DNA of 64,000 bases. It comes from Sabellastarte sp. h YS-2021 (Eukaryota; Annelida; Polychaeta; Sabellida; Sabellidae). The DNA is taken from contig OZ024929.1 in NCBI GenBank assembly GCA_964017235.1, positions 162,673,609 through 162,737,608 on the forward strand, in the 5' to 3' direction. This document shows positions 1 through 64,000 of the stretch, piece by piece; position 1 is the first letter of the stretch; every line of letters begins with the position of its first letter. A program made the translations under genes and the position numbers. The notes under the pieces are model-generated. The model worked only from the letters and a program-made list of their open reading frames with translations. It had not been told where the DNA came from and did no database searches.

Positions 1-843
1 AATGAACTTACAAACTTTCTGAATGGTGATAGAATAGTATATGTTGAACCTTTCCGAAATCCACTGCCAAGAAGGGCTCAAATTGGAGGAGAAAGTGCCG
101 TTATCTTCCACAGAGGCCAAAAGAAATGGCAAAAACCCCTGTGCAACAACTGTTTTCAAGAGGGTCACTTTCGAAATCAATGCCAGAATGAGCCTTGCTG
201 CATGGTGTGTAAAAAGCCAGGTCACAGCCCAGGTGAGCCTATCTGTCCAGGATCAGCAAAACAGTTGCATAAGAATGTTGAGCCTTTCCAAGGTTACGAA
301 AGCCCATTGAGTAACTATTATCCCTGTGACTTTAAAGTCTTTGGTGTTGAGGTTAAGTCAGCTGAACATGGCTATCAGTTCTCCAAGGCTGTACAGTGTG
401 GACATGAGGATATTGCTAACCAGGTTCTCTCTGCAAAAACTGCATTGCATCCAAGGCACATTGCCTCATCACTTCCTTTTAATCCAAACTGGGAAAGTGT
501 TAAGGAGGGTCAAATGGCACAAGTCCTGGAAGCAAAGGCAAAATAATGCCAAGAATTTTGTGACATGCTGAAAGAAAGCGGAACAAAAATCTTAGCCGAA
601 GCTGTACCTGGCGACTTCTTTTGGTCGGCAGGTCTCAACAAATGTGACATTTTAAAAGTGAAAAAGAACAGTGTGCCTGGGCAGAATCGAATGGGGAAAC
701 TTCTTATGGATATAAGAGCAAAAGTTGCAAAACAAAAGACATGGAAATCAAGCCAAAGAAGAAAAAATCAGGGAAAGACAACAGCCAGGCAAACCAATGA
801 CAGAAGTGAATCGGAATCAGATTATTATTTTTCTGACTTGTAA
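1..843 (+). pseudogene. LINE ORF1: CCHC zinc knuckles fused to a NADAR (YbiA-like) domain
   Basis: Frame 1 is open from base 1 to an in-frame TAA at 544-546, then continues open in the same frame to the stop at 841-843, so one nonsense change separates the halves. Near residues 49-80 are two knuckles: CNNCFQEGHFRNQC (CX2CX4HX4C) and a CX2CX4HX6C variant. Residues from about 100 onward read as NADAR: PLSNYYPCDFKVFGVEVKSA, then EHGYQFSKA, and after the stop a segment with DFFWSAGLN and GQNRMGKLLMDIR, matching the conserved 'LSNFYP', 'EHYYQ.KA', 'D.FWG.GL' and 'G.N.LGKLLM..R' blocks of the family. The C-terminus is basic and then acidic/serine-rich. Knuckles are typical of LINE ORF1 RNA-binding proteins. 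The NADAR part is unusual and implies an ADP-ribose-type ligand, which is inference. The N-terminus is outside the window. Confidence 0.8.
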
Positions 844-2105
844 ATTTGTAGCTGAGGTTATATTTTGTGGGAGTGAATATTGTGAAATCTCTACTCTGAC
901 TATTGTAGTACAATAAGCTTTATTATGTTTATTTGATACGTGAAGTTACAGTATATATTGTAAAAAATGCCCAAAAAATTCAGTTTATTAACATGCAATG
1001 TTAGAGGTCTGAATGACCTTAACAAGTGTAGGAACGTATTTTCATGGATAAAAGATCAAAACATTGATATTGCTTTCCTGCAGGAAACCTTTTGTACACC
1101 AAACTTTGAACAAAATATAAAAACTGCCTGGAAAGGTGAGGTTCGAAATGCATGTTCTGATTCCAGTCACTCAAGAGGTGTAAGCATCTTGTTTTCTGAA
1201 AACTTTAAAGGTAAAATCATAAACACTGAAATCGGTGAAAATGGTAGAACTTTATTGGTTAATTTAGAGTACAACAACGAAATATTCACAGTAGTGTCTG
1301 TATATGCTCCAAACTGTGAATACAGCAGGATAGAGTTTTTAAAAAACTGACTAAGTGGGTTCAACAACATACAATTAACAGTAATAATGTTATCATTGCT
1401 GGTGACTTTAATGTGTGTGTCCACCCTGTGGATAGGTTTCCTCAAAGGTCTTTGATAGATAAAAGTAAAAAATGTTTTGATGTTTTCTAGACCAGTGCAA
1501 GTTGCTAGATTGTTGGCAAACAAAACATACAGGTAAGCCCGGTTTTACGTATTATGATAAGAAACACAAAAGCTACAGTAGATTGGACTATTGTCTATTA
1601 TCACAAAATTTAAGTAATGTCTTATCTGAAATTTTTATTAAACAACCACCAAGTGAAAGAAATGTTATTGATCATAAAGCCCTTATTATTTCTTTGAAAT
1701 TAAATACCATAAAACGGGGTCCCGGTTACTGGAAATTAAATAACAGTATTCTGGGAGATCATGAGTACACTTTCAATATTCAAAATATTATAAAAGAAAC
1801 AATTGTGCTATGCAAAAACAAATTGAGTAATCGACTTATCTGGGAGCTATTAAAAATAAATATCAAAGAATACTCGGTAAATTTTAGCGTTAAAAGGGCA
1901 AAATTATTAAACACAGAATTAAAAGATCTTCAGAATGAGTTAGACTCTCTTAATGATATAATAACTGAATATCATATTAGAGGAGAAACTACTGCCAACC
2001 TTGAATGTCAGAGGGATATTTTACAATCCAAGTTAGTGAAACATTACAAACTGAAGAGTGAAGGTATTGGTGTACGATCTAGGGCAAAGTGGATAAGTGA
2101 AGGTG

Positions 2106-2199
2106 GCATTCCCCTACCAGAACTATCAGCAAAAGATAAAAAGTTTTGTGACAATCCTTTTAGTGAACAAGAATTTAAGGATGTTGTTTTTGACTTAAA
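2106..2199 (+). repeat. 94-bp templated insertion copied from 2412-2505 of the same LINE
   Basis: Bases 2106-2199 duplicate 2412-2505, and the insertion is bracketed by a 22-bp direct repeat (2084-2105 and 2200-2221) that looks like a target duplication. The insertion causes the reading-frame break at 2212. Confidence 0.85.
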
Positions 2200-3988
2200 G
2201 CAAAGTGGATAAGTGAAGGTGAAAAAAATTCAAAATATTTCCTTGGTCTTGAGCAACAAAGGCAAAGTAGTAATATCATAAAAAAATTAAAAGTAGGGGA
2301 TAAAACTGTGTCTAATGAAACTGATATTCTCAATGAATTAACTAAGTTTTATAAAAAATCTCTATTCAAACCATGAGTCACTTTCTCCAAATGTCAATAG
2401 TTACTTAGCAGGCATTCCCCTACCAGAACTATCAGCAAAAGATAAAAAGTTTTGTGACAATCCTTTTAGTGAACAAGAATTTAAGGATGTTGTTTTTGAC
2501 TTAAAACTAAATAAATCCCCTGGTTTAGATCGTCTGACACCAGAATTTTACAAAGCTTTCTGGAATTACATAAAGTCACCTTACTTGGATATGATAGCCG
2601 AGTCATTCTCCCAAGGTATCTTACCAGAATCCACAAGAAAATCTGTAGTAACTTTGATCTACAAAAAGGATGACAGAGAGTTGTTAAAAAAACTATAGAC
2701 CAATTTGCTTAAGTAATTATGACTACAAATTATTATCATTTGTTTTGGCCAAAAGACTTCAAAAAGTAATTCACCATTTAATAAGCACGGTTCAAACTGG
2801 TTATATTAAGAATAGAAATATAGCAACAAATATAAGATTGATTTCTGATGTAATTGAAAAATGTGAATTTGAAAACTCACCTGGTTCAGTAATTGGGCTT
2901 GGTTTTGAAAAGGCTTTTGATAGCCTCAGTTGGGAATTTATGCAAAAAACAGTTGAGAAGTTTGGCTTTGGGGAATTTTTTTTGCAAATGGATTAATATC
3001 ATATATACTGATCCATCCCTTATCATAACAAATAGCGGATGGTTAACCAATAAGATAGCTATGGAAAAGGGGATTAGACAAGGATGTCCTTTGTCAGCAC
3101 TTTTATTTATCCTATCTGTCGAATGCCTGTCCACAAAACTACGTATGTCAAAAAACATTGACGGTATTAAAATTGGAGATACAGAAATACGAGTCCTGCA
3201 ATATGCAGATGACACAACATTGACCGTGTCAAATAATTCCTCCATAGTCCATGCACTTCAAATAATACATGATTTCACTGTGTTTTCTGGACTAAAATTA
3301 AATATGGAAAAATGTGAAGGACTATGGCTAGGAACATTGAGAAACAATCCAAAAAATTTTCATCAAATCAAATTCAACACTGAAACAATTAAAATTCTTG
3401 GGGTTTATGTAGGAACGGACAGTCAAAAGTGCATATAAAAAAACTGGGATCCAAAACTCAAACTATTTCAGAACTTATTGCTTAAGTGGGAATCAAGAAA
3501 AATCACAGTTCTGGGAAAGGCAGTAATAATAAATTCACTGGCCATACTCCTGATAAATTTCCACCTATCTGTCCTAACTGTACCTGAAAGTATACTGAGG
3601 CAATTTGAAAACATGATATTTTTTTTCTATGGGGAAAAATCCATAAGGTTAAAATGAGTGTTATAAATGAACAGTTATTGGAAGCCCAAGGTGTGGTGGC
3701 CTTGGTATCACGGATATCTTCTCCAAAGAAAGGGCATTGAAAGCTTCCTGGATCCCAAGGTTAATTGATGAATCAAAAACAGCAAAAATCTTTCAAATGC
3801 ACCTCCAAAAATGTGAGATACCATTGCATATATTGTTAAAAATGAACTTCAGAAATATAAATAAAATCGATTGCTTACAAAAACTCCCCTTTTTTTACAA
3901 AGATGTAATTAGTGCATATCACTCATGTAAATATATACAGCCAATTGTGCAACAAAATAATTATGACTTTTTCTCACAAGTTATATGG

Positions 3989-4137
3989 AGGTCCTCAGTG
4001 GCCTAGTGGTTAGCAAGTTTGGCATCTAATCATAGGCTGTCACCTCTGTGGGTTCGAGTCCCACAAGTGGCAATTCTGAGCACCTGTCCCAATATGACCC
4101 TGGCTGTTGAAGGGGACGTAAAACCCCAACTTTGACT
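3989..4137 (+). mobile_element. tRNA-derived SINE (family 1), intact copy with 15-bp TSD
   Basis: The head resembles a tRNA promoter: an A-box-like GGCCTAGTGGTTAGCAA and a B-box GGTTCGAGTCCCACAAG. The body ends in AAAACCCCAACTTTGACT rather than a poly(A). The repeat TCACAAGTTATATGG occurs at 3974-3988 and at 4138-4152, a 15-bp target-site duplication. It interrupts LINE ORF2. A near-identical copy lies at 17809-17955, a diverged one at 53818 and a deleted one at 29553. Confidence 0.9.
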
Positions 4138-5058
4138 TCACAAGTTATATGGGGGAATGAACTTTTCAGATTCAAGGACCTTCCTCTGTGTTTCAAAAAC
4201 TGGATGGATTGTGGCTTTATTTTAGTTAAAGATTTATTTGATGGTGATGGTAAGTGGGTCAGTGAAAATTATGTCTTCAATAGGTTAACACGTAAACAAA
4301 ACTGGATGAGTGAATACACTATTTTGAGAAAGGTTATTTCTAATATTGCTAAAAAATTTGATCCTAAATGCTGTAAGTATATTAATGTAGTGAAAGCTTA
4401 TAGTAGAAAAGTAATTTTAGGGAACTCTGTTTTTGACCTTTCCTCAATAAATGCTAAGATTCTTTATGATGTTTTGATTACAAAAAAGTTTATTAAACCC
4501 TATACTGAAAATATGTGGCAAAGTGAAACTGAGACAATTATCTCCAGGAATGATTGGCATATTGTTTACAACATGAATTCAAAGCTTCAGTACAAAAAAA
4601 TTGCTGAATTTAAGTATAAAATACTTCTTAATTTTTAAGCTGTGGAGAGAGGGTCAATAGATGGGATAAAGATATTTCAAAATTTTGTGAATATTGTAAA
4701 GATAGAGAAAATGTTTCACATATGCTGTTTTCCTGTGATAGAGTAAGAAATATTTGGTTTTTAATAGGTGATGAATTAAAAATAACGTTAAGACTGAAAC
4801 ATATTGTGCTAGGTTTTCTGGACAGAACACAAAAAAGTGAAGTTAGAAACCTAGTTATCATCATCATAGCATACTCAAATGTACAGCTGTTGGAATCTAT
4901 GTAAGTTTAAAAAACAAAGCTATAAAGATGCAAATATAAATGTGAAGATAAAGAAGAATTTACAGTTTTACAAAGCCGTCTTTGTGTATTTGCTTGACAA
5001 AAAAGGTTATAACTATTTACAATTTTGTGTAGATAAAATTTTACATATTTTGTAATAT

Positions 5059-5329
5059 TTCAAGAGTAAAGCTACTAATTGATGAGTACTTAAACAAAAT
5101 TAATTTTTGATTACTATTAACTTTGAGCTAAAGTATTTCTTCATTGTACTATTAGTAGTGGTGGTATGTTAATGAAATATGCCTGTCAAGTTTACACTCA
5201 TACTGTGTATGAAACGCACATGGACAAGAATCTGATGGTGGGTTGGCTACCCTTGCCCTCCCAGATTTCTGTGCACAATTGTTAAAAAGGGTAAATAAAA
5301 TAGTTATTGGAAAAAAAATAAAAAAAATA
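5059..5329. other. AT-rich spacer, no gene seen
   Basis: Between the LINE tail and a MITE end. Only short AT-rich sequence is visible; no ORF or motif could be supported. Confidence 0.6.
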
Positions 5330-5405
5330 GATAGGGTTTAAATAGGTTTTAAAAATGTTTTGTAAATGTTAAATCCATTTTAAAACGTTTCTAATGTTTA
5401 CTGGG
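5330..5405. mobile_element. Solo right end of the CCCAGTAAAC MITE family
   Basis: Closely matches the last ~75 bp of the MITE at 21835-22596 and ends in the same ATGTTTACTGGG terminus. The left part is missing. Confidence 0.75.
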
Positions 5406-5469
5406 ATCAGGCAGATTATTCAAAAGTATTGGAGCATCAAAAGCAAAACTGTGACCTAAGTGTTTTTTT

Positions 5470-7360
5470 TTTTTATTTGTGTACTGATGGGTAGTATTGA
5501 GGAACCTCCAGAAACCTCTTATCTGGGCAGTTGTATCTTGTGTCATATCTTCCACAATGAATAGACAGAAGAGGGCTGAAATAACTTGGGTGACCAGTGT
5601 GAAGAAACTTATGAATCAAAGTGACAGTTTTGAAAATACAACGAAATTCAACTGGCAACCAATGGAGTTTTTTTGAGAATAGGAGTAGCCCATGAGTATA
5701 TATTGCAATTTGTGACAATCCTACCAAGTGTGTTTTGAATACACTGCAATTTGCTCATGTTGAAACTGGACAGACTTTTGAAAGGGGAGTTGCAGTAGTC
5801 CAGAGGACTGCTCACCAGGGCATTTGCTGCCAGGACAGCAGCCTTATCCGCCAGGTACTGTCTGACCCACCAGAGATCACACATTTGAATGAAGCAGGTC
5901 TTACAAATATTGTGGACATGATCACCAAAGGAAAAATTAGTATCAAACCAGACACCCAGGTTCTTAACAACATGCTGATGGATGTGAAAGTTTATCAAAT
6001 ATCCTAACAGGTAAGTAAGAATCTAATTTCTTTAGCTGACCGTGGTCTCCAAATACGATGAACTCTCTTTTTTCAGGATTTAATTTAAGCATACTTCAAT
6101 TTATCAAAGGCTGAGGTGGCATTTTTATAGGACAAATGAGCAAACAACTGAGTGTCATCAGCATAAAAATAGAAATTGATATCATAATGCATTTGAATAA
6201 CCTTACTCAAGGGAGTGGTGTATAGAGAGAAGAGCAGAGGGCCAATAACAGAGCCTTGTGGCACTCCAAACAGCAGTTGATACAATTTTGAATGGGTTTA
6301 ACCAATTTTAATTACTTGGATTCGGTGGCTGAGATAGGAGAAGCACTTCAGGGCTGTGCTTCACACACCAAACCAGGACTTAGATAGTTCAGAAGAGTAT
6401 CATGGTCAATTGTATTGAAGGCAGCTGACAGATCAAATAAGACAAGTGCTGTAGGCTCACCACATGACAACGAGAGCTGGATCTCATTTAAATATGCATT
6501 AGGGCAGTTTCAGTGGAGTGACCAGTTTTATACTCTGATTAATGCGGATTGTCCAGATTGTTACTATTGATGTGTTGCATATTGACAACAACCCATTCTT
6601 TAAGTCATTACTTGGAACTATTGTTACTGTTGATGTGTTGCATAAGCTGTTTGATAACAACTCGTTCTTTAAGTCATCAATTGGAAATGATGCTTTCTTG
6701 ATATGGGGGGTGATGACCACCTTCTTGAATTGTTGGGGAAAACACCTTCAATCAAGGACAGATTAGCAAATTTTGTAATGGATGGGAGTAAAATATCCAC
6801 ACATTCTTCGAGAAGAAAAGTGGGGACCGGGTCTAAAAGACATGATTTTATAGGGGAATTTTTGATAATCTTAAGTATCTCATTCTCTGAGACCTCACTG
6901 AAGTGAGATAGGTTGGGGGGCAAATCAGTAGGTGGTGAATCAGTAGGTAAAACAGTTGTGGTAGACGTCAAAAACATATCTCAAATCCTCTTGATTTTTT
7001 GAGTGAAGAAGGAAGCAAAGTGATTAGCCAAGGATTTATCTGACTGTTGAGGAGGAAGAGTCATCTCGAGGCCCCTATTAAGAACTTGTCGTAGTGCCTG
7101 CCCTAACTTCTTTGGGTCACGGCTATTGTCATTGATGACAGTGCTGTAGTATTCAGCCTTGTCTCTGTTGATAATTGTGTTGCACGAGGCAATCTGTCTG
7201 GCAATCTAGTTCTGCTCAACTGAGACCTGTCTTTACACCACATACACTCAAACTGGCACCCAATTGATTTGGCCCTGTGAGATGTATCTGACAACCAGTC
7301 AGCTGGTTCTTTCTTAATTTTACCACAAATCAATGGTGCATGTCTGCCTAACAAACAATC
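5470..7360 (-). mobile_element. CR1/L2-like LINE fragment, reverse transcriptase part
   Basis: Minus-strand segments, broken by frameshifts, read in order along one RT: DSPPTDLPPNLSHFSEVSEN (about 6900), [20 protein letters not shown] with FYADDTQLF (about 6110-6270), KNLGVWFDTNFSFGDHV and LDYCNS (about 5700-5980), and KLHWLPVEFRCIFK (about 5650). These are characteristic of the CR1/L2 group. The 5' endonuclease part is absent. Around 6543-6690 a ~75-bp segment is duplicated in tandem. It is non-functional. Confidence 0.8.
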
Positions 7361-7364
7361 TATG

Positions 7365-8235
7365 ATGTCAATTAGTTTTGTGTTTCATTTTAATCAGATT
7401 TCGTTTTTCTTGCAATTCAATTTTTTAATGCCATATCAGAGGATAATTGTAACTTATTATCTAAATTTTCTAATGCTTTTTCTAAATAATCGTTTTCACA
7501 TTTTAAACATTTGGATCGTTTCACACAGTAACGAATCGTTTGCTCCTTTATTCTTAGTTTTATTAAATCAAACAATTTCTGGTTGGATATATATCCGGAA
7601 TACACTGCCTTAGTTTCAGCAAGAAGCTGTTGTATTAATACTTTATAATCATCTTCATCAAGTATAGCATTGTTTAGCTTCCAAAGTCCCTTGCCTCGAT
7701 TACTTTTTAGTATATCTAAACTTCAATGTACTGCCTTGTGATCTGGTGCCGGTGCTGTACATATATCACTGTTTATAATGAATTCTACCAGGTTGCTACT
7801 TGTAAGTATATGATCTATTCTACTATTTCTTTCAGGTTATATTGAATGCACATATGTATATGAGTTTTTATTCGGATTTTTAAGTTTAAATGAGTCTGTA
7901 AAATTGTTTGATATTTTCAGGTGTCTAAAGTGTTCACTGGATTGATCTAATTTTTATGATGCTCAGTCATTGTAAATTTACACAAATTATAATGTTCTTG
8001 TCACTTTTTGCTATAAACTTGTTTATTTTTTTCAGCAAAGTTATACGATGTTGTGCATCATTTGGGGCATAAACATTTATAAGAGTATAGATTTTGTTAT
8101 TGAAAAGTAATTTTATATTTAAAAGAAGTATTCTACCCTCTTCATCTGTTTGTTTATCAATCATACTATACTCAGTTAAGTTGTTTGTTAAAATAATCGC
8201 CACTCCCTTTACTATGACTAGAATTGGATAAACTT
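7365..8235 (-). mobile_element. L1-like LINE ORF2 endonuclease fragment
   Basis: The minus strand reads VKGVAIILTNNL, LLLNIKLLFNNKIYTLINVY followed by APN (SVYAP-like endonuclease motif) near 8050-8210, then linker sequence MYSGYISNQKLFDLIKLRIK at 7540-7605. The frame is disrupted. It is distinct from the LINE at 5470-7360. Confidence 0.65.
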
Positions 8236-8239
8236 TGAT

Positions 8240-8460
8240 AAGGTTGTCGTAATTACAAGATAATATTGTCATTTTTTGTTTTTTAAAAAATTCATATGTC
8301 ATAATTATGACATAGTAAGTTGCAATTACGACATAGTAAGTCATAATTACGAGATAATATTGTTTTTTTTTTTGTTTTAAAAAAAATTCATAAGTTGTAA
8401 TTACGACTTAGTATGTCATAATTACGACTTGTGTAAGTCATAAGTACAACTTAATTTTTT
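8240..8460. repeat. Tandem/palindromic TCATAATTACGAC-type simple repeat
   Basis: Repeated variants of GTCATAATTACGA and GACATAGTAAGT occur about every 25-30 bp, separated by T-runs. The sequence has dyad symmetry around TAATTA. Confidence 0.6.
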
Positions 8461-8619
8461 TTTCAACATGACCCTTATAGGCTTCCGTAGTTGGATAATA
8501 GAAAATGATAAAAAAATATCAGTACAAATGCTTGAGTTTTTTTAGTTTCTCCTTTGAATGTTATGAATCAGTTTTAAGTGAGTAGCTATTTGTAAAGTCT
8601 TCATTAAATCTTATTGTAG

Positions 8620-8693
8620 ATGATTGTGAAGCCTGCTGCCTTCAAAATAAAGAGAAATTTCTGCAGTGCTTTAAGGAGTGTCACAATGGTTGA
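8620..8693 (+). CDS. Orphan last coding exon of a Reeler-gene paralogue
   Basis: After an acceptor-like TTATTGTAG, phase-1 reading gives a tail with C-x2-CC-x9-C-x3-C and the core NKEKF, ending in TGA at 8691. This matches the last exon of the Reeler gene at 27052-27134 in phase, cysteine spacing and residues. The 3' flank also resembles that gene's UTR (an AGAAAAAA-CTGAAA stretch, then AATGAGGCCATTA versus AATGAGACCATTA). I see no companion exons to the left within the window; LINE fragments occupy that space. It could be a live gene whose upstream exons are outside the window, or a relic. Confidence 0.65.
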
Positions 8694-9104
8694 AGAAGCA
8701 ACAGTTTTTCCAGAAACAGAAGAAAAAAGCTGAAAGATGTAATTATCTGTTATACACTGACCATGGAGCATTACCAGAATATACACATGAATATAGATAT
8801 GTATTAAAATAAACTCGTCGTACAAGTAAATCATTTTACTTCTTTCTCAAATTATACCAAAATGCTCAAAGGCCTTCTTTTAGACCCAATCATGTAAATC
8901 TAAATGAGGCCATTAATAGGTTTCCCGGCCATAAAAAAATCATGATGTCTTAATGTAATACAATAGAGTACTTCTGTAGGCTTTAACCTCCATCATATGG
9001 CAGACTCTAAGGTGCTAGAGCCACAAAGGGAAAAGTTAAAAATCAGAATCCAGAGACATGGTTGGTATCATTGAACCTAAATATCTTTAATTTAGATAAA
9101 AATG
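8694..9104 (+). other. Probable 3' UTR and flank of the Reeler paralogue
   Basis: No ORF of note. The first ~250 bp retain similarity to the 3' flank of the Reeler gene (27135-27360), suggesting the duplication included the UTR. An AATAAA-like signal lies near 8808 (AAAATAAACT). Confidence 0.4.
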
Positions 9105-9310
9105 GATGACAGGGAAACACTGTTCAGATGTCATTTGGGAGCTCATTAAAAATAATGGAGCATCAAATGCAAAGCTATGGCTAAAACACTTCTTTGATTT
9201 GTGCACTAAAGAAAAGAATCTGCGGAATAATGTTAGACTCAATTGAGAATTTTAACATGTAAACAATAGCATAAACAGAGATTAAAATGAGAGTAAGAAC
9301 CTAAGAGTGC
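9105..9310 (-). mobile_element. CR1/L2-like LINE 3' fragment
   Basis: Resembles the 3' region of the LINE at 5410-5520 (AATGGAGCATCAAA..., ...TTGTGCACT...). It ends where the Harbinger terminal repeat begins. Confidence 0.45.
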
Positions 9311-9799
9311 AATGTAATGCAGTGTTTCCACTGGAACCGACCCTGTAACTGACCCTACGACCCTAGGGTTGGTTGCAAAAGTTGTAGAGTCGTGAGAAAA
9401 AGCACGGGAAAATGGTGGGTCTGTTATGAAATCCCGACAGGACGGTAAAGTTACAGACAGGTCGTACTGGCCATCCTGACAAGCTGTAGGGTTGGGAACC
9501 TTTTTTGCACGGCCAGTCATATAGCTTCTACGACAAGCCTTAAACCCCTAACAGACAAGCCGGATCGCAAACAGACAAGCCGTAAAGACAAACAGACAGG
9601 CCTGGAGCATGTTCCCAACCCTTCCTGACAGAACTGATTGTTTTTGTGGGTCGGAATCCAGAATCGGGATCCATATCACACTATATAAACCCCTCTCCTA
9701 TGATATGCCATTCATTTTACACTTAAAAGATGACAGGAACACATCAAGAGCAACTGATAGATCACTTGATTTTTTTTGGTTTTATTGAGTTTAATTTTT

Positions 9800-11064
9800 T
9801 ATTGTACTTGATATTTTCAAGACACAGAAGACAGCAGAACCCAGCACCTGCCCAGCCAGCATCACCATCACCCCCACCTCCATCACCCAGAAGGAGAAGG
9901 AAGCCACAGAATCTATGGGTCCTGCCTGGATACTGCAGAGAGAGGAGAGAGGTTGCTACAGAACACTCTTGGGTGAGCTAATCACAACTGACATACCAGG
10001 CTACAGAAATTTCACCAGGATGGAGCCAGCATTTTTTTTTGATTGAAGAAAGAATCATCCCCCACCTCAGGAAGTCAATCACCAACTTCAGGCAACCACT
10101 GGAAGTCGGTTTGAAACTGGCAGTTACTTTGAGACACTTATCCACAGGGGAAAGTTACACCTCACTGTAATACCACTGGAGGGTTGGAAGATTGACCATC
10201 TGCAAATTTGTCCCCCAGGTCTGCCAAGCCATTTTAAAAGAATTTCAACAAGAGTATCTGGTGTGTCCCACTGATCCTGAAGACTGGAAGAAAATTGAAC
10301 AAAGATTTAGAAATAGATGGAATGTCCGCCATGCAGTCGGTGCATTAGATGGAAAACACATGCTATCAAGAAGCCCAAGAAGTCAGGCACTGAATATTTA
10401 AACTACAAGGGCTACTTCTCCCTGGTACTTTTGGCTTTAGTCAATGCAGATTACAAGTTCCTGTGGGTCAACGTGGGGGCCAGTGGGTCATCATCTGATG
10501 CACAGATTTTCAACCGCAGCAAACTGAAAAGAAAAATTGAAAACAGAACATTGGGACTACCACCACCTGAACCACTTGGACCTGGGGGCCAGATCTACAC
10601 TACTTCCTGCTGGGGACGACGCCTTTGCCCTGATTCCTTGGCTGGTCAAGCCTTACAGTAGATGCCAACTGACCAGAGAAGAGAGAATAACCAACTACAG
10701 GATATCCAGGGGGAGAAGGGTGGTCGAGAACTCATTTGGTATACTTGTCAAGCAATTCAAGGTGCTGTTGACCACCATGGAACAGAGGCCAAAAGTTGTG
10801 AGAGACATTGTGTTAACATGTGTGGTACTACATAACATGTTGGGAAGCCATCAGGGGGCAGCAGACAGACCACCCACACCAGCTGACAACATACAACTAC
10901 CACAGGCAGACCAGGGGGAACAGGGACATAATCGTACCTTCAGAAACCCATCGAGGGAGGCCAAACATCAAGACCTACTGAAAGACTACTCCAAACATCA
11001 AGACCTACTGAAAGACTACTTCAATCACACCGGGGCGCTGGCTGGGCAGGAGGACAGATATTAA
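9800..11064 (+). pseudogene. Harbinger DDE transposase, HARBI1-like, broken
   Basis: Encodes the nuclease that cuts and joins Harbinger ends. A proline-rich, basic N-terminus (about 9830-9910) is followed by GYRNFTRM, then in the 10192-11064 region the catalytic motifs GALDGKH (first Asp), SSDAQIF (second Asp) and [15 protein letters not shown] (Glu), plus the family signature VLHNML. At least three frameshifts (about 9980-10040, 10180, 10370 and 10600) break it. A perfect 30-bp in-frame duplication (10961-10990 and 10991-11020) lengthens the C-terminus. The same protein is encoded on - at 32866-34037 and 55540-57405. Confidence 0.85.
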
Positions 11065-11084
11065 GAAGACTGAGGGGAGAAGAC

Positions 11085-12235
11085 TGAATTGAATAGAATA
11101 GAAACATTTATATAGTGCAAAACTGATGTAACATCCTCTAATGTGCTTGAGGTCAAAAAGGGAAAGTCCAGGGATGTATCAGGTCGAGATTCAAAATTAG
11201 CACCCGCCAGGGAGATGTACTATGGTGGAGGATATGCCAGTCTAAACAAATAGGTCTTTAGCTGGCTACGGAAACTTGCTATTGTTTGTTGTGATTGTAC
11301 TGATTGTGGGAGTCTGTTCTATTCTGTGGGGAAGCCATTGAAAAACCTCACCTACCAATGGCCTTTTTGTGTGAGACTGAGGAAAGAGAAAGACGATTTC
11401 CACACGTTAAACAACTGGTTTTGATCAAGGATGCTAGGTATATGGGTTGAGAGAATTTGATAGCCTTGAAAGTAATTAGATTGTACTTAAACAAGATGCG
11501 GTATGTGATAGGAAGCCAGTGTAGTTTTTGAAGAAAGGGAGTGACATGGTTAGTTCTATCAAGTCTAAAAACAATTCTACAAAGGGCATTTTGAATCTTT
11601 TGGAGTTTAGCTACATTGTATTTACTTACGCCACAAAGTAGGAAATTGCAGTAGTCAAGTCGACTGCTGATCATGGAGTTTGCAAGCAAAGCTGCAGTAT
11701 CCACACTGAGGAATTTTCGGATGCGTCTTAGGTCCTTAAGGTGCTAGTAACAGGTGCGACACATATTGGTTATGTGGCTAGTAAAGGTGCTTCCGGAGTC
11801 AAAAGTAACACCTAGGTTCTTGACTTTATCAGTAGGGGAGATAGAATTTCCAAGAAGTTGAGTAGGGAATTTGTTGATGAAGGACTCTCTGGCTTGTCTA
11901 TCACCAACAATGATAAATTCAGTTTTTTGCGGGGTTGAGTTTAAGTTTCACACCAGCCATCCAGTTTTGGACACATGTGAGACACTCAGTAAGCTCAGCA
12001 AAATGATGGTGGGTGACATTGAAATTGGAAATGATACTACTGAGAGGGGTAGTATAGAGGGTAAAAAGAAGGGGGCCCAGGACAAAGCCCTGGGGCACAC
12101 CATATGGGAGTGAAAAAGCATCTGAAAAGCTGTTGCCTAGTTTAACCTTCTGTTTGCGGTTTAAAAGATAGGATTTGATCCACCTCAACACAGTGCCATC
12201 AACCCCAAACCAATCCCTGAGGGAATTAAAAAGAA
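11085..12235 (-). mobile_element. CR1/L2-like LINE fragment inserted in Harbinger copy 1
   Basis: Minus-strand RT pieces: YGVPQGFVLGPLLFTLYTTP (about 12080), LDYCNFLLCGVS and KLHWLPITYRILFK (11480-11650). The tail next to the transposase stop is an AATTGAATAGAATAG-type microsatellite, as expected for L2-like 3' ends. It lacks the endonuclease and is 5' truncated. Confidence 0.8.
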
Positions 12236-12239
12236 TGTC

Positions 12240-13565
12240 ATGGTGAAGAGACTGGATAATCCAGAAGTGTTGTGCTGACTCTCCTCCTGTTGTGAAGGTG
12301 CAACTGAAGGTGGGTTGAAAAGCATCTGTCTGGAAGTCCCCGGCTGTTGGTCATTTCAACTACATAAGAAGTAGGCTCTGCTGATGATGCTGAAGGCCCC
12401 GATGGATGCTGTACTTTTGCAATCACTGTAACAGGCTGTCCTGTGGTAGTCTGTTGAGGCTGCACAATTGGAATGGATACTGGTTGAGTTTCCAGTATGG
12501 TGAGTATGTATTCCCATCCTACTGTGGACTGTGATGCTTCTGGAAGTTGATATGTGGTGACCTCTTGACTTGTGGTGACCTGTCTCTTGCGTTCTTTGGC
12601 CTTGTACTGTATTTCACTGAGAAACTTCACTGTCTCATTCCTGAAGGTTAAAAAGTCCCCTTCTTCAAGATGTTCAATCTCAGAGTGGAGATAGTTGCAG
12701 AACGACTGTCTAGGATTTGGAGTGGGGTCCTGACGTGCACCCAGAAATATGGAAATCATCGACCTCATCTGCTGGAACTGATCTGAGACTGGATCTGCAG
12801 ACGTGGTGGTAGTCACGATTGGAGGCTGTCATCGCTTGGGACTGGTGCTCGAACGCTGATGAGTAACATCTGATGCAATGCTGATTTCCATCTCAGATTC
12901 TGTGTCCTTGGATGTATCTGGAACTGAAGCTGAAGCTGTGGCTGCAGAGGGCTTCTGGGGTGACTTGAATGTAGAAGACTTGGAAACTGCCTTCCTTCTG
13001 ATGTGACCTCATAGAAAACTGAAACTGTCCTTCAGTCAGGTCTGTCGTTCTGTGCTCTTCTTAACTCCTTGCCCTGACTTCGTCTGAGTGAGCTTGCCAT
13101 ATCTGGTACGTTGAGTATTGAACCACTTCTTCACAGTCTTAACAGGCAAGTTTCTGGTAGCTGCTAGCTGCTCCCAAAGTCTTTCTTTCTTCTGCTTGTC
13201 TTTGAAACTGTCGTTGGTCTTGTCATACAGTTCCTCATGCTGTTTAATGAACTCCACAATGGCTTCTTCGTCTGAATCACTCAGGAAAATGGACTTCATC
13301 TGGCCCTTCTTCTGTCTGGATTGAGTTGATTCTACATCAATATCCATGTCAGTTCGCACTCTCTTCTCTCTTCTGTCCGGGCTCTCTTCCCTCTCTCTCT
13401 CGATCTCTCTCTGTCGATCTCCCCCTGTTCAATCCTCTCTCTCTCATCCCTCTCCTCTCTCTCCCTCCTCCTTCTCTCTATATTCGCTGCTGTATCTCCT
13501 AACTCAAACTGTGGTTGAGTGTCTCCAGTTGGTACTTCAGTCTTTCTCCTTCTGCCCCTTGGCAT
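12240..13565 (-). pseudogene. Harbinger accessory MADF/Myb-like DNA-binding protein, frameshifted
   Basis: Starts near 13565 with MPRGRRRKTEVPTGD, then an Arg/Glu-rich stretch encoded by CT-rich DNA (13370-13490). The next block (13036-13320) has FLSDSDEEAIVEFIKQHEEL and LWEQLAATRNLPVKTVKKWF, a MADF/SANT-like fold. The C-terminal part (12238-12816) includes QFQQMRSMISIFLG followed by a helical segment that resembles a BESS motif. The PIF/Harbinger group typically pairs its nuclease with such a protein for end binding and nuclear import. Frame breaks separate the three blocks. Confidence 0.8.
13370..13500. repeat. CT-rich low-complexity tract
   Basis: Long runs of CTCTCT and CCTCTC encode the Arg/Glu-rich stretch of the accessory protein on the opposite strand. 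Confidence 0.7.
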
Positions 13566-13689
13566 GCTAATCAATCAATTGTACAGCTTGTTTTAAAAAA
13601 CAAAAACTTAAAATAAAAGCGAAACCTCACAGAACAGATTTCACTCCCAACCAGTCCAGCCTAGCTCAATAATTAAGCTAATTTCCAAA

Positions 13690-13990
13690 AAAATCTACAT
13701 TGGCTCCCTGATAAACAGAGAATTGCTTTCAAAATTGCAACCCTCATTTACAAATTCTTGGATTATGGTTAGCCACAGTACATCTACGAATATGTCAATT
13801 ATTATACATCCTCTGTCAATACTAGATGTGATGTGCCTAGAAATAACTACCTTGATGTTGCTACTAGTACTTCATCTGATGTGAGATTACACTCGCAGCC
13901 CCGAATTGTAGATTCTGATGGTATAAACACATATAAAGCAATGGAAAAGGATGTACAGGGATTTCTGCTTGTCATGAAAACACAAATCAA
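13690..13990 (+). mobile_element. CR1/L2-like LINE RT C-terminal fragment
   Basis: Plus-strand sequence reads HWLPDKQRIAFKIATLIYKF, the usual C-terminal block of CR1/L2 reverse transcriptase, followed by a short open stretch at 13833-14015. It abuts the truncated Harbinger end. Confidence 0.6.
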
Positions 13991-14339
13991 TGGCAGTAAA
14001 CAATGTGTCAAATAGGCAAATGATGTTGGGAAATGCTAAATACATTTAATATGTGATAGGTGCTTTGAAACCCAACAGAAAACCTGTCTGGTTTAAGCTT
14101 TACAGAATGACTGAAATAAATGGCCTGCAGAAGTATTTGCCGGAGAGAGGCTTTATTACAAGATCACTCAAACTGATGTTGCAACCAGAATCTCAATTCA
14201 AGTCACTTATGCTGCACTGGCCACACTTAATCCTCTGGCAGAATTCAGGAACTGTTTGATCCAGGTTTATAAGCTGAGAGTGCCCATATAAGAAGATTTG
14301 GGGGAAAAGGACAACCACATGATCTTAATTGTAATGCAT

Positions 14340-15600
14340 GACAACATAAAAATGGCTACATCACTGGATATTCTGAACTGCAATGGCAGGAGACAAGGCC
14401 TGGTTAAAGTAAACTACATTGAAAAACTTTGTAATGATTCTGATTTAGTGTTATTGTAAGAAACTTGACTCAATAAGGACTCAAAGTTTTTGGATACTAA
14501 CTCGACTGGCACAAGTCAGCATTCAGTATCTGCAATGGATGAAAGTACTACACTGTGGTTAACCTTTTGGTGGGTGTTCTATGAAAAGTGGTTCTTCTGG
14601 CTGCTGTTACACCACTAGTAACCTCATCTAAAAGACTTTGTGTTGTCAAAGGGAACTTTGCACATTTTTCTTTGTTTATATGTAATGTATGTTTGCTTTG
14701 TTAAGCTGGCCTTATGTTTGACAATAACCATTATGTTTTCATTTTAACGACCTAAAAGATTTCTGTATTGCTTAATAACTCATTTTTAGTATATGTTGTC
14801 GTGAGGGATGACTTCAACACTAGCTTTATGTCACAAAAAACCAATATGTGTTTCAATGCACTTTCATCCTACTATTGATTATATATTTGAAAATATACTG
14901 TACTAATTGAGGCAAATCTACTATTAGTCATGTCATTGTAAGCAATAACTTGCTCTATTTCCGTGTTTATGGTGATAATTTATCTGATTACTCTGATGTC
15001 AATGAAACCTTTTCATTGGATGAAAGAAGCTCTGTTAAATGTCACATATTAAATGCAGTTACAGTTTGTGCTGTAACAAAGCCAAAAAAACGGATACATT
15101 TTAGATGATATAGATTTAGTTTTATGATTAGATCATTACTGTATATATTTTTGCTGGAAAAGTATGTATACATTTCTGTTAATCATGTGTCAAAGACACC
15201 ATGGGCGCCTTGTTTGTCATTGTTGAAGATAAATGTAAGTCATGTATGTTGTGACACTATGCCTGTAGGATCTGACGCACACTATGTGCTAAGAAAACAT
15301 ACTCATTCTTAATACTATAATGTCATCAGGCATGTTTATAAGAATAGAAATTCTATGATGGCTAAGAAGTTGGCTGCCTGGATGGTCAATGGCTGTATTA
15401 GAGATTTCCGGAACATTTTAGAAAATTAACGTTAAAACTTCTAAGTTATCAAATACTCTTGATAACACTTAATGAGAATGATTTATGTGATTTGTTTTAA
15501 AATGAATATGTATCAACTTATAATTGTGTTTCTTACAAAATGAAGAACCTGAATTTGCTGAAGTCAAAGATCAAATAGATTAATTTTAATGTTAGACTCT
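14340..15600 (+). mobile_element. Highly decayed LINE endonuclease relic
   Basis: Around 14370-14470 the plus strand reads LDILNCNGRRQGLVK ... DSDLVLL then ET, resembling the first two endonuclease motifs. Near 14920-15030 another stretch (VSNNLLYFRVYGDNLSDYSD) looks like the later endonuclease region. Stops and frameshifts are frequent. Bases 13991-14340 hold only a short unrecognised ORF (14053-14259). Confidence 0.45.
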
Positions 15601-15779
15601 GTTAGTCACCCCATTTTTTTTTTTTTTTTGTACATGTTGTTGAAAAAGCAGTTATACATTTATAAAAATGCCAAAGAGTGAAAGTAAATCTTCTAATCTG
15701 ACCAAGTAAAACTTAATCAACAATAAGGTGTCCTAGTTGATTTGATTTTCCGGTGAATTCTGTCTTGATTTTTTAGCTG

Positions 15780-16822
15780 TAGTTTATTATGGGACATCCA
15801 CTAGTGTATATCTGCCTTTACTAATTCAATCAAAGCCTCAGTTGATAACTGATTTGTTTTTACTACTTCTAAGACTGAGTCTTGTTGTACATGGCGATTG
15901 TAGTTGTAATATCTGGACCCTGACCGTTTGGGACATCTTATTTCCACATATTTCCCATATAGGGGCTTCCACAGCATGGTGAAAGTTCCACGTCTGGCCA
16001 TGCCTTCTCATGCCATTGTTGTGGGATACTTGGACACTTATGCTGCTCATCCTTATAAATCTGGTAGATGGCCTCACACACCTCTGGCACAAACAGTGAT
16101 ATGGGGTTGAAATGTAGGAGTCCCCTGTGGCCAGGTATCTGAGGGTTATGGCTACCCAGGTGGAAGTGGCTCGAGAAATTTTGTTGTCTCCTTCTGAATC
16201 ACCGGGTCCACTCTTTCCACCAGCTCTCTTAAGAGGTCTGGAGACAATCTCACAAAATTTCTGTGGCCATATAAGTCAGAATGCAGCAGCTTGTTCATCA
16301 GAACTTCATGCTGGCCGAACAATGATTCAGTTTCTAACCCAACACTAACCAAATGAAGGTGAACTGCTACATTTTGCATAAGTCTATCATTCTGGAGTTG
16401 CAGCATAGCGATGTTGCTCTCTTCAAGTCACCAGAAGAAATGATGGTGGTCGACTGTGAGGTATGGTTTTATAGGGGTTGGGAGGCCGTAGTGCAGCCGA
16501 GAAATGACTGCCGGTTACAGTGATACAACAGTACTACAAACATATATTTCCGACAGACAACCTTTGGAAAACTCGCATCACCTCACCTTCTGGGTAGTAC
16601 ATGTTACTGAAAGCACTTCAGTAGAAGGACAGTGTCTCACCATCAGAGAGAAACCCTGTGTGAAATGCATGTCACCATGACGAAACCATGGGAACCACCA
16701 TGACATGTCAGTATGAGCACCATGGGACCAAATGCCATCAGAAAAATGGGGTGATCTGGGAGGTGGTTCAGCCGCCTTGGATCACCGGTAACTGTGGGAC
16801 GTACCGCCTGTAGTGTGAATGG
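15780..16822 (-). mobile_element. Old Harbinger relict of a second lineage
   Basis: The minus strand has NFVRLSPDLLRELVERVDP (16160-16406), the N-terminal transposase block, then WNFHHAVEAP and RCPKRSGSRYYNYN (15860-15990), the region around the first catalytic Asp, which is eroded here. The right terminus about 16803-16822 reads CTGTAGTGTGAATGGGGC, unlike the GGTGTTCCACTGG ends of the other copies, so it is a separate family. I did not find the left terminus. Confidence 0.6.
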
Positions 16823-16824
16823 GG

Positions 16825-17080
16825 CATTAAGAGCATCTGATGGTCAACAGTATCGAATGCATCTGAGAGGTCTTGAAGACTGTTTGTTTATGGAGAATTT
16901 CTAACCAATATTATTGACAAGGATAAGAAGGGCAATGTCACTGCTGTGATGCAGAAATTCATTTAGATTGTTTCTATGTAAGATTTTAACTGTCTAGAGA
17001 AAACTTTCTCCAAACATTTTGAGACTGGTGACAAATTAGAAACTGGTCTGTAGTTTTTGAATTTATGCTTTGATTTTGTT
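16825..17080 (-). mobile_element. CR1/L2-like LINE fragment
   Basis: The sequence TGATGGTCAACAGTATCGAA and onward parallels 6395-6440 of the minus-strand LINE, so it is a short RT segment in the reverse direction. Confidence 0.5.
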
Positions 17081-17144
17081 TTTTTCCGCAAATGGTGTTA
17101 TGACAACTGCCAAAAAAAACAATTAAGAACTGTCCCCATGTTTA

Positions 17145-18440
17145 ATGGACCATTCATTAATGTGCATATCAGTGGACCAAGGCCCTTTATTGTTCTCATT
17201 GTACACCACCCCCCTCAGTTTGATTATAAGCAAATATAAAGGAATAAAGTTTCATTTTTATGCAGATGACAGTCAAATTTATGTGCATCTATCCCAGAAG
17301 AATGCATCTGCTGCCTTTGAACAGTTGAACAGGTGCCTAAATGATGTTAAAGATTGGATGTCTACTAGTAAGCTCAAGTTGAATCCTGACAAGACTGAGT
17401 TTATCATCTTTGGTTCAAAGAGACAGAGGGACAAGTTGAAAGCATGTTTTCCTATCAATATTTTGGGCAATCCAATCTGACCTGTTGGCTCAGTCAAGAA
17501 TTTAGGTGTGTGGTTCGATTCTGATTTGTCGTTGTCCAAGCATGTTCAGAATGTCTGCAAAAGTTGTTTTGTGAAACTCCGTTATTTCAGACATGTCAGG
17601 CAGTTTCTTATTCACGATGTTTCTGTACTTGTAGCTAATGCTCTTGTTAGTAGTCGGTTGGATTACTGCAACTCATTTTTCAGGAGTTCAATCTACATAA
17701 ATTATAATGCATCCAAAATAGTGCAGCCAGAATTGTATCAAACACCAGTCGATACACCAGTATAACTCCTGTGCTTAAGAAATTGCATTGGCTTCCTGTT
17801 GAACAGCGAGGTCCTCAGTGGCCTAGTGGTTAGCAAGTTTGGCATCTAATCATAGGCTGTCACCTCTGTGGGTTCGAGTCCCACAAGTGGCAATTCTGAG
17901 GACCTGTCCCAATATGACCCTGGCTGTTGAACGGGACTTAAAACCCCAACTTTGACCTGTTGAACAGCGCATAATGTTTAAGACAGCCACACTTGTTTAC
18001 AAGTTTCTTCACACAGGTTTTCCTAGGTATTTGCTCCATATCTCTTGTCCTACAGCAGTTCTTACCATACCAGGCACAGTCAAAGTGGTGGCAATTTTGT
18101 TGTCATTCCAAAGTGCTATCCTTCTGTTCATAAATCTGTCAAACAGTTTGGTAATAGTTTTGCTTTTGATGCTCCTACTGTCTGGAATACTTTTCCAGAT
18201 GAGATTCATGCAACACCCTCCCTAGCCTCTTTCAGAAAGCAGCTTAAAACCTACCTGTATACCAAAGCATACCCACCTTGGCCTTGTTCATCCCCTGGCA
18301 TTCTCCGTGGTGCTTGACCCCTCTTCTGTCTCTGGATATTGAAATTTGGATGACTGCTTTTATGGTTTTGTTGCGCCTTAAAGTCCTTTTGTACAAGGAG
18401 ATTAAGCGCTATAAAAGTCCAATTAGAATTAGAATTCAAC
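17145..18440 (+). mobile_element. CR1/L2-like LINE, RT 3' half, split by a SINE
   Basis: The plus strand reads [32 protein letters not shown] (catalytic box at about 17260), MSTSKLKLNPDKTEF, KNLGVWFDSDLSLSKHV, SRLDYCNS, and after the SINE at 17809-17955 TPS LASFRKQLKTYLY up to about 18290. The 3' end is a short (ATTAGAATT)-type microsatellite at 18421-18437, as in L2 elements. One stop (17478) and frameshifts make it inactive, but it is the best preserved CR1/L2 copy in the window. Confidence 0.85.
17809..17955 (+). mobile_element. tRNA-derived SINE (family 1), intact copy with 14-bp TSD
   Basis: Nearly identical to the copy at 3989-4137. The repeat CCTGTTGAACAGCG flanks it at 17795-17808 and 17956-17969. 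It interrupts the CR1/L2 LINE within a conserved 'LHWLPVEQR' codon block. Confidence 0.92.
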
Positions 18441-19194
18441 ACATTGCTTGACTGGTAGTCAAGTAGGGAGTTAATGTAATAAAGACTGCTTTGTCGGCCT
18501 TTTGAGAATCTTTTTCTCATCTCATCTTTGAAAAAAATAATTAAAAATAAAGCCAAAACAATTAAACAATTTAATTAACTATTTGGTGGGTGATCAATAT
18601 GAATGATTTTTCATCAAAGTCAGTTTGGAGGGTACCCAGTGCCTAAACCAAACCAAAATTAGATTACAGAATAAAGTGGTAAAGTGGTATGATTCAAATA
18701 TACAGTTTGACAGCCAGGAATGATTTACATGGAGCATAAAATTCCAGTTTACTAACCTAAAACAGCAATCAACTTCAATTAATCTCTTTCTACGATTCTC
18801 CTTGAAACAGCAGAAATCTTAGAAACGAAGAAGTAGACCCTGGTATCAGATCAATTATGGTAAGCTTCATTTCATTGTATTGACGCAATTAAACTTTACA
18901 CAGAAGATAAATTTAAAAAGACCACCACCTTGATAGACAGTTGGATGTATTGTAACATTATTAATTGATAAATAATAACCATTCATTGTATTTACCAAAA
19001 TGACGTATTCTCAAAACAAAGAGTAACAGTGATATCATTTAAATATAATTCATTCCCTTGGGAGTCGTTCTTAAATGATCAACCTGGTCTAAGTAATACC
19101 TTGCAATAAAATAAAATATATTTAAACACCTAAACAATTTAGTTGGATCCACAAAGAATCTTTAACCAAATTGTCTCTGCTGAAAACCAGTGAG
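18441..19194. other. Upstream region and probable 5' UTR of the Reeler gene
   Basis: AT-rich, without ORFs of note. A TATA-like AAAATATATTTAAACACC lies near 19111, about 85 bp before the ATG. This promoter assignment is weak. Confidence 0.35.
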
Positions 19195-19402
19195 ATGTAT
19201 TTGCAGTGCACAGCACTAATTTGTCTACTTGTTTGCTGTGGAAACTTGGTGGAAGGCTACTCCACTGGGGCACCAGTCAGCCGGTGTGACAGTATGACAC
19301 CCAACCATGGTTCTAATGAACCCCAAGATGAGGATACTTCACCATCTCCCTATGTTCTCAATGTGGACAAAGAAACCATGAAAGTGGGAGAAACTCTTTC
19401 AG
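19195..19402 (+). CDS. Reeler gene exon 1
   Basis: Signal peptide and Reeler start; ends in phase 1 before a GTAATA donor. A further in-frame TTG lies upstream, but the ATG gives a clean signal peptide. Confidence 0.85.
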
Positions 19403-22400
19403 GTAATAATGTAAATTTTTATACACAGCTTCCCTTATTTCTGTATTTGTTATTTTTTACATACATTTTAAACAGCAATAATGAGTGCAACAGATGTATG
19501 CATAGGTATAAACAGAAACTATGTAACCACAAAATTACCTTACAAAATTACATAATACATGGAAAGCTGAAATGTATAGACGTTTTTCACATATCACTTG
19601 ATTTGAGTTATTATCAATACATAGGGTCGAGCCCTGATTTTACTTAAGCCTGTAAGACTATTCCTTTCATATGTTTCTTTTCCAAAGGCTAAAGTAAACA
19701 GATTTCTTTTGTGTTGCAGTAGTGAAAAGGGGAACTCTTGAAGTTGGAATCCCCTTTTCACTACTACTTGCTTCATATCATGATATTCAAAACTACAAAG
19801 TTCTGATTTAATGTAAATATTTTACAACTTCAGTTTATTCTGTTTCAGCAGTTCAAAAAACAAAAAGGAATTCTCAAACTTGAACCAAATGCAACTTTTA
19901 CTTGGTCCACCAATACACTACTTGGTTGTTTAAGATCACCTCTATATTGTCTATAATCTCTAATGCCTCTTTAATCCATTAACTGCAGAAAACTTTGGTC
20001 ATCGTATCTATAAATGGAATGTCTTCTTTTGCAGTGAGTTTGGAAAAGAAAGTTCCAAAGGCATCAGTGAAGTTTAGGGGTCTGCTATTGGAATGTCGGA
20101 ATACAGATGGGGAAATAAAGGGGAAATTTACGGCTCCCGATGATCCTTTTCAGCTCCGGGATTGTTCTGATGATGACTCAAAGTCTGCCATTACACATAA
20201 AGATGGCACTGACAAAACCTTACCAGTTAGCTTCACTTGGACTTGCCCAGAGAAGGGAACCTATGAGTGTCTGTAAGTATTGTATTTTTGTTTGGTACTA
20301 TTTGATATGTCTTCTTGCAAGTTTTTGATTTACTGACAGTCTACATTTTTATGAAATGTCTGAAGGTATGTCAGAACAGTTGAGATATGTTTGGAAAGCT
20401 TGTATATGTATGACTACATTCTACAATAATGTGAAGAATAAACTAAAAGTAGAATTTTGCAAAACTTGGCTATTTTTTATTGTTTTCAAATTGTTGAACT
20501 GATTTTACTACTAATAATAATCATATCTCCCAGTTTTGACTGTATTTTTGACTCCTGAAATATTTGGAAGATAACATTTAGTTGTATGGACAATCTTATG
20601 CATATATCTAATCAACACAAAAGTCACCTGTAGGAATTGCAAGTTACTTATCAAAGGCCTTGTATATAAAGTGGTACACTTAGACTAAGATGTAAACAAA
20701 TGTGATATCAACTACGGTACAGAATGAATTATAGATGAATTATAACATGTGTGTTCAATAATAGTAATAATTTTATGCTAATAAATTTGTAGAATTTTGA
20801 TTTTTAACTTGTAAATTTGATGTTTGTTCAAAGTGTCACAGTTGTCCAGACGTATTCCACTTTTTGGGTGAAAATAAAATCTGCCCAGTTTACATGTGAG
20901 TACACCTTATTAATGTTGTTGGTCTTCAACTGATCACTTCCATAGAAATCGTATAAAAAGCATTTTTATACGATTTCTATGTTCACTTCATCAAACATTG
21001 ATTCAGCATTTTCTGAGACAATTGTCAAAGTAACTGGGGTGTCATCTGCATACAAGTGAAATTTAGTGCCAAGGTGTTTTTAATAACTTTTCTCAGAGGT
21101 GAGATTTATAAAGACAACAGCGGTGGAAGGATCACTGACCCTTTGGGTACCCTATAATGGAGCTCATGCTCTTGCAATAGTGTTAAGCAAATTTGATGGT
21201 CTGACACCAATCGCTCTGATAAAAAATAAACCTGTAGGATGCTGTTCTACATGCCCCAAACCAGGAAGTGAGGCAATCAATGAGAATACTATGGTCTGTA
21301 ATGTCAATGAATATCATGCTTCATTACACAGAAAATTTAGAAGAGCAAATGTCAACAAAGTACATACAGACAGTTTTTCAGTGATCCTGTCAGACTGTGT
21401 TGATACTGGTCTGAACTAGTGTTCTTAATATACCAATTTTACTGGGACCTGGTGGGTAGTGGATACAATGGGCAGGTACCCGGGTACTCTCATCAATGAG
21501 CGATAATAGGTGATAATAGACGATAATCTCCACATTTACAAAGATAAAACTTAAACAGATCATTGGATCATTTATTTCTTATCTGCCATCTTTGTTTATT
21601 TAACGAATGGCACAGTAATCCTGTATATAAGGATAATTACTTATTTCACCTCATCTTTTCGGTGCGTTCATAACACTCGGACATGGAAGAAATGTTAAGT
21701 AAAAAAGACTTCTGTACAATCAAAACATGGTTGTTTATGCATTATCAAATGCAGGAGCCTTTTGAAAATCATCAGTGAATTAAAATATATCTATATTTTC
21801 ATGGTTTAAGATGGGATATACAGTGTGGCTATGACCCAGTAAACATTTTTAGGTTTCGCAAACGTTTGATAGGAAACATTTTGCAATGGTCAAAAAATGA
21901 TGGGTGCGAAAACCATTTATAATAGAATGTTTTAAAAACATTTTAATATACCGTTTATTAGATGTTACATAAGGAATAATAATGGAGTCAGAGGTCAAAT
22001 TCAATACACTGTAAAGATTGCTGACTAATGAAAATATTATTTTATGTCTAAAATTGTAAGATAGCTTAAAATTGTGCCCCACATTCAATTTTTACTTTTT
22101 GTGATTGCATGTGTGGCAATTTTTGACAAAGTCCTCTAAAATTCCCTAATATTGCCCAACGCCATCTTTGTTTGGACATGTTTGAAGTTAAAGGTTTGAT
22201 AAGCATTCTGAAAATATTGGTTTAAAAATGTTTTTGACAGAATTTTTTTAAAACATTTGATCAGCTATGTTTTCAAAACACTTTATGTGTACTGTCTATA
22301 AAACAATTCATGATGAATGTTTGAAATTTTTTTAACAACCTTCATTTTAGCTAATTTATAAATGTTTAAACATGTTTCCAGTCAAGCCTAGCTTCTTGAG

Positions 22401-25400
22401 TTATTTTATAAACGTTTAATAATTGTTTTCAGTAAAAATGTTTGAAAATAGAATGTTTATAAAACGTTTTACAAACATTACAGTGTTAAGATATGCTCGG
22501 AAACGTTTAGAAAACCAAAAGATAGGGTTTAAATAGGGTTTAAAAACATTTTGTTAACGTTTAAACCATTTTAAAACGCTTTTAATGTTTACTGGGGAAG
22601 TAGGGTTTGGTTTAAAAAATAATTGATAGTACACACAATAAAAATAATCAGATCCTGCTTTCATAATGTATGGCATACCCTGCCTTCATAATGTATGGCA
22701 TACCCTGCTTTCACAAAGTATGGCATACCCTGCTTTCATAATGTATGGCGTACCCTGCTTTCATAATGTATGGCGTACCCTGCTTTCATAATGTATGGCG
22801 TACCCTGCTTTCATAATGTATGGCGTACCCTACTTTCATAAAGTATGGTGTACCCTGCTTTCATAATGTATGGCCTACCCTGCTTTCATAATGTATGGCA
22901 TACATGTGATAATTTTGTAATGTGAAAAGTATACTCAAAAAATATATTTATATTGTAATAGATTGTTTTCTGAGAAAGCGTTAGAAGTTAGAACTGATAA
23001 ATGTCTAGAAAACGGTAACAGGCGTAGTATATATTTTCATTTGTTTTTCCATACAGGTGAAGAAAAAGAAGGTAAGTCTTTAATTAACACTATTTACCAA
23101 TGATTATTTACCAAGAACAACCACATACAGTGAAACATAGCCTAGGATAGTATCATGATATAACATTTATATCTGCATGTCTAGCTGATCCTGGACAAGT
23201 GAATATAGGAGATTCTAAGGGGTGCAAAAGACTCTGATTGATCAAGTTAGTTGCACCATAAGCCATTCAGAAAGTTCTATAAGATAAGTATTGGAAATGC
23301 TGATAATCTAATGTTAGTTGCTAGCCAAAAAAAAAAATAGTTGGTGGCCATTTAAAAGTCACAGGAGCTTAGTTTCAGCAACTGCTATCCTCGTACTTTA
23401 AAGTCTTATTTAATAAGCATTGAACGTTTCATCTCAAATTCAGCTAGTTAGAAACCTCAACTTGATACTTTTGTCAGAAAGTCAAAATTTATAGTGAACA
23501 AATAAATCAGATGGTAGACATATTGTCAAATGGACAGATTAATGATCCTTTAATAGCCCCTTTCACAAAATGACAGCAATGAAGACTTGAAAATTGGTTG
23601 ATATATGTGAGGGATAAATCATTAAAGTTTTCAAACATTCTTATTGTTGGATTGCAAAAATTGGCATATTTTGAGGATCTTGACATGAAGTGGCACTCAA
23701 ATATTTGAAATACTTTCAAATTGATTTGATTAATGTTGTTTTGACCTTCCTGTGCAGACACTACAAAGGCATACCTTTGAAAATAACAGCATAAACATCC
23801 TTTCATTGTCTCAGTCAGAAATATACACCTTATAGTATTCTTAACTGAACTAAAGATATAAGTAAATTAAACATTACCTGCGAAAGGAAAACACTGGTGT
23901 AAATGAGAAGTTATTTATCATAAAATTTACTATTGCTGTTTCATGCTTCATCATAACTTAAAAATTGCAATTTTACCTAATGGACAATAAGCTATATCGC
24001 TAGCACCGACCGGCCTCATCAAACATCAGAAAAAGACATCCTGTGTCTCCACCATCCAGACCGGTTAGATTGCCCCCATTCACTGTGTGGCATGCAGTAC
24101 TTCCTTCCTGGCTAGAGAACGTGATGTCATAGCATCTTTTTCCTTCATCTAACCTTAGATGACCCCTTGTTTGATGAATGTAGGGTCTGTTGGGAGGTCC
24201 TCACTTGTCCAATAGGTAAGATATAATTTATATAACTTAAATTTAAAATTATATTGCATTAATAATCTAACCTAATGGACAATTAGCTGAAAATAAGTAC
24301 TGCTTGGAAGGTGGGTAGCTTATTAGGGACTTTAGATTGAATTCAAAGAGACATTATTGTTCTCAGGGGACATTGGGTGGTCCTATTGGTCGGTTGCCGG
24401 TGAATTGGTGGCCTGCATCTACCAAAGTTGTTCCCCCTTTTTACAGACCTCCTGTAAAGTATTGTATTATGTATTCATACCCAGCGCAATATCTCCATAT
24501 ACTACAGGATGACCATTTATCAACGTCCTTGAGGTTCTTTAGCCTGCCACTGGGGATATCACCCAATGACAGAGGACCACCATTTAAAGTGGTCATCTGA
24601 GCCACTATTTATCTGCCCGTACCTCTGAGTTCCTAGAGAAGTGTGTTACCCGCTAGGCCACAGTGGCAGATGAGTAAAGGATGATAGGTGTGAGTCTGGT
24701 CCCTGGAGAGGCCCTCTTCTGAAGGAGGAGGTGTCTAGCTGATAGTCTTTGAGAATCCAGAGCTAAGAGGAACACGGTCTTAAAGGTAAGATGCTTCAAA
24801 GGGTCCAAAGGGAGCCTTTGTAAACTGGAGAAGTACCAGAGAAAGGTCCCAAGAGGGGATGTACCTTTAACCCTTAAGTCTGTCTCTATATAAACTATCC
24901 AGGAAACAAGTGAGATTTTCGTCCTTGCTGACATTGATGGGTGAATGTCCCAATTTGTCTGCTGTGGCTGATCTAAAGCCATCAACAGTACTTGGCTGTA
25001 ACTTCCTGACCCTTTGGTCAAAATGGTCCACTTTACTTCATAGACTGATCTGGTTGAGCCTCTTTAAGGAGCCTTAATTCGTGCTGCCCCCGCCTCAGAG
25101 AAGCCTTGGTCCTTGATAGCTGACACTCTAGAGGCCAAACATGGGGATTAAAGTTTTACAGATTCTTGTGCTGAATCTGATTGAAGGGTTGAATCAACAG
25201 ATTGGGCAAGTTGGGCAGGCACAGGCTTGACATAGCTACCAAATACCAGAACCAGGGTATGTTGGGCCACCCCGGAGCAATTAGGATGATTCTCCTGCAT
25301 GGATAGTCCCTTGGTTTCGCCACCATTTTGCCCAGAATGGCTACTGGTGAGAAGGTATAGGGGTCCAGATCCTCCCAAGGTAGACTGAGTGCATTTACTG

Positions 25401-27134
25401 CCCAAGCTAGGGAGCCTGGAACTGATGGAACAAACTAAGGTAATATATTGTTAAACCTTATTGTAAACAGGTCTATTTGAGATGCTACCTGGTGCATATC
25501 AACTGGAAGACCCCTGGAAGGAGAGACCATTCTGTTTCGATGATCTGACCTATTCTGTATAGTTTGTCTGCTACACATTCTTGAGAGTTTCCTTTTTCCT
25601 AGAACACTAGGTCGTTATTCTCCAAAGGAGAGCCCACAGTAAGTCCCACCTCATACCTCCCTCGTTGTTTATGTGGGCAACCATGGTGGTATTGCCCATT
25701 GCTATGAATACAATCATGCTTAAACAAAGGTCTTGGTACTCTTTAAGGGCAAAAAAGACTGCCTTTAATTCCAGGTAGTTTACCTGCAACTTGCTTTTTG
25801 GCAGGAACCGAGTCCCTCTTGCCATTACTTCTCCTAAGTAAGTGCCCCAGCCAGTGAAGCATCTGTAAAGATCTGAAAAGTGTGGCTGAGTGGGTGTAGT
25901 GGCTGACCTTGAAGTACACTGGCTTCTTGAAGCCATCATTTTAAGTGTGGATGGAGAGACTTTGGGATTGGGATCACCTTTTCTATAGATTTCGGGATCC
26001 TCCATTGATTTTTCATATGCCACTGAATCGGTCTCATATGGCCGACATAGGTTGACTTGCATCTTGAAAGCTGTCAACAGGCCTATTAAGGACATGGGCT
26101 GCCAGACCCAGCAAGAAGCATCTAAACATGAGAGTTTTTCAGTCCATTTCTGCTCGAGATCTTCCATTTTTCTTCTAGATGACTTACCTTTGGAGCAGCA
26201 CAGAGTGTGGCTCGACTAGGGGGTGGATCTCTTTGAATTATCTTTAGCTATAGATTTGTCTAGTTTCTTCTTATCGACCTGCACTACGATCAACGCAGAG
26301 TTAGAACTGACTAGGAAGGGACTAGTTGTATGTTTTCCAGAATATTTATTCATGCTTGTTGTTGATTTTTCTTGCTTCTTCTTGTTCACCTGCCCTACGA
26401 TCAACACGGAGTTGCAATCGATTGGGGAGGGACTAAACTCAGCCTGTTTTTGTCCTAGTCATGCCATGATGCATAAATCATGATACATAAATATTTCCAG
26501 AAATAAACTCTTTGAGCTGAAATATTTTAAAATATTTCCTTAAATCTCATGACCTTTTCAAAAACACGTGTTCACTGCACATGCGCCAAACGCATCACAT
26601 TCTCTAGCTAGGAAGGAAGTACTGAACGCTGCGTAGCAAATGGAGGCAACCTAACTGGTCTCGCCGGTTGAGACACAGGACGTCTAATAGTATTAGAGTT
26701 TTTAATTATATGTAACCTGTACCATGCTTTAGTGAGTTTTTCATTTTTATTGCAATATCCCTATGGTTGGTTGACTTTGTTTATTCTAAATGTTTTCTCA
26801 ACATAATGTTACAACTTTCTAATATTTTATTGAGTGCTGTGTGTGATATCGATAAGATTTACTAATTTCACTCTGTAAAGTTTGAACAAGTTGCAGATAT
26901 ATGGAACATAAGATTTAGTTGGAGAATAGAAAATAATACAATCTAAAGCATGTTTGAGATTTTATTTTGTAAAATAGTTTTTAGGTATTGAGTGTATTTT
27001 ATTCTCTAACTCTTTTGTACTCTTAGATATTTTTTTTCATTACAATTGCAGTTGAATGTGAAAAGTGTTGCCTTCCCAACAAAGAGAAGTTTGTGGAGTG
27101 CTTCAAGTCTTGTCGCGATGCTGATTCAGCCTAA
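19195..27134 (+). CDS. Secreted Reeler-domain protein, five coding exons
   Basis: Coding exons 19195-19402, 20035-20272, 20834-20895, 23057-23071 and 27052-27134 sum to 606 nt (201 aa), with compatible phases 1, 2, 1, 1. The ATG at 19195 begins a signal peptide (MYLQCTALICLLVCCGNLVEG). The mature start YSTGAPVSRCDSMTPNHG is the classic Reeler N-terminus; VNFxW-like VSFTWTCPEKGTY and STFWVKIKSAQ complete the beta-sandwich by about residue 170. The tail is short and cysteine-rich (C-x2-CC-x9-C-x3-C). Single-domain Reeler proteins of this size are secreted, and some insect members are immune-induced 'defense proteins'; the role here is inference. Introns 3 and 4 host a MITE, a minisatellite and a dead DIRS copy. 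A possible poly(A) signal is at 27765. Confidence 0.85.
20035..20272 (+). CDS. Reeler gene exon 2
   Basis: Follows CTTCTTTTGCAG. It completes GETLSV across the junction and carries the domain core; donor GTAAGT. Confidence 0.9.
20834..20895 (+). CDS. Reeler gene exon 3
   Basis: Preceded by an AAAG acceptor and followed by GTGAGT. It encodes the last strands (VTVVQTYSTFWVKIKSAQFT). The acceptor lacks a strong pyrimidine tract, but homology to the family and the phase support it. Confidence 0.75.
20941..20981. repeat. Perfect 19-bp inverted repeat with 3-base loop
   Basis: Arms 20941-20959 (CATAGAAATCGTATAAAAA) and 20963-20981 are exact reverse complements around GCA. It lies 46 bp inside Reeler intron 3. 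Confidence 0.9.
20985..21440 (-). mobile_element. CR1/L2-like LINE RT fragment in Reeler intron 3
   Basis: The minus strand reads YPKGSVILPPLLSL then the YADD-containing region with DTPVTLTIVSENAESM, with frame breaks. It parallels the [15 protein letters not shown]...YADDT block of the other LINEs. Confidence 0.7.
21835..22596. mobile_element. 762-bp MITE with CCCAGTAAACATT termini
   Basis: Starts CCCAGTAAACAT and ends ATGTTTACTGGG. GA occurs immediately on both sides (21833-21834 and 22597-22598), consistent with a 2-bp target duplication. The interior is AT-rich with many AAACGTTT-like palindromes and no coding capacity. Another complete copy is at 55898-56574 and a solo end at 5330-5405. 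Confidence 0.8.
22651..22900. repeat. 25-bp minisatellite, ten units
   Basis: The unit is TACCCTGCTTTCATAATGTA plus TGGCA/G. Exactly 250 bp comprise ten units with few substitutions, including a run of near-identical units in the middle. It lies in Reeler intron 3. Confidence 0.95.
23057..23071 (+). CDS. Reeler gene exon 4, 15-nt microexon
   Basis: Flanked by TTTTTCCATACAG and GTAAGT. Phase 1 to phase 1, adding C-E-E-K-E; skipping it would keep the frame, so it may be alternative. Confidence 0.6.
23072..23960. other. Reeler intron 4, left part, no feature recognised
   Basis: AT-rich sequence with only a spurious minus-strand ORF (23507-23806). I see no domain or repeat in it. Confidence 0.5.
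24470..24671 (-). mobile_element. SINE family 3 copy
   Basis: The reverse strand begins CTGCCACTGTGGCCTAGCGG and shares the whole body with 52481-52745 (CCAGTGGCAGGCTAAAGAAC). The head is tRNA-like. It sits in the DIRS 3' region. Confidence 0.75.
24672..26220 (-). pseudogene. DIRS RNase H / tyrosine recombinase remnants
   Basis: At 25607-26167 the minus strand reads MSLIGLLTAF (end of RT) then VNYLELKAVFFALKEYQDL and HINNEGGM, the RNase H block. At 25148-25405 it covers the post-RNase H region. At 24653-25021 it reads LKHLTFKTVFLLAL, the start of the recombinase catalytic domain. The conserved R...HxxR...Y residues are lost to decay or deletion. Orientation agrees with the terminal repeats. 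Confidence 0.8.
26696..27051. other. Reeler intron 4, right part
   Basis: AT-rich, no recognisable feature except the 3' splice acceptor ending TTACAATTGCAG. Confidence 0.6.
27052..27134 (+). CDS. Reeler gene exon 5 (last)
   Basis: After TTACAATTGCAG. It encodes the cysteine-rich tail with NKEKFVECFKSC and ends at TAA 27132-27134. It is paralogous to 8620-8693. Confidence 0.88.
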
Positions 27135-28200
27135 GTTAACATAAAATTGGAAGAAAAAACTGAAAATGTGAAGCTGTAAATAGCTGCTAAACACTGTGAA
27201 CATCAACAAGTACACAAGTACAAACCAAATTAAATGGCAATGAAACATTTTACTTGATTATACTTTTGATTTCCTTCCGACTTGTACAACCGTTTGTATA
27301 TAAATGAGACCATTATCAGCCTACCTGACCAGAAAAAAGTCACCATGTCCTCATATACCAAACATTTCTTGGAAACTTTCCACTTTATTTTGTGCAGTCA
27401 TTGGAAATGTGGTCTATTGCTCTCACATTTCATCTTCGTCTGAAATTCTAATTGTTCCAAAATTATAACAGAAGTTTCATCGCAATCAAAGAAATGATTT
27501 CAGGTAATTAATTAATTTTTCTAAATGGATCACGTGATTTAAACACCTTTTTATTTTCAACACATTTTTATTTTTAAGGCTGCAATAGAATCTCGCTTTT
27601 AAATGCGTTATAAACATTTTAATCCGTTCATAAATGTAGCCCCATGTCTGTAAATGCGGTAGTTTAGAAACAATAAAAAAACTTCCCACAAGTCTAAAAT
27701 GGCCACTGATGTTCACATTCCCTGACTTGTGGTTCTTTCCCCTTGTAGTGACTGGGTCCTGTCTAATAAAACCTTTTACAAACTCTACATGTGTGACATT
27801 CCTCTTGAGATGTTTTCTAAATTATTGCAATTACATTCCCTTCATATTTCTATTGGTTGTTGCTGATTTACTTTAAATCCATTTTATTGGACATGTTGTG
27901 AATTGAATTTGTAGCTTAGAGAGCACTTAGAAAGTGCACACCTTGTCCAAGGCCAAGAACTTCCAGTAGTACTGGTGATTGTAATGCTAAAACATACTAA
28001 TAAAAATGCTGGATCCAGAATTGGTTGTGCATCATATTAAATCCGTTCTATATTAAAACCAAGACATATTTCTGTGCAGTATTTTTCCTGATCCACAAAC
28101 ATAACTAACATACAAAGGGTTGAACAGGATTTTATACATTAGGCATATGGTTATATGATCTGATATTATACACTCTTAAACAATTCACAGCATCTCTCCA
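27135..28200 (+). other. Reeler 3' UTR and convergent intergenic region
   Basis: Contains AATAAA signals at 27765-27770 and 27999-28004. No ORF is supported. The two genes converge here. Confidence 0.5.
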
Positions 28201-28207
28201 TATTGTT

Positions 28208-28213
28208 TTTATT
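28208..28213 (-). terminator. Poly(A) signal of the WSC gene
   Basis: TTTATT on + is AATAAA on -, 47 bp past the WSC stop codon. Confidence 0.5.
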
Positions 28214-28259
28214 TTGTCTGTCTCCACCTTCTACTTCAAAAAATTATTTTTTTTAGCTT

Positions 28260-28669
28260 TCAGGCAAAGATATAATATTTTATATCACATATTGTATCCA
28301 CATTACCGGGGAAGTTTCTTAAAACCACATACATGCATGCATTCAAACACTGACAACAAATATTATAATTATATCCATTGTTCACCAGCATTGTGCCATT
28401 CATAATGAAACATAATCTGGATTCCCCAGTTCCCATTTTAGAATCAGAGGTGTACATAACAAAGTTACTTGAATTAAAAGATATGGCATAATTATCAGAG
28501 ACAATAAGGATAAGAATTTGTGTCCCTGGGTTTTGGGGTTTTATTGGAAACACTAGAATCTGGTCCATGCCTTTTGGTGCGGCCATTGTCAGACAGCTTG
28601 AATGATCAAGATCAGTGACTTTGCTGATTTCAGATTCGTCAATGTGTGGATTGGTAAAGGCTCTTTCAA
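28260..28669 (-). CDS. WSC gene exon 6 (last)
   Basis: Acceptor CTTCATTTCAG at the 28670 side; phase 1 entry. It encodes VERAFTNPHIDESE through LCFIMNGTM and the cluster CCQCLNAC to the TGA at 28260-28262. This is the complete C-terminal domain in one exon. Confidence 0.85.
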
Positions 28670-31600
28670 CTGAAATGAAGGAATTTTACTCATTATAAGT
28701 TAATATTACAGTGTTTTCTAAAATGTTCATTTCATTCAGAAAGCAAAAAGGGTACCACTGCTATATTTGCAATTTGTTTTGGTTAAACTGAAATGCTTTC
28801 ACAATTCACTTAATTTCATTATTTTGCTGTGTAATATCTTTCAAATGACGGTTAATTTTTCAAGTACACTTCAAGTCTTCAATCGGGTGAAACAGTCATT
28901 TTATTCTTCAAAGTGGATAGTAATGATGATTCTATGGCATTTCACAGTATAATTATTGGGTAAAAATTCCAACCACAAGGCAATGGCTAACATCTGTCAG
29001 TTTTCTCAGTTAAAGCAAAGAATGAGAATCAATCCCACCAAGGCATGTGTTAGTCACTAAACTACTGCAAATTTATCATACAGTTCAACATATTTCTGCT
29101 ATTCTTATGTGAAAACAGACTTCCTTAGAAACTTTTTTGGGGTTATATAGCAAAATGCAGAATCTACATGTGGGGATCACACGATGACTGTGGTAAAGAC
29201 TGTTCATTATACGTTTACTGACCTGAAAACTGACTTCTGTACAGACTATTGCGCAACAAGCCTCCACACATTCTGGTATCATCGTCCCCACAGAGCATGT
29301 TACATTCATGTTCCGGAGCATTGCCATAGTGACCATAGGCATCTCCACAGTAACAATCTGAGGCATTCTGGGAAATTGACATCATGCAATGTTAGCCTTT
29401 TTCCATGGCTAACTCCATATTGAAAATCTCACTGGTTAAACATTTATGATTTATTAGGCGATTACATTAAGATGTATTACACAGTAACTAAAGGTCACAT
29501 ACAAACATAAGTAACAAATGACAAATAACCAGCCTCATTTGGGGCCTATAGAGATCTTCGGTGACTTAATGATTAGCAAGTGTGGCATCTAATCACCTTT
29601 GTCTGGCTGTTCAACTTTGACTTTTTGGGCTTGTAAGTCAATATTAAATTTGTCCAACTATAAACCATAAATAATCTATAAACAGAAATGATATCATTGT
29701 ATTTATTGGCTTAAGTATTTTTTATAGGAATGCATTTTAAAGCTGGACAGAGACAAGAAAAATGTACTTTATCCTCTGTATCATTGTGACAAAGTTTACA
29801 TACCCTTTATACTGGTGTTCCACTGGAGCTGACCGGTTGGTAACTATGTAATTTTGGGGAGTCGGGACTAATGTTTACAAGGTTGGTTACAGTCGGTTAT
29901 AGTTTTCAGGCTTGTTGTGAAGAGTCAGTGAAATCTATGACCATTTCCAACCCTTGTAACAGACCCTAATTTCATCCATTTAGCAACCGGCCTGTGGGAT
30001 AACTTAATGTCCTGTTGGTTACACATCCCACCTTGTCGGTTCATACAACAGGCCTGTCTGTATCATGTGTTCCGGCCTGTCTGTGATGACAAATAGTCTG
30101 TGTGGGAAAAATAACCCTACAGTCGGTAACTGTAGCCGGCCTGTCTGTAAATCTTCCCGACAGGCCTCTAACTTTTCTTTTAACGTATGAGTCCTAGAGT
30201 CGGGAATTTTTATAACCAACAAGCTCGAAAGTAAAACAGACAAGCCGTAAACAATAGTTGACAGGCCTGTCACAGTTACAGAAAAGTCGACAACTGTAAC
30301 CGACAAGCCTACAACATTATTTTGTCTTACGGTTTGTCTGTTTTAAAAGTCTGTAGTTATAAAAGGGCAAGTTGGCAGACACACTTCAGTCACACTTCAG
30401 AGACAAGAGGTGTGCAACTTTTATTATTTTTTTTTCAAATTAGTTTAAGTTTTGAGTTAGGCTGGACTGGCTGGGAGTGAAACTTGTTCTCTGAGGTTTT
30501 ACTTTTAAGTTTAGGTTTGTTTTTCTTTTTGAAGAAGCTATACATATCATTTGACAGCATGCCAAGGGACAGAAGGAGAAAGATTGAAGTACCTATAGAT
30601 TCTCACCCACAGTTTGAGTTAGGAGATACTGCTGAGGATTTACAGAGAAGAAGAAGAGAAAGAGAGGAGAGAGAGTAGAGGGACGGGAAAGAGCAGGTGG
30701 AGAGGGAGGGAGAGAGAGAGAGAGAGGTTGGAAAGAGAGAGGATGAAAGGGACCGAACAGATGGAAGAGACTGAGGAAAGAACAGAAAAGTGACCTCAAT
30801 CAGACACAGAAACTGATGTCAAATCAACTCAATCCAGGCAGAAGAAGGGACACATAAAGTTCATTTTCTTGAGTGATTAAACAGCATGAGGAACTGTATG
30901 ACAAGACTCATGGGAAGTTCAAAGACAAGCAGAGGAAAGAGGGACTCTGGGAAAGACTGGCAGCTTCCAGGAATTTATCTGTCAACACTGTCAAGAAGTG
31001 ATTCGAGACTCAACGTACCAAATATGGCAAGCTTACCCACACAAAGTCAGGACAAACTGCAGTGAAGAACACTGAGAGGCAGACCTGGTTGATAGACAGG
31101 TTTAGTTTTCTATGAGGTCACATCAGAAGGAAGGGAGTGTCTAAGTTGAGTTCAAGTCAACACTGAGACCTTCAGCGGCCACAGCTACAGTTTCAGTTAT
31201 AGATACTTCATGAGAGACTGAATCTGAGATGAAAATCAGCATGGTATCAGATGTTACTCATCAACCGTCGACCACAAGCCCTTCCCACCGACCAGCTGCT
31301 GTTGCCAAGACCACAGCTGAAGATCAAGTTTTTGATCAGTTCCTGCAGATGAGGTCAATGATTTCCAGTTTCTTGGGTGCATGTCAGGATACTACTCCAA
31401 GTCCAAGACAGTCGTTCTGCAACTATCTCTACTCCGAGATTGAACACCTGAAGGAATGAGACTTTTTGACCTTCAGGAATGAGACAGTAAAACTTCTTAG
31501 TAGAATACAGTACAAGGCTGAAGAACACAAGAGACAGGTCACAAAAACTCAACAGGTCATAACATTTCAACTTCCAGAAGCAACACAGGCCACAGCAGGG

Positions 31601-34600
31601 CATTAATATATACTCACCATACCGGATACTCAACCAGTCTCCACACCAGTTGTGCAGCCTACTCAGATAGGAGCATCACAACCTGCTACAGTGGTTGCCA
31701 AAGTACAGCAACCACAGTGGTCAGCATCAGCGTCATCACAGCCTGCATCTTTCATTGTGGTAGATGACCAGCAGCCTGGGCCTTCCAGAGAACTGATGTT
31801 TGCTTTGAGCCCAACAAAGACATTTAACCCGCCATCCGTCACCTCTGTCAACCGGAAGACAGTGAACACAATACTTCTGGATTATCAAGTCTCATCGGAA
31901 GTATTCCAAGCATACTACAGTACCAGCAGATCGACACACCACAACCATTTTCACCCTCTCAACTTCAACCAGCACTGTCACCTGTGCCAACTACCACTCA
32001 ACAAGAAAAAGCAAGACCTCCCAGCCAATCCAGCCAACAGAGTCAGCCCAAATCAGCCGATTAGCCTTCATTGAGTCGCACCAAAAAGGCCCTTATAATG
32101 GCCATCTGAATCTTTCCAAAACAATTATTCAGCTGCTTGTTCTTCCCAAAAACAAAATAAAGCACACCGTCCAACACTTACACTTTCCCCAAATACATAA
32201 AAAATTGTGTGAATGAATGAGTGAATGTTTAACACAAATTAAAAAAAAATCAGAGAAACACAATCCCAAAAAATGAAAAACTTAACTTGGAATGAATGGG
32301 TGGATGGACTGACAGACATACAGACAAACAGACACTGTCACAGACAAACACTTTACCTGAGAAAAATATTCCCCGACATGACTGACAGCCTTAGTGACTG
32401 ATTGAATTAGCTTTTAACAGATGAGCAACACCTCTTTGTGGGTGTCATTCCTTACAGATATTTCTTAAAGCTCTTTTGGTTGAAATATCAAATTTAAAAA
32501 ATTACAAATATGTAGTGAAATTAGAATTTTACATGAGGTCAAACTAATTCAAAAATATTAAAAGACAAATTTGGAGTGTAATAAAAAATATTTTTTTCTA
32601 AAAATTCAAAACTCATGTATGTGTAGATTTTGAACATTGACATTTCAGGACTTGGGTTTAAATCTTTAGATTTTTCATTAATTTAACAAAGGAAACTGTT
32701 TTGAATATAGTTTGAAGAAAGGGTGTAAATTTGTCTTTGGGCAACAGTGACTTGGAATTTAGTTTATTATTTGTGTAAAACCATTATAATAAAAGTTCTT
32801 GGACTATTTTGGTAGTCCTAAAAAGGACTGACAGATGAGAGCTTGTTCTCCCCTCAGTCTTCTTAAATCCTGTCCTCCTGCCCAGCCAGTGCCCCTAGGT
32901 TATTGAAGTAGTCTTTCAGTAGGCCTCGTTGATGTTTGCCCTCCCTCGATGGGTTTCTAAAATTCTCATCCTGTCCCTGCTCCACCTGGTCAGCCTGTGG
33001 TTATTATATGTCGTCTGCTGGAGTAGGTGGCCTGTCTGCTCCACCCTGATGACTTATCAGCATATTATATAGTACCAAACATGTTAACACAATGTCTCTC
33101 ACAACTTTTGGCCTCTGCTCCATGATTGTCAGCAGTACCCTGAACCTTCCCACAAATATACCAAAAGCATTTTCTACCACCCACCTGCCCCTGGATATTC
33201 TGTAGTTGGCTACTCTCTGGTCAGCTGTCTTCTGCTGTAAGACTTGACCAGCATCAAAGGCATCATCCCCCAACAGGAAGTACATTTGGCCCTCCAGGTC
33301 CCATTGGTTCTGGTGGTGGTAGCCCCAAGGTGCCGTTCTTCATTTTTCTTCTCAGCTTGCTACAGTTGAATATCTGTGCCTCAGAAGATGAACCACTGGC
33401 CCCCGGATTGACCTACAGGAACTTGTACACTGCATCGACCAGGGCTAACGGTACCAGAGAGAAATAACCCTTGTAGTTAAAATATTCACTGCTGGACTTC
33501 TTAGGTTTCTTCACTGCAATATGTTTGTCATCTAGTGCACCTACAACACGGGGGACATTCCATCTGTTTCTAAATTTCTCCTCAATCTTTCTCCACTCTT
33601 CAGTATCTGTTGGAATTGGACAGATCAAATATTTATGTTGAAATTCTTCAAGGATGGCTCTGCACACCTTGGGGACAAATTTACAAATGGTAGTTCTGCC
33701 AACCCTCCAATGGTACTGCTATATAGCTTTCTCCTGTGGAGAGGTGCCTGATTGTAACTGCCAGTTTCAAACCAACTTCTAGTGGCTTCCTGAAATTGGT
33801 GGGTGACTATCTGAGACTGGGGTAACTTCTTTCTTCAATTAAGTAAAAAGCAGGTGGCATTCTGATGAAGTTCCTGTGACCTGTAGGTCAGTTGTTATTA
33901 GCTCGTCCAAGAGTGTTCTGTAGCCATAACCTGTGGGTTCTGCGGCTTCCTCCTCCTAGGTGGGTGGGCTCTGTCTGTGGTGGTGGTGCTGGCTGGGCAG
34001 GTACTGGGTTCTGTTGCCTTCTGTGTCTTGAAACCATGAAGAAAAATAACATATTCAACTCAATTAAAAAAACAAAGGACCCTCAACTTATCAAACAGTT
34101 CATCTTGATGTATGTCGTTGCAGTGAGAAATGAGTGGCTTCTCACAGGTGATGAGGGGTTTATATAGTGTGATATGGATCCTGATTCTGGATCCCAACTA
34201 TAGATACCGACCCCCCAAATCAATCAGTCTTGTGATGGGTCGTGGACGGGGTCCAGGCTTGACTGTTTGTCTTTATGGCTGGTCTTTAGGGTTTGTCTTT
34301 ACTGCTTGTCTTTACAGCTCTGTACTCATGCGGCTTGTCTGTTAGGGGTTTAGGGCTTGTCATACTACTTCTACGACTGATCTTGCATAAAACGCCTCAA
34401 CCCTATGGCTTGTTGCTGTAGTCATCACATTCTGTCTGGAAGTGTACCGTCTTGTCGCGGGTTTCTTAACTGACTGTATTTCACGCCTTTTTTTTCTACG
34501 ATCCTATGACTTTTACAACCGACCCTAGAGTTGTAGGGTGGGTTACAGAGTCGGCTCCAGTGGAACACCTGCATTACTTTCAGTGTTATATACACTGACA

Positions 34601-37600
34601 CAGTTCTATTTTAAGAGGCAAAACATCTCTTTTCAATTAAAATATCAATGAGGGTTTGGATGTCAATAGAAGCTTTAGTTTCCATGTCTCCAATACACAA
34701 TCAGTATTTTTGCAGTTTTTGACTTAGAAGATAGTTTTGGCTGAAATTTTCCATGCATTAACTTCGAAAAGATATTTGTAAAAAATTATCCTATGTATTT
34801 AATTCATTGAAAATATCATATATACGAGATTCTCAATTGTTTGAAAAATGTTGTACATTCTAATCAAAATGTTTCGTCAAAGGGTTTGCAGTGGTACACA
34901 ATCTATTTCAGACACATATGCAGCAGGATACATATAATACCACTATTTAGAGATAAGCTACCCCATTTCGACCAAAAAATGTGCTTCTTTGGATAAGAAG
35001 ATACTTTATTTAGTAGATAAAAAATAAATACTTTGTTGAGAAGCTGGTGGGGGTGGACATATTATTTTTGCTTTTTCCGCCGTCCAGCATCCGGCGTCTG
35101 GCTTCACATATTGTTTCCGCTCATTTTAAGGAAAAGTATTAGAGCTATCTTCACCAAATTTGGTATGCAGGATTATTGGGTCAGTGTCTTGCTTGGAATT
35201 GCTTTAAGCTCTTGTAGCTCTTTTGCTTACAGAATAATACCAAAGTATAGCTATTTTCAGTATCTATTGGTTTCCGTGCATTTAAGGGAAAATGATTCAA
35301 GATATTTTGCTAAAATTGGGAATACAAGATGGTTATGTCTATAGCTAGCTCACTTGGTATTGCATTTGGGACTGATAGCTCTGTAAGTAAGCGAGTAATA
35401 GCCATTTAAGTACTTTATTGGCTATTTTCAATACTACTTATGAGTAATTTACTTATATCTCAGAAACCGTTACAGATAGAGTGATTTTGAGCCAATTTTC
35501 AACCCAAAGGGTAATAGAAGATTATACTGTGTAAAACAAAAAAATTCAATTTTTGGCAACTTATGGAGGCCATCTTGGATAATAGCGGAAAACAAAAAAA
35601 GGATAAATATCTCAGAAACGGTGCGAGATAGAGCAATTTCGATGAAATTTTTTACCCCTAGGGTATCCACAGAGTTGGCTGGCGAGTTTTCCCAAAAATC
35701 ATTTTCCCCCCATTTTTGGCGGCCATCTTGAATGTCTGCGTAAAACACAAAAACGCATTTATCTTGGAAACGGTGCAAAATACAGCGATTTCAGTGAAAT
35801 GTTTTACCCTAGGGGTATCTGCATAGTCATCTGGCGAATTTTCCCCAAAAATTGTTTTTCCTCTGTTTTTGGCAGCCATCTTGAATCTCTTCATAAAATC
35901 CAAAAAACGTGTTTATTTCAGAAACTTTGAATTTTTGGATAAATGGAAAAACATTAAAACACAGGAAGATAGCCATTTTAACAAAACCATTAATGCTCAT
36001 TGATAGGTTTGTTGTTGCTGTGAAAAAAAAAACAATTTCCTTTTCTTTTGTGAAGCAATACTCTAGTTTAAGATTAAAGACCAATGTATATTTACATTTT
36101 CATCTTTACAATAAATGACTTATAGACTTTCCAAGCGTCATGGGTGGACATTACACATGTTAATATGTTTTCCTGTATGTAATCTACACATTTCTCTACT
36201 TTTCCACTTCCTCTTTTTACAGGGCTTCCTATTTCTAGTTTTCTTGATGCAGTAGTATGTCATTATGGTTTTACATTTTGTACTACACCAGTGATAACCA
36301 TAAATACATAGACTCAGAAATATTTGAATTGTACACACCTGAACTGCAGCAAATGTATAACCAGCAGAACCACACACAACTTGACACATTTCAGGGGTGA
36401 ACTGTGAAAGTGTTACTTCAACAGACAAATCTCTTTCTGTTGTATCCACAAAGCAACCCATATACACACCCCCAGTGTCCCCTTTAAATCACAGAAGTAA
36501 CCAACAATCAACAGCTACTCTCAGAAGGAGAGCTACATTCAAGCTACACAATATTTATTTTGGAAAATTTAGTTAGACAGCATTAAATGTGGTACAAAGA
36601 CTAATATGAATTCCACTGAAGTATAAAATAATTGTCTTACTGATAAAAATCAGCATATTAGCCTTATCTCATGCAATAGCAATACTTTATAAGGTGAAAC
36701 AAGATTGTGCATATCCAGGTAGTTCATAATTATTTAAGAAAACGTTGCTCTGCAAGCTGTACTTTGTTACTTAAATTACAATATGTTTGTTGTATATTTA
36801 ACTTTAGAATGTTTCTCAAAATCTAGTATACTGCTCCTCGCGATATATTGGCTTGGACTTGTAGACCTTATTTGCGTTTGCTTTACTGTAGAAACATAAA
36901 GTTTTCGTGCAATGATACAAGAGATAGAAGAAAGAATCAATTATGATCCTATATTTTGACACTTTTTGAACTTTAAATCTCTATATCTTGACTTTTGCTC
37001 AACATATTTTAATGTCTAATAGCTCATTAAATAGGTATGTCTCTTAGCTATAATGTGCTAAAGTTTTATCCGAATCATTATGTTGAAAATATATGAAAAT
37101 CATAATCAATCAATGAGCCTAATTTGCACTGCATGAACCTTGGCTGTGCTGTGGGAGTTTTTAATGGTAAAATCAAGTGGGGTTTGATTCCTCAATGTGT
37201 GAACACTTGTTCAAGTGCCTTTATAAAGAAAACAAAGTATACAATCACATTTAATTCATTAGTATTAAAAAATATAGCATTTGATACAAGTCATAAATCA
37301 AGTACACATACACAACCATAACTTTCATACCAAGGAAAATATTTAATAGGAATAAAGTAATTTTAAAAAAGATTATTGAATTCAAATAAAAATTATGTCG
37401 AACTTATATTCAGAAATGCATTTTAAAGAAATTCCTTTTATTTGTGTGAGCACAATATACAATCAGTGACAAAAGAATCAGTGCTGCCATTCTTACATGC
37501 CTTGTGATATTTATTGGCACACAACACACAGCTTATTATATCCTCCTGAAAAATTTTGCATTTACAACTGTTGCCCCAGGGCAATTGTCCTACATAAGGA

Positions 37601-40600
37601 AATGGTTTTGCAGAGTGAATGCAGGTCACCACCTCCTAATGAAGGTTTGTATGGCTTAATATTTAGTGTATTAGTGTATTAATATTTAGTGTATTTTATT
37701 ATTCCTACATTCATCACTTCCATCTTGTCTCTTCAGCGGGTCATGGTTGCAGAGTGGTAACACTCTTGCCTCCCACCTCTGAGGCTGGGCTTCGGTTACC
37801 GGCATGGCCTCAAGTGGGAAAGCTGGTAGTTGCTTGCCGTTGGTCGGCAGTTTAGAGTACAGAGCCCTGATGAACTGTATATACTGGTTTCCTCTGCCCT
37901 TCCAACTACCCATCGTGATATGACCTGTACAGTGTCGACGTAAACCCCCAAATAAAAAAATCTTATCTCTCCAGCAAAAGTACTTTTAAGATTTTTCCAA
38001 AACTATATTTCTGAATAAACAAGAATATACCATAGCTTGGATTAGAATGTACCATAATACAAATATGTGGCTTTCCAGGACTATAATTCCTTGTCACATT
38101 CATTGACATGTATGTTATACCTTTAATTAAGTAATTTTGTTCCACTTTCCCTCAACCAAGTCAGGGATGCAGGTTTACCACTGTTGGCAACAAATTTGGC
38201 AAAAGAATTAGCTGGGCCTCATCTCTCTTGGACAAAACTGTAGAAGGGTCTGATCTGCTATTGGGGACTTGACTTTCTAAATGTCGTTTTAAAGTGTCCT
38301 TTGATATTCCCATTACTTTAGCAGCTCGATATACTGTCATAATGATATTCCTTGAAATTTCAAATACCTGGATATTTCGTTCTCATTGATTTCAAAAAAG
38401 CTTTTGATTCTATAGAATGGGATTTCCTTTTTAATGCACTACACAAATTTAATTTCGGGCCACAGTTTATCAAATGGATCAAAATTCTTTATAATGATAT
38501 CTCTTCCTGTGTAGGAAACAATGGTTATTATTCAAGTTATTTCAAACTAACAAGGGGGATAAGACAAGGGTGTCCAATATCAGCCTTACCTTTTCCTGAT
38601 TGTGGCAGAAATAATGGCCATTAAACTGAGACAAAGCAATAACATAAAAGGTATAACCATAAATGGGGAAACTTACAAAGTAAAAATGTTGGCAGACGAT
38701 ACCAGTCTTATCCTAAAAGATATGGCCTCTATAGAACTTGCCATAAAAGAATTTCAAGCATTCTCAAAGTTTTCAGGCTTACAACTCAATCTTGACAAGA
38801 CTGAGATAATACCAATTGGCGTTAATACTAAAAAACATCACAAAAAGCCATTGTCATTATCTGAAATCAAAATTAGAACTGGGTGCTTTAAAACTTTAGG
38901 TGTATGGTTTTCAAAAAGTGTTAAAGAAATGGTTCGTTTAAATTTTGAAGAACGGGTAGAAGATATGAGAAAAATATTGTGCATATGGAATGTCAGAAAT
39001 CTATCTTTAAAGGGGAGAATTACAATCATAAAGTCACTGGTTCTGCCTAAGGTAACTTTCTTACTGAGTTTGATTTATGTCCCAAAAGAAGTACTTGATA
39101 GAATAAATAAAATACTCATGGATTTCTTATGGAGACACAAAATGTCAAAAATTAAAAAAGAAACTATAACAGGTCTTATTGAGGATGGAGGACTAAAAAT
39201 GGTGGATGTTCATAAAATGAATATTGCTGCCAAGTGCGCCTGGAAAAAACGCCTTGTTTGTAGTGAAAATGTTAATAGTAAAGTTTTGTTTTTAAAAATG
39301 TTGTCTATCAATGAATTCATGTTGAACAAAAAAATAGGTCTTTCTTATATACAAAACTGCCTGTCTCCCTTTCATCAACAGGTACTTGAAAGTTGGGATG
39401 ATTTCTATGGCATGGAACCAGTGTCAAACTCTGAAATTCTAAATGAATATGTACTGTACAATAAAAATATTAAAATTGGCAAAAGACCCATCACAGTAAA
39501 TCAATTCCCAAATAAATATGGCAACAATCTGAAAATATTAGATATACTAGATAATAATGGTTGCATATTAAAAAGGGTCAATCTTAATGAAAAGTTAGAA
39601 TCGGACATAAGTCAAATGTTTTACAATTGTATGTTGACTGCTGTACCTGTAATTTGGAAGAAACAGGTAATGCATGAGAAATTGAATAATATAGAGCGCT
39701 GGTCAGATGATGTTATGCTTTATATAAATAAGAAATTAATACCAATAGAAAAAGTCAGTAGTAAATTAGTATACACTCATTTGATCAAAGAAAATACAAA
39801 ACCACCTACATCATTAAATGTATGGGTTGAATTATACCCCTTTTTGGAAAACTTTAACTGGAGTCATGTTTTCAGATTACCATATAAAATTATGAAAGAA
39901 AGTTATATTCAAAGTTTTCAATATAAAATCTTGAACAGAATCTTAAATTGTAATTATAATTTACATAAATGGGGCATCAAGGATTCACCACTCTGTATTT
40001 ACTGTAAAAAAATTGATACCATTCAGCACCACCTTTATGAGTGTAAAGACAGTATGACACTATGGATCAAAATTGGGGATTGGATATATGAAAAGTTACA
40101 AGTAAAATTTAAATTTACTGTTTGTGAAGTTATTTTTGGCTTACCATTAACAGAAGACCCATTGTTTGACGTGTTGAACTGTATTATAATGTATGTAAAA
40201 TATTACATAAATGGTAAAAGAAACAAAAATAAAAGTCTCTTGTATGTTGAACTCCTTGGTTTAATAAAAGAAAAAGTCAAAGTATTAGTCCAAATTGAAG
40301 AAGATGGTTGCCCTGTTATAACAGATAGGGGCAAGATTAAAGTGGCCTTTTATAAATTGCTTTTGGTTTAACACAGTTTTGTTAATTATTTTTCTACCTA
40401 AGTCCAATCCTTTCATGCATATATTTTGTTCACACTTGTTCTTGTATTTTGTCTGAAATTGTCTTATTTGTATAATATTTTATATGTATGTATAAACTCT
40501 ATGTTCTTTCCGTTCTTTGTTTAATAAACTATTGAAAAAAAAAAATTCCTTGCCATACCATCCTTTTGGCCTTCTTGATGGCTTCTGCAGTATATTTCTT

Positions 40601-43600
40601 CTTCTCTTTACCCATGTTTATTCCTGATCTAAATAGTCTTACCTTTACAGTACACTTCAAACAGAAAACAGTTTTATAAATATATGTACATGTGCGTTTG
40701 TGAACCAATATTATGACAAATATGTTCATCCCACATAGTACACTACTAAATCTACTCAGGTTTCCATATATAGTATTCATGTAAAGTGTGATAGTCCATT
40801 AAAAACTCCCACATCACAGCCAAGGTTCACACAGTGCAAATTAGGCTCATTAATTGATTCACTGGTGTTGCACTACTTGTCATGATAAAATTATGATCTT
40901 CATATATTTTCAACATAACGATTCAAATGAAACATCAGCACATTATAGCTAAGAGACATACCTATCTAATGAGCTATTAGATGTTAAAATATGTTGAGCA
41001 AAAGTCAAGATATAGAGGTTTAGAGTTCAAAAAGTGTCAAAATATAGGATCATAATTGATTCTTTCTTCTACTTATAAATGCGTTCAGTCCACATAAAAT
41101 CAAACAATGAACTTTTCACAGTCCTTTGTCAGGGCGAGAATATAATTTTTCACCACCTTTTCACAAATCTTGGAATTGACACCATAAATATCTTGAGAGA
41201 TGTGTGTGTTACATAGATTTCTAGGATTTGCATATGAACATTCCCGAAAGACAGTTTGATTTATGTACGTAGTTACTTCGGCTCCCTTATGCCCCTGTTC
41301 CACCAAAAGACTAAAGCTCCCGATTAAGAGTTTTGGGGAATTGGATTCAGAGTCCTGGACAGTCTGTTTGAGTCTGTTGTGGTCAGTATGAATATCCTCC
41401 TGAGACCCAAATTCACACAATCCTATGTTATCTGAGGGGTCCTGCAACTCTTAATCCCAGGACCCTCAGTTCCAGGAGGCCTGGACTTAGTCCCAGACAT
41501 TAACAAAAATCGCCCTGTTATTAGTTCCAGGATGCCTGAGGAATCCTCAGACCAGTCTGAGACCCGCTCGGTATATCCCCGCCAGGATCAGGGTTGAAAC
41601 TGATCACAAATGTGGCTTAATTGCCTCATAGTCAGGGAAAAATCGTGACTTGTCTGAGGCTTCCCAAGGCTTACTGAGGACGATCTGTGTTTGATTCCAC
41701 AGCTGGATCAAGATTCCATTTTCCCGCCCATTTTTCAGATTTTTTTTCATAGACTCTCAAGGATTAAGGGTCCCAGGATCAATCAGTGATTAATCCTTTG
41801 GTGGAAAATGGGCATTATACGGTATTGATCACCAGGAATGTGGGGCATTATATGGTATTGATCACCAGAAATGTGCAAGTGTTGCCGATGATAAACAACC
41901 AGTTGCTGACCATTAGTCTGTGTGCCAGATTAAGTCATGTGCCAAGTTACTCAACCAAACAGTGATGATAAATAAAATATTATCTGGTTTATATTTACGT
42001 GTGTAAATGCTGTTTCTCCAAACCCCACCACATTCTTGTTCAGGGTTTCCTGAGCAACGTCCTGGGCAGCTGGATTTTGGGAGCTCACCATATTTCCCAA
42101 ATGTATTACCACAGAAACAGTGTGTTCCTATCTTTAAGAACCAATAAAACATGTTGAGAAGCTGTTAATAGGATGCCATGATATTTAAGTCCAGTTATTA
42201 ATTTTACTGTGAGAATAAAATATGCGACAATATCCCACCCTCATGGGTGTTGCTTTTAAATGACAGTATAAGTCGATATCAGTGAAAAACATATCCATTT
42301 GAAGCTATTGCAAAATATATAAATAAACTGCAAAAAAAGACTGCACAATGTGTCTAGCTTGAATAGAATTTAACAGAAACTTTAGTGTTTGTGTTAATTT
42401 GCATGGTCTGTGGCACTCGGGACATACAGACAGGAATGTATATATATATATTCACCAATGCCACTTAGCATGCATAACTAGCATTACCAATTGTCAACTA
42501 GTGATGAATTTTCAGAGATATCATTTAGGAAGTTTTCCTATCAAAGAAAATGTATTTTTCACCTGCAATCCACTGTATATGAAACCCTTTCTCTCACAGT
42601 AACTGATGCAGTCTTCAACGGTCAAGCTATTAGAATTAAATCCAAGATGAGGCAAGTCTCTGTTCTGGCTATCACCATAACAACCTCGATACATTGGAAG
42701 ACCTAAATGTATTTTCAAACAGTATAATCATTTTAATTCATTTAACATGAACCATGTGAGTTTTTTTTCGGTACCAGAAGATTTACATATTTTATATTTT
42801 ACATAGAAAATCTTATTATTATTTTTTGCTGAATAATGTTCAGTAAACTTAGACTGAAAGAGTGCCTCCATATACACAATTCTGCAAGGATATTGTCAGG
42901 TCCCAGGAATTCTTCTGAACACTCCTGAACATCCCAATGTGATAGGGGTGTTCCACTGGGGCCATCTTGGCGGTAACAAAGGATTTTCGAAGGTTGGGAC
43001 CAATGTTTACAAGGTCAATTAGTGTCAGTTGTGGTTTCCAGGCTTCACCAGGTGGGTCGACAACATATCGATTATGTTTGATATAACACCAACACCCCCC
43101 CCCCCCCTTTCCCCACAACTCTTGACCCCAACCGTGGCTTTGCCCACCTGGAAACCAGCTTTTCTTATCACTGCCATTCTTGTCCTTATCACTTCCAGTC
43201 ATGAAACCGGTTTGGCTTTGTCACTTAAATCTTTGCTCTTTTGCAGTTCATTTCCAGTATGATAGAGGTTAGAAATATGAAAAAAAAATTATGTTAAGAG
43301 TGGGAGAAAACAGTACAAGTAATCACAATTTTGAGGTTAACCAGTAGAAAAGGTCCACATATATGTTGCAAATATTAAGATACCTGAAAAGGTGTCTTTA
43401 TCTGGTCACATAATAATCACATTTTATTGCGTTAATACATCCTATCCAATGGACAATAGCTTATCCGGTCGGCGCAGACCGGCCCGCCAAACGTCAGAAA
43501 AAGACGTCCTGTGTTTCCACCGGCCAGGCCGGCCCAGTGCTGTGCACTCGCCAGATGGCGTGTAGTACTTCCTTCCTGTCTAGACAGCGTGACGTCATAG

Positions 43601-46600
43601 CATCTTTTTCATTTGGCGCGTGCAAGTGCACAAGGATTTTGAATTTAATTCTCAATTTTATATTTTATGGTGGCTATTTCTGTTTTGGGACGTTTTAACA
43701 TATTTCATTTCATAGTACTTATATTAGAGATCTACTATGTCTTCACCAGGACAGCGAAGGGGGCTGTGTGGCCATATTATGGCAGGTTATGACAGACATA
43801 AAGTCTGTGCTCGTTGCAGGGACAAGAAAAAAGGTGAAGATAACTGTGTTAAAGATCTCCCTTGTATCAGTTGTGACGTTCTCACAGAGGAACAGAAAGC
43901 AAAATTAGCCACCCCACAGTATCAAAAGAAAAAAGAAAAGCGTGAGGCTAAGGCCTTAGAAGATTCCAGTACTACGCTTATTGACCCTTCATCTGTGTCA
44001 GTCATTGGTCTAGCTAGTGAAACTGAAGCAGCGAACTCAGAAGAGATGAGTACCACCCCTGCGGGTGCGAAAATCAAGAAAGCCGTTAAGAGTTCTGAAG
44101 CAGTGAGTAGCACCCCTGAGGCTGCGAAAGCTATGAAATCTGACCAGACACCAGACGCTAAAGTGACCAAAGGGAAATCGTCTAAGAAAAGACATTCCTC
44201 ACCGGCTAGATCTTCAGCCCCTTCTACGGACACCAAGCTTGAAGCCATGGACCTTAAATGGTCCGAAAGGTTTAGCAGACTTGAAGCCATGCTGCTCTCC
44301 AAAACCATCAGTCAACCTACACCCGCTTTCCAGTCGGTCAAGGTTACACCTGTGAAACCCCCACCGGCGGGTGCCTTGGATACGTCTGAGCCTTTCTTTG
44401 CACTGGCCAGATCCACCGACCTTTCTTCAACTGCTCAGCCAGCTTCACTCCGACCTCATCCGGACCGACCTCCTATCACCGACCAGTCCCTTGCCGGACC
44501 GGTGGAACACCCTCCAGCGTCTACATCTGGTGTTGAGGTCACTCTTCAAGTTTCAGAGTCTGACATGGACGTTTTATCTGATTCTGACTCCGAATCTCTC
44601 CCGGTTAAGGTAGACAGAACGGAGGAAGGGGAACTTTCAGATGTAGAACAGGACTTATCACTTACAGAAACTGATCACTTATTGTCGGAAGAGCAGAATT
44701 ATAGAGAGACCATGAGTGGGGTTAGATCGTTCATGGGATGGACTCACATTCCGGAGGTCGACTCCGCTTTATCAAGCTCTGAGGATAACCCATTCGCAGC
44801 ACCAAAGCAACAACCGACGGGAAAGACTAGCGTAAATTTACCCACAGACGACTGGTTGTGTCGCAAGATGGACCGACTAAATGTAACTTTGGTGCAGGGT
44901 TACCCCTCTAGAAGTTCGGAGACTGGAGATCTCCAGAAAGATCAATTTGTGAAGTATGGCAAATCACAAGGGAAGTGGTACGGCCTACATCCCGGCCAGG
45001 ACAAGCCAGCCGGTAGTGTTTCCTTTTGGCATTCAGAAGCTGCAAAGCTGAACAGTTCATTTAGTAGGGTCTCTAGACCCAGTGGTTTAACCTCACCGGC
45101 TCCTCCATCTCGTATCAAGACACCTTGAGGTGATGGGAGAAGAGTGCCCGGGAAGCAACTTATATATGCAATCAGGCCGCAGGTCTTAGCCAGTGTGTAA
45201 GCAAAGTTCAACAGAGTATGGCATCTCAACTGAAGATTTTACAATCTGAGCACAGCAAGGGCAAATCGGCAGATAAGGTCGGTGGGGCTACGGAGGAGTT
45301 GCAGTATCTCATGACTTTTAACTCTTCCATTACACAGTGCATGGCAAAGACTATGGAACACTTATCTGACTTTGCCTTCGTCTGTATGTGCAATTTTACT
45401 CTGGCCTGAAGGGATTCTTATTTAGCACACATGAAGACCGGACTTAAACCGGATACCTTGGCTGCCCTTCGTCAAGCACCTATGGAATCTGCAACTCTCT
45501 TTCCAGATACCATATTGAAGAAAGCAGAGGATGACATCTCCAAATTTGAAGAGAGAGGACACTCTCATGCAGGCTCATCCAATCGTAAGGAATCTCGTTA
45601 TCACCCTTACAAGAGAACCGACCGACCGGCCTACAACAATAAGTCTTCAAAACCAGCCTGGAAAAACCTGGGACGACAGTTCAAGAAAAAGAGCAGAATG
45701 CAGGCCGGAAAGTTTTCCTCGCGTCAGGCCAAGGGTCAGTCTGCTTATAAATGACAATTACCCTGTAAAATTCTTGTTTCCAAGCAGACTGACCGGAAGC
45801 AGAAAAGAGTTGAATCAAAGGACTTTAATTCCTTGTACAAAGACTCAGTCAAATGTAAACCCTCTTGCTGTAAATTCTGTAGTTTCTGCACCCGGGCTGC
45901 CACAAAGGAAAGGCATAAGTCCTGGGTTGGCAGAATGTTATGTTCAACCAGTTTGCAAATTAAAATCTGTGCAAAGTGTTTCATGTGTCACTCAATTACC
46001 TTATGTCAAAACTGTAACAAATGCCTCGAATGCTGTACTAAATCTACCTGTAGGGGCAAGACTTCAAAACTTTTGGCAAGTTTGGCAGGACCTGGGCGCC
46101 AGCCCCATAGTGGTTCAAATCCTGAAAGAGGGTTACACTCTCCCGTTCCGGATCCGCCCCAAGCTAGTAAGATTCCCAACTGTCGTGAGCTGTTATGTAA
46201 ATCCCCACAGGAACAGCTACCTGATGGAGGCATTGCATCAGCTTACCGACAAAAATGCAGTGGAAATAGTACAAAACCAAAAATCTCTGGGTTTCTTCAA
46301 TCGGCTATTCCTAGTACCCAAACCAAACAACAAATGGAGACCCATACTGGACTTAAGCAACCTCAATCTCTTCCTCAAGGTGGAGAAATTCAAGATGGAG
46401 ACACCGGAAACCATCAGGTCATCACTCCAACAAGGGAAATGGGTCACATCCGTAGACTTTCAGGATGCCTATTTCCATATTCCAATACAGGAACAATCCA
46501 GGAAATATTTGAGATTTCACGTCCAAGGGCGAACATACCAGTTCAAGGCTCTGCCGTTCGGACTGTCCACAGCACCCTTGGAGTTTACTGTGGTCGCAAA

Positions 46601-49600
46601 GGAGGTGAAACTGATGGCCACACACAGGGGTATAAGAATCCACCAGTACCTAGACGACTGGTTGGTGAGGGCCAAATCCCGCGAAACTTGTCTCCACCAT
46701 ACCCAAGTCCTGATCAAAATGTGCCAGAACCTAGGGTGGCTGGTGAATTTAGAAAAATCAGAGCTGGAACCCAAACAGATCTTCGACTTCGTAGGTTACC
46801 AGTTCGACCTCCGGTCCGGCCGGGTCAGGCCGACCCCGGACCGGTGGCAAAGCCTTCAGGACAGGATACAACTACTCCTGTCGTTACCGGTCTGTCCGGT
46901 CCGGCAGTTCATGTCCCTGATAGGCCTACTAACAGCCACACAAAAAAACAGGTCGGCCGACTGCACATGAGACCCATACAGTGGCATCTCAAGAACAACT
47001 GGAGGGTACCAGAATCTCTAGAGAAGATTATTCCCCTACCAAGGTCCCTACACCCCCATTTACAATGGTGGCTAGAGGAAGACAATGTGCTTCAAGGCCA
47101 ACCACTACACCCAGTAAGACATGCTCTGCAGATATTTACAGACGCATCAAAAGAAGGGTGGGGCGCTCACTTAAACGAGCTCACTGCAAGAGGGACCTGG
47201 TCGTTGCCGGAAAGCAGACTGCACATAAATTATCTAGAACTCAAAGCGGTTTTCCTGGCCCTCAAAGAGTTTCAAGACCTTTGTGTAGACAAAATGGTTC
47301 TGGTGGCAACCGACAATACTACAGTGGTAGCTTACATAAACAAGGAAGGAGGCATGAGGTCAGGCCCACTGTGTGCCCTACTGTGGAGAATCTTGACCTG
47401 GTGTTCCCAGCGACAAGTGACTCTAAAAGCCAGACACATCCCAGGCCATTTAAATGTGATAGCAGACAAGCTATCCAGGCTGGGTCAGACCATCCAAACA
47501 GAATGGTCCCTCCTTCCGGAAGTTTTCCAACAACTATGCAATCAATGGCACCGGCCTCAAATAGACCTATTTGCCACGAGGTTCAACCACAAGTTACCTC
47601 AGTTTGTCTCTCCGGTACCGGACTCCCTGGCTATAGCAGTGGATGCGCTCACCCTGCCATGGGACGATCTGGATGCATACGCCTTCCCACCAACTGCTAT
47701 ATTGGGCAAAGTGGTGGAGAAGCTACTGGACTCCCCGTGCAAGAGACTCATTCTGATTGCTCCCGGATGGCCCAACATGCCTTGGTTTTGGGACCTAGTG
47801 ACCATGTCCAGTCAGATCCCTCTCAGCCTGCCCAACCTGCCCAGTCTTCTAACACAGCCTTTCAATCAGATCCCTCACAGAAATCTGACGAATCTAAACC
47901 TCCATGCCTGTCTCCTAGAGCCTCAAAAATCAAAGAACAGGGTTTCTCTGAGGCAGTGGCAGCAAGAATTGAGGCTCCTCAAAGAAAGTCAACCAGATCA
48001 GTCTATGAGGCAAAGTGGACCATTTTTACAAAGTGGTGCGACACTAATCAGGTGGACTTCAGGTCACCACCTGTAAAGGCAGTGGCTGACTTCTTAATGT
48101 ACCTCTTTGAGGACAGGAAGTTACAGCCCAGCACCATTGATGGATACAGATCTGCCATTGCTGATAAACTGGGTGATACACCAATCAATATCAGCAAAAA
48201 TGATAACCTCACTCGTCTCTTGGAAAGTTTCCACAGAGACAGACCCAAAGGGCGGAGGGGAATACCCTCCTGGAACCTTTCCCTGGTACTACACCAGCTG
48301 ACAAAGGCTCCTTTCGAACCACTTAGGGAGGCATCTCTGAAGCATCTGACCTTCAAGACTGTTTTCCTTTTGGCCCTGGGCTCTGGTAAAAGACGGAGTG
48401 AGATCCACGCATGGCAGCATAAGAACATCAGGCACCAGTCGGACTGGTCTAAGGTGTCTCTTTTTCCATCCCCCAGCCTTCTCTCTAAGAACCAGCTGGC
48501 CAAGGAGGGTCCAGAGAGTGTAGCCCCCGTGGTCATACCAGCCCTGGCTCCTACTCTAGATAAATCCCTCAAGTCTGACAGATCCCTGTGCCCAGTCAGA
48601 GCGTTGCGCTACTATTTGGACAGGACTTCAGACCTCAGGCAACACAAGGAGTTAGTCTTTGTCTCCTTCAAGAAGGGTTTCGACAAAGCCATCTCCCCTG
48701 CCACTATCTCCTCATGGATCAAGCAAACTGTGATCCTATGCTATGAGCTCTCTGATCATCAGGCCCACACCCTACATCAAGTTAAAGCTCATGATGTCAG
48801 GGCCTTTGCGGCCTCTAAGGCCTTCCAATCGGGAGTTTCCTTAGAACAGATCTTAGCAGCCTGCCACTGGAAATCTCATAATACCTTCACCCAATTCTAC
48901 CTGAAGGATGTGGCTTGGGCTGACTCAGAGCTCTACCATCTTGGACCGGTTGTGGCTGCTCAGCAGATCCACCAACAGACTGGTACCTAGAGGAGATCTG
49001 TACATATGTAAATACTGGTACATATTTGTATATATTGCACATTTAGTTAAGAAGTAATAAAAAAAAAAAAATCTCTCACGTACTTCCTCCAGGAGGTGTT
49101 ATTTTATGGGATTGAACTCATCCCTCTCTTCCCCTACCTCAGAGCAGGTCTGTAAAAAAGGGGGGGGCAAGGTCGACTCTGACGGTTCCATTCCGGACAA
49201 CCGGATGATGATATTCGACCATAGCCTTAAGGGTGTTTTTGACTTCAAGGTCCACCCAGGCTAAAGGAGAGATTATTACAATCTCTGACATAAGTGTCAA
49301 CTTTTAATCCCTAGTAACTTACCCGCCGACCAAGCGGTAGTTATTCAGCTATTGTCCATTGGATAGGATGTATTAACGCAATAAAATTGCAAATTTAATA
49401 AGTAAATTAAATTTTTATAAGTTAATACCCTATCCAATGGACACACAAGACCCTCCCTCCGACCCCGCTATCAGCTTACTAGGGGTCTAATAGGTTTAGA
49501 CAACGAAAAAGATGCTATGACGTCACGCTGTCTAGACAGGAAGGAAGTACTACACACCATCTGGCGAGTGCACAGCACTGGGCCGGCCTGGCCAGTGGAA

Positions 49601-52600
49601 ACACAGGACGTCTTTTTCTGACGTTTGGCGGGCCGGTCTGCGCCGACCGGATAAGCTATTGTCCATTGGATAGGGTATTAACTTATAAAAATTTAATTTA
49701 CTTATTAAATTTGCAATTCTCGGCCTATTACAACGGAACAATTTCTTTGAAAAGGAGATTAAGTGTTGACCAATTAAAAAATCGATAAATTAAGTCAAGC
49801 ACAGCCAACAAAATATTTGTATCCCATCACGTGACCAGAAATACAGCATGTTTTACTCTTACGTCCAGAATATTTCTATTTGAAGTGGCTTTTTTGGTCA
49901 TAATCAGAGTTAGAAATGGGTTGATTTATTTCTTATATATAAGGTTAAAGGCCAAACCTGAAAACCACAAATAAAAGTGTCAATGTTGTACTTTGGTCAC
50001 GTGATGGGACCCAAATATTAAGTATTTTGTAGTGAGTTGGTAAACTTGACCACCCTTGTAAGTTTGTCACTATAGCTACGACTTATCTGTTGTACCTCTA
50101 CGGCTTGTCCTCATAGCTTCACATCTTGTAGTGCAGAAAAGCAGTCTGATCTCAAGTCAGGTTGGGATCTAGATCTAGACAAACCATGATGTACTACGTC
50201 CTGTCAGGGAGGTGAAACTGACCCATATTTTTCCCGTGATTTTTTTCTAGATTTTTGTTCCTGATTTACGACTCAGGTAACTGACCCTAGAGTCAGCTCC
50301 AGTCTGACAGACCCCTGACTTTCACACAACCTAAGACGTAAAGGACTTGCTACCTAAAATGGGTAGAGGGCTATTCCAAGTAGTTCTAGTAGTCTTTATC
50401 CCCACCCCTGTGGGTCCAGGGAAGTAGAACAGGCCCAATGTATCTTCCTGTATGTTATAAGAGATGAATAAATGGGGACAGCCTAATTGCTGTGGGTTGT
50501 GTTCCATATCAGTGAAAGAGAGCATTCTGGTTGATGAGCCAATATTTTGTTGCAGCAATGAGGAGGTAATAGACAGCTTTGGCCTTAATTTCACTTAGTC
50601 GGAAGGTTAAGATGGCCTGGCTCAATCAATCAAATGGTAATGCCAAACCCTATAGCTTCACATTAGTGATGCTGTATTGATACTGAAAGTCCAAACAGTT
50701 ATGCTTGTGAGTTGTTTTTTTGTTGTTAATGGTTTGTTTGTGATTTTATATGGAGTATCGAGAAGGCAGCTGCTTAACAGGTCAATCAAGGTTCATTTTA
50801 TGTGTTCTAGTATAATGCTGATGTATCTCTTTTATCAGTATGTAGGACTCAACTCCACACTATTATGATATCCTCTTCTTGGGCTTGAGGGTAAACATCG
50901 AGCAATGGTAACAAATAACTACTACATTATTGCAATACAAAACTCTCAACTGGTGGACAGAAAAAATTCTAGAACTTCGCCTGATATTATTTCTACAACC
51001 TTGGATTGTCCTCAAATCTTCAATTTTATCATTTTGAGGATTTGATCATTATTTTAAAACATGTGCCAGAAGTTGATTGGACCGCAACTGGTGTGGCTGC
51101 TCCTTTTTAAAAGAAAGTCTACACCATAAGGTTCTTAGTCTAAATACAAACGTCCAGGAAGTTGCTGTAAAGGTATATCTGCATAAAACTATAACTGTAT
51201 CTAATGTATATATTCCCCCAAATTTTATAGTTATCTTGATAATGTAGTCAACCAGTTACCTACACTTTTTCTATTTATTGGGGATTTTAATGCATAGAGT
51301 TATTTAGGAGGTCGTTCCTCATCCAATAGTTTAGGCAATAAAGTTAAACATATTCTTGAATCCTCAAATATTGGTTTCCTTAATGATAATCTGTTTCTCT
51401 CGATTTTGCATGACAGATTCTTTCCAATCAGTATGGCAGTGACCATTTTCTAATTTTAAAAAGGCCAATTGGCAAAAACTCAAAGTTCAGTGTTCTTTAG
51501 ATATTAATAGGCATTGTTTACAAAAAATTTCTGCTCTTTTAAAGAAATTAAATGACATAGCCACAAAAGGTGTGCCTAAGTAAACTGGGCAGCCAACTGG
51601 CAGCTACAAACCATGGTTTAACAGTGAATTGCAAATGCAGAGTTGCAAAAAAGCTATCAAAGCCCATCAAAATGCAATGGACAAATGCCGTTCAAGTTGC
51701 TTCCACCTGGGAGACTATTGTTGGGCTTTACCTTGAGCCCTGGTGGCCATTGGGCCTAATGCTCTGGTGAGACGAATTGCCTCGGTTACTGATTGCTTGC
51801 CCTCACAACTAGAAGTCAGTTTATCAGTGCATGGCTCTTTTGACGCTTAAAATATAAATACAGCATCCTTGGCAGTTATAGTTTGAAAGTTAAAAGAAGT
51901 AATTTATTTGAACTTTGAGTCATGTTATATTTATTGCAGTTTACATGTTTTAAAATTTTTTTAATTGATGGTCATTTAGTGATATATATTCTTTGTATTT
52001 ATTGGAAACCAGATTGTATATGAAATGCCTATATGGTTGACTGTTGCATATGAAATGGCCATGTGATTGACTGTTGTGTGTTGCTGCTGAGTTGTTGGGA
52101 CCAATTTGACAACCCCATGCTTGATTTGGCCTTCTAGGCCAGATTGGAGGGATGGTCTACCCTATTTACTTGTGCTGGCTTTTAAAAGCGATTTAAGCCT
52201 GGAGCTGTCAGATTGTTAGATGCTGAGGTATCTGTGTATGTCTTCAGTAAACTTAAGATAAAAATGTAGATAAAAATGGCTAAAAATAAAAATTTTAATA
52301 AACACAACCCACCCACGACATGGTAGTGTGCAATTAAAAGGACATTTCTGGACAGGAGGCAGCATCGGGGTCATCTACGAACTGTAAGTCAACTTCCAGG
52401 AAAAATTTGACCCTGAAACCAACTAAGGCGTCATTGCCCTCGCCCACATCGCCTGACGTGAGCAGTACTGACGTACAGGGTCTGCCACTGTGGCCTGGTG
52501 GGTAACACACTCACCTAGGGACACAAACCCAGGTAAAAGATCTGATGGCTCTGATGACCACTTCAAATGGCAGTCCTTTGTCATTGGGGCTTATCCCCAG

Positions 52601-55600
52601 TGGCAGGCTAAAGAACCTCAAGGATGTTGATAAATGGTAATCCTTGAGCCTCTGTCTTTCAGTTAGGGGAATGCATATACTTTGTTCAGCCAGATGGGTT
52701 AAATAGCGTGTTGAGACTTGTAGTATATGGAGATATTGCACTGCGTATATTATTTATTCATTTATTTGGGGTTTTACGTCGCTTTCAACTCTGTACAGGT
52801 CATATCATGATGGGTAGATGGAAGGGCAGGGGAAACCAGTACATACAGTTGGTCAAGGTTCTGTTCTGTAAACTGCCAACCAATGGCAAGCAACTACCAG
52901 CTTTCCCACTGGAGGTAGAACCATGAACCAAACCCACTCTGCCACCGTGGCCCCCTGCACTGAGTATTAAAACGCAATACAATATACAATGCAACATCAA
53001 TGTTACCAGTAAATCTTCTAAAGACTCTGAAGCAGCTTCGGAAGAGTCAGAAGTCATCAGTGCATTGTTGGTGTTAGTAGGGATATCATCCTCTGATAAT
53101 TCTGGTAGTGAGGGGACCTATTTGGATGATTTGTTACGATCTAAGATGAAGGTCACCAAGAAGAAGGTCAACCGTCAAGAAACATCTAGGTTAGCATGTG
53201 CTAAAAACACTCATATTTTGAAACACAATTGTGCTAAATCATCTTCTGAACAAAAACCCATGGTAGGCTCCTGGGTAGAGTGTCGCCTCCTTACGAGAGG
53301 GACAGTGTTGCATGGCTTCGCCACTCTCCTAATCATCTGTGACTCCAGATCTTTCTTATTTTGCATAAGTAATGACCTATCATCTTTTGACAGTCTTCTC
53401 TCTTTTCCATCCTATTTTGATCTTTTCATAATACAATTGTTGGAAAGGGCATGATTCTGGAGTACATCTGCATGTTTGACAGCAGTTATGATTGTGTTCG
53501 ACAGTGATTCTGTATTTTCAGGAGGCTTTCCTTGCTGTTTTTGACACAGTCATTACTACCTTGGCTGTTAAACGAGATGTTAAAGGTCGACTTTGATTTT
53601 TAGAATCAACAGATTACTTTGAATGTCAAAGAACTGGGAAGCCAATCTGTATTGGTTCAGGGACATGGTTGTTGTTTTTGTTGTTGTTTTTTGTGTGTGT
53701 GCATGGTTTGAGTTAGGTTCGGTAGTAATTGCAGCCATTTAGAGATTTCTGGCATTTATGGGTTTATGTTCACCTCCCAAAAACAAGGAAAGGTAAAATA
53801 GGGCTGTTGGATATTTAAGGTCCTCATTAACCTAGTTGTAAGCAAGGTTGACATCTAATCATAGGCTGTCATCTCTTTGTAGGTTCGACTCCCAGAAGTG
53901 GCAAATGCTGTGAACGAGTCCTAATATGACCCTGGCTGTTGAATGGGACGTAAAACCCTAATGGGGGTGTTCCACTGGAGCTGATTTGTTGGTAACTAGG
54001 TTTTTTTTCAAGGGTCGGGAGCAATGTTGTACAGGGTTGGTTAGGGTCGGTTAGGGTCGGTTGTAGTTTTCCATCTTGTCATGGTGGATCGGCAAAAATC
54101 AAACATGTTTAATATTTCACTGACTCTCCATGACTCTGTATCCGGACTGTGGCTCTGCCAACCTTGAAACCGCCCTGTCATGGATCTCTATGGCTTGTTG
54201 TTTATACTCCCCGATTTGTCCTATACTGTTTCCATGTTGTCTTGAAAAACTTGCCTTCCTGTCTTGGTATCAGGAATCCACATCCAGAAAGTTAGTCAGC
54301 GTAAGCTGACCAACACACACTCCCAAAAGAAGGAGTTGCAGAAAAAAAAGGTCCAGGACGGAGAAAAGTGAACATCACAGTCAATACAAGAGGAGGCACA
54401 TGACCAACATTTACCTGATGGACTCAGATGAGGAGTCTATTGTAGACTTTGTGAAGGACCACAAGGAGTTGTATGACAAGGCTAATGGACATTTCCAGGA
54501 CAAAGCCAGGAAGGAGTGTCTCTGGGAAGGGCTTGCCAACAGTCGCAAGCTGTCTGTCAAGGTTTGCAAGACCTGGTTTGAGTCGCAAAGGACACGTTAC
54601 GGCAAGCTGATGCAATCAGACAGGCCCTGAAAGAGATGGCGGAACTTCAGAACTGAATACAAGATGAATTTGGATTAATGAGGTAGTAAGTCCCAGGTTG
54701 GAGAGGCCAGTGTTTCAGCTTCAACCGACACAGACAGTATGGAGATCAGCATGTGGTCAACAGACACCACATTACAGCCTCAACAAGTCACAAGCCCCAC
54801 CACAGGGCTCTCTTCAGTTGACCACCAGGTCATGGACCAGTTCACACAGATGAGAACCATGCTGTCATCATTCCTCGGGCCACCAGCAACCACCAGCAGC
54901 AGCAGCCTCTCCTCCAACCACCACCGCCTCACAGCAAGAACATCAGCAGCCACTAGCCCAGTTCTATGCTCAGCCTCCTCTGCAATCAGTTGATGCTAAA
55001 CAGTAGCCGCAGTAGAACCACTGCAATTAAAAAAACTTCAATTTTTTACAAATAATCTTAAAAGATTTTGAACTAAGAAAAAAATACATTTGTTATAATA
55101 ACTTTTAAAGAATAATAATAAGTTTTAAAAACTTCAAAGAAATTAAAAATTAAAAAAAAACTTAGACTTTGAAGAAGGTTTGACTTTTGGGGAAGTATTT
55201 TGACCATTTAATCTTGTGACCTTTGACCCTTTGAGAAACTTTTTAGTTTCCCCTAGGATTTGGGTTATTTTTAACTTTAAAATATCTTCAAAATTTGCCA
55301 GAAAATAATTTTTAAATGTTTTAAACAGTGGACTTGTGATTTAGTTTGAAATAATTTTGAATCTTGCTGGAAATGGATTGTATTTTGTTTGGAAATTTGT
55401 TGGAAATTAGAGCAACACCAGGTTAAATAAAAGTTCTTGGAATAATTGGGTAATACTGAAAAGGACTGATAGTATTCCTGAAAAGGACTGATAGATACCA
55501 GCTTCCAGCTTGTTGGTTGACACATCTCAGATCCTGTTCTCCTGCCCCCATGTGATTGAAGTAGTCTGTCAGCAGTTCTCATTGTTTGGCCTCCCTCGAA

Positions 55601-57994
55601 GGATACCTGTAGTTCTTATTAGGTACATACACCACCTGTTCATTTTATAGGGCTGCTACATTATTTGCTAGGGTTAGTGCCCTGTCTGCTCCTCCCTGGT
55701 ATGTCCTCAGCATGTTGTGCAACATCACATATATAAACACTCCCTGACAACCCTTGGCCTTTGCCCAGTAGTACCCTGAACTGGCTCACTAAGATTCCAA
55801 AGGCATTTTCAACCATCCTCCTGCCTCTGGAGATCCCTTTGTTGGCTATTCTTCCTTCTTTTGTGAATTGCCTTCCACTGTAGGGTTTCACCATCCACCC
55901 AGTAAACATTACAAACGTTTTTTAACTTTTATAAAGCTAACTATGAACGGTTTATTTAAGGTTTAAAATGATGGGCTCCTAGACGTTTGCCTATAAACGT
56001 TTATCAACGTTTAAGCATAAACATTTATAAACGCTAATACATAGACATTTATGAACATTTGTACACCGTTTAAAAATGTTTATAAATGTTTTATGTTTTT
56101 GCTCTGTAAGGAATATTACACAAAACTACACTACCTTTATAGGTTCAAGTATCCAGGATGATTCAAGGGAGAATGTAAACAAACATCATTTTATGAATAA
56201 TTACCCTGTTTACATCAATTTGACCTTGTAAAGTGCAATCTATGATGTTATATACTTTTATATCTCTACTTAGAATTTAATTATGGCTTCAAACAACAGT
56301 GATACAGCAAGATATACTTACAGAAATATTTCTCCAGTTTCTCTTCAAAATGGCTGTGCTGACATCATCATCCAAAATAAAATTAGTTTAAGATATTCTT
56401 CACTCTTTGTAAAACGTTTAAAAATGGTTTAAATGTTTATATACCAAACTAATATTGCTGAAACGTTTATGAAACCATAATATTGAATAATTGTCAATAT
56501 TTAGGTTTATATTTGGTTTTAAAAACGTTTATAGGTTTACTAAACGCTTATAAACGTTTGCAATGTTTACTGGGCATGGCATCAAGGCAAAGGCGTCATC
56601 ACCCAGCAAGAAGTAGTGCAAATCTGGCCCTCCCTTCCGGTGCTGGAAGCCCCAAGCTGCCATCTTCGATTATCTCCTTCAAATCACTTCTGTTGAAAAT
56701 CTATGCATCTCAGCAAGAACCACTTGACCCACAGTCTATCCACAGGAATCTGTATTCTGCATTGAGCAGGGCCAGGAGAACCAGGGAAAAGAAACCCTAG
56801 TTGTAATGGTCACTGCCTGCTTTCTTTGGCTCCTTCATGGTGATATGCTTCCCGTCTATTGCCTCTACAGCATGGGGGACATTTCAGCTGCTTTTGAACT
56901 TCTCCTCCACCCTTTTCCACTCATCAGGGCTATCATGGCAGCGCAAATATTTGTCCTGGAATTCAGCAAAGACGACTCGGCAGACCTGGGGGACAAATTT
57001 GCAGATGGTGGTTCAGCCAACCAGCCAGCAATACTGTAAGGAGGTGTAAGTCTCTCTAGTGACCAAGTGTCTCAGAATTATTGCCATTTTCAGTCCAACT
57101 TCTAATGGCTTCCTGAAATTGGTGACTGACTTCTTGATGTGGTAGTGTATGCGTTCTTCGATGAGGTAAAAAGTCGGGTGGCATCCTGACAAAATTCTGG
57201 TATCCTGGGATGTTGGTGTGTATGAGGTCAGCCAGGAGGTTGCTGTAGCATCCTTTTTCTTGTCTTTGAAGGATCCAGGACATGACCCAGGGGTTTGGTG
57301 GCTTTCTTCTTCTCCTGGGGGTTGGCTGGGGCTGTGGTTGTGGTGGTGGCTGTAGGGCAGGTGGTGGTGCTGGGTTCATCCGTGTACTTCTCTGTCTGCC
57401 AAACATGATGCAAATTAAAATATGAAACTCAATAAAAACCAAAATTCCCCTAAGGTTATGTGGAAAGATCCGTAGCTGGCATCTTTGAGGTGACAAATGA
57501 TGTTTTTTGTCAGCCAGAGGGGGATGATATAGTGTTGGACAGATCCCAACTCTGGATCCTGACTCCAGGAATTAATCAGTCCAGTCGGAGTGAGTCTGGA
57601 AAATACTCCAGTCTTGTATTTGTCAGTATGGCTTACTACGGCTTGGCTGTCAGGGGTTTACAGCTTGTGGCGGTACTTTCCCGGCTTGTCATGGAGAAAA
57701 TGATCCCGACCCCAAGTCAGGTCAAGATCTTAATCCAGACAAGCCAGCATGTGCTATGTCCTATTGAGTCTAGCATTTTTGTGTGCTTTTTTAGTGGTTT
57801 TTATCCCAAATTCAACGAAATTTGCAACCAACCTAGAGTTATAGAGTCAGTTACAAGGTCGGTTCCAGTGGAACAACTCCATAAACATGCGGAAGAACTA
57901 CCATGTTTTAAACAGGGAAATCTTACTTACCTTGTTTGATGCAGCCAAAGGCTAGATTAAACTGGACAGTACACAGTATCCACAAAATGCCCAT
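28260..57994 (-). CDS. Secreted protein with two WSC domains and a novel-looking C-terminal domain, six coding exons
   Basis: Coding exons in order: 57994-57931, 42702-42563, 42131-41999, 36481-36339, 29367-29223, 28669-28260. They sum to 1035 nt (344 aa) with phases 1, 0, 1, 0, 1 all consistent. Residues 1-17 are a signal peptide (MGILWILCTVQFNLAFG). WSC domain 1 (about 27-110) and WSC domain 2 (about 120-205) each have the eight family cysteines, and each is split by a phase-0 intron before the HCFCG/DCYCG block. Residues 209-344 form a seven-cysteine domain I do not recognise. WSC domains are putative carbohydrate binders, so an extracellular lectin-like role is inferred. Introns contain nearly all transposons between 29.5 and 57.9 kb, yet the frame is intact, suggesting a functional gene. 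A poly(A) signal lies 47 bp after the stop. Confidence 0.85.
29223..29367 (-). CDS. WSC gene exon 5
   Basis: Acceptor TTTCCCAG, donor GTCAGT. It encodes NASDCYCGDAYGHYGNAPE and the end of WSC domain 2 (C..C..RMCGG). Confidence 0.9.
29553..29630 (+). mobile_element. Internally deleted SINE family 1 fragment
   Basis: TGATTAGCAAGTGTGGCATC and then CTGGCTGTTCAACTTTGAC match the head and tail of family 1, with the middle lost. Confidence 0.65.
30560..32074 (+). pseudogene. Harbinger accessory MADF/Myb-like protein, copy 2
   Basis: Begins MPRDRRRKIEVPIDSHPQFE at 30560, with an Arg/Glu stretch (30640-30780), then the MADF-like block around 30840-31080 and FLQMRSMISSFLGACQD (31335-31385), followed by a Gln/Pro/Ser-rich C-terminus (31652-32074). 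Interrupted by stops at about 30678, 30795, 31005, 31459 and 31607. Confidence 0.75.
32085..32865. other. Non-coding spacer between the two convergent Harbinger genes
   Basis: AT-rich, no ORF. It includes a (GACAGACA)-like simple stretch at 32300-32345. Confidence 0.55.
32866..34037 (-). pseudogene. Harbinger DDE transposase, copy 2
   Basis: The minus strand reads a proline-rich N-terminus, then VVGALDDKHIAVKKPKKSSS (first Asp, about 33530), SSEAQIF where the second catalytic Asp position appears to be Glu (about 33370), then YFLLGDDAFDAG, YRISRGRWVVENAFG (Glu, about 33175) and VLYNML. Frameshifts lie near 33290-33410 and 33720-33880. Confidence 0.82.
34577..35450. other. WSC intron 4 sequence, no feature recognised
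   Basis: AT-rich. A short plus ORF at 35033-35344 overlaps text resembling a dispersed repeat (CCGCCGTCCAGCATCCGGCG), but no family is identified. Confidence 0.4.
35454..35925. repeat. Tandem repeat, about three diverged ~155-bp units
   Basis: Each unit contains TATCTCAGAAACGGTGC, an ACCCTAGGGGTATC-like block, and GGCGGCCATCTTGAAT followed by AAAACACAAAAACG. Units begin near 35454, 35609 and 35760. Confidence 0.75.
36339..36481 (-). CDS. WSC gene exon 4
   Basis: Acceptor ...GATTTAAAG, donor GTGTGT. It encodes DTGGVYMGCFVDTTERDLSV and the first half of WSC domain 2 (C, C, C). The donor is slightly weak. Confidence 0.85.
36482..36924. other. WSC intron 3, left part
   Basis: AT-rich intron sequence; no feature seen. 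Confidence 0.55.
37438..37632 (-). pseudogene. PHD-like zinc finger segment of the pogo-like transposase
   Basis: The minus strand reads CKCKIFQEDIISCVLCANKY then HKAC and CILC: a CxC...CxxC...HxxC...CxxC arrangement as in a PHD finger. Some pogo/jerky-like transposases end in such a finger. Context supports this, not a family alignment. Confidence 0.55.
37735..37972 (+). mobile_element. SINE family 2 copy
   Basis: The head GGTTGCAGAGTGGTAACACT resembles a tRNA A-box; the body ends GACGTAAACCCCCAAATAAA followed by A-rich sequence. Reverse copies occur at 52755-52955 and 59860-59962. Confidence 0.75.
38150..38354 (-). pseudogene. Psq-like helix-turn-helix of the pogo-like transposase
   Basis: The minus strand reads TVYRAAKVMGISKDTLKRHL, a Psq/pogo HTH. 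The preceding residues (KYTAEAIKKAKRMVWQG) lie at 40551-40610 on the other side of the LINE insertion; even after removing the LINE the two parts are one base out of frame. Confidence 0.65.
38355..40544 (+). mobile_element. 5'-truncated L1/Tx1-like LINE with poly(A) and 8-bp TSD
   Basis: The target repeat ATTCCTTG lies at 38347-38354 and 40545-40552. The insert starts within the RT and ends in AATAAACTATTGAAAAAAAA. It is a clean target-primed insertion into the pogo-like element and the least mutated LINE here. Confidence 0.92.
38370..40371 (+). pseudogene. LINE ORF2 RT and C-terminal domain, one frameshift
   Basis: RT begins YFVLIDFKKAFDSIEWDF (catalytic Asp) and RGIRQGCPISAL, shifts frame near 38595, then continues as 589 aa: the catalytic box is LADDTSLIL (Tyr/Phe replaced by Leu), then LDKTEI, KTLGVWFS, LSLKGRI and the C-terminal knuckle CIYCKKIDTIQHHLYEC (about 39990-40035). 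The stop is at 40369-40371. No endonuclease is present, so the copy was immobile from birth. Confidence 0.9.
41072..41286. other. WSC intron 3 sequence, no feature seen
   Basis: Lies between the pogo-like element and the TTA-flanked MITE. Confidence 0.5.
41290..41814. mobile_element. 525-bp Harbinger-type MITE with TTA target
   Basis: Starts TGCCCCTGTTCCACCAAAAG and ends CTTTGGTGGAAAATGGGCA, imperfect inverted termini. TTA flanks both sides (41287-41289 and 41815-41817). No coding. The end sequence differs from the GGTGTTCCACTGG family. A ~35-bp direct duplication follows at 41812-41878. Confidence 0.8.
41999..42131 (-). CDS. WSC gene exon 3
   Basis: Acceptor GGTTCTTAAAG, donor GTAAAT. It encodes IGTHCFCGNTFGKYGELPKS and the second half of WSC domain 1 (C, C, QECGG). 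Confidence 0.88.
42132..42562. other. WSC intron 2
   Basis: 431-bp AT-rich intron; nothing else recognised. Confidence 0.7.
42563..42702 (-). CDS. WSC gene exon 2
   Basis: Acceptor AATACATTTAG, donor GTGAAA. It encodes LPMYRGCYGDSQNRDLPHLG and the first half of WSC domain 1. Phase 1 entry joins the G of exon 1. Confidence 0.87.
43422..43610 (+). repeat. DIRS left inverted terminal repeat
   Basis: Starts TTTTATTGCGTTAATACATC and ends near GTCATAGCATCTTTTTC; it is the reverse complement of the right repeat apart from the outermost ~30 bp. Confidence 0.9.
43737..45754 (+). pseudogene. DIRS Gag-like protein, broken near 45125 and at 45407
   Basis: A 463-aa first segment (43737-45128) starts MSSPGQRRGLCGHIMAGYDR with a cysteine cluster (CxxC, CVKDLPCISC) typical of DIRS Gag, then a Lys/Ser-rich and an acidic region. 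The frame then shifts by -1 at about 45120-45133, and the C-terminal part continues to 45754 with an in-frame TGA at 45407-45409, where relatives have Arg (CGA to TGA is a likely C-to-T change). The tail is basic (RKESRYHPYKRTDR) and may bind RNA. This copy cannot make full-length Gag. Confidence 0.88.
45755..48076 (+). pseudogene. DIRS reverse transcriptase, RNase H and methyltransferase-like region, one frameshift
   Basis: The RT frame (stop 46970) has LGFFNRLFLVPKPNNKWRPI, VDFQDAYFHIPI (catalytic Asp), LPFGLSTAP, and the box YLDDW at about 46650. The frame then moves -1 at A7 (46942-46948), after which RNase H reads LQIFTDASKEGWGA (Asp), YLELKAV (Glu), TDNTTVVAYINK (Asp) and ARHIPGHLNVIADKLS (His, Asp) up to about 47480. 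A further block (IDLFATRFNHKLP, APGWPNMPWFWDL) corresponds to the region called the methyltransferase domain in DIRS elements. It ends at 48076, overlapping the recombinase frame. It copies element RNA into DNA. Confidence 0.9.
47700..48990 (+). CDS. DIRS tyrosine recombinase, apparently intact
   Basis: The frame is open from 46981, but recognisable recombinase sequence starts around 47880, overlapping the RT-RNase H frame by about 200-370 nt in a different frame, as in known DIRS elements; the true start is uncertain. A core-binding domain (QGFSEAVAARIEAPQRKSTR, TIDGYRSAIADKLG) is followed by the catalytic domain: Arg in SGKRRSEIHAW, HxxR in KAHDVRAFAASKA, His/Trp in CHWKS and nucleophile Tyr in FTQFYLKDVAWA. 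It would recombine the circular cDNA into the genome. It is 90% or more alike by eye to the minus-strand copy at 62604-63880. Confidence 0.92.
48991..49347 (+). other. DIRS 3' non-coding region
   Basis: Includes a poly(A)-like AATAAAAAAAAAAAA at 49056-49071 and G-rich GGGGGGGG at 49161. It has counterparts at 62280-62600 in copy 2. Confidence 0.7.
49348..49443 (+). repeat. DIRS internal complementary region
   Basis: Left half is the reverse complement of the element's left end; right half is the reverse complement of its right end. They join at about 49384, mimicking a head-to-tail circle junction. Confidence 0.9.
49505..49718 (+). repeat. DIRS right inverted terminal repeat
   Basis: Reverse complement of the left repeat, extended by the AT-rich outer ~40 bp ending in AAATTTGCAAT. 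Confidence 0.9.
49735..50045. repeat. Hairpin-like interior of the Harbinger-derived element with TCACGTGA motifs
   Basis: CCCATCACGTGACCAGAA at about 49826 and the inverse TTTGGTCACGTGATGGGA at about 49994 are arms of an inverted repeat. Related sequences occur at 59105-59515 and 61640-61760. Confidence 0.7.
50331..50594 (-). other. Unrecognised 87-aa minus-strand ORF
   Basis: The sequence contains SSTRMLSFTDMEHNPQQLG and GLFYFPGPTGVG. I cannot assign it; it could be a transposon fragment. No splice sites or neighbours tie it to a host gene. Confidence 0.3.
51080..51760 (+). mobile_element. Decayed LINE endonuclease fragment (Jockey/CR1-like)
   Basis: Plus-strand reading across frames gives VYLHKTITVSNVYIPPN, LFLFIGDFNA (51270-51295) and, near 51610, KPWFNSELQMQSCKKAIKAH, the post-endonuclease linker. 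Many stops. Confidence 0.6.
51780..52480. other. WSC intron 1 sequence, no feature recognised
   Basis: Mostly unassignable. A short open start MAKNKNFNKHNPPTTW at about 52276 may be a LINE ORF1 relic. Confidence 0.4.
52481..52745 (+). mobile_element. SINE family 3 copy
   Basis: The head CTGCCACTGTGGCCTGGTGG and body match the minus copy at 24470-24671; this copy has about 60 extra bases near 52630-52720. Confidence 0.75.
52755..52955 (-). mobile_element. SINE family 2 copy
   Basis: Starts on + as TTTATTTGGGGTTTTACGTC, the reverse complement of the tail at 37930-37965, and follows the whole body to GCCACCGTGGCCCC. Confidence 0.75.
53065..53260 (+). other. Unrecognised ORF, probably a transposon remnant
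   Basis: Reads SSSDNSGSEGTYLDDLLRSK then a Lys-rich stretch. No family recognised. The rest of this open frame (to 53454) runs into SINE-like DNA. Confidence 0.3.
53818..53958 (+). mobile_element. Diverged SINE family 1 copy
   Basis: CATCTAATCATAGGCTGTCA and AATATGACCCTGGCTGTTGA match the intact copies; it ends directly at the TAA target of Harbinger copy 3. Confidence 0.85.
54330..55005 (+). pseudogene. Harbinger accessory MADF/Myb-like protein, copy 3
   Basis: At 54400-54630 it reads YLMDSDEESIVDFVKDHKEL, LWEGLANSRKLSVKVCKTWF and RTRYGKL, the MADF/SANT-like block. At 54830-54880 it has MDQFTQMRTMLSSFLGPP, the C-terminal helix seen in copies 1 and 2. The Arg/Glu-rich N-terminus is missing. 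Confidence 0.75.
55540..57405 (-). pseudogene. Harbinger DDE transposase copy 3, split by a MITE
   Basis: The minus strand starts near 57405 (MFGRQRSTRMNPAPPPALQP) and reads IPGYQNFVRMPPDFL, then the Asp region around 56830-56880 and, beyond the MITE at 55898-56574, GISRGRRMVENAFGILVSQF (Glu, about 55800). Several frameshifts. Confidence 0.78.
55898..56574. mobile_element. 677-bp MITE with CCCAGTAAACATT termini
   Basis: Termini CCCAGTAAACAT / ATGTTTACTGGG, CA on both sides (55896-55897, 56575-56576). The interrupted transposase supplies the empty-site sequence, confirming a 2-bp duplication. Same family as 21835-22596. Confidence 0.85.
57931..57994 (-). CDS. WSC gene exon 1 with signal peptide
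   Basis: ATG at 57994-57992. It encodes MGILWILCTVQFNLAFGCIK and Q, ending in G before GTAAGT (57930-57925). The phase matches exon 2, giving a glycine at the junction. Confidence 0.8.
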
Positions 57995-58763
57995 TGTTAG
58001 CACTTTACCTGGTGTGACTAGTGTCTTTGATAATCTTATTTTTAAAGAATCTTATCATCCCCTGCTCTTGCTGGCAAACCTCTGTGAGCTAAAGTTTCAA
58101 AAGCAAAGTTACCTTGATACATTGTGTAAATTAGAATTGTTTTCAGTGAATATATTCTCATGGAATCACAGACCATTGTAATCAACAAAAGTATCTATTA
58201 TTCAGATAGCTGGCTGCCCCTACCAATAATTTATAAAGGGGGTTCGCAATCTTTTGTTCTCTTTTGACACTGAATTAAGTCATCGGGAGTAAATGCACCT
58301 GTATTGTAGTTAATCTATAACTGCTGGTCTTAAGAAAAAAGTTTTAAAAAACTACCCAAAAGTAAAAAGAAGGAATCATATTCCTTTACAGGACAGTCTG
58401 TGGATGTTTTGTCAATGTTTCCAGAAATATTATTAGTGAATATATGATGAATATCAGCAGTACAATAATCCGCCAGATAACAGTATTTCAGCCCTAGCAC
58501 CAATGTATCCTCACACCATGACAACATTATTCAAAGAAATGCAAAGAATTGATTTCAATAGTGATATGCTTAATTGTTACAATGTAATATCTAATTTTTA
58601 GGTGTACATTTGGCATACTGTCGAAATTTTTACTAGATATTTCTTTTAGCTATTTTGGCTAGTAACCTTTGATAATTAAAATAAATTCGTAGTGAAATTT
58701 CAAATCTGTAGTAACTAAAATTTCTACATACACACTATCTTTCCATCAAACCAACGGCGGCTT
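57995..58763. other. Upstream region of the WSC gene
   Basis: Non-coding. A TATA-like TTTATAAATT on - lies near 58226-58236, about 235 bp from the ATG; weak promoter evidence. Confidence 0.35.
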
Positions 58764-58766
58764 TTA

Positions 58767-59515
58767 TGGGGGTGTTCCAGTGGAGCCGACCCTACAACCA
58801 ACTGTACAACTCTATGGTTGGTTATAAAATTCGATAGTCGGGAATAAAAATCCATAAAAAAAGGGTGTGAAAAATTTGGGTTGGTTTTATCACCTGACAG
58901 GACCAAGTGCATCTCGGCTTGTCTGGATCTAGATCCCAGTCTGACTTGGAGCTTTTCTTCACAACAAGACGGAAAGTACCAGGACAAGATGTTAACCCCT
59001 AACAGACAATTCGTATAAGGTAACGACAAGCCGTAGTGACAAACTGACTTGACTGGAGAAGTGTACAGAATCACCATGACCAGACTTGCTGTCAGTATTG
59101 CCATTGATGGATTTCTGGGAAAATAAGGATCAAGAATAAACCAATCAGCAAATCTAAAACTAGGTCAATACTAAGTATTTGAATCCCCTCACGTGACCAG
59201 AACTACAACATTGACATTTTTTCGTTATGATTTTCAGGTTTGGACTTTAATATGATATAAGAAATAGTTCAACCTATTTCTAAATTTGATTTTGACAAAA
59301 ACGCCAGTGAAAATTGAAAATTTGAAATGACTGAATTTTTTGATTGGTCGACACTTGATCTCTCTTTTTCCCAGAAAATTGTTTGTGGGTTTTATAGCTG
59401 AGAAAAATTATCATGTGCTGGAATACAAATAGTTTGTTGACTGTCCTTGACCTAATTTATCGATTTTTTGATAGGTCAACGCTCCATCCTTTTTTTCCTC
59501 AGAAATTGCTCTGTT
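58767..59515. mobile_element. Harbinger-family MITE with internal inverted repeat, right end not found
   Basis: Starts TGGGGGTGTTCCAGTGGAGC after TTA (58764-58766). The interior 59105-59515 is a hairpin with TCACGTGACC at 59191 and its eroded inverse near 59412. No coding. Confidence 0.7.
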
Positions 59516-60480
59516 GAAATAGACATACAATTTGGTGATGACCAAATAAAAACACTTTTTAGTTTTCTTAATTATTTACAGCATACATGTAGACCTTTTC
59601 TGTCTATTAACTTTTATTTAATAACTGATAGAAGAAGGGAAAACAAGTTATCATTGAATAATGCACTGAAAATTCCAATGATATTCATGGAACCATTAGT
59701 TTCTCTGTCTCTGTAGCTGCTGATTTAAAGATCCTCCATGATCTGAAAGTTAGTCCATTAAAGTACATGGATCAAATTTAATCCAAAATGTGATCGAATG
59801 CTTTGTGAATACCAGTCTTAGTTAATAAAAAAAATCTGATCCAAAATTGGTCATTTCTTCTCAAGCAACTGCCAGCTTTCCCACTTGAGGTCGGGCCTGG
59901 CATTTGTACTCTGATCTCAAAGCTAGGAGGCGAGTATGTTACCACTGTGCCACCATGGCCCCTGTTTTTATTTGAAACAAGTTACGTGTTTTCATCTATA
60001 GGTCTGTCATCAGCATATGCCATAGCTAGTTAAAATGAACATAAACACCTTATTTTTGGTCCAATTTTATAAAGATATTCACGGATATGTTCAGTAAACA
60101 AAGTGCCTGTCTGAACATAGTAAATTACACAATCATAAAGTATTTTGAAGCACAAAGCTGACACAGCTGACATAGCTTTTTATCTGTTCTGCTAGCAAAA
60201 GAATCGGGTAATCAGCCATCAGCGTCATGGAAACGCTAAACAAGCCTTAAGGCAAAAACACTGAAGCGTAGCTCTCAATAATTAATTCCAGTGGTTTGAA
60301 TCTCAACTTCTGCCACTCAGTTGAATTGAGAATTTTTGTTTTAAATCGAAAGACTTAGTTACAGAAAATCTCAGAAAGGTGAGATGAAGGATTTCAAATT
60401 TTACAGAAGACCAGTTTATGTTGCATTTGGATTATTGTTACATTCAATATATTATGCACCACACTATGTATTTCACCTAA
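59516..60480. other. Intergenic, SINE family 2 fragment at 59860-59962 (-)
   Basis: The fragment reads AAGCAACTGCCAGCTTTCCC to GTGCCACCATGGCCCC. The remainder is AT-rich without features. Confidence 0.55.
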
Positions 60481-60682
60481 ATAATGGCATACACATATCT
60501 TTGTACTACCCTGTGCTGCTATTATCATAGGTTAAATTTAAAGTTAGGGGCAAAACCAAACTTTGGCCTTTGTAGAAAAGTTCATGCACTTTGGTTCAGA
60601 GCAAGAGTTAGTGCAATGCGTTGCAGCTGTAAAAAGATATGCGGTGAACAAGAAATAAAAACCAGGAAAAGTAAAAATTCAC

Positions 60683-60905
60683 TAGCATAGTGGTCATTAA
60701 GTTTGGTCAATGATTCCTTGCCTCTCAGTTGGGAGTTAATGGGTTTGAATCCATTCCATGGCAACATGCTGGGAAATACTGATGGTTCGTACCAATGTGA
60801 CCCTGAATCTGATATTGCATGGTTAATGCCAGTGTTCCTTGGCCAGTAATATTATGGAAGGTGTCAATATGTCCCTGACTGGTGAAAGGGATGGAAGTGT
60901 AACAT
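60683..60905 (+). mobile_element. Possible tRNA-derived SINE (family 4)
   Basis: TAGCATAGTGGTCATTAAGT and TGGGTTTGAATCCATTCCAT look like A- and B-boxes; followed by a SINE-like body. Single copy here, so tentative. Confidence 0.4.
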
Positions 60906-61277
60906 CCAGTCAAAAGTAAATTCACAATTTTTCCTGAAACAGAAAGCTTGAGACAATTTAAGAGTCATCTTTCCACAAAAGTCCCATTCAGAGTAGCATC
61001 TCACCATGAAAATAGAAGACTTGAAGACATTTGACAAAGACATCTGATCAGTAATAAAATATAGGCAGTATCAGTCTGACCTTCTGTTACACTTACCAAA
61101 GATCTGCACAAAACACACACAAGTCTCAGCATTGAATAGTCTTAAGGCAACTGGTACACAATTTTACCCATCTGTTTTACAGCCTTGCTAGAGGAAAACA
61201 CATACTATTTTCTTCAGTTCCACAAAGTTTTTAAAAAGTGTGAAGTGCATTTATTAAACTCGTTGGCTAATTAAATT
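60906..61277. other. Intergenic, no feature seen
   Basis: AT-rich sequence; nothing supported. Confidence 0.5.
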
Positions 61278-61302
61278 TGGACCTCAGTGGTGTCATAGTT
61301 AA

Positions 61303-61895
61303 TGCAGGTGTTCCACTGGAGCCGACCCTGTAACCGACCCTACGACTCTAGGGTCGGTTGTGAAAGTCGTAGGGTCATAGAAAGAAAAGGCGCGAAAATG
61401 TGATGAGTCGGTTAAGAAATCCCCGACAGGATGGTAAACTTACAGACATGACGTGGTGAATACCCAGACAAGACGTAGGGTTGGGGGCTTTTATTGCACT
61501 GTCAGTACTACGACAAGCCCTTAACCCCTAACAGACAAGCCGTAGGAGGTCCAGACAAGCCGTACTGACAAACAGACAGGACTGGAGAAACATACAGAAC
61601 CCCACAACCAGACGTGCAGTAGGTATTATAATTACAGTTTTTGATGAATTTCTGGGAAAAATGAGGATCAAGTGTCGACCAATAAACAATTCTTAAACTA
61701 AGTCAAGGCTGAATATTTGGATCCCATCACGTGACCAGAACTACATGGTGTTTACCTTCATGTCCAGAAAAATGTGCTTTCTCAGAAGCTCGAACTTGTT
61801 TGGTATAAATGTGTCGAAAAATTGCTCAGATGGACGGAATTTTTAAGGGGTTCTTCCCAGAAGCTCCAAATTGGAGTATAAAAGGCAGAAACAAA
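61303..61895. mobile_element. Harbinger-family MITE interrupted by DIRS copy 2
   Basis: The terminus TGCAGGTGTTCCACTGGAGC at 61303 follows TAA. It is inserted in a SINE family 1 head (61279-61299). The interior resembles 9318-9700 at the left and 59105-59250 farther in (TCACGTGACCAG at 61730). The right part is beyond the DIRS insertion. Confidence 0.75.
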
Positions 61896-62170
61896 CTTGC
61901 AAATTTAATAAGTAAATTAAATTTTTATAAGTTAATACCCTATCCAATGGACAATAGCTTATCCGGTCGGAGCAGACCCGCCCGCCAAACGTCAGAAAAA
62001 GACGTCCTGTGTTTCCACCAGCAGGTCGGTCCGGAGCACTTGTGCACTTGCCAGGTGGCGTGTCGTACTTCCTTCTGTCTAGACAGCGTGACGTCATAGC
62101 ATCTTTTTCGTTGTCTAAACTAATTTAAACCCCTAGTAAAGTGCTAGCGGGGTCGGTGGGAGGGTCTTGT

Positions 62171-62268
62171 GTGTCCATTGGATAGGGTATTAACTTATAA
62201 AAATTTAATTTACTTATTAAATTTGCAATTTTATTGCGTTAATACATCCTATCCAATGGACAATAGCT
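62171..62268 (-). repeat. Internal complementary region of DIRS copy 2
   Basis: Both halves match the two element ends as in copy 1; the junction is at about 62230. Confidence 0.88.
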
Positions 62269-62603
62269 GAATAACTACCGCTTGGATGGCAGGCAAGTTA
62301 CTAGGGACTTAAGAATTGAACTCAGGATAAAGAACCTACTGGCCCGGTCAGACTTAAAGTCAATGACCTTGTCGGCCATGGTTGAATATCATCATCCGGT
62401 TATCTAGAGTTTAACCGTCAGAATCAACCTCGTTCCTCCCCCCCCCCCTCTTTTGTACAGACCTGCTCTGAGGTAGAGGATGAGAGGGATGAGTTCAGTC
62501 CTACAGCAGTAAAGACCTCCCGAAGGAAGCACATTCCATTTTTTTTTTTTTTTTTTTTGTAATTCTTAACTGTATATACACTATTCACAATTTTACATCT
62601 CCT

Positions 62604-63880
62604 CTAGGCCTTGGATTGTTGGTGGATCTGCTGAGCAGCCACTACAGGGCCTAAATGGTAGAGCTCTGAATCCGCCCATGCCACATCCTTCAAATAGAAT
62701 TGCGTGAAGGTATTATGTGATTTCCAGTGGCATGCGGACAATATTTGCTCTAAGGACACTCCAGCCTGGAAGGCCTTAGAAGCTGCAAAGGCTCTAACAT
62801 CATGAGCCTTGACTTGGTGTAGGGTGTGAGCCTGCTGATCAGAGAGCTCATAGCATAGGATCACAGTCTGCTTGATCCATGAGGAGATGGTGGCAGGGGA
62901 GATGTCTCTATCAAAACCTTTCTTGAAGGAGACAAAGACTAACTCTTTGTTTTGCCTGAGGTCAGAGGTCCTGTCCAAGTAGTAGCGTAAAGCTCTCACT
63001 GGACAAAGGGATCTGTCAGACTTGAGGGATCTATCCAGGGTAGGGGCCAGAGCCGGAATGACCACTGGGGCTATGCTCTCTGGGCCCTCCTTGGCCAGCT
63101 GGTTCTTGGAAAGAAAGCTGGGAGATGGAAAAAGAGATACCTTAGACCAATCAGATTGGTGCCTGATATTCCTATGCTGCCATGCGTGGATCTCACTTCT
63201 TCTTTTCCCCGACCCTAAGGCTAAAAGGAAGACTGATTTGAAAGTAAGATGTTTCAAAGATGCTTCCTTAAGGGGCTCAAAGGGGGCCTTTGTTAGTTGG
63301 TGTAGTACTAGAGAGAGGTTCCACGAAGGTACTCCCCTCCTTCCTTTGGGTCTATCTCTGTGGAAACTGTCCAAGAGACGAGTGAGATTATCCTCTTTGC
63401 TGACATTGATTATAGTATTGCCCAGCTTATCAGCAATGGCAGACCTGTATCCATCAATGGTACTTGGTTGTAACTTCCTGTCCTCAAAGAGGTATAACAG
63501 GAAGTCAGCAATGGACTTCACAGTAGGTGTTCTGAAGTCCACCTGATTAGAGTCGCACCATTTTGTAAAAATGGCCCATTTTGCTTCATAGACTGATCTG
63601 GTTGAGCTCCTTTGAGGTGCCTCAATCCTTGCTGCCACTGCCTCAGAGAAGCCCTGCTCTTTAATCTTTGTGGCTCTAGGAGCCAAGCATGGAGATTCAG
63701 GTTGGTCAGATTTCTGTGAGAGATCTGATTGAAGGGCTGCGTCAGCAGGTTGGGTAGATTGGGAAGGCTGAGGGGAATCTGGCTTGACATGGCCACCAGG
63801 TCCCAAAACCATGGCATGTTGGGCCAACCCGGAGCAATGAGAATGATTCTCTTGCAAGGGGAGTCCTGTAGTTTCTCCAC
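62604..63880 (-). CDS. DIRS tyrosine recombinase, copy 2, intact
   Basis: Open frame 63935-62604 (443 aa). From about 63720 it reads the core-binding domain (QGFSEAVAARIEAPQRSSTR), then SGKRRSEIHAW (Arg), KAHDVRAFAASKA (HxxR), CHWKS and FTQFYL (Tyr), ending in QQIHQQSKA. All catalytic residues are present and there are no stops, so the protein could be active. The start is uncertain because the frame overlaps the RT-RNase H ORF. Confidence 0.92.
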
Positions 63881-64000
63881 CACTTTGCCCAAGATGGCTG
63901 TCGGTGGAAAGGCGTATGCATCCAGATCCTCCCATGGCAGAGTGAGTGCATCCACCGCTACTGCTAGGGGGTCCGGAACTGGAGACACAAACTGAGGTAA
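63518..64000 (-). CDS. DIRS RT-RNase H ORF, C-terminal methyltransferase-like end, partial
   Basis: The frame open at the window edge reads VSPVPDPLAVAVDALTLPWE, AILGKVVEKL, IAPGWPNMPWFWDL and ends at 63518, overlapping the recombinase frame by about 360 nt or less of real coding. The upstream RT and RNase H lie outside the window. Confidence 0.8.
   Translation of the reverse strand, partial: LPQFVSPVPDPLAVAVDALTLPWEDLDAYAFPPTAILGKVVEKLQDSPCKRIILIAPGWPNMPWFWDLVAMSSQIPLSLPNLPNLLTQPFNQISHRNLTNLNLHAWLLEPQRLKSRASLRQWQQGLRHLKGAQPDQSMKQNGPFLQNGATLIRWTSEHLL

Follow-up and report, generated by a model that had tools for sequence, protein, structure and literature searches.

The NADAR-bearing LINE at the start of the window

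The window analysed here is a stretch of 64,000 nucleotides (positions 162673609-162737608 of its contig) from a 1.786-Gb assembly of 647 contigs, in which all own-genome searches were made. At its start lies a LINE with a NADAR domain in ORF1. Its features are as follows, with pocket residues numbered as in Phytophthora NADAR:

1..840, + strand: 3' part of LINE ORF1 (residue 138 onwards, numbered as in the relative P0002), by translation, with an in-frame stop at 544-546
142..183, + strand: zinc knuckle 1, standard CX2CX4HX4C, by translation (Pfam zf-CCHC below cut-off)
199..246, + strand: zinc knuckle 2, variant CX2CX4HX6C, by translation
268..741, + strand: NADAR domain (Pfam core 298-723), its extent set by P0002 residues 227-384, which gave the structural match
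364..387, + strand: pocket E (364-366) and K (385-387), equivalent to E43 and K50
598..624, + strand: pocket E (598-600), D (613-615) and W (622-624), equivalent to E125, D130 and W133
844..963, + strand: spacer between ORF1 and ORF2
964..5052, + strand: LINE ORF2, split into several frames
964..1347, + strand: first part of an APE-type endonuclease (Exo_endo_phos, 29.5 bits)
2105-2199 and 2411-2505: exact 95-bp duplication within ORF2
2893..3435, + strand: second part of a reverse transcriptase (RVT_1, 62.8 bits)
3988..4136, + strand: SINE-like repeat within ORF2, with further copies at 17808-17956 and 53818-53958

Frame 1 reads, in order, through a segment corresponding to part of the RRM-like region of intact relatives, the two knuckles, the NADAR domain and a tail with abundant serine, acidic residues and tyrosine. 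An earlier note on this DNA had described two CCHC knuckles followed by NADAR blocks; this description holds for positions 1-840, the second knuckle being a variant. No Pfam zinc-knuckle family matched the window ORF1 above its cut-off. The Pfam NADAR family (PF08719), in the profile check that the note had proposed, matches the window copy at 75.8 bits (E = 5.9e-21; curated cut-off 35.1) when the stop is read as X; scored singly, the halves flanking the stop reach 26.7 bits (below the cut-off) and 38.1 bits. ORF1 is truncated by the window edge, and P0002 has 137 further residues upstream. With an RRM ahead of CCHC knuckles, it is an ORF1 of type I. The domain is predicted to have the YbiA-like fold of the NADAR superfamily. 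The window copy has both the catalytic glutamate and the catalytic lysine of that superfamily (the E43 and K50 equivalents), as well as the glutamate at the E125 position that defines the YbiA subfamily, and the main ADP-ribose pocket residues are kept, a further point that the note had wanted checked.

The same note placed this ORF1 directly upstream of an ORF2 with APE endonuclease and reverse transcriptase. Frames for both enzymes do follow on the same strand, as in APE-type non-LTR elements, but ORF1 is cut by the window edge and ORF2 is broken. Among solved structures the endonuclease is closest to human L1 endonuclease (E = 1.1e-9), with L1 ranking above AP endonucleases, and the reverse transcriptase is closest to L1 ORF2p (E = 8.8e-18, versus 1.1e-8 for R2), so we regard the element as L1-group like. 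The window copy itself is dead, because its ORF2 lies in several frames and contains the 95-bp duplication and the SINE-like insert. TBLASTN with 167 proteins (E = 1e-3) matched the window at its first 900 bases only and so revealed no further NADAR ORF1 in it.

Relatives of the fusion in protein databases and in the same genome

Searching 5.77 billion proteins returned 14 relatives from 615 candidates, and a profile search of proteins gave 48 out of 3198, for 41 of which a PF08719 match was already precomputed. One of them, P0002, is an intact ORF1 (416 amino acids, 96% identical, 16 members). We aligned 36 ORF1s, comprising the window copy and 35 relatives, after excluding short fragments and two proteins that lack NADAR; all 36 have a NADAR match with E = 0.01 or better. 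The two excluded proteins, P0048 and P0052, are more distant ORF1-like proteins without a NADAR match, so NADAR may be a module added onto a common RRM-CCHC ORF1. Because the queries contain NADAR, these searches favour proteins that bear it. Only three relatives carry an organism name, and all are from bivalves (Pinctada imbricata, Magallana gigas and Crassostrea virginica). Pairwise protein distances in NADAR and in the N-terminal part are concordant (Mantel r = 0.85, with none of 5000 permutations as high, for the 28 ORF1s with rows filled in both parts). Viral contigs scanned with the ORF1 alignment gave 12 pattern matches and no confirmed relative. A separate protein of 577 amino acids, P0050, combines a PHD-like finger (below cut-off), a GDSL esterase, NADAR and a CCHC knuckle, and may represent a third class of NADAR-bearing LINE ORF1.

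Used as a DNA query, window positions 1-843 match the own genome at 33 places (one of them the window itself), and 23 of these matches start ahead of knuckle 1 and extend at least as far as position 704. The possibility that the NADAR segment is a chance insertion in a single copy, which the note had named as an outcome that would overturn its claim, is ruled out by these 23 spanning copies and by the 36 aligned ORF1s. Besides the window, eight close copies (93-98% identical) cover the whole stretch. Four of the eight (L030-L033) have neither an early stop nor a frameshift, and each of the remaining four is interrupted by a stop and/or a frameshift. With some 700 bp of upstream and 4.7-4.8 kb of downstream sequence added to the first four (L049-L052), ORF1 proved to be open from its ATG for 416 codons in each. 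An ORF2 stands behind every one of them, with at least one frame break. A locus from a family at 71% identity (L053) has a long ORF1 frame and pieces of ORF2.

Selection on NADAR and conservation of its pocket

Among the window copy and the eight close copies, the NADAR codons and the knuckle half both have a dN/dS of 0.17, and the tail has one of 0.56 (Nei-Gojobori method; of the 36 non-independent pairs, 32 were usable for NADAR, 33 for the knuckle half and 18 for the tail). Pooled values for NADAR are pN = 0.011 and pS = 0.056. The comparison of dN/dS that the note had called for thus points to purifying selection. A similar ratio, 0.18, was obtained against three copies at 81-86% identity, which are themselves damaged. 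Against the 71% family the ratio is 0.28, with only 10 of 54 pairs usable, and against a family at 67% no pair was usable; we give weight to neither comparison. Counter to this trend, NADAR has a ratio of 0.85 within the 71% family, where 7 of 15 pairs were usable, dS is 0.012 and the changes are too few to carry weight.

All 11 pocket positions in L030-L033 are as in P0002. We counted pocket residues in 33 type I relatives, after removing the window copy (P0001) and two truncated proteins (P0037 and P0038). By alignment column, the E43 equivalent is E in 31 relatives and D in two, and the K50 equivalent is K in 29 and changed in four. The catalytic glutamate equivalent to E125 is present in 26 and absent in seven when the alignment is anchored on tryptophan, and absent in 10 by alignment column; it ranks 60th in conservation among 157 NADAR positions. 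Because seven relatives lack this glutamate, activity may not be held in every lineage. In one type I branch (P0040, P0041 and P0043) the catalytic lysine is M, and E43 is D in P0040 and P0043; to judge from these replacements, activity in this branch may be lost or altered.

NADAR on a second, unlike type of ORF1

A first look at the own genome gave 2705 NADAR candidates, and all 150 that we scored lie above the cut-off. This list misses the window family, whose 75.8 and 85.8 bits fall below the lowest row (143.9). From it we chose 20 loci with frames of at least 401 amino acids. Their ORF1s have a coiled coil and an L1-ORF1p-like core at the front and NADAR at the end (147-153 bits in 10 of 10 scanned). 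A profile of ten of these ORF1s (A4) matches L1 ORF1p structures 2ykp (E = 1.5e-12, positions 86-246) and 8bau (E = 2.2e-34); against Pfam, no ORF1p family was among the matches listed. The combination of a coiled coil with the RRM and CTD of L1 ORF1p, seen in L018 and others, is that of a type II ORF1. The parts ahead of NADAR match both LINE ORF1 type I (RRM and CCHC) and type II (coiled coil, RRM and CTD) as described in the available sections of PMC4120745. That classification, which concerns the Jockey, CR1 and L2 lineages, does not list NADAR in those sections, whereas it is present here. On the evidence of these sequences, NADAR has been joined to ORF1s of two dissimilar architectures.

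The equivalents of E43, K50, W89, E125, D130 and W133 are invariant in the ten scanned type II ORF1s, and glutamate occupies the E125 position at all 20 loci. Only 5 of 190 pairs were usable for dN/dS in type II NADAR; four gave values from 0.14 to 0.39 and one gave 0.

A same-strand LINE ORF2 lies downstream at 19 of the 20 loci (L026 has none), although at L013 and L027 it consists of the endonuclease only. These ORF2s form two groups. Group A (nine loci) scores above 1000 bits to the L018 ORF2 and 63-82 bits to the reverse-transcriptase half of L014, whereas group B (ten loci) has its best match in the ORF2 of L009 or L014 (at least 282 bits) and reaches at most 81 bits, or no match, to L018. 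The window ORF2 sides with group B (418 bits to L009 and 294 to L014) and has no match at the cut-off to the L018 ORF2.

In the final tree, the 20 type II NADARs form one clade with P0089 and a short single-gene element described below (support 100/98), and the type I NADARs form another with P0065, P0072, P0073 and P0075 (96/82). Both clades, together with P0050, stand apart from 21 stand-alone, mostly metagenomic NADARs (97/88). The type I and type II clades are sisters in this sample of 69 chosen rows, none of which is knowingly a cellular animal NADAR. Other trees used 113 rows that fitted the domain-cutting pattern and 59 chosen rows. The places of P0050, P0073, P0039 and P0089 are unsure because of their long branches. 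L014, with its group B ORF2, has a NADAR that clusters with those of group A (99/86), so the simplest reading of these sequences is that ORF1s have been exchanged between ORF2 groups.

The front of P0089 (267 amino acids, 55 members), which has a long branch with type II, resembles by eye the end of the type II ORF1 core; it is probably a shortened type II ORF1 from another genome. The short single-gene NADAR was seen at eight loci examined (L001-L008), where it belongs to a repeated element that also contains tandem repeats, each about 166 bp long, and short NADAR frames of 167-179 amino acids make up 38 of the 150 scored rows. Three copies on three contigs (L001, L002 and L003) show a similarity of 99.3-99.8%, and by this likeness the element looks recently mobile. 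Its origin may be Helitron-like, which is a guess on our part.

Comparison with known NADAR systems

NADAR has been described, in the available text of PMC12477816, in the Pol of an Ectocarpus Gypsy element and in ORF1 of several Tx1 LINEs of Crassostrea gigas, so its fusion to a LINE ORF1 is already known; this was the sole paper on NADAR in retrotransposons in the literature that we surveyed, which lay outside subscription papers and preprints. Like the Crassostrea LINEs, the element here has a YbiA-family NADAR in ORF1; its own ORF2 is L1-group like. To that case, compared by description only, we add open copies, an analysis of selection, the predicted fold with its pocket, another architecture of ORF1 and a division of the ORF2s into two groups. 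The Ectocarpus element, also compared by description, shares the uptake of NADAR by a retrotransposon but is an LTR element with the domain in Pol rather than ORF1. In the same literature, as far as the available texts go, we met neither the type II fusion nor ORF2s of two groups, and neither an analysis of selection and pocket nor the link to CARP-1 made below.

In fold and main pocket residues our NADARs resemble the DarT1-associated antitoxins and the Phytophthora NADAR (PMC11543638, available sections). They differ from the DarT1-associated NADARs in being fused to a retroelement ORF1, in the lack of a DarT match in the genome and in having glutamate where the partners of DarT1 have aspartate. 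Nidoviruses and picornaviruses of bivalves and annelids are likewise RNA-based selfish elements of invertebrates that carry NADAR (PMC9503650, in part); there the domain sits in viral polyproteins, and the likeness to ours comes from fold matches among viral models only.

Candidate writers of the ADP-ribose mark

The note had suggested a DarT-like host activity as a writer of ADP-ribose marks. A DarT profile had no match in the own genome (searched in six frames with exons apart, so that a diverged or split gene could escape; the control set was matched in 1 of 14 genomes). The partner DarT that accompanies DarTG1-type antitoxins was therefore not found, and this result speaks against DarT as the partner. 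The restriction factor ZAP (PARP13) is not known to have transferase activity, and for that reason we set it aside. ZAP does restrict human L1 (PMC4441479, in the sections available).

A better candidate writer than DarT, by analogy with clams, is the guanine-specific DNA ADP-ribosyltransferase CARP-1 (PMC11209040 and PMC8053099, both in part). DNA ADP-ribosylated at N2 of guanine is described from six edible clams; in Meretrix lamarckii, CARP-1 has no receptor-binding part (PMC11209040). Its proposed roles are innate immunity to DNA viruses and/or regulation of NAD (PMC8053099). NADARs, eukaryotic members included, hydrolyse N2-guanine-ADP-ribose, and their action as erasers of the clam type of mark is an unconfirmed assumption according to the available text of PMC11543638. 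The substrate of a NADAR cannot be read from its fold, because YbiA of Escherichia coli K-12 showed no antitoxin action against DarT1 or YarT; the same source, as far as available, describes the roles of animal NADARs as unclear (PMC11125620).

A possible role in counter-defence

The fusion itself, its many copies, its predicted fold and pocket, purifying selection and the second type of NADAR ORF1 support a reading in which the NADAR of live copies strips host ADP-ribose from the RNA or cDNA of the element. We put the probability of this reading at about one half; activity, substrate and purpose enter it by inference. ORF1p of live copies would coat the RNA of the element, and its NADAR domain would hydrolyse the N-glycosidic bond that links ADP-ribose to bases (guanine being the likeliest) of that RNA or of new cDNA, so that reverse transcription and integration would no longer be blocked by host ADP-ribosyltransferases. 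ORF1 domains of the RRM/CCHC and coiled-coil/RRM/CTD kinds are held to bind the transcript (PMC4120745, available sections), and an eraser held on the ribonucleoprotein would be the simplest joint reading of NADAR chemistry and RNA binding by ORF1.

Among other explanations, NADAR might help to process or repair the RNA intermediate in a way unrelated to host defence, an idea of the Ectocarpus authors, whose available text suggests RNA processing (PMC12477816). The nematode NADAR protein SNA-3 acts in RNA trans-splicing, and mutations of conserved residues impair it (PMC9303266, in part). No activity of a NADAR on RNA ends is reported in the available portions of the literature surveyed, and an outside pressure would explain no less well why two unlike ORF1 types carry NADAR, though this is not decisive. 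We consider this explanation rather unlikely.

It is also unlikely that an active NADAR works on small ADP-ribose compounds, such as immune signals or by-products, and not on the nucleic acid of the element. Such targets have been proposed for viral NADARs, chiefly those of phages, but for eukaryotic RNA viruses macromolecular targets are favoured by the same source (PMC9503650, in part). In both ORF1 types NADAR is tied to parts of RNA-binding kind, which favours a target on the ribonucleoprotein.

The loss of the catalytic glutamate from 7, and of the lysine from 4, of the 33 type I relatives would suit a domain that is retained solely to bind or to give structure and is a pseudoenzyme in many lineages. 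Against this, the glutamate is kept in the other 26, six pocket residues do not vary in the ten type II ORF1s, and the pocket of the four close copies free of stops and frameshifts is as in P0002, so that we find this improbable as well. A functionless passenger or local insertion, which a broken window copy might suggest, can hardly be correct, because all 36 ORF1s carry NADAR, its dN/dS is 0.17 and it has diverged together with the rest of ORF1.

If counter-defence is the right reading, the clam guanine ADP-ribosyltransferase would gain a possible target, and we infer by analogy that LINEs may use NADAR against marks of the CARP-1 type. A mobile element that keeps a selected pocket beside RNA-binding parts offers a concrete candidate substrate, namely ADP-ribosylated bases of retrotransposon RNA or cDNA. 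NADAR in LINE ORF1s may hint that ADP-ribose tags are used against jumping genes. More broadly, and as a tentative proposal that we hold to be possible rather than probable, nucleic-acid ADP-ribosylation could be an anti-transposon defence in some invertebrates to which LINEs have responded repeatedly: by NADAR on two unlike ORF1s, by exchange of ORF1 between LINE groups and by the short single-gene element. The hosts would be relatives of clams in which a guanine-specific DNA ADP-ribosyltransferase occurs. Apart from function, the 2705 first-look candidates (150 scored, all above the cut-off) suggest that much of what is annotated as NADAR in animals may be transposon-derived.

Other repeats in the window

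A tRNA scan of the window with the bacterial code found none. The 3' half of another LINE ORF2 lies at 38563-40371 in a frame of 602 amino acids, with zf-RVT and RVT_1 below their cut-offs, and the same TBLASTN search (167 proteins, E = 1e-3) found no NADAR ORF1 ahead of it. Long frames of reverse-transcriptase/recombinase type, recognised by eye, occupy 43728-48990 and 62604-64000; they are related copies in opposite orientation and may be DIRS-like. Repeated stretches at 9314-11081, 32846-34577 and 56575-57444, with a transposase-like frame at 10528-11064, are presumably Harbinger-like. Self-matches also reveal a tandem repeat with a 25-bp period at 22654-22903.
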